Shown here one piece after another: positions 1 through 37,997 of a DNA stretch of 37,997 bases. Where the stretch lies: positions 1 to 37,997 of the forward strand of contig CAIUOG010000134.1 of the NCBI GenBank assembly GCA_903900705.1. Direction: 5' to 3'. The notes under the pieces are model-generated. The model saw nothing but the letters and a program-made list of their open reading frames with translations. It made no database searches and was not told where the DNA came from. Numbering within the stretch: the stretch's first letter is position 1; each line of letters opens with the position of its first letter. This DNA comes from an uncultured Acidobacteriia bacterium (GTDB lineage: Bacteria; Acidobacteriota; Terriglobia; Bryobacterales; Bryobacteraceae). Position numbers and translations under genes: made by a program.

Positions 1-251
1 CAGTGGTATTCGTTCATGGCTGTTTCTGGCACATGCACCGATGCAAATACGGCAAGCCCGCGCCCGCGACCAATAAAACCTTCTGGGCGGAGAAACGCCT
101 GGGCAATGTCGAACGGGACAAGAGAAACCGGGCGGCGCTGCGCAAGGAAGGCTGGAAGGTTTTCGAGATCTGGGAATGCCGGCTCCGAGACGAGGCCAGG
201 CTCAAAGCCCAACTCGACGAAATCGTCGCTTATGTCAGGACGTCCTCGTAA
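1..251 (+). CDS. vsr: Vsr very-short-patch mismatch endonuclease, 3' part only
   Basis: Vsr nicks DNA 5' to the T of T:G mismatches made by deamination of 5-methylcytosine, starting short-patch repair. About 82 C-terminal residues are visible; the family is about 130-155 long, so the start lies left of the window. The reading frame is open from base 3. The block HGCFWHMHRC followed by NVERD and WEC matches the E. coli Vsr core, including the catalytic-site His and the Cys/His residues that bind the structural zinc (numbering from base 3: C7, H12, C14, C59). The stop TAA is at 249-251 and the gene runs 22 bp into the 3' end of the convergent bshA. Vsr genes usually sit beside a cytosine-5 DNA methyltransferase, so one may lie just outside the left edge (inference). 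Identity is sure; completeness cannot be judged. Confidence 0.9.
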   Translation, partial: VVFVHGCFWHMHRCKYGKPAPATNKTFWAEKRLGNVERDKRNRAALRKEGWKVFEIWECRLRDEARLKAQLDEIVAYVRTSS

Positions 252-1351
252 TACCGCACGTACCGCGGAATAATCTTTTCCGTACAGAACCGCGTCAAAG
301 CCGTGTGGCGCGCCGCTGTGGCCATCCGGCCATGCAGCCCCTCGTCCGTCAGCAGTTCCACCGCCCGCGCGGCCTGGCCTTCCACATCCCCCACGTTCCC
401 CAGAAACCCGTCCACACCATCCGTGATCAGTTCCGGCACTCCGCCCACGCGCGTTCCGATTGCGGGCACGCCACACGCCATGGCCTCCAGCGCGGCCAGC
501 CCGAACGACTCCATTTCGCTCGGCATCAGCAGCACATGCGCCAACCGGATCAGGCTTTGAACGTTGTTCTGTTTGCCCAGGAACTCTACAGCCTTCTGCA
601 CCCCCAGCTGACCCGCCAGATGTTCCGCCGCGCCCCGCTCCGGCCCATCTCCCACCATCAGCAAACGCGCATTCGTGTGCTTCCGGACTTCGGCCAGGAT
701 CCGGATACAATCATTCACCCGCTTTACCGGCCGGAAATTCGAAAGATGGATCAGCAGCTTCTCCCCATCCGGCGCAAAACGCGCCAGGCCGCTGCGTTCC
801 GGATCGGGCGCGTAGAGCGAGCAGTTCACGAAATTGTGAATCACACGCACCTCATTGGTCACGCCGAATACCTCCAGCGTCTGACGCCGCAGGTCGTCGC
901 TGATGGCCGTCACGCCATCGGATTCTTCAATCGAGAACTTCGTAATCGGGAAATATGAGGGGTCTGTGCCCACCAGCGTGATATCGGTGCCGTGGAGCGT
1001 GGTCACAAACGGCAGTTTCCGCCGCTTCTGCACCATCTGCCGGGCCAGCATGGCAGAGATGGAGTGCGGAATCGCGTAGTGCACATGCAGCACGTCCAGA
1101 TCGTAGCTCTCCGCCACTTCCGCCATCCGCGACGCCAGAGCCAGACAATAGGGCGGGTACTGGAAAAGCGGGTAGTTCGATACCTCCACCTCGTGATAAT
1201 GAATGCGCTCCAGATTCGGATCGAGTCGGATCGGATTCGCGTACGTGATGAAGTGAACATCATGCCCGCGCGCGGCCAGTTCCATGCCTAACTCGGTCGC
1301 GACAATACCACTGCCGCCGTACGTTGGATAGCAGGTGATGCCGATGCGCAT
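230..1351 (-). CDS. bshA: N-acetyl-alpha-D-glucosaminyl L-malate synthase (bacillithiol biosynthesis)
   Basis: BshA is a cytoplasmic GT4-family glycosyltransferase that joins UDP-GlcNAc and L-malate in the first step of bacillithiol synthesis. The 373-residue length fits the family. Visible marks are the N-terminal glycine-rich loop YPTYGGSG (8-15), VHYAIPH (90-96), LHGTD (119-123), the SNFRPVKR block (204-211) that contacts the donor diphosphate, and the retaining-GT4 E-x7-E pair E281/E289 in ESFGLAALE. It lies 3 bases after the exported methyltransferase gene on the same strand, so the two are probably co-transcribed. Its 3' end overlaps vsr. BshB (deacetylase) and BshC (cysteine ligase) are not next to it. 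Use of bacillithiol as the main thiol is inferred from this gene alone. A generic GT4 enzyme is the alternative, but the N-terminal match to BshA is strong. Confidence 0.9.
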   Translation of the reverse strand: MRIGITCYPTYGGSGIVATELGMELAARGHDVHFITYANPIRLDPNLERIHYHEVEVSNYPLFQYPPYCLALASRMAEVAESYDLDVLHVHYAIPHSISAMLARQMVQKRRKLPFVTTLHGTDITLVGTDPSYFPITKFSIEESDGVTAISDDLRRQTLEVFGVTNEVRVIHNFVNCSLYAPDPERSGLARFAPDGEKLLIHLSNFRPVKRVNDCIRILAEVRKHTNARLLMVGDGPERGAAEHLAGQLGVQKAVEFLGKQNNVQSLIRLAHVLLMPSEMESFGLAALEAMACGVPAIGTRVGGVPELITDGVDGFLGNVGDVEGQAARAVELLTDEGLHGRMATAARHTALTRFCTEKIIPRYVRYYEDVLT

Positions 1352-1354
1352 GCT

Positions 1355-1924
1355 CTATCGGATGTAGAGATAGAGCGTGTGGCTTCGGCCTTCGCCGTCG
1401 TCGGGAATAGTCATCGTCTTCACCGGAGTCCAGCCGCCGATACCAAAATCGTGCGCCACGATCCGGGTGCCCTTCTTCAACTGGGCTTCGAGCATGGGAC
1501 GGGCCTTGATGTTCGATTCCGGCAACAGATAAACGGTGATCAGGTTCGCCGACGAATAATTCTGCTTCAGAATGTCGCCATGCACGATGCGGGCGGATTT
1601 CTGCAAGCCGAGCTTGCGGATCTTCGCCTCGCTGGAAATGAAGAGGTCGCCATCCAGTTCAATCCCGGTGGCGTCGGCATGGTACTTCTGCGCCGCCATA
1701 ATCACGATCCGGCCGTCGCCGCTGCCCAGGTCGTACATCTTCTCGCCGGCCTTGAGTTGCCCGAACTCCAGCATCTTGTCGACAATCAGTTCGGGCGTCG
1801 GGTAGTACGGCGCGAGCTTTTCACCGGTGGGTGGATTGGTGTCCCCTTGCGCCGGAACCTGCTGCGCCGGGGCGGAAAAACCCGCCAGCAACAGACAAAT
1901 GAGGGCTAAACTCTTTCGAATCAT
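1355..1924 (-). CDS. exported class I SAM-dependent methyltransferase-like protein
   Basis: A 189-residue Rossmann-fold methyltransferase. After a clear signal peptide (hydrophobic residues 6-18, likely cut near A20) comes the AdoMet-binding motif I, DLGSGDGRIV (65-74), an acidic residue ending strand beta-2 (E89), and HGDILK (115-120), the usual motif pattern of class I enzymes. The substrate is unknown. Export is odd because AdoMet is cytoplasmic; the N-terminal segment may act as a membrane anchor, or the protein may have lost catalysis. It is directly followed by bshA with a 3-base gap. Upstream on the minus strand AGGAG lies 12 bases before the ATG, and a TAGAAT -10-like hexamer lies at 1964-1969 without a good -35. 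The family call is firm, the role unknown. Confidence 0.8.
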   Translation of the reverse strand: MIRKSLALICLLLAGFSAPAQQVPAQGDTNPPTGEKLAPYYPTPELIVDKMLEFGQLKAGEKMYDLGSGDGRIVIMAAQKYHADATGIELDGDLFISSEAKIRKLGLQKSARIVHGDILKQNYSSANLITVYLLPESNIKARPMLEAQLKKGTRIVAHDFGIGGWTPVKTMTIPDDGEGRSHTLYLYIR

Positions 1925-2168
1925 CAGCGTGAAAACTCCTGGGCATGAGGCCCGGCAAACTTGATTCTATACGGGATCCGGAACCCCTCCACATCCGTTC
2001 CACAGACCATGTGAAAAAGCCTGTGGAAAACATCACGCCAGAGCCCGTAAGCCACCGATTTGCAACACAGATGTAACAGAATGCACCGCATTGAAGCAAC
2101 CGCCCAACATGCCCATAAGCCGCTGATTCCAATGGGCATTAACCAAGGTTATTACTGAATTTTTGCAG
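1925..2168. other. intergenic region between pyrE-like gene and methyltransferase gene
   Basis: This 244-base gap separates two minus-strand genes. It holds an 8-bp inverted repeat, ATGCCCAT (2109-2116) and ATGGGCAT (2132-2139), with a 15-base spacer and no following T-run on the minus strand, so it is not a standard terminator. A minus-strand -10-like TAGAAT (1964-1969) could start transcription of the methyltransferase-bshA pair. No open frame with coding character is evident. Confidence 0.4.
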
Positions 2169-2783
2169 CTAAACCCAAACCTTCGTTGGGGCGTCGCCCC
2201 CGGCGCATAACTGGCACGAGCCCGCGTCGGCATAATAACTTGCGTCCAGCTCCGCCAGGTAGTAAAGGGGAAGCGAACCAAAGTCGTGCGTTTTCGGCGT
2301 GGGCTGGTAGACGATCACGGCCAGTCCGAGGACGATGGCGCCATAGCTTTCGAGCGTCGTCTTCAGGTCAGCCAGATTCCGACCGGAGTGCAGAATGTCG
2401 TCCACCAGCATGATCTGCTCTCCCGGCTGGGGAGCGATAAACGGGCGGAAGCGGTAGGCGCCACCCGGCGTCTCCCGTTCCGCCCAATACGCTTTCTTCG
2501 CCTGCAACGCTTCACAGAGCCCGTAGGCGACAGGCAGCCCGCCCGTGGCCGGGCTTACGATCGAAAGGTCTTTCAGTGATGTCCGGATCTCCGTGTTCCG
2601 CCGCAGCAACCGGCTCAGCCCCACCGTCAGAACCTTGGCGTGTTCGTAGTGCTGCAGCGCCAACGGCACCTGCAGGTACTCATCGGAATGCGAACCGTTC
2701 GGAAACTCGAAATGCCCGGTGCGCAGCGCACCCGTATCGCGCAGCACCGTCACCACATCTTCCTGCTCCGGCAGAAACTTCAT
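2169..2783 (-). CDS. pyrE: orotate phosphoribosyltransferase-like protein
   Basis: OPRTase makes orotidine 5'-monophosphate from orotate and PRPP in pyrimidine synthesis. The 204-residue protein has the PRPP-binding signature MLVDDILHSGRNL (125-137) with the paired Asp, the SPATGG loop (77-82), and a type I phosphoribosyltransferase layout. The C-terminal CQLCAGG motif (190-196) resembles the Cys-containing tail of the Thermus/archaeal-like OPRTase branch. A Shine-Dalgarno GGAGAG sits 6 bases before the ATG. The gene is alone, without other pyr genes, so it could serve in salvage or be a paralogue. It belongs to the type I phosphoribosyltransferases for certain; orotate specificity is probable. 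Confidence 0.75.
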   Translation of the reverse strand: MKFLPEQEDVVTVLRDTGALRTGHFEFPNGSHSDEYLQVPLALQHYEHAKVLTVGLSRLLRRNTEIRTSLKDLSIVSPATGGLPVAYGLCEALQAKKAYWAERETPGGAYRFRPFIAPQPGEQIMLVDDILHSGRNLADLKTTLESYGAIVLGLAVIVYQPTPKTHDFGSLPLYYLAELDASYYADAGSCQLCAGGDAPTKVWV

Positions 2784-2936
2784 AAAGACTCTCCGACCTC
2801 AGGATACAGCCGATCATGACAAAATGATGAGTCTACCGCTTGACAACCGCTCTATAAAGTAATGCGATAGGGACCATCAGTACTCGCAATCAAGATTTAC
2901 GAAACTAACTTCCTCCTCAGCGCACTAATACTGTAG
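2784..2936. other. divergent intergenic region, possible promoter
   Basis: This region separates the leftward pyrE-like gene from the rightward small gene. On the plus strand a perfect TTGACA (2840-2845) is followed after 17 bases by the poor -10 TGCGAT (2863-2868). The same box read on the minus strand is TTGTCA, which could serve pyrE. Evidence is weak on both sides. Confidence 0.3.
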
Positions 2937-3191
2937 ATGCAACGTATGGAAGATATGGGGATGCAAATGCCAAACATGGAAGCTCTTCGCAACGAAGCGC
3001 TGTTCGCGGGCGCACTGGATCCGATGACCCTTCGGTTTCAAATCGTTGAATACGACAAGTTCTCCGGCGAGCTGCTCAGCGTGCCGGGCGGAAACATGGG
3101 CCTCGAAGAGGCCATCGAAACCACTGCGGGACTCATTCAGAAGCGGCAGGATTCGCACTTTTGCCTCGAACCCGTGGGCTTTATCCAATAG
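2937..3191 (+). CDS. small hypothetical protein, 84 aa or shorter
   Basis: I do not recognise this protein. It has an acidic, non-membrane composition, a Met-rich start, and the phrase LRFQIVEYDKFSGELLSVPGG in its middle, which reads like a beta-rich globular domain. Five in-frame ATGs occur at 2937, 2946, 2955, 2961 and 2967; GGAAG at 2948-2952 sits 8 bases before the ATG at 2961, so the protein may begin there (76 aa). It stands between the divergent pyrE-like gene and the large PEPCK-like gene, 186 bases before the latter. Codon use looks like its neighbours, and the antisense frame over the same bases is less convincing. Confidence 0.6.
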   Translation: MQRMEDMGMQMPNMEALRNEALFAGALDPMTLRFQIVEYDKFSGELLSVPGGNMGLEEAIETTAGLIQKRQDSHFCLEPVGFIQ

Positions 3192-3294
3192 TCGGTCAGG
3201 TCCGTTTTTAACCAGAGATCACAATCCAAGCTGCGCTTTCAGCTGCGATAAATTCTGCCCTCGCGGACTGCTCTGTTACCCTGATTCTTAGCCT

Positions 3295-3370
3295 GCAACG
3301 CCTGTTCCGTCAGCCCCTGATGAGGGCTGCGCGGAACCCCGTCATGGCGGTGCGGGACCTACTGAGGAGA
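3295..3370 (+). promoter_or_regulatory. structured mRNA leader just before the PEPCK-like gene
   Basis: The 186-base leader ends in compact potential RNA structure. TTCCG and CAGCCC (about 3306-3317) pair with GGGCTG and CGGAA (about 3325-3338) to form an 11-bp hairpin with a small internal loop and the 7-base apical loop CTGATGA. A second G/C-rich stem is possible in 3339-3360, immediately followed by the Shine-Dalgarno GAGGAGA (3364-3370). A direct repeat AGCTGCG also occurs twice near 3231-3250. The position next to the ribosome site suggests translational control, for example a riboswitch or protein-binding leader, but I do not recognise the class. Confidence 0.4.
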
Positions 3371-3377
3371 TACGGAC

Positions 3378-6300
3378 TTGCACCAGACTGACGGGGATCT
3401 TTTTCGCTACATCAATCTGAAATTGGCGTCGCTGGGACAGCCAACCAGTTCAAAAATCTCAGATCCTGCCTTTCTTGAACTGGCCGGACCTCTGCTGCGG
3501 AATTTTCATCAGAAGGATCTTCTCCTGGGTGGGCGCCACTGTCCGGCCGATTCCCGCATCCAGGCCTATCTCGATTCCTACCTGGAAGGCACGGCGGTTC
3601 CGCGTCTCCCGTCCGACACTTTTGTTCTCGATCGCCCCGGGCTGGCGCGTGCCATGTCCCTCCCCGCCGGCGAGGATTTTTACTCTTCTCCGTATCTGAA
3701 GTCCTACCGCGTCGCCCAGGGAGTCCTGCACAACCCGAAGAGCGACCGCCGCACCACCAAAGGCATCTTCCACGTGGTGGAAGGTGGACTCCCCGTTCCC
3801 GCCGACAAAATCACCGTGCCGAAGCAGGCTTTTCGCGCCCTGCTGGACGCCGCCTTCTGTCCGCCCGATGACGTTCTCGCACTGCCCTACACCGCGAATC
3901 AGCCCGAACAGGTCCGGCTCTTCGTTTCTCTGCTGCTGCGCCCGGTTATCTGCCCCGCCACGGGCGCCGAACCGGAAAAGCGCATGGAAACGCGCTTCTT
4001 CGCGCCGGCCAGTCTGGTCAGTAATCTCGACTTCATTGAAGGAATCTTCGGCAACGCGGGCGACCCGTTTCTGCCGGAAAATGATGCCGCGCTCGACACC
4101 GAGGGCTGGAGCGGACACACCGGCTGCGTCATCCTTGCCCCGCACCTGGTGGGCTTCAAAAAGAAAGATCTCGGCCTCCCGCGCTTTGACGACGCCACCG
4201 CGCTGCAGCGCCGGGACGGCATGTGCTGGAAGGACGAAAACGAAGCCTACAATGGCGGCGAGGCCTTCAAGATCACCTGCCGGGACATGCGCGGCGTGAT
4301 CGTCACGGTGATCGCTGACAACTACTACGGCTATTGCAAGAAGGAAGTCAAAACCCAGATCAGCTACGCGGCCAACCTGTTTGGCATCTGCGAGGAGGAG
4401 CACGCGGGCGGCGCCATCGCCTTCCCTGCCTACGTGCTCGGCCAGGAATTCTATGCGGGCCGCACGGTTCTCACCAAAAAAGTGGTTTACGAAGAAGCTA
4501 TGAGCTTCCTCGGCGACCGCGTGGAACTCCGGCCGGAGCGTTATGCCGTCGACAAGACCTGGTCCGATATCTTCTACGTCCCCGAAAACGCCGACTTCCT
4601 CGTTCGCGAGGGCTGTGTCCGGTGGCCCTGGAACGGCTCCACACATCAACTCGTGCTGCGCGCCGGCGAAACCTACGTACTGCCGTGGGGCACCAAGATC
4701 CGGCTCGAAAAGCAGACCGGCGGCGCATCCTGGCGGCTTATTGCATCCCGCGCGGATGGCATTCTCTGCCACAAACCCTGTACCGTTTCCGGCGGCGGCA
4801 AATCTGAAATCTCAAAATCGCTCGACAGCATCGTCTTAAAGGGACCAGTTTTCGTCAGCGACTACCACGGCGACATCGAACAGGTAGCCGCCATCCTGCA
4901 AAAAGACTTCTCCGGCATTTACCGGATGCCCACTGACCCGGTCCGGGCGCAGCGACCGATCCTCAGCCCGGAACGTTCCCTTGGCTCCGTCATTCAGCTG
5001 CTCACACCGTCCAACGGCTATACCGATGAGCACAATGCCTGGGTCCGCGCCCTGCCGCCCACCATCCGCCAGCTGATCGTCACCGTCAAACGTTACTATC
5101 GCCCCGCGTGGGGCGAAAACTGGCAACGCTTCTTCACCGTCGACCGCATCAACGGCTACCTCGGCAACGAACTCAAGTTCGATAACCAGAAACTCACCGG
5201 CAACTACCTCCGTGTCGGTTATGACCCCAGCGGTTCCTGGCGCATCTACAAGCTGCGGCCCGACTTTAACGCGGCCGACAAAGTGCAGGTGGAAGACGAC
5301 ATCACCGCCTCCGCCGTGGTGCCCGCCTCCAGCCTGAACAATCTGGACCCGAAATACACCAACCAGAGCGTGAAACTGCTCACCAACTGCGAAGCCCTGC
5401 TGTTCCAGCGCCCGGACGATGCCGTCCACCGCGGCTTCGACAAAGACGCCGAAGCCGACCTCGCCTCCCCGGGCAACTTCATCTCCAATTTCGAGCCCCT
5501 CACCGTGGAGAAGGCGCAGGCTCTTGTGGATCAGGTGGTCAAGTTTGACCAATATTCAGACCCCATGAAGAACCTGATCGCGGACTTTGCCAAATCGCCG
5601 AAGACGCAATTCGTGGTCTCCTCCGCGCACGCACGCCTGGTGGACGGCAAGCCCTCGAAAAACCCGCGTTACCTGCAGCGCAGACCGGATCTCGCCAATC
5701 CCCGCAACGGCTACCTGGCCGAAATTGGCACCCGTCTGGCGCGCGAAATCCCCCCGGATCAGAAGGTTCACTTCCCCGTCAGCGCCGTACTGGCCGGACG
5801 CCGCAACAATCCGCCCGAACCCGGCGTGCCGCCACTCGCCGTCTACAGCCCCATCCATTACCAGGAACTGCCGGAGCTGTTTATGGATTTCATCTGCAGC
5901 CTGACCGGTAAGTCGCCCTCCACCACCGGCTTCGGCAGCGAAGGAGCCCTCACCAAAGGCCCCTTCAACGCGCTTTGGCCCGTGGTGGACGTCAACAACG
6001 CCCTGGTTTCCGCCATCGTTACCGGCTACGGCGGCTTCACCACAGCCGCCGGACACGTGGGCCCGAAGTACCGCGTCGACCACGACAACAGCATGCTGGT
6101 CCCGGAGATCTGGTGCCGCATGCGCGTCCACGAACGCGAACCGCAGTTCCTCATCGAAAAAGGCCTGCTAGAGAAGGTGGAAGACTTCGAGTATCAGGGC
6201 CGCACCATCTTCGCCAGCCGTCTTGGCTACCGCATCACTTCCACTTTCGTGGACCGCTTCCTCGGCCGCATTTTCGAAATGCCGGGCACGGTCTTCCCGG

Positions 6301-6722
6301 ATGAATTGCTTCGCCCCGAAACGCAGGGGCTGGACGTTTTTGTGGAAGGCGTGGAGGCCATCTGCGAGGCCCAGCGCGGCGTCGCCCTGAACTACTTCGA
6401 AGACGGCAGCGTGGAAGCAGCCTGTCCGCCGGTCAAGGCCCTGCTGCACATCATGGCCTACGGCGAGTATCAGGGTAAGAAAGTGACGGACCCGGCAATC
6501 CGCGCCATGTTCACGCGTGACGCCATGCTGGCCAGTGATTGGTACCAGGAACGTCTGCGCGTGAAACAGCAACGCGACATCGCTCTCTGGACCCGGCACG
6601 TCGCCGCGACCGGTTCGGATGCCGCCCGTAAACGCCTCGCTCACGTAAGTTCCGGGGCTTATCTTCGGGAACTGACGGGAACCATCGGCGCAGATCCCTT
6701 CCACCTCCAAACCCCGCAATGA
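3378..6722 (+). CDS. probable PPi-type phosphoenolpyruvate carboxykinase (large form)
   Basis: The 1114-residue soluble protein has no signal peptide, membrane segments or repeats. Its size and the glycine-rich, Lys-containing loop HKPCTVSGGGKSEISKSL (465-482) suggest the large pyrophosphate-dependent PEPCK family known from Entamoeba and Propionibacterium, which is about 1,100 residues long and only distantly related to GTP- and ATP-type PEPCK. That enzyme interconverts oxaloacetate and PEP with PPi/phosphate. A second conserved-looking loop is TGKSPSTTGFGSEGALTKG (843-861), and KYRVDHDNS occurs at 897-905. The start is TTG at 3378, supported by GAGGAGA seven bases upstream. The gene is monocistronic, with a structured leader before it and a terminator after it. 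Family assignment comes from size and motif memory, not alignment; an unrelated large enzyme cannot be excluded. Confidence 0.6.
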   Translation: MHQTDGDLFRYINLKLASLGQPTSSKISDPAFLELAGPLLRNFHQKDLLLGGRHCPADSRIQAYLDSYLEGTAVPRLPSDTFVLDRPGLARAMSLPAGEDFYSSPYLKSYRVAQGVLHNPKSDRRTTKGIFHVVEGGLPVPADKITVPKQAFRALLDAAFCPPDDVLALPYTANQPEQVRLFVSLLLRPVICPATGAEPEKRMETRFFAPASLVSNLDFIEGIFGNAGDPFLPENDAALDTEGWSGHTGCVILAPHLVGFKKKDLGLPRFDDATALQRRDGMCWKDENEAYNGGEAFKITCRDMRGVIVTVIADNYYGYCKKEVKTQISYAANLFGICEEEHAGGAIAFPAYVLGQEFYAGRTVLTKKVVYEEAMSFLGDRVELRPERYAVDKTWSDIFYVPENADFLVREGCVRWPWNGSTHQLVLRAGETYVLPWGTKIRLEKQTGGASWRLIASRADGILCHKPCTVSGGGKSEISKSLDSIVLKGPVFVSDYHGDIEQVAAILQKDFSGIYRMPTDPVRAQRPILSPERSLGSVIQLLTPSNGYTDEHNAWVRALPPTIRQLIVTVKRYYRPAWGENWQRFFTVDRINGYLGNELKFDNQKLTGNYLRVGYDPSGSWRIYKLRPDFNAADKVQVEDDITASAVVPASSLNNLDPKYTNQSVKLLTNCEALLFQRPDDAVHRGFDKDAEADLASPGNFISNFEPLTVEKAQALVDQVVKFDQYSDPMKNLIADFAKSPKTQFVVSSAHARLVDGKPSKNPRYLQRRPDLANPRNGYLAEIGTRLAREIPPDQKVHFPVSAVLAGRRNNPPEPGVPPLAVYSPIHYQELPELFMDFICSLTGKSPSTTGFGSEGALTKGPFNALWPVVDVNNALVSAIVTGYGGFTTAAGHVGPKYRVDHDNSMLVPEIWCRMRVHEREPQFLIEKGLLEKVEDFEYQGRTIFASRLGYRITSTFVDRFLGRIFEMPGTVFPDELLRPETQGLDVFVEGVEAICEAQRGVALNYFEDGSVEAACPPVKALLHIMAYGEYQGKKVTDPAIRAMFTRDAMLASDWYQERLRVKQQRDIALWTRHVAATGSDAARKRLAHVSSGAYLRELTGTIGADPFHLQTPQ

Positions 6723-6731
6723 AGGGGAAGA

Positions 6732-6757
6732 CCGGGGCAGCGGAGGATCTGCCCCGG
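6732..6757 (+). other. 9-bp perfect hairpin in the 3' UTR of the PEPCK-like gene
   Basis: CCGGGGCAG (6732-6740) and CTGCCCCGG (6749-6757) form a perfect stem with an 8-base loop, ten bases after the stop codon. There is no T-run, so it is more likely a 3'-end stabiliser than a terminator. A second hairpin (GGAA/TTCC plus CGCTC/GAGCG, 6761-6785) follows directly. Confidence 0.6.
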
Positions 6758-6812
6758 CGTGGAACCGCTCCGTTCGAGCGATTCCGCTGTTCTACTGATA
6801 CAGGCGTAAAAC

Positions 6813-6846
6813 GCTGACAAAAGCGGTCAGCTTTTTCGCGTTTTTT
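6813..6846. terminator. rho-independent terminator, probably bidirectional
   Basis: GCTGAC (6813-6818) pairs with GTCAGC (6826-6831) around a 7-base loop. It is followed on the plus strand by TTTTTCGCGTTTTTT. Read on the minus strand the same stem is followed by GTTTTAC. It lies between the convergent PEPCK-like and sigma factor genes and can end both. Confidence 0.8.
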
Positions 6847-7429
6847 ACTGCCCCTTGTCCGGGAGCGTCGACAGTTCCCGCCGCAGCCAGGCGCTCGCGA
6901 GTTGCATATCGCGCTTCACGGTGGAAAGGCTCAGGCCCAGAGCCGCCGCGATTTCCTCCCGGTCCAGCCCGCCGAAGTGCCGCAGTTCCATGATCCGGGC
7001 TTTGCGTTCATCAAACGCCGCCAACCGGTCCAGCGCCTGATGCACGGCCAGAACTTCCTCGGATTGCTGAACGCTCACCTGCATCGCCTCCGTCAATATT
7101 TCCCGCTGCGCGCTGCCACGTTTGGCGGAGAGGCGTTTCCGGGCAAAATCCACCAGAATCTGCCGCATGATCTGCGCGGCCACCCCGAAGAAATGCGCAC
7201 GATTCTCAAATTCCGGAACGTTCTGTCGCAGCAGCCGCAGATAGGCTTCATTGATCAGCGCGGTGGGCTGCAGCGTATGGTCGCTGCGTTCCCGCCGCAG
7301 ACAGGCCGCCGCCACACGCCGCAGTTCCTGCTGCACAATCGGCGTTAGCTCCGCCAGCGCCCGCGGGTCGCCTTTGCGCCAGTCCGACAGCATTTGCGTC
7401 ACATCCGGGCTTCTTCCTTCAGCCGTCAT
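6845..7429 (-). CDS. ECF-type RNA polymerase sigma factor (TIGR02999-like)
   Basis: A 194-residue sigma-70 family protein with region 2 at roughly 25-100 (including HTLQPTALINEAYLRL and the RAHFFGVAAQIMRQ helix) and a region 4 helix-turn-helix at roughly 130-185 (LRHFGGLDREEIAAALGLS, then STVKRDMQLASAWLRREL). This is the pattern of the TIGR02999 group common in Acidobacteriota and Planctomycetes. In that group the partner is often a membrane Ser/Thr kinase or an unknown signal rather than a classical anti-sigma factor; neither is adjacent here, so it is an orphan. A strong Shine-Dalgarno, GGAGG, lies 4 bases before the ATG. It is divergent from the exported amidohydrolase with a 104-base gap, which might be a target. 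Targets are unknown. Confidence 0.9.
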   Translation of the reverse strand: MTAEGRSPDVTQMLSDWRKGDPRALAELTPIVQQELRRVAAACLRRERSDHTLQPTALINEAYLRLLRQNVPEFENRAHFFGVAAQIMRQILVDFARKRLSAKRGSAQREILTEAMQVSVQQSEEVLAVHQALDRLAAFDERKARIMELRHFGGLDREEIAAALGLSLSTVKRDMQLASAWLRRELSTLPDKGQ

Positions 7430-7533
7430 TTCCCTCCGCCGTCAATTTTTCAATAGTAATGCAAACCGCGCCGTCGTATCGACATTTGAGCAGGGCCTTT
7501 CCCCCGGGAAGAGTTGCCTGACACAATGTAGCC

Positions 7534-8463
7534 ATGCATCGCAGACAGTTTCTGGCTGGCATGGCGGGCGCGCTCACCGCGGGGCCGGCTCTGGCCTCGG
7601 GAAGGCCCAACGGTCCTGTCGTGGACAGCCACGTCCACCTTTTCTCCAACGACCCGAAGCGCTTCCCTCTCGCGCCCAACGCCACCTACAAACCCACCCC
7701 GCTCCCCGTCGAGGAATATGCCCGCTTCGCCGTCGCCGCAGGCATCGACCATGCCGTGATCGTCCATCCGGAACCCTATCAGGACGATTACCGTTATCTG
7801 GAATACGCCTTCGCCCACGAACCCTCGCCGGGCTTCTTCAAGGGAACCTGCCTCTTCGACCCCACCGCGCACGACACGCCGGACCGCATCGCCGCTCTGG
7901 TGGGCATCAACCCGAGGCGGATCGTCGCCCTGCGGATTCACGAAACCCACAAGCCCGGCACCCCTTCGCTCTCCGACGGACCCATTAAGGATCGCGACAT
8001 GCGAGCACCCGCGATGAAAGCCACCTGGCGTCGCTGTCATCAGCTGGGGCTTTCCATCCAGATGCACTTCCTGCCCTGGATTGCGCCACAGATTGCCGAA
8101 CTGGCAGGGCAGTTCCCGGAGATGCCCGTCATCCTGGATCATCTGGGGCGGATGGGTGAAGGCTCCGCCACCGAAGCGGTCGGAGTGCTGCAGCTTGCGA
8201 AACTGCCTCGCGCTTACATGAAGTTTGCGAATATCAGCAGTTCGTCAAAGGAGAAGTATCCTTTTACGGATGTAAAGCCCATGGTGCGGCGTGCCTTTGA
8301 CGCCTTCGGACCGGACCGGATGCTGTGGGGTTACTTCGGACACGACGCCGCGGGCTTCAGCAGGGAAGTGGAACTCTTCGACATGATGTTCGATTTCGCA
8401 AAGGAAGAAGACCGCCAGAAGATTCGCGGAAAGAACGCCCTGAAACTCTTTCAGTGGGCTTAA
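7534..8463 (+). CDS. exported amidohydrolase-2 family TIM-barrel protein
   Basis: A 309-residue metal-dependent hydrolase-like protein (PF04909 type, which includes lactonases and decarboxylases). The N-terminus has a twin-arginine-like signal, RRQFLAG (3-9), followed by a hydrophobic stretch to about A21. The metal-binding DSHVHLF motif is at 31-37; H178 (QMHF) and DHLGRMG (202-208) follow the family order. Family members usually end with a G-S-D motif carrying the catalytic Asp; here the equivalent reads MLWGYFGHD (263-271), so the Asp is displaced or lost. No good Shine-Dalgarno precedes the ATG. The gene stands alone between a divergent sigma factor and a terminator. Substrate unknown. 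Confidence 0.8.
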   Translation: MHRRQFLAGMAGALTAGPALASGRPNGPVVDSHVHLFSNDPKRFPLAPNATYKPTPLPVEEYARFAVAAGIDHAVIVHPEPYQDDYRYLEYAFAHEPSPGFFKGTCLFDPTAHDTPDRIAALVGINPRRIVALRIHETHKPGTPSLSDGPIKDRDMRAPAMKATWRRCHQLGLSIQMHFLPWIAPQIAELAGQFPEMPVILDHLGRMGEGSATEAVGVLQLAKLPRAYMKFANISSSSKEKYPFTDVKPMVRRAFDAFGPDRMLWGYFGHDAAGFSREVELFDMMFDFAKEEDRQKIRGKNALKLFQWA

Positions 8464-8483
8464 TCAGGAAGAGGGCTTAAAAC

Positions 8484-8516
8484 AAAAAAGGGCAGCCCGT
8501 GAGGGCTGCCCTTTTT
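8484..8516. terminator. strong bidirectional rho-independent terminator
   Basis: GGGCAGCCC (8490-8498) and GGGCTGCCC (8503-8511) form a 9-bp GC-rich stem with a 4-base loop, flanked by A6 on the left and T5 on the right. It lies between the convergent amidohydrolase and porin genes and has the right T-runs on both strands. Confidence 0.93.
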
Positions 8517-8534
8517 GCTGTTGCCGGATGCTGT

Positions 8535-9731
8535 TTACTTGAGCGGTCCGAGCAGCGCCACAATCCCGAGCGTCAGCGTGTTCTGGCTCTTGTTCGGAGC
8601 AAGCTTGCCGCGATCAAAGAAGGGCTGGTCGGAGGCGTCGTGCCGGAATTCCAGGCGTCCCACCAGGTGATCGTTCAGTTTCGCTTCCCCGGTGATCGTG
8701 CCTTCCTTCAGATTCTGCTTCTTACCCGTCGCGAAGCCATTCACGTCGGAGAAGACTTCCGTGCGTGCCGCCACCGCGAAAAGCTTGGTGAGCTGGTAGC
8801 GGGCCGCAATCGCCGCGCCGTACCAGGTGTCATAACCACCGCCGTAACGGTTGTTGCGGGCGTAGTCAATGTTGATGTAAGCGTTGAACTTGCTGTTCGG
8901 AGTGAGCAGAATCGTGGTATCCACCAGGTTCCGCTTGCCCACCTTCGGTCCGGGATCGGTTGCGCCCACATAGTAGTTCGCGCTCCATGTGTACTTGGGC
9001 TTGGTCAGCGCCATCGTAAGACCCACGTTCTGGAAGTCATGGCTGCCCCAGACCGTGTTCCACGCGTTCACCAACTGCACGCCAACCGTCAGTTCCTTGG
9101 TGATCGGAGTCGCGGTCTTGATGCCGAAATGGTAGTACGGAATTGCCCAGGCGAACAGCAGTGAACGGGTGTAGTTCCAGTTCGAACTGCTCTCAATCAC
9201 TTCCGCGCCGGCCGAGGTCACAAACTGACCGAAGTCGATTTCGGTGCCGTGCGTTTTGGTCGGCTTGAAGATCGCGTACATCTGTTCCACATAACGGAGA
9301 CCTTTGTTTTCGATCGCGGCAGGATCGCCCGCATGGATCAGGCGCATGGTCTCACCCACGCCGACATCGAGGTGGATACCGATCACCTTATCGGACTTGT
9401 CCACGGTGAATTTCGCCAGGCTGAGGCGGGGAGTGCCCGAGTGCAGGTCGAAGTTCTGCAGGCCGTTCAGATCACCCGTGGGATTGTTCCCGTTGTGTGT
9501 GACGTAAGCATCTGCAAGTCCGCTGAATACCCAGCCGTCGTACTTTGGCGGAGGCGCCGGAGGGGTGGCGTCCGCGGGCTTGGCCGGATCCGCGGGCTTT
9601 GCGGGATCGGCGGGCGCCTGCGGCGCGGCCTGTTCCGTCGGGGCTGCCGCAGGCGTTGCGACAGGGTTTTCGGCGGCCGCTCCGGGCCATGAGCACACAA
9701 CGAGCGCAAGAATACTAAGGGGTATCCGCAT
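8535..9731 (-). CDS. outer-membrane beta-barrel porin, OmpL-like (bbp2 family)
   Basis: A 398-residue outer-membrane protein of the beta-barrel porin-2 type (PF07642-like). A signal peptide ends near A20. A Pro/Ala-rich linker follows (25-62) with the imperfect repeat PADPAKPADPAKPAD, then a barrel of alternating short amphipathic strands starting YDGWVFSGLADAYVTHN and ending GIVALLGPLK. It presumably lets small solutes through the outer membrane; substrate unknown. AGGAG lies about 8 bases before the ATG on the minus strand. It is monocistronic, ended by the terminator at 8484-8516, and separated from upstream glnA by that gene's own terminator. Family call is good, transport specificity is not visible. 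Confidence 0.85.
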   Translation of the reverse strand: MRIPLSILALVVCSWPGAAAENPVATPAAAPTEQAAPQAPADPAKPADPAKPADATPPAPPPKYDGWVFSGLADAYVTHNGNNPTGDLNGLQNFDLHSGTPRLSLAKFTVDKSDKVIGIHLDVGVGETMRLIHAGDPAAIENKGLRYVEQMYAIFKPTKTHGTEIDFGQFVTSAGAEVIESSSNWNYTRSLLFAWAIPYYHFGIKTATPITKELTVGVQLVNAWNTVWGSHDFQNVGLTMALTKPKYTWSANYYVGATDPGPKVGKRNLVDTTILLTPNSKFNAYINIDYARNNRYGGGYDTWYGAAIAARYQLTKLFAVAARTEVFSDVNGFATGKKQNLKEGTITGEAKLNDHLVGRLEFRHDASDQPFFDRGKLAPNKSQNTLTLGIVALLGPLK

Positions 9732-9928
9732 AATTATCTCCTGAGAATTATTGATCTGGGAATCGGCACTGACAGGGTGCTCGGGGCGTTTTGAAATTTC
9801 AGTTTACGGTTCCGTGAAGAAGGTGCGGAAATAGATTTTTTCGATTGGGAGCATAGAGAGGCTGCGCTTCCCCCCTCCGAATGCTTCAGCGGAACTGAAA
9901 GCCGCGTGTTTTGGGGCTCTCAGACACT
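9732..9928 (-). other. upstream region of the porin gene
   Basis: This 197-base stretch should hold the porin promoter on the minus strand. I see the Shine-Dalgarno AGGAG (9740-9744) but no convincing -35/-10 pair. A small inverted repeat TTCAG-CGGAA-CTGAA lies near 9884-9898. No open frame is convincing. Confidence 0.35.
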
Positions 9929-9997
9929 AAAAAGGGGCCTGCGCGCGCCTCGATAGAAAGCAGTGATGCTGTCTATCGAAACTTTCGCAGGCCCCTT
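9929..9997 (-). terminator. long stem-loop terminator of glnA
   Basis: AAGGGGCCTGCG (9932-9943) and CGCAGGCCCCTT (9986-9997) form a perfect 12-bp base stem. Inside it CGATAGA (9951-9957) pairs with TCTATCG (9972-9978), and AGCA/TGCT can extend the tip. Read on the minus strand, downstream of glnA, the structure ends in CCCCTTTTTAG, a normal termination T-run. The three-tier stem of about 66 bases is longer than a typical terminator. Confidence 0.8.
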
Positions 9998-10022
9998 ACA
10001 AAACGCCAACGGGTTCAGGAGG

Positions 10023-11432
10023 TTAGATGTCGTAGTACAGGGAGAACTCGTAGGGATGCGGCCGCAGACGAATAGCCTCCGCTTCATTTCTCCGTTTATA
10101 GTCGATAAAAGTCTCAATCAGTTCTTCTGTAAATACGTCGCCTTTCAAAAGAAATTGATGATCCTCTTCCAGGCACTCCAGCGCCTCGTCGAGCGAGATC
10201 GGCATCGACGGCACCGACTTCATTTCTTCCGGCGAAAGGTCGTAAATGTCCTTGTCGAGCGGCTCGCCCGGTTCGATCCGGTTCAGCACGCCATCGAGAC
10301 CAGCCATCAGCATGGCGGAGAACGCGAGGTACGGATTGGCCGAAGGGTCCGGTGGACGGAACTCCACCCGCTTCGCCTTCGGACTCGCCGAATACATGGG
10401 GATCCGGACGGCCGCCGAACGGTTGCGCCGCGAGTACGCCAGGTTCACCGGCGCTTCGTAGCCCGGCACCAGGCGCTTGTAGCTGTTCGTGGTGGGAGCA
10501 ATAATCGCCGAAAGCGCCCGCGCGTGCTTCAGGAGGCCGCCAATGTAGTAGAGCGCCATCTGACTCAACCCCGCGTAGCCGTCACCCGCAAACAGAGGCT
10601 TATTGTCGCGCCAGATCGACTGGTGCACATGCATGCCGCTGCCATTGTCCCCAAAGATCGGCTTCGGCATGAAGGTCACCGTCTTGCCATACTGATTCGC
10701 CACGTTCCGCACGACGTACTTGTACGTCATCATGTTGTCCGCGGTCTTCACCAGCGTGTTAAACCGCTGGTCGATCTCGCACTGCCCCGCCGTCGCCACT
10801 TCATGATGGTGGCACTCGATCACCAGGCCGCAACGCTCCATCACATTCACCATTTCCGAGCGCAGATCCTGATAGTGATCCGTCGGCGGCACCGGGAAGT
10901 AGCCTTCCTTATAGCGCGGGCGATAGCCCTTGTTGTCCTTCTCGCGGCTTGAATTCCAGCGCCCTTCATCGGCGTCGATGAAGTAGAAACCCGAGTGTGC
11001 GTTCTGGTCGAAACGGATGTTGTCGAAAATGAAAAACTCGGCTTCGGCCCCGATGAACGCCGTATCGCCCACCCCCGTATTCTGCAGGTAGAGTTCGGCC
11101 TTGCGGGCAATCCAGCGCGGATCGCGCTCATAGTTCTGGCGCGTCAGAGGGTCCCGCACGTCGCCAATCATCACCAGCGTCGGCGTCTCCATGAACGGAT
11201 CCATGAACGCTGTGGAAGGGTCGGGAATCAGGAGCATGTCGCTCTCGTTGATCGCCGCCCAGCCGCGGATGCTCGATCCATCAATGCCAAATCCATCGGT
11301 GAACGAAGCTTCCGACAGTTCCCCGATCGGGTAGGAGATATGGTGCTGCAAGCCGGGAATATCGGCAAACCGCACGTCAACCTGGCGCGCGCCGTTTTCT
11401 TTTGCAAACTGCAGGACTTCACTGGGTGTCAT
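10023..11432 (-). CDS. glnA: type I glutamine synthetase
   Basis: Cytoplasmic dodecameric enzyme making glutamine from glutamate, ammonia and ATP. From the ATG at 11432 the protein is 469 residues, the same length as E. coli GlnA. Signatures include DGSSIRGW (51-58), EAEFF with metal-binding E129 and E131 (E130 to F134), [10 protein letters not shown] (263-272), and a C-terminal block with Tyr397 in [10 protein letters not shown], exactly the adenylylation site of class I-beta enzymes, so control by GlnE is likely. The open frame continues 44 codons further upstream, but that segment overlaps the divergent CBM9-like gene and lacks GS character, so the start at MTPSEVLQF is preferred. It is monocistronic with its own terminator. 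No sigma-54 promoter was seen upstream. Confidence 0.97.
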
Positions 11433-11478
11433 AAGAACTCTGTATAACCGTAAGAAACCACAGTTTATCGTGTTCTGT

Positions 11479-12255
11479 ATGGTCGCAGCACACCGGTTGA
11501 CACTGTGGTTGATATTGCTCGCCCCGGCCGTGGCATCGGCGCAGGATGCGGGCAGCCCGCCCAAAAGCTATCTGTGCCACCGCGCCGCGAGTCCGCTTCG
11601 CATCGACGGACTGCCCGACGAGGCCGCCTGGAAGGCCGCCCCCTGGACGGATGACTTCGTCGATATCGAAGGCGCTGCCAAACCCCGGCCCCGCTTCCGC
11701 ACCCGCGCAAAGCTCTTGTGGGATGACGAGTACCTCTACATAGCCGCCGACCTCGAAGAGCCCGACGTCTGGGCCACCCTCACCCAACACGACTCCGTCA
11801 TCTTCCGCGACAACGACTTCGAGGTCTTTCTGAACCCTTCGGGAGACAGCCGCAACTACTTCGAGTTCGAGATGAACGCGCTCAACACCGGCTGGGATCT
11901 CTTCCTGCCCAAGCCATACCGCGAACAGGGCAAGGCCGATAACGGCTGGGAGATCCCGGGCCTGAAGACGGCCGTCCACGTGGAGGGAACGCTCAACAAA
12001 TCCGGCGACAAAGACCGTGGCTGGACCCTCGAAATCGCCTTCCCCTGGACCGCCTTCACCGAACGCAGCGGCTTCGGCAGGCCCAAACCGGGCGATGTGT
12101 GGCGCATCAACTTCTCCCGCGTGGAATGGCGCACCGAAACGGCCGCCGTCGGCTACCGCAAGCTGCCCGGCAAGGAAGACAATTGGGTCTGGTCCCCGCA
12201 GGGCGTGGTCGACATGCACCGCCCGGAACGCTGGGGCTTCCTGCGCTTCGACTGA
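11479..12255 (+). CDS. exported CBM9-like carbohydrate-binding protein
   Basis: A 258-residue protein with a signal peptide ([15 protein letters not shown], cut near residue 21) followed by one domain of the CBM9-like/PF06452 type. Typical phrases are [47 protein letters not shown] and [10 protein letters not shown]. Family members bind sugar ends or act as stand-alone periplasmic or surface modules. A GTG three codons upstream (11470) could also start it, but the ATG at 11479 leaves a normal signal peptide. The divergent glnA starts only 46 bases away, with TATAAC at 11443-11448 as a possible -10. Its stop TGA directly abuts the stop of the convergent mutarotase-like gene (12255/12256). Position next to sugar genes supports a role in carbohydrate handling (inference). 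Confidence 0.8.
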
Positions 12256-13266
12256 TTAAAGCAGAGCTTCGAAAGCTTCGAGCGACTCCGGAATCGCGGT
12301 CGCCGTCGAGACCGCCGCGTAGTAATCCGCCGTCAGCTTCCGCTTCGCGCCAATCCACTGATAACCCGGAATACCAAACAGGCTCCCGCGCTCAATCATT
12401 TTTCGCCGCGGCTCCGGAAACGGCGACACACCGAACTCCATGCCGCGCGTCTGCGTCCGCCCCAGCCACGGCGTGTGAGTGCGCCCGCGGTTCTCTTCCC
12501 AGATGCCCAGCCACGGAAACTCTTCGCGTTTCCACACGTAGCCCACCACCACCTTCGACGCAGGCGACCAGCCCACGAAGTGCGCGACCTCCCGCGCCGG
12601 GTCCATCAGATTCGCCCAATACCCGCCCGACGGCTGCTCGCTGTAGTACAACTCCAGGTTGCGATCCCCCCACTGCGGCCAGTCGAAATCCGTGCTTTCG
12701 CCGATCGCCCGGGACTTCGTCGCCGGCATACGGAACTGGGTGGCGCCGTTCTCCAGAAACGGAGGTCCGAACGTCACATGCTGCGTCCAGGCGATGGGCC
12801 GGTCCAGCGCAGAGAGATTCTCCACCGTCTCCCGGATATGCGCGCGCCGACCCGCCAGCGTGATGGTCCGCTCAAATGCAAGCTGCGAATCGCGCAGCAG
12901 GCAACTCGCGCGCATCCCGCCGGGAATCACCTCGAACGCATACGGCACAATCCCGCCCTCCGCATGCGCCACCACGCCCGCTTTCACTTCATCCTCCGAC
13001 GGTGGCCCGAACAGGTCCAGACAAAGGTTCTGACCCATGATCCCGGCCAGCAGCCGGCTCTCCGAATCATCTCCAAAAATCGGATACTTCTCCGCCGACC
13101 ACTCGCTCGGCTCCACCGACGGCCATGGCGGAACCCACAGCGGATTCACCCCGGTCGACTTCTCCAGAATCTCCGCAATATGCCCGCCCTCGGCGAGGAC
13201 GGTCACGCGAATCTGGTCGTTTTCAATCTGGAACGCCCGGCGGTTATGAAAGAGGGTCGAAGTCAT
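12256..13266 (-). CDS. aldose 1-epimerase/mutarotase-like protein
   Basis: A 336-residue protein of the galactose mutarotase-like beta-sandwich superfamily. It opens with FHNRRAFQIENDQIRVTVLAEGGHIAEI, the usual first strands of these proteins, and later carries RETVENLSALDRPIAWTQHVTFGPPFLE, including the conserved H in QHV. It has no signal peptide. Such proteins interconvert sugar anomers or bind sugar rings. The ATG at 13266, with AGCAGG about 7 bases upstream, is preferred to the in-frame start 22 codons earlier, because a good promoter (TTGTCA-N17-TGTAAT) ends between them. It diverges from the isomerase/oxidoreductase operon and shares its control region. Catalytic activity is not proven; a non-catalytic sugar-binding role is possible. 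Confidence 0.65.
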   Translation of the reverse strand: MTSTLFHNRRAFQIENDQIRVTVLAEGGHIAEILEKSTGVNPLWVPPWPSVEPSEWSAEKYPIFGDDSESRLLAGIMGQNLCLDLFGPPSEDEVKAGVVAHAEGGIVPYAFEVIPGGMRASCLLRDSQLAFERTITLAGRRAHIRETVENLSALDRPIAWTQHVTFGPPFLENGATQFRMPATKSRAIGESTDFDWPQWGDRNLELYYSEQPSGGYWANLMDPAREVAHFVGWSPASKVVVGYVWKREEFPWLGIWEENRGRTHTPWLGRTQTRGMEFGVSPFPEPRRKMIERGSLFGIPGYQWIGAKRKLTADYYAAVSTATAIPESLEAFEALL

Positions 13267-13278
13267 CGGCAACCTGCT

Positions 13279-13307
13279 ATTACACACCGTTGCCGGGAGT
13301 TTGACAA
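13279..13307 (-). promoter_or_regulatory. leftward promoter of the mutarotase-like gene
   Basis: On the minus strand TTGTCA (13302-13307 on the plus strand) is followed after exactly 17 bases by TGTAAT (13279-13284). Both boxes are one base from the sigma-70 consensus. The -35 box overlaps the -35 box of the rightward promoter. Confidence 0.6.
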
Positions 13308-13329
13308 CGGCCTGACGTTGATATACGCT
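13301..13329 (+). promoter_or_regulatory. rightward promoter of the sugar operon
   Basis: A perfect TTGACA (13301-13306) is followed by TACGCT after 17 bases (13324-13329), or by TATACG after 15 (13322-13327). Start of transcription would be near 13336, about 26 bases before the isomerase ATG. Confidence 0.5.
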
Positions 13330-13338
13330 CACGGGAGC

Positions 13339-13352
13339 TTGAGACGTTTCAA
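13339..13352. promoter_or_regulatory. LacI-type operator candidate
   Basis: TTGAGACGTTTCAA is a near-perfect 14-bp palindrome (one mismatched pair) centred on CG, the classic shape of LacI/GalR-family operators. It lies just after the rightward -10 and 9 bases before the isomerase ATG, where a bound repressor would block transcription. The operon encodes its own LacI regulator (16490-17530), the natural candidate to bind here (inference). Confidence 0.6.
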
Positions 13353-13361
13353 CATCCTCCT

Positions 13362-14405
13362 ATGAGCACTCATAAATCTCCCGCTTTGCACAACGCGATG
13401 TGGCCCGGTCTGGTGGGCAAAGGTGGCGACGCGGAGCCCCCCATCGATCTCGACACGATGCTGAACATGACCGCCGCCGCCGAAGTGGACGGCGTGAAGT
13501 TCGATGGCGCGGATCTCTTCCTTTCCCTGCCCCACACCGACATCGACTCCACCGATGACGACCTCAAGGTTCTTGCCGACAAGCTCTCCAGCCGCAATCT
13601 CGTCGCCGGTTCCCTCGTCGCGCCCGTCTGGGGACCCACCGGCGGCGGTTCCGCCATGGGCAGCGATGATGACATTGCAAAGTTTCTCACCCAGGTCCGC
13701 AAGGCCTGCCAGATCGGCCAGAAGCTCCGGGATCTCGGCATCCGCAGGTACGGCGTGATTCGCATCGATTCCGCCACGGGCGTTGAAGACTGGGCAAAGG
13801 ATCCCGCGGGCAACACCGCAAAGATCGCCGCCACCTTCCGCGAAGCCGGAAAGATTGCCGAAGGGTTTGGCGAACGGCTCGCCGCCGAAGGCGAAATCTG
13901 CTGGGGCGGCATGCAGAGCTGGCGTCGCAACGTCGAACTGCTCGAACAGGTCGGCATGCCCAAAACCGTTGGCTTCCAGGCGGACATGGCCCACACCATG
14001 CTCTTCACTATGGGCTTCAACGCTCCTGAGGACCGTCTCCTGCCCGAAGACTTTGACTGGTCCCAGGGTGACCAACTCGCTGCAGCCTACCGGAAAATGG
14101 CCGGCGCGCTCCGCCCCTGGACCTTCGATTTCCACGTCGCCCAGAACGACGGCACCGTGAAGGGCACCGGATCACACGACAAAACCGGCCGCCACTGCCA
14201 GGCGACCGACCCCAACGGCAAGCTCGACGTCGTTCGCGACGCCGGCGCCTGGATGCGCGATGACAACGGCGTCGTAACCCGCGCCTTCGCCCACATCTGC
14301 TGGGATGGCTGCATGTTCCCCAATGACGTCATGATGAACCAGCAAACCTGGAACGACATCCTCGCGACAATGATCAAAGTGCGCGACGCGCACGGCTGGG
14401 AATAA
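13362..14405 (+). CDS. sugar phosphate isomerase/epimerase-like TIM-barrel protein
   Basis: A 347-residue protein of the xylose isomerase-like TIM-barrel superfamily, cytoplasmic. Barrel strands and candidate metal ligands appear in order: KFDGADLFL (48-56), [34 protein letters not shown] and HICWDG. It lacks the ENHGG form seen in many relatives. Such enzymes isomerise or epimerise sugars and keto-sugars, commonly beside Gfo/Idh/MocA oxidoreductases. No Shine-Dalgarno is visible before the ATG; CATCCTCCT precedes it instead. It is first in a four-gene plus-strand operon (isomerase, oxidoreductase, PF06439 protein, LacI regulator) with a 9-base gap to the next gene. Substrate unknown. Confidence 0.75.
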
Positions 14406-14414
14406 CCAACGCAT

Positions 14415-15557
14415 ATGAAGAAGAAACTGAACATCGGAATGATCGGCTACGGCTTCATGGGCCGTACCCACTCCAACGCCTTTCGCAGCGCTCCGAACTT
14501 TTTCGACCTGCCGTATGAGCCTGTCCTCAGGACCGTTTGCGCTCGCAACGCCGAAAAAGCGCAGGGCTTTGCCGCCCAGTGGGGCTATGAATCCGTCGAG
14601 ACCGACTGGCGCGCCGTGGTCGAAAACAAAGACATCGACATCATCGACATCGCCAGCCCGAACGACACGCACCACGAAATCGCCATCGCCGCCGCCAAAG
14701 CCGGCAAAATGGTCATGTGCGAAAAGCCGCTTGGCCGCAACCCCACTGAATCGGAAGAGATGACCGCCGCCGTGGAAGCCGCGGGCGTACCGAACATGGT
14801 TTGGTACAACTACCGCCGCACCCCCGCCGTCACCCTCGCCAAACAGCTGATCGATGAAGGCCGCCTGGGCCGCATTTTCCACTACCGCACCGTCTTCCTG
14901 CAGGACTGGACCATTTCCGCCGACCTCCCCCAGGGCGGCGCCGGTCTCTGGCGTCTGGATGCCAGCGTCTCTGGCAGCGGGGTCACCGGCGACCTGCTCG
15001 CCCACAACATCGATACCGCCATGTGGCTCAATGGCCAGATCGATGAGGTGACCGCGCTCACCGAGACCTTCATCAAGACCCGCAAACACAGTCTGACCGG
15101 TGAGGATCAGCCCGTCACCATTGACGACGCCAGCCTCTTCCTCGCCCGCTTCGCCAACGGCTCTCTGGCCACCTTCGAAGCCACCCGTTACGCGCGCGGT
15201 CACAAGGCGCTCTACACCTTCGAAATCAATGGCGAGAAGGGCTCACTCAAGTGGGATCTGCATGACCTGCACCGCCTCGAATACTTCGAATACAGCCCCG
15301 AAGGCAAGATGCGCGGCTGGAAGAGCATCCACATCACAGACGGCGACCACCCCTACATGAACCACTGGTGGGTACCCGGCCTGCAGATTGGCTACGAACA
15401 CACCTTTATCCATCAGGCTGCCGACTTCATCACCGCCGTCGGCGAAGGCAAAAGCGCCGCGCCCACTTTCCGGGACGCGCTCAAGACAGACTACGTCACC
15501 GACGCCGTCCTGAAGTCCGCCAAAACCCGCCAATGGGAAAAGCCCAAAACCGCTTAA
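14415..15557 (+). CDS. Gfo/Idh/MocA family NAD(P)-dependent sugar oxidoreductase
   Basis: A 380-residue cytoplasmic dehydrogenase. The N-terminal Rossmann domain has GYGFMGRTH (11-19) for dinucleotide binding and the family hallmark EKP (103-105) with the catalytic Lys. The C-terminal substrate domain carries [13 protein letters not shown] (192-204), with D193, H197 and D200 in the positions of the usual catalytic D-x3-H-x2-D pattern. Family members oxidise or reduce sugar hydroxyls; those beside PF06439 proteins have been linked to 3-keto-glycoside formation. It sits between the isomerase and the PF06439 gene in one operon. No clear Shine-Dalgarno in the 9-base gap before it. Exact sugar and carbon position cannot be read from sequence. 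Confidence 0.9.
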
Positions 15558-15585
15558 GTTTTCGAATTCTGACGAGGATATAACG

Positions 15586-16371
15586 ATGCGACGCTTCTTT
15601 TTGATTCTTTCGACGGTCGCTCTGGCGACCTCGCTGTTCGCGCAGCAGGCTCCTCCGCCCGCCGCCGGACGCGGCCCGGGCGCACCCGCCGGTGGACGCG
15701 GACGCGGTGGACCGCCTGTCCCCGTACTCGAAGAAACCGGCTTCACGCCCATCTTCGACGGCAAATCCCTCAAAGGCTGGGACTGTGACCCCGACTTCTT
15801 CAAGGTTGTGGGCGACACCATCGTAGGAGAAACCACCGCCACCCACCAGCCGCCCCAGAACATTTTCTGCATCTGGAAGGGCGATCAGCCCGCCGACTTC
15901 GAACTGAAACTGCAGTACAAACTCACCGGCGCCAACACCGGCAATTCCGGCATCCAGTACCGCAGCGTGGAACTGCCGGACGTGGCGAAGTGGGTGCTCA
16001 AAGGTTACCAGTTCGATATCGACGCCAACCAGACCTACACCGGCCAGCTCTACGAAGAACGCAACCGCGGCTTCCTCGCCCTGCGCGGCCAGATTGTCTA
16101 TATCCCGAACGGCAAAAAGGTCGGCTCCATCGGCACCACCGGTGACAGCGACCAGCTCAAGAGCTTCATCAAGCTGGAAGACTGGAACGACGTCGACATC
16201 ATCGCCCGCGGCAACGTGCTCACCCACCTGCTGAACGGCCACGTGATGAGCGTGATTATCGACGATGACCTGGCCAACCGCCGTCTTTCCGGCGCCATCG
16301 GCATCCAACTCCACAAGACTCCCAACAACATGAAGATCGAAACCCGGAATATTCGTTTGAAAACCTTCTAG
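15586..16371 (+). CDS. exported PF06439 (DUF1080) 3-keto-disaccharide hydrolase-like protein
   Basis: A 261-residue protein with a signal peptide ([19 protein letters not shown]) and a Gly/Pro/Arg-rich linker (about 22-45), then a concanavalin-like beta-jelly roll. Typical family phrases are [37 protein letters not shown] and [13 protein letters not shown]06439 is now named 3-keto-disaccharide hydrolase because characterised members cleave glycosides after oxidation to 3-keto sugars. A Shine-Dalgarno GAGGA is placed about 8 bases before the ATG, 28 bases after the oxidoreductase stop. The enzyme would act outside the cytoplasm while the oxidoreductase beside it has no export signal, so the step order needs transport between compartments. 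Not all family members are proven hydrolases. Confidence 0.85.
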
Positions 16372-16489
16372 CGTTCAACTATTGATTGACAATTCAATAA
16401 CAGTTCAATCAAGCTGGAAATTCAACAGGACCGCTTTTCACGGCGCCAGCGCCGCGGGAAGCGGTCCTGCTCCATTCCGGGAGCTATAC
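16372..16489 (+). promoter_or_regulatory. AT-rich island with repeated TTCAA before the LacI gene
   Basis: This short AT-rich stretch interrupts GC-rich DNA. TTCAA occurs at 16374, 16393, 16404 and 16421, with TTGA at 16382 and 16386, and ATTGA (16381-16385) pairs with TCAAT (16394-16398). A TTGACA lies at 16386-16391 but without a clear -10. It could be a secondary promoter or an operator cluster for the regulator. Confidence 0.35.
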
Positions 16490-17530
16490 TTGCCAACCAT
16501 CAAAGAAGTCGCGGAGCGCGCCGGGGTTTCGGTCGGAACTGTTTCCCACGTCATCACCGGCTCGGTACCGGTCAGTGATGACCTTCGCGTGAAAGTTCAA
16601 ACCGCCATTCGCGATCTGGACTATCACCCCAACCACGTCGCCCGCAGCCTCAAAACCAGCCGCACCCGCACGCTCGGCATCATCGTCCCGGATATGACGA
16701 TCTCCTTCTTCCCCCAAATCATCCGGGGAGCGGAAACCGCCGCGCGCCAGAAGGGCTATGCTCTGATCGCCGTGAACTCGACCGAATCCGGCGAGCGGCA
16801 GACCGAAGTGCTCTCCCTGCTGCGTTCCCAGCAGGTGGAGGGCATCCTCCTGGTCATTGCCGCCGGTTCCGCGCCCACCAATCAGATGGCGCGCCTCATC
16901 GAAGCCGGCATCCCGGTGGTCTGTCTTGATCGTGTACCGGACCGCATACCCGTGGACTCCGTTTCGGTGGAAGACGTCACCGCCGCCGAAATGGGGACCG
17001 AACATCTGCTGCAGATGGGCTACCGCCGCATCGCCATCATCACCGGCCCGCTGGCGCTCAAGAACGAACGCCGCCGCCTGCAGGGCTACGAACAGAGCCT
17101 GGAGCGCGCCGGCATTGCTCCGGATGACGATCTGGTCTGGCAGGGCAACCTGCGCACTGAAGATCTGGAAGCCATGTGCCGCGAACGCCTCAGCAACCCC
17201 GCCCGTCGCCCGGACGCCATCTTCTGCACCAACGGCCCCACCGCGCTCGCCGCCCTCCGCGCCATGCGCAGTTGCCGTATGACCACCCCGGATGACCTTG
17301 GCTTCGTCACCTTCGACGAACTCACCGTGGACGACCTCTTCCGCCCCGCCATCACCACCATCCTGCAACCGGCCTACGACATCGGCTACAAGGCATCCGA
17401 GATCCTGCTCGAACGGATCGAAACAGGGAAAGACCGCACCGACGTCCGCACCGTGCGCCTGCCGGCCACGCTGAAAGTCCGCGACTCTTCCCGCCGCGTC
17501 TCCATCGTCAAACTGTCCGAGACTTATTAA
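16490..17530 (+). CDS. LacI/GalR-family transcriptional regulator
   Basis: A 346-residue repressor-type protein. From the TTG at 16490 it begins directly with the DNA-binding helix-turn-helix TIKEVAERAGVSVGTVSHVI (residues 3-22) and the hinge YHPNHVARSLKTSRT, then a periplasmic-binding-protein-like sensor domain (TLGIIVPDM to the C-terminus). GGGAG ends 6 bases before the TTG, which makes this start far better than an in-frame ATG 36 codons upstream. It is last in the sugar operon and likely senses a pathway sugar or keto-sugar; the palindrome at 13339-13352 is a probable binding site. The 3' end overlaps the convergent TIGR03435 gene by 4 bp. Ligand unknown. Confidence 0.9.
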   Translation: MPTIKEVAERAGVSVGTVSHVITGSVPVSDDLRVKVQTAIRDLDYHPNHVARSLKTSRTRTLGIIVPDMTISFFPQIIRGAETAARQKGYALIAVNSTESGERQTEVLSLLRSQQVEGILLVIAAGSAPTNQMARLIEAGIPVVCLDRVPDRIPVDSVSVEDVTAAEMGTEHLLQMGYRRIAIITGPLALKNERRRLQGYEQSLERAGIAPDDDLVWQGNLRTEDLEAMCRERLSNPARRPDAIFCTNGPTALAALRAMRSCRMTTPDDLGFVTFDELTVDDLFRPAITTILQPAYDIGYKASEILLERIETGKDRTDVRTVRLPATLKVRDSSRRVSIVKLSETY

Positions 17531-18228
17531 TTCGCGTCCGGCGTCTTCGCGATCTGATCGATCACCACCGTCTTCACCGGAGCCTTCGCGCCCTCAAGGT
17601 GCAGTCCCAGCGTCTCCTGCACTGCCGTAAAGATGGAGGGTAATTCAGGATTCCCTTCATCGCCCCATTCGAGCGTCACCGCGTAAGACTCTTTCAGCCC
17701 CGTGCGATCGAGAACCGGCCGCTTCAGAATCAGCGCCAGAATCTCCGCCATCTGCTCCATCGAGATGCGGGTCGCCTTCAGACTCCGGTCGCTGCGATTC
17801 ACCGAACTGTCGTCACCCGGCACGGCCGTCAGCTTCGGCCCGGACTTCGCCACTGTGAGCGCATAAACGGACATCTCTTTTTCGCCAATATGCGCCGCCA
17901 GCCCGAACCGCTCCGTGAGCAGGCCCTTCAACATCTCCGGTATCGCTTTTTTGGGATAATCTTTCGGCAGCTTCGCCCGGATGTCGATCCGCTGGTCCGT
18001 CAGCCATGGCGGCCCGGAAATCTGTTGCTCCGGCACCTGATAGGCCACCCGCAGGACGTCCATCAGCGACGTGTTGGTGTAGGTCAGAAATCCATCGTCC
18101 ACGCTCATGGACGTGCTGATGTGCCCCATTTCCTGCGGGGACGACATCCGCACCGCCGCGACTTCAAACGCAGGCGTCTGCGCCAATAAAAACGGCGCGC
18201 TCAACATCAGAAGAGAAATTGATCTCAC
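17527..18228 (-). CDS. TIGR03435-family secreted protein
   Basis: A 233-residue protein with a signal peptide (MRSISLLMLSAPFLLA, then QTPAFEVAAVR). The mature start FEVAAVRMSSP, the middle block LMDVLRVAYQVPEQQISGPPWL followed by RIDIRAKLP, LKGLLTERFGLAAH and the late PVLDRTGLKESY are the recognisable pattern of TIGR03435, a family found in many copies in Solibacter-like Acidobacteriota. Function is unknown. It lies 45 bases after the isomerase gene on the same strand and may be the last gene of that run. Its stop overlaps the lacI stop from the other strand. Useful mainly as a taxonomic marker. Confidence 0.88.
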   Translation of the reverse strand: MRSISLLMLSAPFLLAQTPAFEVAAVRMSSPQEMGHISTSMSVDDGFLTYTNTSLMDVLRVAYQVPEQQISGPPWLTDQRIDIRAKLPKDYPKKAIPEMLKGLLTERFGLAAHIGEKEMSVYALTVAKSGPKLTAVPGDDSSVNRSDRSLKATRISMEQMAEILALILKRPVLDRTGLKESYAVTLEWGDEGNPELPSIFTAVQETLGLHLEGAKAPVKTVVIDQIAKTPDAN

Positions 18229-18273
18229 CTGCGTTAATACGCGCCGCGTACCGTTTCGTTCGTTCGGATCAGT

Positions 18274-19341
18274 CTACCCCAGACCCAGCACGCGCCGGTT
18301 CCGTGCCGTATCAGACCCCGCGCCCGCGAAGTCGTCAAACGCCTTCGTCGGCACGTCAATCAGGTGCTTCGCAATGAACGGAGCCCCTTCGGTCGCGCCC
18401 TGCACGCTGTCCTTGTAGCAGCACTCCCATTCGAGTACCGCCCAGGAACTGTAGCCCGCCGCCGTCAGCCGCGTGAATACCTGTCCGAAATCCACCTGGC
18501 CATCGCCCAGCGAACGGAAGCGGCCCGGCCGGTCTTTCCAGCCGAGGAACGCCCCATAGACACCCGCTCTGGCCGACGGACGGAATTCCGCGTCCTTCAC
18601 ATGGAACGCCTTGATGCGCGGACCGTAGATATCAATGAATCCGACGTAATCCATGCACTGCAGCACAAAGTGCGACGGGTCATAGTTGATCGCCACACGC
18701 GGATGATTGCCCGTCGCTTCAAGGAACTGTTCGAAGCTCGCGCCATCATGCGTATCCTCACCGGGATGCAGCTCATAGGCGAGATCGATGTTGTTCTCGT
18801 CGGCATAGTTCAGAATCGGCATCCAGCGCTTCGCCAGTTCTTTGAAGCCTTCTTCCACAATGCCCGCCGGGCGCTGCGGCCACGGGTACATAAACGGCCA
18901 AAGCAGGGCCCCTGTGAAGGAGGGCGACACCGTCAGCCCCATATTCGCCGACGCCTTGATCACATACATCATCTGCTGCGTGGCCCACTCGGCGCGCGCC
19001 TTCGGATTCCCCTGTACTTCCGGCGCGGCAAAGCCATCGAACAGCTCATCGTACGCCGGGTGCGACGCCACCAGTTGTCCCTGCAGATGCGACGCCAGTT
19101 CCGTGATCACCAGGCCATTCGTCTGGCCCTTCAGATCGTCGCAATAGGCCTTCGATTCCGCCGCCTTTTTGATGTCGATCACGCGGCCATCCCACGACGG
19201 CACCTGCACGCCGGCATAGCCCAGGCTCTTCACCCAAGCCGTGATATTCGGCAGCGTGTTATATGGCGCGCTGTCCCCCATGAACTGGGCGAGAAAAATT
19301 GCGGGTCCTTTGATTTGAGACATTTTCGTTGGCTCTTTCAT
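18274..19341 (-). CDS. sugar phosphate isomerase/epimerase (xylose isomerase-like TIM barrel)
   Basis: A 355-residue cytoplasmic TIM-barrel protein with an intact four-ligand metal site: E190 in AYELHPGE, D221 in INYDPSH, H247 in AFHVKD and E304 in VLEWEC. This matches AP-endonuclease-2/xylose isomerase-like enzymes that epimerise or isomerise sugars and keto-sugars. The start may be residue 1 (19341) or Met7 (19323); neither has a strong Shine-Dalgarno. It follows the second Gfo/Idh/MocA gene by 6 bases, so the two form a unit. Unlike the isomerase at 13362 it retains the textbook ligand set, so the two proteins are not simple duplicates. Substrate unknown. Confidence 0.85.
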   Translation of the reverse strand: MKEPTKMSQIKGPAIFLAQFMGDSAPYNTLPNITAWVKSLGYAGVQVPSWDGRVIDIKKAAESKAYCDDLKGQTNGLVITELASHLQGQLVASHPAYDELFDGFAAPEVQGNPKARAEWATQQMMYVIKASANMGLTVSPSFTGALLWPFMYPWPQRPAGIVEEGFKELAKRWMPILNYADENNIDLAYELHPGEDTHDGASFEQFLEATGNHPRVAINYDPSHFVLQCMDYVGFIDIYGPRIKAFHVKDAEFRPSARAGVYGAFLGWKDRPGRFRSLGDGQVDFGQVFTRLTAAGYSSWAVLEWECCYKDSVQGATEGAPFIAKHLIDVPTKAFDDFAGAGSDTARNRRVLGLG

Positions 19342-19347
19342 TCGGCG

Positions 19348-20511
19348 TTAAGAACGTTCCGGCATCAGCACCCAAACGGCGCCTTTTTCAGCGGATTCCA
19401 CGGCCTTGTAGATAAACTGCATCCCGCGCAGACCGTCATAAACGGTCGGGAACTTATACTCGGCGCGCGTCATCGGATTGCCCGCAATGTGCCGCCGGAT
19501 GGCCTCCACCGCGTCGACATAGATGGTGGCGAACGCTTCCAGATAGCCTTCCGGATGACCGGTCGGAATCCGCGTCACCGCTGTCGCTTCGGCCGAGAGA
19601 TACCCGGCATTGCCGCGCGAATACGTCTGGCGCGGCTGCCCGTGCTTGTAAACGTGCAGATAATTCGGATTCTCCTGCGCCCACGAAATCGCGCCTTCCG
19701 AACCATAAACGCGCAGCGTCAGCCCGTTCTCTTCACCACACGCGATCTGGCTCACCGTCAATACACCTTTGCCGCCGCCCTCAAAACGCATCAGCGCATT
19801 CACATCTTCATCCAGCTTGCGATCAGGGAGGAAAATGCTCGTATCCGCGCAGATGGAAACCAGCGGATCGCCCGTGACATACTCCACCAGGTTCAGCGCA
19901 TGCGTTCCGATATCGCCCAGCGCGCCGCCAATGCCCGACTCCGCCGGATTCGTGCGCCACGAAGCCTGCTTCGACCCATGTTTCTCCTGGGGCGTCATCA
20001 GCCAGTCCTGCAGATACTCGACAAGCACCTTCCGCACCACGCCCAGTTCGCCCGAAGCAAACATCTTCCGTGCCTGCCGGACCATCGGATGCCCCGTGTA
20101 ATTGTGCGTCAGAGCGAAAACCAGGCCTGACTTCTCCACAATCTTCACCAGCTCTTCGGCCTGCTCCAGCGTGAGCGCCAGTGGTTTATCGCAAACCACA
20201 TGGATCCCCGCTTCGAGGAACGCCTTCGAAGGTCCGAAGTGCGCGTTATTCGGCGTCACAATGCTGACGAAGTCGATGCGCTGGTCCGCGGGCAATGCCG
20301 CCTCGGCCGCCGCCATCTCCTCGTAGCTCTTATAGGACCGCGGCACATGCAGGCGCGCGGCGGTCGCCGCCGAATTCGCCTCATCGCGGGAGAAGACTCC
20401 GGCGGTCAATTCAATCTGCTGGTCAAGTGCGGCGGCGATGCGATGGACGGCTCCGATGAAGGACCCCTGCCCGCCACCGACCATCCCCATACGCAGTTTG
20501 CGGTCTGGCAT
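19348..20511 (-). CDS. Gfo/Idh/MocA family oxidoreductase (second copy)
   Basis: A 387-residue NAD(P)-dependent dehydrogenase. The Rossmann loop is VGGGQGSFIGAVHR (11-24), the family motif appears as CDKPLAL (107-113) with Asp in place of the common Glu, and the substrate domain carries GGALGDIGTHALNLVEY with D200 and H204. It differs much in sequence from the copy at 14415, so it likely handles another sugar or the reverse step. It is 43 bases downstream of the DUF2393-like gene and 6 bases upstream of the isomerase, on the same strand as tldD and pmbA. Context supports a keto-sugar route; exact reaction unknown. Confidence 0.9.
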   Translation of the reverse strand: MPDRKLRMGMVGGGQGSFIGAVHRIAAALDQQIELTAGVFSRDEANSAATAARLHVPRSYKSYEEMAAAEAALPADQRIDFVSIVTPNNAHFGPSKAFLEAGIHVVCDKPLALTLEQAEELVKIVEKSGLVFALTHNYTGHPMVRQARKMFASGELGVVRKVLVEYLQDWLMTPQEKHGSKQASWRTNPAESGIGGALGDIGTHALNLVEYVTGDPLVSICADTSIFLPDRKLDEDVNALMRFEGGGKGVLTVSQIACGEENGLTLRVYGSEGAISWAQENPNYLHVYKHGQPRQTYSRGNAGYLSAEATAVTRIPTGHPEGYLEAFATIYVDAVEAIRRHIAGNPMTRAEYKFPTVYDGLRGMQFIYKAVESAEKGAVWVLMPERS

Positions 20512-20554
20512 AAGTCGGAATTTTATCAGAGGCCAGGGGGTGGACTGCCCTTAC

Positions 20555-21010
20555 CTACTCAAACTGCAACTGAGCAATAATTAACGTCGGCATCGCCTGA
20601 TTCCAGTTCTCCGGAATCGTGTCAAAAGGCAGCCGGAAACTCTTCGTCTCCCCGGGCGCGAGCGACCCCGTCCGTCCGCCCACCACAAACGCCCGCTCCC
20701 GCGCAATCTCCACGCCCGAATAATCGCTGAACACGCAGGTCACCTCAGCCACCTTCACGGTCCGGCTCCCCTTGTTCGAAATCTCGCCCAGAATCTCCAC
20801 CAGCCGCGAATTCACATAACTCTCGGCCGCCTGCATGTGCACGTTCGAAAGTGCCAGGCTCGAAAGGTATGCTTTCCCTTCCTGCGTCAGCCGGGGTGGT
20901 GGCGGCGCGGCGGGCGCGGGCCCGAACGTCAGCCACCCGAACACACCCAGAATCAACACGCCGGCAAGGCCAACCACGATACTGGCGGGAGAGATTTTAA
21001 CGTCCGGCAA
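20555..21010 (-). CDS. membrane-anchored DUF2393/FxLYD-like protein
   Basis: A 151-residue protein with one N-terminal membrane helix (about 10-29), a Pro/Ala-rich stretch (31-40) and a C-terminal beta-sandwich-like region. The phrases EILGEISNKGSRTVKVAEV and FRLPFDTIPENWN resemble DUF2393/FxLYD domains, which are extracytoplasmic and of unknown function. Its start overlaps the pmbA 3' end by 14 bases, so it is translationally linked to the TldD/TldE pair. I know no established role with those proteases, making this a good candidate for a linked accessory protein. Confidence 0.6.
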   Translation of the reverse strand: MPDVKISPASIVVGLAGVLILGVFGWLTFGPAPAAPPPPRLTQEGKAYLSSLALSNVHMQAAESYVNSRLVEILGEISNKGSRTVKVAEVTCVFSDYSGVEIARERAFVVGGRTGSLAPGETKSFRLPFDTIPENWNQAMPTLIIAQLQFE

Positions 21011-22349
21011 CGGTCATTTCTCCGATCATGATGGTCGGCGCGGACACAGAACCGCGGAACTCCAGATCGTTCCCGATCTCCGCCACGCCATTCAGCATTT
21101 CCTGCAACGTACTCGCAATCGTCACTTCCGAAACCGGGAAGGCCAGTTCCCCGTCGCGAACCCAGATGCCCACCGCGCCACGCGAATAATCGCCCGTCAC
21201 CGTATTGACGCCGCTCCCGATCAGTTCGGTCACATAAAAACCGTTCTTCACGCCGCGCAGAATCTCTTCCGCGCTCTTCTGCCCCGCTTCGAGGAAGAAG
21301 TTTCCATACCCGATGCCGGCATTCCCCGTAATCCCGCGCGACGCGTTGCCGGTTGTCTTCATCCCCAGCTTCCGCGCCGTATAAGTGTTCAGCAGGTAAT
21401 TCTTCAGAACGCCCCGCTCAATCACCATCGTCCGGCGCGTCGGCACGCCCTCATCGTCAAACGGCTGCGAACCAAACAAACCCGGGAGGGTGCCGTCGTC
21501 GATCAGCGTAATCCGCTCATCCGCGATCTTTTCGCCCAGCTTCCCCGCGAGGAATGACGCCTGCCGGTAAATCGCCCGGCCTTCCACCGCCTCAAACAGA
21601 TTCCCCAGCAGCGTGCGCGCCACACGCGGCTCGAATATCACCGGGACTTTCTGCGTCTCCACCTTCACCGCGCCCAGCCGCCGCACCGTCCGCTCCGCCG
21701 CCATCCGGCCCACCAGCGCCGCGTCTTCCAGACCCGCGTAATCCCGCGCAATGGTGAACCAGTAATCGCGTTCCATGCTCTCGCCCTGCGTCGCCACCGG
21801 CACGGCCGAGATGGAACAGTATGTCGACCGGTACGCGCCCGCGAAACCGCGCGAATTCGCAAACACGCGCCCGCCGATATTTGAATCGAACGAGCCGCCT
21901 TCCGAGTTCGTAATGCGCGGATCAAACGCCAGCGCCGCCGCTTCCGCGCGCTTCGCCGCATCGATCTTCAGCTCCGTCGGCAACCCCGCCACATCCTCTG
22001 AAAACAGCCGCAGGTCCGTCCGCAGCGACCCCAACTCCTCCGGCTCCGGCAGCGCCGCATTCGGATCTTCCGTCGTCACCGCCGCCAGATCAATTGCCGA
22101 CCGCACCATCTGCCGGATCCCGTCCGGCGTCAGGTCAGACGTGTAAGACGAGCCCATCCGCCGCCCGATCAACACGCGCAATCCCGCCCCGCGCGACCCG
22201 GCTTCCTTCAGCGTTTCCAACTCGCCCATGCGAACGTTCGCCGAAAACTCCGCCCCGTCCTGCATCGTGCATTCCGCGTCCGTCGCGCCCGCGTCCCGCG
22301 CCTGCCGGATCACCGACTGCGCGATTTCCTGCAACTCACTCAGCTGCAT
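20997..22349 (-). CDS. pmbA: TldE/PmbA subunit of the TldD/TldE protease
   Basis: A 450-residue protein of the PmbA/TldD family, partner of TldD. In E. coli the TldD/TldE heterodimer removes leader peptide from microcin B17 precursor and degrades unfolded peptides such as CcdA; TldE lacks the zinc site. This copy also has no HExxxH, as expected for TldE. Conserved phrases include GLRVLIGRRMGSSYTSDL, NSRGFAGAYRST and TGNAGIGYGNFFLEAG. The preferred ATG at 22349 overlaps the tldD stop as TAATG. An upstream in-frame extension of 29 codons lies inside tldD and is rejected. The DUF2393-like gene follows with overlap. No precursor peptide gene is evident nearby. Confidence 0.93.
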   Translation of the reverse strand: MQLSELQEIAQSVIRQARDAGATDAECTMQDGAEFSANVRMGELETLKEAGSRGAGLRVLIGRRMGSSYTSDLTPDGIRQMVRSAIDLAAVTTEDPNAALPEPEELGSLRTDLRLFSEDVAGLPTELKIDAAKRAEAAALAFDPRITNSEGGSFDSNIGGRVFANSRGFAGAYRSTYCSISAVPVATQGESMERDYWFTIARDYAGLEDAALVGRMAAERTVRRLGAVKVETQKVPVIFEPRVARTLLGNLFEAVEGRAIYRQASFLAGKLGEKIADERITLIDDGTLPGLFGSQPFDDEGVPTRRTMVIERGVLKNYLLNTYTARKLGMKTTGNASRGITGNAGIGYGNFFLEAGQKSAEEILRGVKNGFYVTELIGSGVNTVTGDYSRGAVGIWVRDGELAFPVSEVTIASTLQEMLNGVAEIGNDLEFRGSVSAPTIMIGEMTVAGR

Positions 22350-23779
22350 TAAGCCGTTCCCCCGACTGTCATCCGGTCGATCCGGACCGTGGGAATCCCC
22401 ACGCCCACCGGAACGCTCTGGCCTTCCTTGCCGCACACGCCGATGCCTTCGTCGAGTTTCAAATCGTTCCCCACCATGCTGACGTGCTTCATCGCCTCCG
22501 GACCGTTACCGATCAGCGTGGCGTTCTTCACCGGCCTCGTCAGCTTGCCGTCCTCAATCAGATAGCTTTCCGATGCCGAGAACACAAAGTTCCCGCTCGT
22601 GATATCCACCTGCCCGCCCGCGAAATTCGCGCAGTAGAGCCCGCGCGGCACGGATTTGATGATGTCCGCCGGATCGCTTTCCCCGGCCAGCATGAACGTG
22701 TTCGTCATGCGCGGCATCGGAATATGCTCATAGCTCTCGCGCCGTCCGCTGCCCGTGGGCGCCGTGCCCAGAATCCGGCTCGACAGCTTATCCTGCAGAT
22801 AGCCGCGCAGAATGCCGTTCTCGATCAGCACGTTGCGCTGCGTCTGGTTGCCTTCATCGTCCACATTCAGTGACCCGCGACGCCCACCGATCGTGCCGTC
22901 GTCAATAATCGTGCACAGCGGACTCGCCACCTGCTGCCCGATGCGCCCGCTGAAAGCCGAAACGCCCTTGCGATTGAAGTCCGCTTCCAGCCCGTGGCCC
23001 ACCGCTTCATGCAGCAGCACGCCAGGCCAGCCGGGCCCCAGCACCACAATCTGCTCGCCGGCCGGAACCTCCGCCGCGCCCAACTGCATAATTGCCTGCC
23101 GCGCGGCTTCCTTCGCGAAGTATTCGGGAGTCCGCTCCGTCTGAAACCAGTCGAGTTCATACCGACCGCCGCCGCCCGCGTGTCCCTGCTGCGGCACGCC
23201 GTCCGTATCTTTGGCCAGCGCGAGCACGCTCATCCGAGCCAGGGGCTGCCGGTCGAAATTCAGCACGCCATCGCTGGTCGCCACCATCACCTGCCGCAGG
23301 TTGTCCGCATAGGTCACCTGCACCTGGAAAACGCGGGAATCATAAGCGCGCGCCGCGCGGTCCGCACGCTGCGCCAGTTCAACCCGTTCCTTAAAGGCGG
23401 TCTCACTGGGTGCGGTCAGAACAGGGTACAGGTTCCGCTTCCGGCCTTCCTGCAGCGAGGCCGTCTCCACCTTCGCCGGGCCGGACGCGATCAGCGCCGC
23501 CACCTGCGCCGCATGCCGGATCTTCTCCGGGCTCAGATCGTCGGAATACGCATAGCCAGTCCGTTCGCCGGAGATCACGCGAACGCCCACCCCGAGCGAC
23601 ACGCCCTGCGTCGCGCTCTTCACAATCGACTCGTCTATGCTGATCGAGCTTGTCGCAAGGTATTCAAAATAAAGGTCCGCATAGTCGCCACCCCGTGACA
23701 GCGCTTCGGAAAGGTAGTTTTCCAGATCCCGCCGCGAGATGCCGAACCTGACGGCGAAAAAGGAATCGGAAAAGCTCAT
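22349..23779 (-). CDS. tldD: TldD metalloprotease subunit
   Basis: A 476-residue protease with the zinc motif HEAVGHGLEADF (257-268; H257, H262 and E258) and the late conserved Cys449 in GVCGKEGQ. Length and order match TldD. It forms a heterodimer with TldE and threads peptides through a narrow channel to the zinc site. It is first in a minus-strand run tldD-pmbA-DUF2393-oxidoreductase-isomerase-TIGR03435 with small gaps. No strong Shine-Dalgarno precedes the ATG. The divergent short-chain dehydrogenase begins 104 bases away. The peptide substrate is unknown. Confidence 0.96.
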   Translation of the reverse strand: MSFSDSFFAVRFGISRRDLENYLSEALSRGGDYADLYFEYLATSSISIDESIVKSATQGVSLGVGVRVISGERTGYAYSDDLSPEKIRHAAQVAALIASGPAKVETASLQEGRKRNLYPVLTAPSETAFKERVELAQRADRAARAYDSRVFQVQVTYADNLRQVMVATSDGVLNFDRQPLARMSVLALAKDTDGVPQQGHAGGGGRYELDWFQTERTPEYFAKEAARQAIMQLGAAEVPAGEQIVVLGPGWPGVLLHEAVGHGLEADFNRKGVSAFSGRIGQQVASPLCTIIDDGTIGGRRGSLNVDDEGNQTQRNVLIENGILRGYLQDKLSSRILGTAPTGSGRRESYEHIPMPRMTNTFMLAGESDPADIIKSVPRGLYCANFAGGQVDITSGNFVFSASESYLIEDGKLTRPVKNATLIGNGPEAMKHVSMVGNDLKLDEGIGVCGKEGQSVPVGVGIPTVRIDRMTVGGTA

Positions 23780-23882
23780 ATCGGTATTTAGACTCTGCCT
23801 TCCACTCTATCAACAGGAAGTTACAGGGCTTCGCCCACCCCTGCCGGGTATCGATATAAGCTTTAGGTGAGAGAATATCGCT

Positions 23883-24653
23883 TTGAACCCCTTTTCACTC
23901 GAAGGTAAAACTGCGCTGATCACCGGCGCCAGCCGCGGAATCGGTCTGGCTATCGCGCGAGGCATGCATGCCGCCGGAGCCACTGTCGTGCTGGCCGCAC
24001 GCTCGAAAGACAAGCTCGAAGCGCTTGCGAAAGAGCTGAACGGCCGCTATGTCGAGGTCGACATGATGGATACCGCCTCCATCGCGCGCGCCGCCGAAGC
24101 CGCCGGAGACGTGGATATCCTGGTCAACGTCGCCGGCACCAACATCCGTAAGCGTTTTGAAGACGTGACGCCGGAGCAGTACCACACTATCGTCCAGACC
24201 AACCTCCACAGCCTGGCTGAAATGACGCAGCTCGTCGGCAAGCGCATGATCGCGCGCGGCAAGGGCGGCAAAATTATCAACATCGGCAGCCTCACCACCT
24301 TCAGCGGCATCCCCTACATCGCCGTCTACGCCATGACAAAAGGCGCCGTCGGCCAGCTCACCAAGGCACTTGCCGCTGAATGGGCGCAGTTTGATATTCA
24401 GGTAAACTGCATCGCCCCCGGATTCATTCTCACAGACCTCAACCGCGCCATGTGGCAGCCCGAATCCATGAACGAATGGCGCAAAGCCATCCAGGCAAAT
24501 GACCGCATGGGCACTCCGGAAGACATCGCCCCCGCTGCAGTCTTCCTCGCCTCCCCCGGTTCCGACTACGTGACCGGCCAGGTCATTGCGGTCGATGGCG
24601 GCGCTTCCACCACCATGAAATGGCCCATGGCCGCGCCCCCGTCCACAACCTAA
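23883..24653 (+). CDS. short-chain dehydrogenase/reductase (KduD/gluconate dehydrogenase-like)
   Basis: A 256-residue NAD(P)-dependent classical SDR. Cofactor motif TGASRGIG (14-21), NVAGTN (82-87), and catalytic S136, Y149 and K153 (YAMTK) are all present. The C-terminal region resembles 2-deoxy-D-gluconate 3-dehydrogenase/gluconate 5-dehydrogenase enzymes. The start is TTG at 23883, preceded by AGGTGAG about 12 bases upstream. A -10-like TATAAG lies at 23855-23860 and an 8-bp palindrome TATCGATA at 23849-23856, in the divergent region shared with tldD. A sugar-acid role would fit the neighbouring carbohydrate genes but is inference. Confidence 0.88.
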   Translation: MNPFSLEGKTALITGASRGIGLAIARGMHAAGATVVLAARSKDKLEALAKELNGRYVEVDMMDTASIARAAEAAGDVDILVNVAGTNIRKRFEDVTPEQYHTIVQTNLHSLAEMTQLVGKRMIARGKGGKIINIGSLTTFSGIPYIAVYAMTKGAVGQLTKALAAEWAQFDIQVNCIAPGFILTDLNRAMWQPESMNEWRKAIQANDRMGTPEDIAPAAVFLASPGSDYVTGQVIAVDGGASTTMKWPMAAPPSTT

Positions 24654-24661
24654 GAATCACC

Positions 24662-25534
24662 GTGCGCAACATCGTACTGATCGCGGGGACTGTTCTGATG
24701 GCGGCGGCCCAGTTGCCGCCGCCCGAAACCGCCCCCGCCATTGAGTACACCTGCCCCATGGATCCCGACGTCCGGGCCAAAGCGCCCGGTCGCTGCCCCC
24801 GCTGCGGCATGAAGCTCGAACCGGGCATCAAACAACCGGTCGAGTACCGCATGACCGTCCGCGCCAACCCTCCCGCCATCCCGGCAGGCAAACCCGTTGA
24901 ACTCCACTTCGAACTGTTCGATCCCAAAACCAGCCGGCCCGTAACGAAATACGAAATCGTCCACGAGAAGCTCTTCCATCTCTTCCTCGTCAGCGCCGAC
25001 CTCGAAACCTTCGTGCACGACCACCCCGAGCCCCAGCCCGACGGCAGCTTCCTCTACCGGACCACTCTCCCCAAACCCGGCATCTTCCGCCTTCTCGCCG
25101 ATTGTTACCCCGCCGGCGGGACTCCGCAACTGCTGCCGCGCTACCTCACCACCGCCGGCTACGACAAATCCATCGGCGAATCCATCGGGCATCCGGCCCC
25201 GGACCTCGCCCCGAAACAGACGGAAAACCTCACCGTCTCGCTCCGCATGGACCCGCCGGAACCCCTTCCCGGGCGCAAAACAATGCTGTTTTTCACTCTC
25301 AATCCGGGCGACGGCTTAGAGCCCTATATCGGCGCATGGGGCCATCTTCTCGCCGTCAGCGCCGATCTGGTCGACAGCCTTCACGAGCACCCCATCTATG
25401 CCGATGGCCGGCCCGAAGTGCAGTTCAACCTCTTCTTCCCGCGCGCTGAGACCTACCGCGTCTGGGTGCAGTTCCAGCGCAAAGGCATAGTGAACACGGC
25501 CGTTTTCACCATTCCCGTGAAGGAATTGCGTTAG
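24662..25534 (+). CDS. exported protein with heavy-metal-binding domain
   Basis: A 290-residue protein, GTG start, with a short signal peptide (about 1-16). Residues 29-52 form the heavy-metal-binding domain found in CusB-like and CopA-like proteins: YTCPMDPD, then GRCPRCGMKL, with C31, C45 and C48 plus Met residues as ligands. The rest is an extracytoplasmic beta-rich region with several His in HLFLVSADLETFVHDHPE and a matching second half (HLLAVSADLVDSLHEHP), which suggests an internal duplication, each half with an H-x-H cluster. This fits copper or other soft-metal binding in the periplasm. The gap to the SDR gene is 8 bases. Its stop overlaps the convergent peptidase gene by 4 bp. Confidence 0.7.
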   Translation: MRNIVLIAGTVLMAAAQLPPPETAPAIEYTCPMDPDVRAKAPGRCPRCGMKLEPGIKQPVEYRMTVRANPPAIPAGKPVELHFELFDPKTSRPVTKYEIVHEKLFHLFLVSADLETFVHDHPEPQPDGSFLYRTTLPKPGIFRLLADCYPAGGTPQLLPRYLTTAGYDKSIGESIGHPAPDLAPKQTENLTVSLRMDPPEPLPGRKTMLFFTLNPGDGLEPYIGAWGHLLAVSADLVDSLHEHPIYADGRPEVQFNLFFPRAETYRVWVQFQRKGIVNTAVFTIPVKELR

Positions 25535-26484
25535 CCCGCCAGCCCCGGCACGCCGCCCGCGCTCTTCGCCGCCCGCACCGCCCGCATCACCGCCATCGCC
25601 AGTGCGTCGGCCGCCGCCACACCCACCGAGTCCACGCTGGCCTTTTCCTTACCCAGTGAGATCGCGAACGTCATATCGCCATCGGCCATCGTATTCACTG
25701 GTGAAATGGTCCGCGCCACCCCCAGACTCGCCAGCGCCGCCATCTTATTGGTCTGCACCTTGTCGAGACGCGCATTCGTCGCCACCACCGCCAGCGTGGT
25801 GTTCCCCCGGAACGGCGCGCGTTCCGGAATCCCGTGCCTCATCGCCGCCGCGGAATTGACGAACTCCCGGCTCGTGGGCGACAGTCGCGCCCCCGCCAGA
25901 ATCTGTCCGTTCGCGGGATCCAGCACATCCCCCAGCGCATTCACCACCACCAACGCGGCCACCACCACGCCGGATCCCAGCGTCAGCGACGCGCTTCCCA
26001 CCCCGCTCTTCATCGCCTGCCGAATTCCGAAAATCTTACCCACCGTCGCGCCCGTCCCCGCGCCCACGTTCCCTTCCACCACCGGCCCGTCATTCGCGGC
26101 CAGCGTGGCCTTCTCACCCATTTCGCGTCCCGGACGCACATCCGCCCGCCCGATCGCCAGGTCAAACAGAATCCCGCCCGGCACAATCGGCACGCGCGCC
26201 ACACCCGTGTCGAACCCCACTCCGCGTTTTTCCAGCACCCGCCTCGTCCCGGACGGCGCTTCGAGGCCGAACGCGCTCCCTCCCGCCAGCACAATCGCGT
26301 GCACAAACGGCGCAACATGTGACGGCGACAGCGTTTCCAGCTCACAGGAACCGGTCGCCGAACCACGCACATCCACGCCTCCCACCGCATCGGTTCCGCA
26401 AAGGATCACCGTGCAGCCGGTCAGCGCTTCATAGTCGGTCGCATGACCAACCAGAATTCCAGGAACATCTGTAAGGCCTTTCAT
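25531..26484 (-). CDS. P1-family (DmpA-like) aminopeptidase
   Basis: A 317-residue Ntn-like hydrolase of family P1/S58, which includes L-aminopeptidase D-Ala-esterase DmpA and beta-aminopeptidases. These cleave themselves before a Ser or Thr nucleophile. The matching segment is RGNTTLAVVATNA (226-238), where T229 or T230 is the probable nucleophile. Other family phrases are TDVPGILVGH at the start, RGSATGSCE and AIVLAGGSAFGLEA. It has no signal peptide. It diverges from the mlaE operon across 55 bases containing the 10-bp palindrome ATGCTAGCAT. Substrate not known; D-amino-acid or beta-peptide N-termini are possible. Confidence 0.88.
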   Translation of the reverse strand: MKGLTDVPGILVGHATDYEALTGCTVILCGTDAVGGVDVRGSATGSCELETLSPSHVAPFVHAIVLAGGSAFGLEAPSGTRRVLEKRGVGFDTGVARVPIVPGGILFDLAIGRADVRPGREMGEKATLAANDGPVVEGNVGAGTGATVGKIFGIRQAMKSGVGSASLTLGSGVVVAALVVVNALGDVLDPANGQILAGARLSPTSREFVNSAAAMRHGIPERAPFRGNTTLAVVATNARLDKVQTNKMAALASLGVARTISPVNTMADGDMTFAISLGKEKASVDSVGVAAADALAMAVMRAVRAAKSAGGVPGLAG

Positions 26485-26496
26485 CAGGTCACTCGT

Positions 26497-26506
26497 ATGC
26501 TAGCAT
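26497..26506. promoter_or_regulatory. 10-bp perfect palindrome between peptidase and mla genes
   Basis: ATGCTAGCAT is perfectly self-complementary and lies in the 55-base divergent region. It could be an operator for either side. No strong -35/-10 pair is visible around it. Confidence 0.3.
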
Positions 26507-26539
26507 CGGTTTCGTAGCCCCGGCATCCACCGAATTACA

Positions 26540-27304
26540 GTGCTTGACTTTCTGAAGGCCCCGATCCAGGCGATACAGGACTTCTACCTGCTCACGGGCC
26601 GGGCGCTCCGCAACGTCGCCAAAAAACCGCACTACGGCGACGACATCAAGCTCCAGATGGACTCCCTTGGAGTCGGTAGCATCCCCATCGTCCTCCTCAC
26701 CGGCTTCTTTTCCGGCGCGGTGATGGCGCTCCAGATGGGCCGCGCGCTCCAGCAATACGGCCAGACCGGTCGCACCGGCACCGTCGTTTCCATCATCCTC
26801 GTCCGCGAACTCGGCCCCGTGCTCACCTCCCTGATGGTCGCGGGCCGCAACGCCTCCGGCATCGCCAGCGAAATCGGCTCCATGAAGGTCACTGAGCAGA
26901 TCGACGCCATGCGCGCACTCGGGACCGACCCCGTTCAGAAACTCGTCACCCCCCGCATGATCGCCATCGCCGTCATGCTGCCCTGCCTCACCGTTATCGA
27001 CGATTTCGTCGGCATGCTCGGCGGCTGGATCATCGGCAAACTCATCTACGATCTCGACTGGCTGCAGTACTGGTCGCAATGCTGGCGCGCGCTTCTCTGG
27101 AGCGACGTGGTGCAGGGCCTGCTGAAGCCCTTCGTCTATTCCTTCGTCATCTCTCTCATCGGCTGCTTCTACGGCCTGCGCGCCTCCGGCGGCACCCAGG
27201 GCGTGGGCCGCGCCACCACCCAGGCGATGGTGGCCGCCTCGGTCTCCATTCTGGTCCTGAACCTGTTCATGGGCCTGATCTTCGTCAAGTACTCGGGCTA
27301 TTGA
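26540..27304 (+). CDS. mlaE: MlaE-family ABC transporter permease
   Basis: A 254-residue inner-membrane permease of MCE/Mla phospholipid transporters. It shows the family's N-terminal amphipathic segment, membrane helices near 45-65, 140-170 and 190-250, and the conserved cytoplasmic block VRELGPVLTSLMVAGRNASGIASEIGSM, with its coupling-helix E-x-G pattern. GTG start at 26540, no clear Shine-Dalgarno. The stop overlaps mlaF as TGATG. It works with MlaF and MlaD to move lipids between inner and outer membranes. MlaA, MlaB and MlaC are not in the window. Confidence 0.92.
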   Translation: MLDFLKAPIQAIQDFYLLTGRALRNVAKKPHYGDDIKLQMDSLGVGSIPIVLLTGFFSGAVMALQMGRALQQYGQTGRTGTVVSIILVRELGPVLTSLMVAGRNASGIASEIGSMKVTEQIDAMRALGTDPVQKLVTPRMIAIAVMLPCLTVIDDFVGMLGGWIIGKLIYDLDWLQYWSQCWRALLWSDVVQGLLKPFVYSFVISLIGCFYGLRASGGTQGVGRATTQAMVAASVSILVLNLFMGLIFVKYSGY

Positions 27305-28125
27305 TGGCGAACTCCCTCGTCCGCTTTGAAAATGTCAGCGTCGTCTTCGAAGACGGCGTCCGCGGCCTCGACGGCATTTCTTTCGACGTCCTCCAGGGCC
27401 AGACCCGCATCATCCTCGGCGCGGCCGGCAGCGGCAAGACCGTCCTGCTCAAGACCGCCATGGGACTCAACCAGGCCACGGCAGGCAAGGTCTTCCTTTT
27501 CGACGAAGAGATCACCCGCAGGCCTGAGAAAGAAATGTTCACCCTCCGCTCGAAACTGGGCATGCTCTTTCAGGAAAGCGCCCTGTTCGACTCCATGACC
27601 ATCGCGCAGAACGTGGCCTATCCCCTTCTCAACCAGACCGAAAACCGCATGCCGCGCGACAAAATGGAACCCGCCGTGCGCGATTCGCTCCGCTTCGTCG
27701 AACTCGAACACACCCTCGAACGGTACCCCAGCGAACTCTCGGGAGGCATGCGCCGCCGCGTCGCCATCGCCCGCGCCGTCGTCACCAAACCGCCCGTCCT
27801 GCTCTACGATTCCCCCACCGCCGGGCTCGACCCCATCACCGCCCACACCATCATGGCCCTCATCATCAAGGAACGCGACGTGGATAACACAACCGCCCTG
27901 GTGGTGACCCATCGCTATCAGGACGGGAATCTGGTCGCCAACTTCCGGTACAATCCGGAGAGTGGACGTCTCGACCCCGCTGTCGAAATCGGCACCAGCA
28001 CCATCTTCATGGTGTTGAAGGAAGGCCGTCTGGTTTTTGAGGGCAAACAGGCAGATCTGGAAGCCTCCACAGACCCGTACATCAGCAAATTTGTGAAGCG
28101 CCCCGAAAAGGAAGCAGCAGCTTAG
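27304..28125 (+). CDS. mlaF: MlaF-family ABC transporter ATP-binding protein with altered Walker B
   Basis: A 273-residue ATPase. Walker A is GAAGSGKT (39-46), Q90 the Q-loop, LSGGM (145-149) the ABC signature, and H203 the switch His. Walker B reads VLLYDSPTAGLDP: the catalytic Glu after D169 is Ser170. This residue normally activates water for ATP hydrolysis, so the pump may hydrolyse slowly or use another base. After the switch His there is an insertion of about 25 residues (HRYQDGNLVANFRYNPESGR). The start is the ATG at 27304 within TGATG; the frame is open further upstream only as an overlap with mlaE. It is 28 bases before mlaD. Confidence 0.92.
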   Translation: MANSLVRFENVSVVFEDGVRGLDGISFDVLQGQTRIILGAAGSGKTVLLKTAMGLNQATAGKVFLFDEEITRRPEKEMFTLRSKLGMLFQESALFDSMTIAQNVAYPLLNQTENRMPRDKMEPAVRDSLRFVELEHTLERYPSELSGGMRRRVAIARAVVTKPPVLLYDSPTAGLDPITAHTIMALIIKERDVDNTTALVVTHRYQDGNLVANFRYNPESGRLDPAVEIGTSTIFMVLKEGRLVFEGKQADLEASTDPYISKFVKRPEKEAAA

Positions 28126-28153
28126 GCAGCAGAGGGAACATCAACAAACTGAC

Positions 28154-29227
28154 ATGGCATCGCAAAAGAAAGTGAGCTGGGCGCAACTCCGGGTGGGTAT
28201 CGTGGCTTCGGTCGCGATGGTGATCGCGGGTCTGCTGATCTTCCTCCTCACCTCGCAGGGGAACCTTTTCTCCGGCGAATTCGAACTGCGGACCTACATG
28301 ACAGACTCCGCCGGCATGGCGGAAAACGCCCAGGTGCGCCTCAACGGCATCTTCATCGGCCATATCAGCAAGGTACAACTCTCCGGCTCGCACGACCCCA
28401 AACGCACCGTCGAAATCCGCATGAAGATTTCGAAGAAGTACCTCGATCTCATGCCCGACGACTCGCGCGCCGCCATCAGCGCCTCCAACCTGCTCGGCGA
28501 CAAATACATCAACATCACCAAAGGAAGCCACCCGAGGCACGTCCAGGCCGGCGGCGAAATCGAATCCGTCACCACGCAGGACATCCCGGAGATCCTCACC
28601 CAGGCCTCCGGCCTGCTCGGCCAGTTCCAGACCATCCTGGGCCGCGTGGATGGCCTTCTCGCCATCGTGGATGCCGGTCAGGGCAATGTCGGCAAGTTCC
28701 TCAAAGATGATTCGCTTTATGACCGGCTCAACGCCATCGCCGGCGAAGTCGCGCAACTGGTGAAAGACGTCAAGAACAGCGACGGCACCGTCAGCAAAAT
28801 CCTCTACAGCGACGAACTTTACAAGGATCTGCGCCGCGTCATCCAGCGCACAGACGATATGCTCGCCCAGGTGCAGCAGGGCAAGGGCACCGCCGGCAAA
28901 CTGCTCTACGATCCCGCCATTGCCGAAGAAACCCGCGCCACCATTCAAGAAGCAAAGCTGATGCTCGACAACCTGAACAAAGGCAAAGGCACCGCCGGCA
29001 AGCTGCTCACCGACGACCAGATGTCGAAGCAGATGACCGCGGTTCTCGAAAAGGTCTCCACCGCCATCGACAAGCTGAATCAGGGTCAGGGTACCCTCGG
29101 CCAGCTCATGGTGAACCGCGAACTCTACGACTCCATGAACGGCGCATCCCGCGAACTCAACGGCCTGCTCGCCGACATGCACAAGAACCCGAAAAAGTTC
29201 CTTACCATCAAACTCGTCCTGTTCTGA
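28154..29227 (+). CDS. mlaD: MlaD-like MCE-domain protein with 34-residue tail repeats
   Basis: A 357-residue periplasmic protein anchored by one helix (about 14-34). The MCE domain spans about 42-123 (AGMAENAQVRLNGIFIGHISKV, then DSRAAISASNLLGDKYINI). It forms the lipid-carrying ring of Mla systems. The tail (about 170-330) has five repeats with the core G-x-G-T-x-G-K-L-L, centred on G177, 211, 245, 279 and 313, an exact 34-residue period. The rest of the tail looks helical and would reach across the periplasm. It follows mlaF by 28 bases and its stop overlaps the HpnK-like gene as TGATG. It ends with the typical NPKKF segment. Confidence 0.93.
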   Translation: MASQKKVSWAQLRVGIVASVAMVIAGLLIFLLTSQGNLFSGEFELRTYMTDSAGMAENAQVRLNGIFIGHISKVQLSGSHDPKRTVEIRMKISKKYLDLMPDDSRAAISASNLLGDKYINITKGSHPRHVQAGGEIESVTTQDIPEILTQASGLLGQFQTILGRVDGLLAIVDAGQGNVGKFLKDDSLYDRLNAIAGEVAQLVKDVKNSDGTVSKILYSDELYKDLRRVIQRTDDMLAQVQQGKGTAGKLLYDPAIAEETRATIQEAKLMLDNLNKGKGTAGKLLTDDQMSKQMTAVLEKVSTAIDKLNQGQGTLGQLMVNRELYDSMNGASRELNGLLADMHKNPKKFLTIKLVLF

Positions 29228-30051
29228 TGCCCGAAAGTATCCGCCTGATCGTCAACGCGGACGACTTCGGCTTTACGCGCGACGTCAATCAGGGAATCGT
29301 CGAAGCCCACCTGCACGGCATCCTGACCGCCACCACCCTTATGGCCAATGGCGACGCTTTTGACGACGCGGTTGCGCTGGCGCGAAAAACCCCAACTCTC
29401 GACGTCGGCTGCCACCTCGTCCTCGTCCAGGGCCGCAGCGTGCTCCATCCCTCCCGCGAACTCCCCGCCACGCTCAAAGACCTCATCAGCGCGCTCCGAA
29501 GGCGCGAGATCCCCATCCAGGACGAGATCTTCGCCCAGATCCGCCGCATCCTCGCCGCAGGCATTCAGCCCACGCACCTCGACACCCACAAGCACACCCA
29601 CCTGCTCCCGCCCGTACTCGAAGCCGTGGCCCGCGCCGCGCGGGAGTTCAACATCCCCTGGGTCCGCCGCCCCTTCGATTTCGGCATGGACGGTAAAGCC
29701 CGCCTCACCAAACGCGTCGTGTCACTGGGGATGCAGATCCTGCGCCCCCGCTTCGCCTCAGCTCTCTCCGGCCTGCGCACCACAGACCATTTCGCCGGCT
29801 TCCAGATCACCGGCACGCTCAACGACGGCAGCCTGGCGGAAACCCTCATGCGGCTCCCGCCCGGCCTGACCGAATTCATGTGTCACCCGGGCCACCTCGG
29901 CCCGGAACTGCGCAACGCGGCCACCCGGCTTAAGGCAAGCCGTGAAATCGAGTTGGCCGCGCTGCTCTCGCCGAGGACGCGGCAGGTCATTGAGCAGCGC
30001 GGCATACAGCTGATGAACTATCGGCAGAACGGGGCTATTGGCTTAGGGTAA
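29227..30051 (+). CDS. hpnK: HpnK/YdjC (ChbG)-like carbohydrate deacetylase
   Basis: A 274-residue metal-dependent deacetylase of the YdjC fold. Catalytic landmarks are NADDFG (10-15, D12/D13) and HLDTHKHTH (117-125), providing the metal-binding His and Asp. HpnK is named for proximity to hopanoid genes; other relatives deacetylate chito-oligosaccharides. The start ATG overlaps the mlaD stop, so it is translated with the lipid transporter. That coupling suggests a glycolipid or hopanoid-linked sugar as substrate (inference). The 3' end overlaps convergent tonB by 17 bp. No hopanoid cyclase is visible in the window. Confidence 0.75.
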   Translation: MPESIRLIVNADDFGFTRDVNQGIVEAHLHGILTATTLMANGDAFDDAVALARKTPTLDVGCHLVLVQGRSVLHPSRELPATLKDLISALRRREIPIQDEIFAQIRRILAAGIQPTHLDTHKHTHLLPPVLEAVARAAREFNIPWVRRPFDFGMDGKARLTKRVVSLGMQILRPRFASALSGLRTTDHFAGFQITGTLNDGSLAETLMRLPPGLTEFMCHPGHLGPELRNAATRLKASREIELAALLSPRTRQVIEQRGIQLMNYRQNGAIGLG

Positions 30052-30769
30052 AATTGACGTCGATCTCCGTAATCACCTCCACCGCGCTCCCGTTCAGCGT
30101 CGTCGGCCGGTAACGCCACTGCTTCACCGCCTCCAGCGCCGCGTTGACCAGCAGCGGCGGCCCGCCGATCAGTTGCAGGTTCCGGATCTCTCCATCGGTC
30201 GAAATCACCGCCTGCAGCCGCACCACGCCCTGTACCCGCGCCGCCCGCGCCAGCGGAGGATACACCGGCTTCGGCCCGAAAACCAAAAGCGCGGACTGCA
30301 CCCCGGTACTCACATGGACTGGCCCCCGCGGCGCCTCCGCCTTCGCCCGCACCGGTTCCGGCTTCGTCGGCGCGGGTTCCGGCGGCAGAGTACCCTGCCC
30401 CGGAATCACCGAATAGGAGCCCGCCAGTCCGGGCGAGAACGCCACGCCCGTGATATCCGGCGCATCGTCCGCCATCCCCACCTCCCGCCGCAGCACCGGC
30501 GCGCCTTTGGGCACGGACGTCACATACAGGGTCACCGGCGTACGGCGCGCCGTACCCGACACCGCCGCGACCTTCTCCCGCACTACAGGCGGCTTCGGGC
30601 GCACCGGCAGATAAATCGGAATCTCGAACTTCGGCTGCAATAGTTCCGGATGGAGCATCGGCAGGATGATGGCCACCGCCACCAGTCCTGTTTGCAAGGT
30701 CAGCGAAGCCGCCAGCGTCCACGGTCTTCGGGCGTGCGTCTGCGTCGGCACGAAAGTCTGTTCGAACAT
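30035..30769 (-). CDS. tonB: TonB-family energy transducer
   Basis: A 244-residue inner-membrane protein. One N-terminal helix (about 20-40) is followed by a Pro-rich periplasmic stretch (PEPAPTKPEP around 130-145) and a C-terminal TonB domain with YPPLARAARVQGVVRLQAV, DGEIRNLQLIGGPPLL and AVKQWRYRPT. TonB couples the inner-membrane proton gradient to outer-membrane receptors. ExbB and ExbD are not adjacent. GGGAGAA ends about 4 bases before the ATG. It lies 141 bases after moaA and could be separate from it. Many acidobacterial TonB-like proteins occur outside uptake loci, so its receptor is unknown. Confidence 0.88.
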   Translation of the reverse strand: MFEQTFVPTQTHARRPWTLAASLTLQTGLVAVAIILPMLHPELLQPKFEIPIYLPVRPKPPVVREKVAAVSGTARRTPVTLYVTSVPKGAPVLRREVGMADDAPDITGVAFSPGLAGSYSVIPGQGTLPPEPAPTKPEPVRAKAEAPRGPVHVSTGVQSALLVFGPKPVYPPLARAARVQGVVRLQAVISTDGEIRNLQLIGGPPLLVNAALEAVKQWRYRPTTLNGSAVEVITEIDVNFTLSQ

Positions 30770-30886
30770 AAGTTCTCCCTCATTTCGCAGCAGCTGAATT
30801 TAGATTTTCGAAAGGACCGGTTCGCTCGAATGAGCCGCGTGCTTGTTTGGTTTCAATAGGATAGACACCACAATCCCAAAGAAGTT

Positions 30887-30901
30887 CCCGGAGATTCCGG
30901 G
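30887..30901 (-). terminator. weak hairpin after moaA
   Basis: CCCGGA (30887-30892) and TCCGGG (30896-30901) form a 6-bp stem with a 3-base loop, 9 bases after the moaA stop. The following minus-strand sequence AACTTCTTTGG is only moderately T-rich, so termination may be partial. Confidence 0.35.
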
Positions 30902-30910
30902 TTCCCGCAA

Positions 30911-31900
30911 CTACCCGCCGATGGCGTACATCGGCCGCGGCGGTGGCACGAATTTCGCGGAATTAATCTCATGCCCCAGCCACTTCTCTGAGACATTCCG
31001 CCGGATCACCGCCTGAATCTCTTCATCCGAAGCATTCGCGCGCAGCAAACCCTTTACATCCGTCTCGTCAATAGCGAACAGGCAGTACCGCAGCTTCCCG
31101 TCAGACGTCAGCCGGATCCGGTTGCAGTTCAGGCAAAACGGCTTGCTCACAGACGCGATGAAGCCCACCTGCCCGCCGCCGTCCACATACCGGTACTCCG
31201 TGGCGGGCGCGCGCGGATCCGCGTCCGGCACCGCTTCAAGCGGCCCGATCTCTTCCGAGATCATCGCAATCATCTCGTCCGCCGTGAGCACCTTCTTCCG
31301 TCCCCACAGCAGTTGCGAATCCAGCGGCATGAACTCAATGAAACGAGGCTCAAAGCCGCGTTCCCGGCAGAATCGCGCCATCGGCACAATATCCGGTTCA
31401 ATCAGATTTTTTACCGCCACCACGTTGAACTTGATTCTGGTGAACCCCACGCGCACGGCTTCGTCGATCCCCGCCATCACGCGCGGCAGATCGTCCCGGC
31501 GCGTAATCTGCCGAAAGCGCTCCCGATCCAGCGTATCGAGGTGGATATTCAGCCGCCGCAGCCCCGCGTCATACAGTTCCTGAGCGTGCTTATCCAGCAA
31601 AACCGCGTTCGTCGTGAGCGCCAGATCCCGGATCCCCGGAATCGCGACCAGCCGCGCCACCAGCTTTGCCAGATCTTTGCGGACCAGCGGTTCGCCGCCC
31701 GTGAGGCGCAGTTTCGTCACGCCCAGCGGCGCCGCCGCGCGCACAAACCGCTCAATCTCCTCAAACGACAGAATCTCGGCGCGCTCCGTGAACTGCACGC
31801 CCTCTTCCGGCATGCAATAGAAGCAACGGATGTTGCAACGATCCGTCACACTGATCCGCAGGCTGTCATGCACCCGTCCGAATTTGTCGATCAGAGACAC
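30911..31900 (-). CDS. moaA: GTP 3',8-cyclase (molybdenum cofactor synthesis)
   Basis: A 329-residue radical SAM enzyme making the first intermediate of molybdopterin from GTP. The SAM cluster motif is CNIRCFYC (C22, C26, C29), followed by LTGGEPL, and the second Fe-S cluster by CLNCNRIRL plus a later C in KLRYC. The C-terminal GG is kept (AIGG), needed for activity. It follows nadA by 9 bases on the same strand. Other moa genes are not nearby. Confidence 0.97.
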   Translation of the reverse strand: MSLIDKFGRVHDSLRISVTDRCNIRCFYCMPEEGVQFTERAEILSFEEIERFVRAAAPLGVTKLRLTGGEPLVRKDLAKLVARLVAIPGIRDLALTTNAVLLDKHAQELYDAGLRRLNIHLDTLDRERFRQITRRDDLPRVMAGIDEAVRVGFTRIKFNVVAVKNLIEPDIVPMARFCRERGFEPRFIEFMPLDSQLLWGRKKVLTADEMIAMISEEIGPLEAVPDADPRAPATEYRYVDGGGQVGFIASVSKPFCLNCNRIRLTSDGKLRYCLFAIDETDVKGLLRANASDEEIQAVIRRNVSEKWLGHEINSAKFVPPPRPMYAIGG

Positions 31901-31909
31901 AATAAAGTT

Positions 31910-32839
31910 TTACCGGATCGCGAGCATGCGTTCGAGCGGCAGCAGCGCGCGGGCTATCAGTTCCGCCGACAGTTCGACGCGAGGCTCCAGCGTCCGCAGC
32001 GAATCCCGCACTTTTTCGAGCGTGTTCATGCGCATGAACGGGCACTCGCTGCAGTTGCAGTTCTCGTTCGCCACGTAGTGGAACCGCTTGCCGGGCGCAA
32101 CGCGCTCCAGCGAGAAGTTCACGCCGCTTTCGGTCATCACGATGAACTCCCGCGCCTCACTCGCCCCGCAGAAATCAATAATCGCCGAAGTCGAGCCGAT
32201 GAAATCCGAGTTCCGCAGCACATCCGCCGGGCACTCGGGATGCGCCACCACCACCGCTTCGGGATAGGCCGCCTTCGATTCCAGCAGACGCCGCACCGGG
32301 AACGTATTGTGCACAATGCACGAGCCCTGCCAGATTTTCATGTTCTGACGGCCCGTCTGCTGCTGCACATAAGCGCCCAGGTTGCGGTCCGGCAGAAACA
32401 GCACCATCCGTTCCGGGGGAATCGAATTCACCACCTGCACCGCGTTGCGCGAAGTGCACAACAGGTCAGACTCCGCCTTCACTTCAATCGAAGTGTTGAT
32501 ATAGCTGACAATCACGTGATCCGGATTCCGCCGCCGATACTCGCGAATCGGCTCCACCGGGCACGAATCCACCAGACTGCAGCTGGCGTCCTGATCGGGA
32601 ACCACCACAACCCGCGAAGGATTCAGCACCTTGGCCGTTTCCGCCATGAACCAGACACCGCAGAACGCGATCACATCGCCTTCCGCCTCTTTCGCCTTCC
32701 GGGCCAGTTCCAGCGAGTCGCCGACGAAATCGGCCAGTTCCTGAATCTCCGCGTCCTGGTAGTGATGGGCCAGCAGAATGGCGCGGCGATCCCGCTTCAG
32801 ATCGAGAATCTCTTCCGCAAGGGTAGTGGTAGCGAGCAT
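31910..32839 (-). CDS. nadA: quinolinate synthase
   Basis: A 309-residue Fe-S enzyme condensing iminoaspartate and dihydroxyacetone phosphate to quinolinate in NAD synthesis. Motifs FCGVWFMAETAK (59-70), ASCSLVDSCP, QGSCIVH and NCNCSECPFM are typical; by spacing C87, C174 and C261 are the probable [4Fe-4S] ligands. It lies between fmdB (29 bases) and moaA (9 bases), probably one transcript. NadB and NadC are absent from the window. No NAD+-riboswitch-like CUUCAACAAC motif was seen in front of it. Confidence 0.96.
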   Translation of the reverse strand: MLATTTLAEEILDLKRDRRAILLAHHYQDAEIQELADFVGDSLELARKAKEAEGDVIAFCGVWFMAETAKVLNPSRVVVVPDQDASCSLVDSCPVEPIREYRRRNPDHVIVSYINTSIEVKAESDLLCTSRNAVQVVNSIPPERMVLFLPDRNLGAYVQQQTGRQNMKIWQGSCIVHNTFPVRRLLESKAAYPEAVVVAHPECPADVLRNSDFIGSTSAIIDFCGASEAREFIVMTESGVNFSLERVAPGKRFHYVANENCNCSECPFMRMNTLEKVRDSLRTLEPRVELSAELIARALLPLERMLAIR

Positions 32840-32868
32840 GGCTATTTGCCGGACAGTTTGGTTCCGGA

Positions 32869-33246
32869 TTACTTCGTTTCAGAGGTCGCCGCGGGCTTTG
32901 AGTCCCCTGACGACGAAGAAGCGGAAGACGAAGAAGCGAAAGACGACGAGTCCGACTTCGCTTCACCCGAGCCCTTCGACTCCGCCTTATCGGACGACCC
33001 GGAATCACTTTTCGATTCACCGCCACCCGATTTTGAATCATGGGGCTTCGCCGGAACCGTTCCGCTGCCCTTGGCGTAGTCCGTCGCATACCAGCCCGAC
33101 CCCTTCAGGTGAAAGGCGGGCGCGGACAAAACCCTTTCTGTGACTCCGCCACATTCGGCGTGCGTCTTCAGAGGTTCATCCGAGAACTTCTGGATTACTT
33201 CGAATGTCTTGCCACAGGAGTGGCACTTATATTCATACAGAGGCAT
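32869..33246 (-). CDS. FmdB-family zinc ribbon protein with long Ser-rich tail
   Basis: A 125-residue protein. The first 55 residues are the FmdB/CxxC zinc ribbon (MPLYEYKCHSCGKTFEV, then FHLKGSGWYATDY). Zinc ligands are C8, C11 and C32; the fourth position holds H29 where Cys is usual (HAECGG). The rest (about 65-125) is a disordered Ser/Gly/Lys/Glu-rich tail encoded partly by a 15-bp tandem repeat. Function of the family is unclear; it is often with genes for Fe-S or cofactor proteins, as here. AGGG lies about 7 bases before the ATG. Confidence 0.9.
   Translation of the reverse strand: MPLYEYKCHSCGKTFEVIQKFSDEPLKTHAECGGVTERVLSAPAFHLKGSGWYATDYAKGSGTVPAKPHDSKSGGGESKSDSGSSDKAESKGSGEAKSDSSSFASSSSASSSSGDSKPAATSETK
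32912..32950. repeat. 15-bp tandem repeat in the FmdB tail
   Basis: GACGAAGAAGCGGAA (32912-32926) is repeated as GACGAAGAAGCGAAA (32927-32941), with a partial third copy. On the coding strand it gives the Ser/Ala pattern of the tail, an obvious place for length change. Confidence 0.7.
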
Positions 33247-33321
33247 ACAGCAACCCTATCTTAACAACTGTCACGGGACGCGTCCGAAACCCGCTCGAAA
33301 CAAACCACTTCCCAAACAAAA

Positions 33322-33356
33322 CGCCGCCGTGCCTCAGGCGGAGAGGCACGGCGGCG
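33322..33356 (-). terminator. strong rho-independent terminator of the TPR gene
   Basis: CGCCGCCGTGCCTC (33322-33335) and GAGGCACGGCGGCG (33343-33356) form a perfect 14-bp stem with a 7-base loop. On the minus strand it is followed by TTTTGTTTGGG. It lies 38 bases after the TPR gene stop. Confidence 0.88.
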
Positions 33357-33393
33357 CCAAGTGAACCACATACCCGGGTATCCCGGGAAACAA

Positions 33394-34653
33394 CTACTTC
33401 TTCTTCGGAGCGGCCTTCTTCGGCGCAGCCTTCTTCGGGGCCGCGGCGGAGAATGCGTTGTCAGGCAAACCCTTGATGCTTTCCTTCGGATCGTCCACCG
33501 TCAGCGTCAGCATGTAGGGTTCCTTCGTGAAGGAGTCCACAACCGCTTTGAACTCAATCGCGTCGCCCACATTGATCGCCTTCTGGTTGATGGCCTTTTC
33601 GAACTTCAGAGTCGCGTCGCCACCGGCATTGTCCACGTTCACAACCAGCTCTTTCTCGTTGACCGTGACAATCTTGGCCTTGAACATGCCAATGTTTTCC
33701 GGAGGAATCAGCGAACCCTTCACGCTGTCGAAGTAGGTCGCGCCCTGGTCGCCCTTGAGGGTGTCACGAATCTGACGCCACAGAGCGATGTCGGGGTGAG
33801 CCTTGTTGAAGGCCTCAATGTCGCCGAACTTCTTCGCTTCGATTTCTGCCACGCTGTCGATGTGGAAACCGGCGGGAGGCAGCGCCGCGCCGGCGGCCTG
33901 CTTCTTCAGGTCATCCAGTCCGGAGTTGTCACCGTGATAGCCCGCATAGGCGCGATCCAGATACGAACTCGCGGGACCGGCGGCAGCCGGCGGCAAAGCA
34001 TTCGGGCCGGTCACCGTGAGCGAACGGGCCAGCGAGTACAGGGCTTCCGAGTAACGGGCCACGTTCTTCTGGCGGATGATCACGCTGCCCAGCCAATAAG
34101 AAACCTGAGCGGAATCCGGAGCCAGTTCCAGAATCTTCTTGAAAGAGGCTTCGGCTTCGGCATCCGACTTCTTCGTCATTGCCACCCAGCCCAGCACCGA
34201 ACGGGACTGCAGTTCAAACGTCTTCCGCGCATCGGCCCACTGCTGATCGGTCGCGCCCGCCGGCTTGGCCGACGCGGCAAAGTATTTGTCGAGGTTATCG
34301 ACGATAGACTGCGCGGCCTTCTGACCACCATCCAGCAGCTCCGGCGGTCCCGGCTTGCCGTACGCCGCCATCGCCAGACCCAGCTGGGCCTGCGCCTGCA
34401 TCAGCGTCCGGGCGCTCTTCAACTTGCTGTCGGGATACTTCTGTTCCCATTCCTTCAGCTTGTCGAGCTTCTTCTGGGGGTCGGATTCCTTGCCCGCCGA
34501 GGTCGCGAGGTCGTATTCGCCCTGATCTTTATAGGGAGATTCCTGCGCCGCCTGGGGAGCGGGTTCCGGAGCCGGATGCGCCCAAGCGCCGGTACGGATG
34601 GTAGCCGCGGCTACCACCAGCCCAAGTGTCAATCTCGTTAAACGATGCCTCAC
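33394..34653 (-). CDS. exported TPR-like protein with lysine-rich repeat tail
   Basis: A 419-residue exported protein. A signal peptide ends near residue 25 (GAWA), followed by a Pro/Ala-rich stretch and helical repeats (about 40-270) with TPR-like pattern, for instance AEASFKKILELAPDSAQVSYWLG. A beta-rich segment (about 310-400) follows with KAKIVTVNEKELVVNVD. The C-terminus is a repeated AAPKK unit. GTG start at 34653 with GGGAGG about 10 bases upstream. The promoter TTGCCG-N17-TATACT lies at 34763-34791. I do not know the function; a cell-envelope scaffold is plausible. Confidence 0.75.
   Translation of the reverse strand: MRHRLTRLTLGLVVAAATIRTGAWAHPAPEPAPQAAQESPYKDQGEYDLATSAGKESDPQKKLDKLKEWEQKYPDSKLKSARTLMQAQAQLGLAMAAYGKPGPPELLDGGQKAAQSIVDNLDKYFAASAKPAGATDQQWADARKTFELQSRSVLGWVAMTKKSDAEAEASFKKILELAPDSAQVSYWLGSVIIRQKNVARYSEALYSLARSLTVTGPNALPPAAAGPASSYLDRAYAGYHGDNSGLDDLKKQAAGAALPPAGFHIDSVAEIEAKKFGDIEAFNKAHPDIALWRQIRDTLKGDQGATYFDSVKGSLIPPENIGMFKAKIVTVNEKELVVNVDNAGGDATLKFEKAINQKAINVGDAIEFKAVVDSFTKEPYMLTLTVDDPKESIKGLPDNAFSAAAPKKAAPKKAAPKKK
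33400..33444. repeat. three 15-bp tandem units coding the AAPKK tail
   Basis: CTTCTTCGG-based 15-bp units at 33400-33414, 33415-33429 and 33430-33444 differ only at two or three bases. On the minus strand each codes Ala-Ala-Pro-Lys-Lys. Confidence 0.8.
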
Positions 34654-34714
34654 GTTCTGTTGCCTCCCGCCTCTTTGTCAAATACCGGTTCGTTCAACGG
34701 CCTGTCTCTCGCTT

Positions 34715-34742
34715 TTGACAGCCCGTCTTAAGAGAATATCCT
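34715..34742 (+). promoter_or_regulatory. upstream candidate promoter toward the symporter
   Basis: Perfect TTGACA (34715-34720), 16-base spacer, TATCCT (34737-34742). It faces the symporter gene with a leader of about 150 bases and lies just inside the leader of the divergent TPR transcript. Confidence 0.45.
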
Positions 34743-34762
34743 AAGAACAACGGCAAAAGCGG

Positions 34763-34791
34763 AGTATACCGAACCACAGTCGATCCGGCAA
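34763..34791 (-). promoter_or_regulatory. promoter of the TPR gene
   Basis: On the minus strand TTGCCG (34786-34791 on the plus strand) is followed after 17 bases by TATACT (34763-34768). Transcription would begin near 34756, leaving about a 100-base leader. Confidence 0.55.
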
Positions 34792-34847
34792 TCAAAACCG
34801 CGTCTGGATTGTGGACGCCACCACCGTCCCGTGAGTTCCCCGCCCTG

Positions 34848-34875
34848 TTGTTTTTCACTCCGTAACTGTTACAAT
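34848..34875 (+). promoter_or_regulatory. proximal promoter of the symporter with a small palindrome
   Basis: TTGTTT (34848-34853), 16-base spacer, TACAAT (34870-34875). The inverted repeat GTAAC-T-GTTAC (34862-34872) overlaps the -10 and might be an operator. Confidence 0.5.
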
Positions 34876-34896
34876 CGCCCAAGTCTGGAAAACAGT

Positions 34897-36342
34897 TTGC
34901 GCCCTATCGATCTCGCCGTCATCCTCGCCTATCTCGCCGGTGTCACATGGTTCGGCGCGCGCTTCAAAGAATCCCAAAAGTCCCTGCGGGATTACTTTCT
35001 CGGCGGCCAGACCGCCCCCTGGTGGGCCATCGCGCTCTCCATCGTCTCCGCCGAAACCAGCACCCTCACCATCATCGGCACGCCACCCCTCGCCTACAAA
35101 GGCAGTTTCGTCTTCCTGCAGGTGGTCTTCGGGTACCTGCTCGCCCGCCTCGTCATCTCCACCATCTTCCTGCCCCGCTACTTCGAGGGCCAGTTGTTCA
35201 CCGCCTACGCCCTCATGGAACGGCGCTTCGGTCCCCACGTCCGCAAGGTGACTTCCGGCATATTTCTCGTCACCCGCGCGCTCGCCGAAGGCGTTCGCGT
35301 CTTCGCCATCTCCATCGTCATCTCGATCATCCTCCACACCGGCGGCCTCGCCTCCATCGTCGTCATCATCCTGCTGACACTCTTTTACACTTTTGAGGGC
35401 GGCATGACCGCCGTCATCTGGACCGACGTGATCCAGATGATCATGTACGTGCTCGGCGCCGGCGTCAGCTTCTACGTCCTCGCGGGCCGGATCCCCGGCG
35501 GCTTCCCCCACGCCATGGACGTCGCTTCCGCCGCCGGAAAGCTCCAGGTTTTCGATTTCCATTGGTCCTGGACTTCGCCCTACACCTTCTGGGCCGGGCT
35601 CATCGGCGGCACCTTTCTCACCACCGCCAGCCACGGCACCGATCAGCTGGTCGTCCAGCGCCTGCTCAGCGCGAAGAACGAACGCCAGAGCCGCCTCGCC
35701 CTTCTCACCAGCTGGGGAGTGATCTTCATACAGTTCACCCTGTTTCTCACCATTGGCGCGATGCTCTGGGTCCTGCGGGACGGCAAACCGATTACCGGCT
35801 CGTCCGACAAGCTCTATCCCGCCTTCATCTGGGAATCGCTTCCGGTCGGCATCGCCGGTCTTGCCATGGCGGCCATCATTGCCGCGGCGATGGCGAACCT
35901 CTCCGCCGCGCTCAACTCCCTGGCCTCCGCCACCGTGGTCGACTTTTACCAGCCCATGACGCAGTCCCGCCGATCGCCGGAACACTACCTGCTGGCCTCG
36001 CGCCTCTCCACCGTCGTCTGGGGCCTGGTGCTGGCCGCCATCGCGCTCGTCGCCAGCCAGTGGGGTTCCGTGCTCGAATCCGGGCTGTCCATTGCGTCCG
36101 TTACGCTGGGAATCCTGCTGGGCGTCTTCCTGCTCGGCGTGCTCACGAAACGGCCGGGCGAACGGGCGGCCATCGTCGGCGTAATCGCGGGTGGCCTGGT
36201 CATGATCTTTGTCAAACTCGGCACCAAAATTCCTTACACGTGGTGGGTGCTGATCGGCAGTTCGGTCACCTTCGGGGTCGGCTGGCTGGCGTCGCTCGTC
36301 GTAAAGCCCTTCGCCGTCACAGAGAAAGCAAAACAATCATGA
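34897..36342 (+). CDS. sodium:solute symporter (SSS family)
   Basis: A 481-residue inner-membrane transporter with about 13 hydrophobic segments. Family features include the early DYFLGGQTAPWWAIALSIVSAETS block (Na+-site region), ARLVISTIFLPRYF, and ALNSLASATVVDFY late in the protein. Substrate may be a sugar, carboxylate or amino acid. TTG at 34897 is preferred as start, with GGAA 6 bases before it and the promoter TTGTTT-N16-TACAAT just upstream; an in-frame ATG at 34831 would start inside the -35 region's upstream DNA. Its stop overlaps the APC permease start as ATGA, so the two are translated together. Confidence 0.9.
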   Translation: MRPIDLAVILAYLAGVTWFGARFKESQKSLRDYFLGGQTAPWWAIALSIVSAETSTLTIIGTPPLAYKGSFVFLQVVFGYLLARLVISTIFLPRYFEGQLFTAYALMERRFGPHVRKVTSGIFLVTRALAEGVRVFAISIVISIILHTGGLASIVVIILLTLFYTFEGGMTAVIWTDVIQMIMYVLGAGVSFYVLAGRIPGGFPHAMDVASAAGKLQVFDFHWSWTSPYTFWAGLIGGTFLTTASHGTDQLVVQRLLSAKNERQSRLALLTSWGVIFIQFTLFLTIGAMLWVLRDGKPITGSSDKLYPAFIWESLPVGIAGLAMAAIIAAAMANLSAALNSLASATVVDFYQPMTQSRRSPEHYLLASRLSTVVWGLVLAAIALVASQWGSVLESGLSIASVTLGILLGVFLLGVLTKRPGERAAIVGVIAGGLVMIFVKLGTKIPYTWWVLIGSSVTFGVGWLASLVVKPFAVTEKAKQS

Positions 36343-37706
36343 GTCAGGAACGAGTCATAGAACTTCGGCGGGACCTCGGGCTGGCCACAGCGCTCGCCAT
36401 CGTGGTCGGCACCGTCATCGGCAGCGGCATCTTCCGTGTGCCCCAGGCCATGATCCAGAGCGTGGGCTCCGTCCACATGGTCTTCCTCGTATGGATCGTA
36501 GGCGGCGCGCTCACCATGGCGGGCGCTCTCACCTACGCCGAACTGGCCGCCGCACTCCCGGGCGCGGGCGGTGAATACGTCTATCTCACGGAAGCCTACG
36601 GCCCCATGTGGGGCTATCTCTATAGCTGGACGCAACTTTCCGTAGCCAAGAGCGGTTCCATCGCCACCCTCGCCACCGCCTTTTTTGAGTACACCGCGCA
36701 TTTCATCCCGGAATTCGAGAAACTCTGGTTCACCCTCGGCCCGTTCCCCATTAAGTACGGCCAGATATTCGCGCTGCTGCTGATTCTCGCGCTGGGCGCG
36801 CTGAATTACATCGGCGTCCGGGTGGGCGGCAACGTCCAGGTGGCTGTCACGGTCGTCAAGGTCACGCTCATCGCGGTCGTCATCGGCGCGGGTCTTCTCT
36901 ACGCCCACCCGGCGGCCCAGGCCGATCCCCTGCCCGCCCCGCCGCTCCAGACCGGCTTTATTGCCGCGCTGGTGGCGGCGCTCTGGGCGTATGACGGCTG
37001 GAACAACGTCGGCATGGTGGCGTCGGAAATCCGCAACCCCAAACGGAATCTCCCGCTTGCCCTGATTGGCGGCACCGCCCTCGTCATCGCCATTTACATG
37101 CTGGCAAACTGGGCGTATTTCCGCGTGCTCACGCCCGCCGAAGTCGCCGGACACAAGCTGGTGGCCGCCGAAATGATGCAGCGCGTCTGGGGTCCCGCCG
37201 GCGCCGCGGCCGTTTCCCTTGCCGCCATGATTTCCATCTTCGCCGCCCTCAACGGCTCTATCCTCACCGGCGCGCGCGTTCCTTACGCCGCCGCCCGTGA
37301 CGGCCTTTTCTTCAAATCCGTCGCCCGCGTCCACCCGGCGTTTCACACGCCGGGCGTTTCCATCATGATGCTCACCGGCTGGTCCTGCTTACTGGTGCTA
37401 TCAGGAAAATACGATGATCTGTTTAATTTCGTGATTTTCGGCAGCTGGATCCTCTACGCAATGGCCACCGCGTCGGTTTTTGTTCTGAGAAGGAAACGGC
37501 CCGACCTGCCCAGACCCTATAAAACCCTGGGCTACCCCGTAGTGCCCGCACTTTTCCTGCTGGGTGCGGCCGTTCTGGAAATTCAGACCCTGATCGACAA
37601 ACCCCGTCAGGCCATTACGGGGATCGTGTTGATTTTATTAGGCCTTCCGTTCTATTTTTATTGGAGAGGCACCGCTCAAAAAGCTCCGGTCGATCAGGAA
37701 AATTAA
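36339..37706 (+). CDS. APC-family amino acid permease
   Basis: A 455-residue transporter with about 12 membrane segments. The N-terminal GTVIGSGIFRVP (24-35) is the substrate-binding glycine-rich break of helix 1, and PGAGGEYVYLTEAYGPMWGYLYSW follows as in LAT/SteT-like exchangers. It starts at the ATG overlapping the symporter stop; the frame is open much further upstream only as a shadow of the symporter gene. Coupling with a Na+ symporter suggests related substrates, such as amino acids or peptide products (inference). Confidence 0.92.
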   Translation: MSQERVIELRRDLGLATALAIVVGTVIGSGIFRVPQAMIQSVGSVHMVFLVWIVGGALTMAGALTYAELAAALPGAGGEYVYLTEAYGPMWGYLYSWTQLSVAKSGSIATLATAFFEYTAHFIPEFEKLWFTLGPFPIKYGQIFALLLILALGALNYIGVRVGGNVQVAVTVVKVTLIAVVIGAGLLYAHPAAQADPLPAPPLQTGFIAALVAALWAYDGWNNVGMVASEIRNPKRNLPLALIGGTALVIAIYMLANWAYFRVLTPAEVAGHKLVAAEMMQRVWGPAGAAAVSLAAMISIFAALNGSILTGARVPYAAARDGLFFKSVARVHPAFHTPGVSIMMLTGWSCLLVLSGKYDDLFNFVIFGSWILYAMATASVFVLRRKRPDLPRPYKTLGYPVVPALFLLGAAVLEIQTLIDKPRQAITGIVLILLGLPFYFYWRGTAQKAPVDQEN

Positions 37707-37901
37707 AACGAATCGACAGTTCCGGCACTTGCGTTCCGATATTTTGTTCTGAAAATAGAACAATCCCCTTGCAACAGCCCTGCGGAATGAGCTACAAATC
37801 TATCTAAGGAACCGCGACGCTTTCGCCGCTCGTTCCGGATACGGAACGGCACCAGCCACCCGCCGGTGTCGCTCTCAGCGATATCACAGGAGTCACCAGG
37901 A
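37707..37901 (+). promoter_or_regulatory. control region of the last gene
   Basis: An inverted repeat TTGTTCT (37744-37750) and AGAACAA (37757-37763) with a 6-base spacer is followed by TTGCAA (37769-37774), an 18-base spacer and TACAAA (37793-37798), a possible promoter. The dyad lies just upstream of the -35 and could bind a regulator, or be a weak 3' structure of the permease mRNA. Confidence 0.4.
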
Positions 37902-37997
37902 ATGGACGTATCGAAAATCCTCGCGGAACTGCGCCAGGAAAGAGAACAACTGGAAGAAGCGATTGTGAGCCTTGAACGTTTGGCGGCCGGTCGCGGC
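37902..37997 (+). CDS. start of a small helical protein, cut by the window edge
   Basis: The ATG at 37902 follows AGGAG (37888-37892) at a 9-base distance. The 32 visible residues (MDVSKILAELRQEREQLEEA and onward, with IVSLERLAAGRG) are strongly helical with heptad-like Leu/Ile spacing, suggesting a short coiled coil. Similar short proteins are common in Acidobacteriota and have no known role. The 3' end is outside the window. Confidence 0.7.
   Translation, partial: MDVSKILAELRQEREQLEEAIVSLERLAAGRG

Follow-up and report, generated by a model that had tools for sequence, protein, structure and literature searches.

Within 9 kb, the window (the whole stretch of DNA analysed, 37,997 nucleotides) contains the following genes and sites.

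11479..12255, plus strand: CBM9-like protein, predicted to be exported (PF06452, 46.5 bits; signal-like N-terminus; the ORF opens at GTG 11470, the first-pass annotation having started at ATG 11479)
12256..13266, minus strand: galactose-mutarotase-fold protein, DUF4432-related, divergent from TIM1 (DUF4432, 23.3 bits, and a structural model)
13301..13329, plus strand: TTGACA (13301-13306) and TATACGCT (13322-13329), conserved in aligned relatives and resembling promoter elements of the TIM1 operon
13339..13352, plus strand: predicted LacI-type operator TTGAGACGTTTCAA, nearly palindromic, 9 bp upstream of the TIM1 start, unique in the genome
13362..14405, plus strand: TIM1, TIM barrel of xylose-isomerase-like type from a highly conserved, uncharacterised family (PF01261, 31.0 bits; predicted fold)
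14415..15557, plus strand: GFO1, LGDH-like Gfo/Idh/MocA oxidoreductase (NF052479, 350.9 bits, below the cut-off of 650)
15586..16371, plus strand: KDH, predicted exported protein of PF06439, the 3-keto-disaccharide hydrolase family (109.5 bits; hydrophobic N-terminus)
16490..17530, plus strand: LacI-family regulator (PF00356 and PF00532; start moved from 16382)
17527..18228, minus strand: DUF3738/TIGR03435 protein between the modules, placed in neither (PF12543, 161 bits; TIGR03435, 212.4 bits)
18274..19341, minus strand: HYD, predicted 2-hydroxy-3-keto-glucal hydratase, AtHYD orthologue by homology (8ro4, E 5.1e-155; six invariant residues)
19348..20511, minus strand: GFO2, Gfo/Idh/MocA oxidoreductase, probable 3-keto-glucose reductase (kinship to HYD-adjacent plasmid Gfos)

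This 9-kb stretch holds real genes, but they form two modules instead of one ‘island'. The left module (12256-17530) consists of the TIM barrel TIM1 and the LGDH-like GFO1, followed by the exported PF06439 protein and the LacI regulator; the right pair (18274-20511, minus strand) joins the TIM barrel HYD to its Gfo partner GFO2. HMM searches recover most of the proteins listed by the first-pass annotation (CBM9, both Gfo/Idh/MocA proteins, PF06439, LacI and the HYD barrel), with weaker matches for TIM1 (31.0 bits, just below the PF01261 cut-off of 31.1) and the mutarotase-like protein (23.3 bits, below the DUF4432 cut-off of 32.5). The DUF3738/TIGR03435 gene and the operator-like site were absent from that list. 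The paired proteins are dissimilar, as had been claimed: GFO1 and GFO2 are 25% identical over 304 residues, and TIM1 and HYD show no blastp match at E 10 and a probability of 2% in profile comparison. The claimed combination of an exported hydrolase with oxidoreductases lacking an export signal is likewise borne out by a hydropathy scan and reading of the N-termini, by which the PF06439 and CBM9 proteins are predicted to start with signal-like peptides and the Gfos and TIM barrels are not. Another genome bin from this genus has the same gene order on a contig of 194 kb (locus L100 of genome G045), so that an assembly chimera or artefact is unlikely.

The right pair can be tied to a known reaction. 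HYD aligns along residues 1-349 with AtHYD (8ro4), with 223 of the 350 aligned positions identical (63.7%), and scores 113.7 bits against the PF01261 cut-off of 31.1. E190, H192, D221, H224, H247 and E304, the same in all 16 sequences compared and shared with 8ro4 when the two are aligned, are putative metal-site/E-x-H residues. The function of 2-hydroxy-3-keto-glucal hydratase is assigned to AtHYD in the accessible text of PMC10628242; the same activity is predicted for HYD by homology, and ‘isomerase', the word originally used for this barrel, is wrong. GFO2 shares 43.8-55.8% identity with the Gfo that immediately follows HYD in all four alphaproteobacterial plasmids opened (out of 366 matching records) and is probably a 3-keto-glucose reductase; its nearest PDB structure is 3v5n, it carries K109, D200 and H204, and it scores 128.5 bits against the levoglucosan dehydrogenase model NF052479, short of the cut-off of 650. 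One opened plasmid (L203, Agrobacterium) has a nearby Gfo that passes this cut-off with 724.2 bits, one encodes a homologue of the eliminase AtOGE (8bvk, E 1.4e-38), and in Paracoccus pAK3 the gene row reads eliminase homologue, Gfo, HYD, Gfo. HYD and GFO2 are predicted to catalyse the final pair of steps, hydration and reduction, in the published oxidation-elimination-hydration-reduction route. Among the 29 other HYD loci from the order Bryobacterales (8 of the 29 resolved only to 1.5-kb flanks, bar two), GFO2 was found next to HYD in 3, and in none of the 8 wider regions.

TIM1 has a confidently predicted, clearly xylose-isomerase-like barrel (pLDDT 92.4) and relatives in several phyla that are 63-89% identical. 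A phmmer search against the PDB matched no solved structure at E 0.01, AtOGE (8bvk) included, a search against the plasmids gave no match, and no sequence relationship to AtOGE or AtHYD could be detected; O-glycoside eliminases without mutual sequence relation exist. In an alignment of 40 of the 80 TIM1 loci with the window copy (41 sequences), E176-G-E178 is invariant, as are D208, H258 and D315. Foldseek places 8ro4 first (E 4.7e-9), with xylose isomerases, 3-epimerases and IolE close behind, and IolE and SCO6571 head the VIA list for the model; AtOGE is absent among the Foldseek matches listed, which excludes nothing. Because isomerases, epimerases and IolE score near 8ro4, the fold leaves the function of TIM1 undecided, and an AtHYD-type hydratase, suggested by Foldseek alone, was rejected given these close runners-up. 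Inositol metabolism, named in the first-pass annotation as an unrelated role that would count against its reading, does not apply: against the IolG model TIGR04380 (cut-off 355), GFO1 and GFO2 reach 128 and 69.3 bits, and against the IolE model TIGR04379 (290), HYD reaches 63.5 bits and TIM1 has no match.

GFO1 adjoins TIM1 on one strand in 61 of the 80 loci, in several phyla. Levoglucosan dehydrogenase is the nearest NCBIfam equivalog of GFO1, but its score of 350.9 bits speaks against a true LGDH, of which L203 provides the positive example; the nearest PDB structures are 4h3v and 6a3f, and K104, D193 and H197 are present. In locus L069, a GFO2 homologue adjoins TIM1. Beside TIM1, a KDH match and a 406-aa companion are found in 29 of the 80 loci each and a DUF4432-type protein in 25. 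The KDH matches recur in Acidobacteriota, Bacteroidota, Balneolota, Planctomycetota and Verrucomicrobiota. The companion, encoded in the window's genome unlinked to TIM1, occurs in 45 of 67 genomes with TIM1 vs 26 of 83 without (p 1.6e-5, uncorrected for kinship); Pfam and PDB searches with the L063 copy and NCBIfam searches with the L063, L087 and L192 copies gave nothing informative. No sugar importer was seen beside the left module. The first gene calls took the longest ORFs and include antisense calls.

KDH exceeds the Pfam gathering score of 26.8 bits and groups in a supported clade with the KDHs of related TIM1 loci. The same larger clade takes 5 of the 12 own-genome PF06439 rows from outside the window (4 distinct ORFs), and the module label requires 5 changes on the tree, which omits the own loci L008, L011, L018 and L020 (no match) and L001, L003 and L005 (short), does not repeat the window copy L014, counts one ORF as L017 and L019, and includes several long branches that drew a warning. 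Membership of PF06439 need not mean a keto-sugar substrate, since THTE_1561 is reported to be an endo-xanthanase/lichenase and DUF1080 proteins are proposed, in the accessible text of PMC5673643, to cut xanthan directly. Deletion of BT2157 or BT2158 leaves growth on raffinose-family sugars unaffected, according to the available part of PMC11501099.

Homologues of the mutarotase-like protein, whose start is probably ATG 13266 judging from them, adjoin TIM1 in other Acidobacteriota loci; its model has a mean pLDDT of only 70.2, from 7 sequences, with galactose mutarotases among the top matches, and a literature search for DUF4432 gave nothing usable. The CBM9-like protein, which scores above the CBM9_1 cut-off of 23.4, is probably not a module member, because a CBM9 match lies beside TIM1 in only 1 of the 80 loci (L100).

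Upstream of TIM1, all ten aligned sequences (the window and nine relatives) have TTGACA and nine of them have TATACGCT; a consensus promoter scan returned 0 sites. The operator, first spotted by eye and tested afterwards, is the only exact TTGARACGTYTCAA site in the 6.1-Mb genome, and its 14 bases are identical in 7 of the 10 sequences, the other 3 differing by one change. Among 32 of the 80 TIM1 loci scanned with single-base shuffling as the control, it is kept in 9, the nearer relatives, and is at chance level in the other 23. TIM1, GFO1 and KDH are predicted to form an operon behind this LacI-type site. Binding by the adjacent LacI, which probably starts at TTG 16490, before the HTH, is predicted from position, because LacI was found in only 2 of 14 loci checked (L051 and L100), yet an operator-like site is present in 7 of the 12 loci without it, three of them (L053, L054 and L058) with long downstream sequence.

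The two halves of the locus are distributed independently. HYD occurs in 26 of 67 genomes with TIM1 vs 35 of 83 without (p 0.74), a count that drops 17 of 78 genomes with matches only 31-35% identical; TIM1 and HYD share a contig only in the window's genome (G000) and its congener G045, and a HYD match lies beside TIM1 in only 1 of the 80 loci. There is no operator copy before GFO2; the left module alone has the site. A single conserved island is rejected on these grounds, and the one pathway originally proposed is not supported: the TIM1-GFO1 adjacency and the arrangement in G045 hold in relatives, and the whole island beyond G045 does not. The keto-sugar chemistry proposed with it is still broadly plausible, given the HYD homology and the PF06439 match beside TIM1-GFO1 in 29 of the 80 loci.

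The genome is rich in all three families, with 20 PF06439 places (21 matches, two being pieces of one frame), 51 PF01261 places (50 matches and TIM1) and 33 Gfo places. A Gfo match lies within 3 kb of 8 of the 51 PF01261 places, compared with a mean of 1.6 and a maximum of 7 in 2000 random placements, and only the window's PF06439 place, out of the 20, has both PF01261 and Gfo within 10 kb. Elsewhere, candidates for the formation of 3-keto glycosides outside the cytoplasm are Gfo paralogues whose starts look TAT-like, and GMC-like genes that neighbour Gluconate_2-dh3 subunits; a literature search on periplasmic 3-keto-glucose enzymes gave nothing usable. With such candidates at hand, and with a periplasmic location, alongside the membrane dehydrogenase LacABC, proposed for a Caulobacter DUF1080 protein (PMC9007349), and BT2158 described as periplasmic (PMC11300592), in the accessible text of both papers, the division between compartments is not ‘unusual', as had been supposed.

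We lean towards a reading with two adjacent modules: GFO2-HYD, which would form the cytoplasmic end of the oxidation-elimination-hydration-reduction route, and the TIM1-GFO1-KDH operon. HYD would hydrate 2-hydroxy-3-keto-glucal to 3-keto-glucose, as does AtHYD, and GFO2 would reduce the latter to glucose with NAD(P)H. On the left, a dehydrogenase encoded elsewhere in the genome would first oxidise a glycoside at C3; KDH, outside the cytoplasm, would most likely split the oxidised glycoside; the keto-sugar would then be imported. Within the cell, its reduction (or the oxidation of a related sugar) might fall to GFO1 and its isomerisation or epimerisation to metal-dependent TIM1, the mutarotase-like protein supplying the right anomer. 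Beyond the grouping of TIM1, GFO1 and an exported PF06439 protein in a single operon, all of the left-hand steps are what we infer, with putative substrates for TIM1 and GFO1. The compartment paradox would then disappear because GFO1 would act after KDH, not before.

An alternative that we consider unlikely is one complete cytoplasmic four-step pathway, in which an imported glycoside is oxidised at C3 by GFO1 and loses its aglycone through elimination by TIM1, after which HYD adds water to the glucal and GFO2 reduces 3-keto-glucose, KDH being a periplasmic shortcut on the same substrates. Every role can be filled within the 9 kb, GFO1 is LGDH-like, the pAK3 gene row provides a precedent and the arrangement is kept in G045, but the lack of co-occurrence and of a common contig outside G000 and G045, the single TIM1 locus with a HYD match and the missing operator upstream of GFO2 all argue against it. 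So does Glu178 of TIM1, which stands where AtOGE has its catalytic His, two residues after the first metal ligand, if the correspondence, drawn from the ends of strands together with a profile alignment that is very weak, is right. It is quite improbable, in turn, that TIM1-GFO1 belongs to another sugar or polyol pathway (tetritol-, ketose- or branched-sugar-like), with PF06439 a neighbour for no other reason than a shared role in taking up plant or algal sugars. One Acidisoma and one Tepidamorphaceae locus, in which TIM1-GFO1 is accompanied by DhaK and by a barrel that resembles an epimerase but scores below the cut-offs for D-psicose 3-epimerase and IolO, and which lack a PF06439 match, fit such a pathway, as do the 51 of 80 TIM1 loci without a KDH match in the stretch examined; recurrence of KDH matches in five phyla does not, and no scanned window protein or companion reaches a polyol NCBIfam equivalog cut-off, save DhaK/DhaL in L118. 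That the genes are chance neighbours devoid of functional meaning is barely credible: paralogues are numerous and the halves unlinked elsewhere, but Gfo-TIM pairing exceeds random placement, the promoter is conserved across nearer relatives, and conservation of the left pair across phyla largely refutes chance for that operon.

In the preferred two-module reading, what is new at the locus is the conserved, uncharacterised TIM1-GFO1 pair. No published TIM1-GFO1-PF06439 module was found in the open-access literature, including the accessible text of PMC5673643, PMC5352709 and PMC5507952, the last of which notes that xylose operons of Halomonas contain an isomerase-Gfo pair of unassigned role. 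A bolder proposal, which we regard as tentative and rather doubtful, is that TIM1 defines a class of its own among metal-dependent keto-sugar enzymes, spread across phyla, and, with its usual partner GFO1, processes keto-sugars freed outside the cytoplasm by PF06439 enzymes, which would amount to a widespread compartment-split branch of the 3-keto-glycoside route whose central step is unassigned.

The non-hydrolytic 3-keto route of glycoside breakdown is a recent one, and recognising its enzymes is difficult, since its steps are performed by TIM barrels unrelated in sequence. This soil bacterium contributes a clear hydratase-reductase pair from an Acidobacteriota lineage known mostly from genome bins. 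The conservation of TIM1 is so high that TIM1-GFO1 should have a defined substrate; the regulator and operator, and named isolates with the pair, e.g. Algoriphagus and Dyadobacter, offer ways to it.

The main paper on the Bacteroides route of PF06439/DUF1080 cleavage reportedly appeared in Nature in 2024. Compared with 3-keto-glycoside cleavage by BT2157 and Caulobacter CCNA_01705, as far as the accessible text of PMC9007349 describes it, the locus likewise has an exported PF06439 protein near oxidoreductases; unlike in those systems, the adjacent Gfos are cytoplasmic by their N-termini and the chemistry of KDH is putative. The levoglucosan pathway LgdA-LgdB1-LgdB2-LgdC, in the available parts of PMC7676230 and PMC10066097, also combines two Gfos with two TIM barrels, but TIM1 has 347 aa vs about 275 for LgdB1, and no ABC transporter is seen beside the window genes. 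A link to that pathway is the Agrobacterium plasmid L203, where a right-type HYD-Gfo pair lies near the Gfo above the LGDH cut-off, a protein to which GFO1 is 41.6% identical. Unlike the Agrobacterium tumefaciens route GlycDH-AtOGE-AtHYD-Gfo (8bvk, 8ro4), as given in the accessible text of PMC10628242, the window has no AtOGE-like match, and the best matches of the Paracoccus AtOGE homologue in its genome are 29% identical and on other contigs. The likeness to that operon, which similarly holds two TIM-barrel proteins and two oxidoreductases, lies in HYD, with its 63.7% identity to AtHYD, and in its Gfo partner.

The nine reading frames between positions 11470 and 20511 are real genes, as indicated by family search, and the gene families that the first-pass annotation claimed for this region are largely right, with caveats for two proteins given in the list.

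Genes of the 11470-20511 region
within 11470-20511, CBM9-like protein with a signal-like N-terminus
within 11470-20511, mutarotase-like protein, family score below threshold
13362-14405, plus strand, TIM1, TIM barrel with a PF01261 score at threshold, just under the cut-off
14415-15557, plus strand, GFO1, Gfo/Idh/MocA protein
15586-16371, plus strand, KDH, PF06439 protein with a signal-like N-terminus
16490-17530, plus strand, LacI
between the plus-strand TIM1-GFO1-KDH-LacI and the minus-strand GFO2-HYD, DUF3738 gene
18274-19341, minus strand, HYD, TIM barrel
19348-20511, minus strand, GFO2, Gfo/Idh/MocA protein

The host genome contains 20 PF06439, 51 PF01261 and 33 PF01408 places. A Gfo gene lies within 3 kb of eight of the 51 PF01261 barrels (1.6 expected under random placement), and only one of the 20 PF06439 places, that of the window, has both a barrel and a Gfo within 10 kb. 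The left border is formed by a glutamine synthetase gene (10026-11441, minus strand); GFO2 is followed by tandem PmbA/TldD-type metallopeptidase genes (20997-23779, minus strand), the first of which also comes after GFO2 in the congener locus L100. The ORFs with a match in 23800-37997 look ordinary, e.g. MlaD, NadA, a radical-SAM/Mob_synth_C protein and a sodium:solute symporter, and some window ORFs outside 11470-20511 have no match in the scan.

The earlier reading of these genes as a single-pathway island is not borne out by the genomes of the order. TIM1 is present in 67 of the 150 genomes and HYD in 61 (78 before 17 genomes with matches at only 31-35% identity were dropped); the 26 genomes with both represent 26 of the 67 that have TIM1, versus 35 HYD-positive genomes among the 83 without it (p 0.74). 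TIM1 and HYD share a contig only in the host genome and in a second bin of the same genus (G045), although draft assemblies can conceal such linkage. TIM1 loci flanked by 10 kb in each direction, such as L054 and L058, contain no HYD, which their genomes hold elsewhere. Eight regions of 17-18 kb around HYD, six of which lie on contigs longer than 4 Mb, contain neither TIM1 nor GFO2; only two of the eight source genomes (G020 and G057) have TIM1 at all.

HYD matches PDB 8ro4, named 2-hydroxy-3-keto-glucal hydratase, over the full chain, with 223 identities among 350 aligned positions (E 5.1e-155), and E190, H192, D221, H224, H247 and E304 are invariant across 16 sequences. Relatives of HYD occur in 366 plasmid records, 326 of which cover at least 80% of its length; in all four plasmids examined (Agrobacterium, Azospirillum, Paracoccus, Phyllobacterium), the next gene encodes a Gfo with 43.8-55.8% identity to GFO2. 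GFO2 itself is found beside HYD in three of 29 further HYD loci (1.5-kb flanks). The Agrobacterium stretch encodes an additional Gfo that exceeds the levoglucosan dehydrogenase cut-off (724.2 against 650 bits), and the Paracoccus stretch a homologue of AtOGE (E 1.4e-38; PDB 8bvk, the AtOGE accession according to PMC10628242). The published glycoside route consists of oxidation, elimination, hydration and reduction (PMC10628242), and levoglucosan is degraded through the same four steps by LgdA, B1, B2 and C (PMC7676230). Given the 8ro4 match, the plasmid partners and neighbours and these published routes, the most fitting reading of GFO2-HYD is as the closing part of the four-step route, hydration followed by reduction. 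Besides the Gfo above the levoglucosan dehydrogenase cut-off (724 bits), the Agrobacterium tumefaciens plasmid stretch (L203:898-9246) encodes a TIM barrel of 270 aa, a hydratase of the AtHYD type together with a Gfo of the GFO2 type, and ABC transporters. In some levoglucosan degraders, the place of the missing LgdB2 equivalent may be filled by enzymes of the AtHYD type.

At E 0.01, no PDB entry matches TIM1 by sequence. Its AlphaFold model is a xylose-isomerase-like barrel (pLDDT 92.4), with 8ro4 as the top Foldseek match and xylose isomerases, 3-epimerases and IolE practically tied. Residues E176, E178, D208, H211, H258 and D315 are invariant across 41 sequences; from the strand ends of the model, E176/D208/H258/D315 form a putative metal site, and Glu178 would occupy the place of the AtOGE catalytic His134. 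A GTDB genome scan yields 170 qualifying stretches, the best 80 of which are 63-89% identical and carry titles from Acidobacteriota, Bacteroidota, Balneolaceae, Planctomycetota, Verrucomicrobiota, Alphaproteobacteria, Chloroflexota and others, many being genome bins with potentially erroneous taxon labels. Among these best 80 of 170, which include many Algoriphagus relatives, so that the counts are not independent, GFO1 adjoins TIM1 in the same orientation in 61, KDH is matched in 29, a 406-aa family-less protein in 29, a DUF4432-type protein in 25 (two queries merged), a cytochrome-c protein in 14, LacI in three and HYD in one. The other 19 have no GFO1 match; some end at a contig edge, and in several with 10 kb on both sides (e.g. 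L107, L114, L117, L119 and L122) GFO1 is truly absent nearby. The 406-aa protein occurs in 45 of the 67 genomes with TIM1 and 26 of the 83 without (Fisher p 1.6e-5, kinship ignored); the host copy is unlinked, on another contig (G000:C110:99940-101118, 66% identity). The L063:496-1716 copy of this 403-406 aa protein has no Pfam or PDB match, and three copies scanned have no NCBIfam match. In Acidisoma (L118:12169-18176) and a Tepidamorphaceae bin (L081:1510-9929), the neighbours of TIM1-GFO1 include DhaK and an epimerase-like TIM barrel, plus genes that resemble transporters by eye, and L118 carries DhaL as well; this is a different substrate context for the pair.

In a tree of 46 PF06439 sequences (34 from modules, 12 others from the host genome), the nine Acidobacteriota module copies of KDH, including that of the window, form a supported clade (100/97), and a larger supported group (98/95) unites all 34 module sequences with five of the 12 others, the module label requiring five changes. 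Thus, the association of PF06439 with the module is real but not exclusive. Four Acidobacteriota loci (L051, L053, L057, L058) have two PF06439 genes from different subclades after GFO1. Not every protein of this family has a settled chemistry: one is named endo-xanthanase/lichenase (PMC9007349), and direct xanthan cutting is proposed for Planctomycetes DUF1080 proteins (PMC5673643).

Hydropathy scan and reading find signal-like starts in KDH and the CBM9-like protein, and none in TIM1, GFO1, HYD or GFO2. By this measure, the export split noted in the first-pass annotation stands, but not its unusual nature, as exported DUF1080 enzymes beside periplasmic dehydrogenases have been described or proposed before (PMC9007349; PMC11300592). 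Among the Gfo paralogues of the host genome, L178, L180 and L182 have TAT-like starts, and the genome also has five Gluconate_2-dh3 places, with a GMC-like FAD protein, read from N-termini, alongside three of the four looked at. From these precedents and paralogues, we infer that glycoside oxidation would occur outside the cytoplasm, with GFO1 acting downstream.

Upstream of TIM1, in the window and nine relatives, TTGACA is present in 10 of 10 sequences (window 13301), TATACGCT in nine (13322) and the near-palindrome TTGAGACGTTTCAA in seven (13339), being replaced by TTGAGTCGTTTCAA in the other three. TTGARACGTYTCAA occurs once in the entire genome and, with up to two mismatches, once in the window versus 0.21 expected; there is no copy upstream of GFO2. 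The best match to the ideal palindrome has one or two mismatches in nine of 32 relatives' upstream regions and five to seven in the other 23, compared with five to seven in 288 of 300 shuffles, the 12 others having three or four. A LacI homologue is encoded on only two of 14 such stretches, and the operator-like site is present in seven of the 12 that lack one, some cut short by contig ends, which counts against a simple pairing of LacI with the site.

Compared with known systems, the right pair adds a member to one already known; TIM1-GFO1 is an uncharacterised variant, strongly conserved across phyla, and the interest of the locus lies in this left pair.
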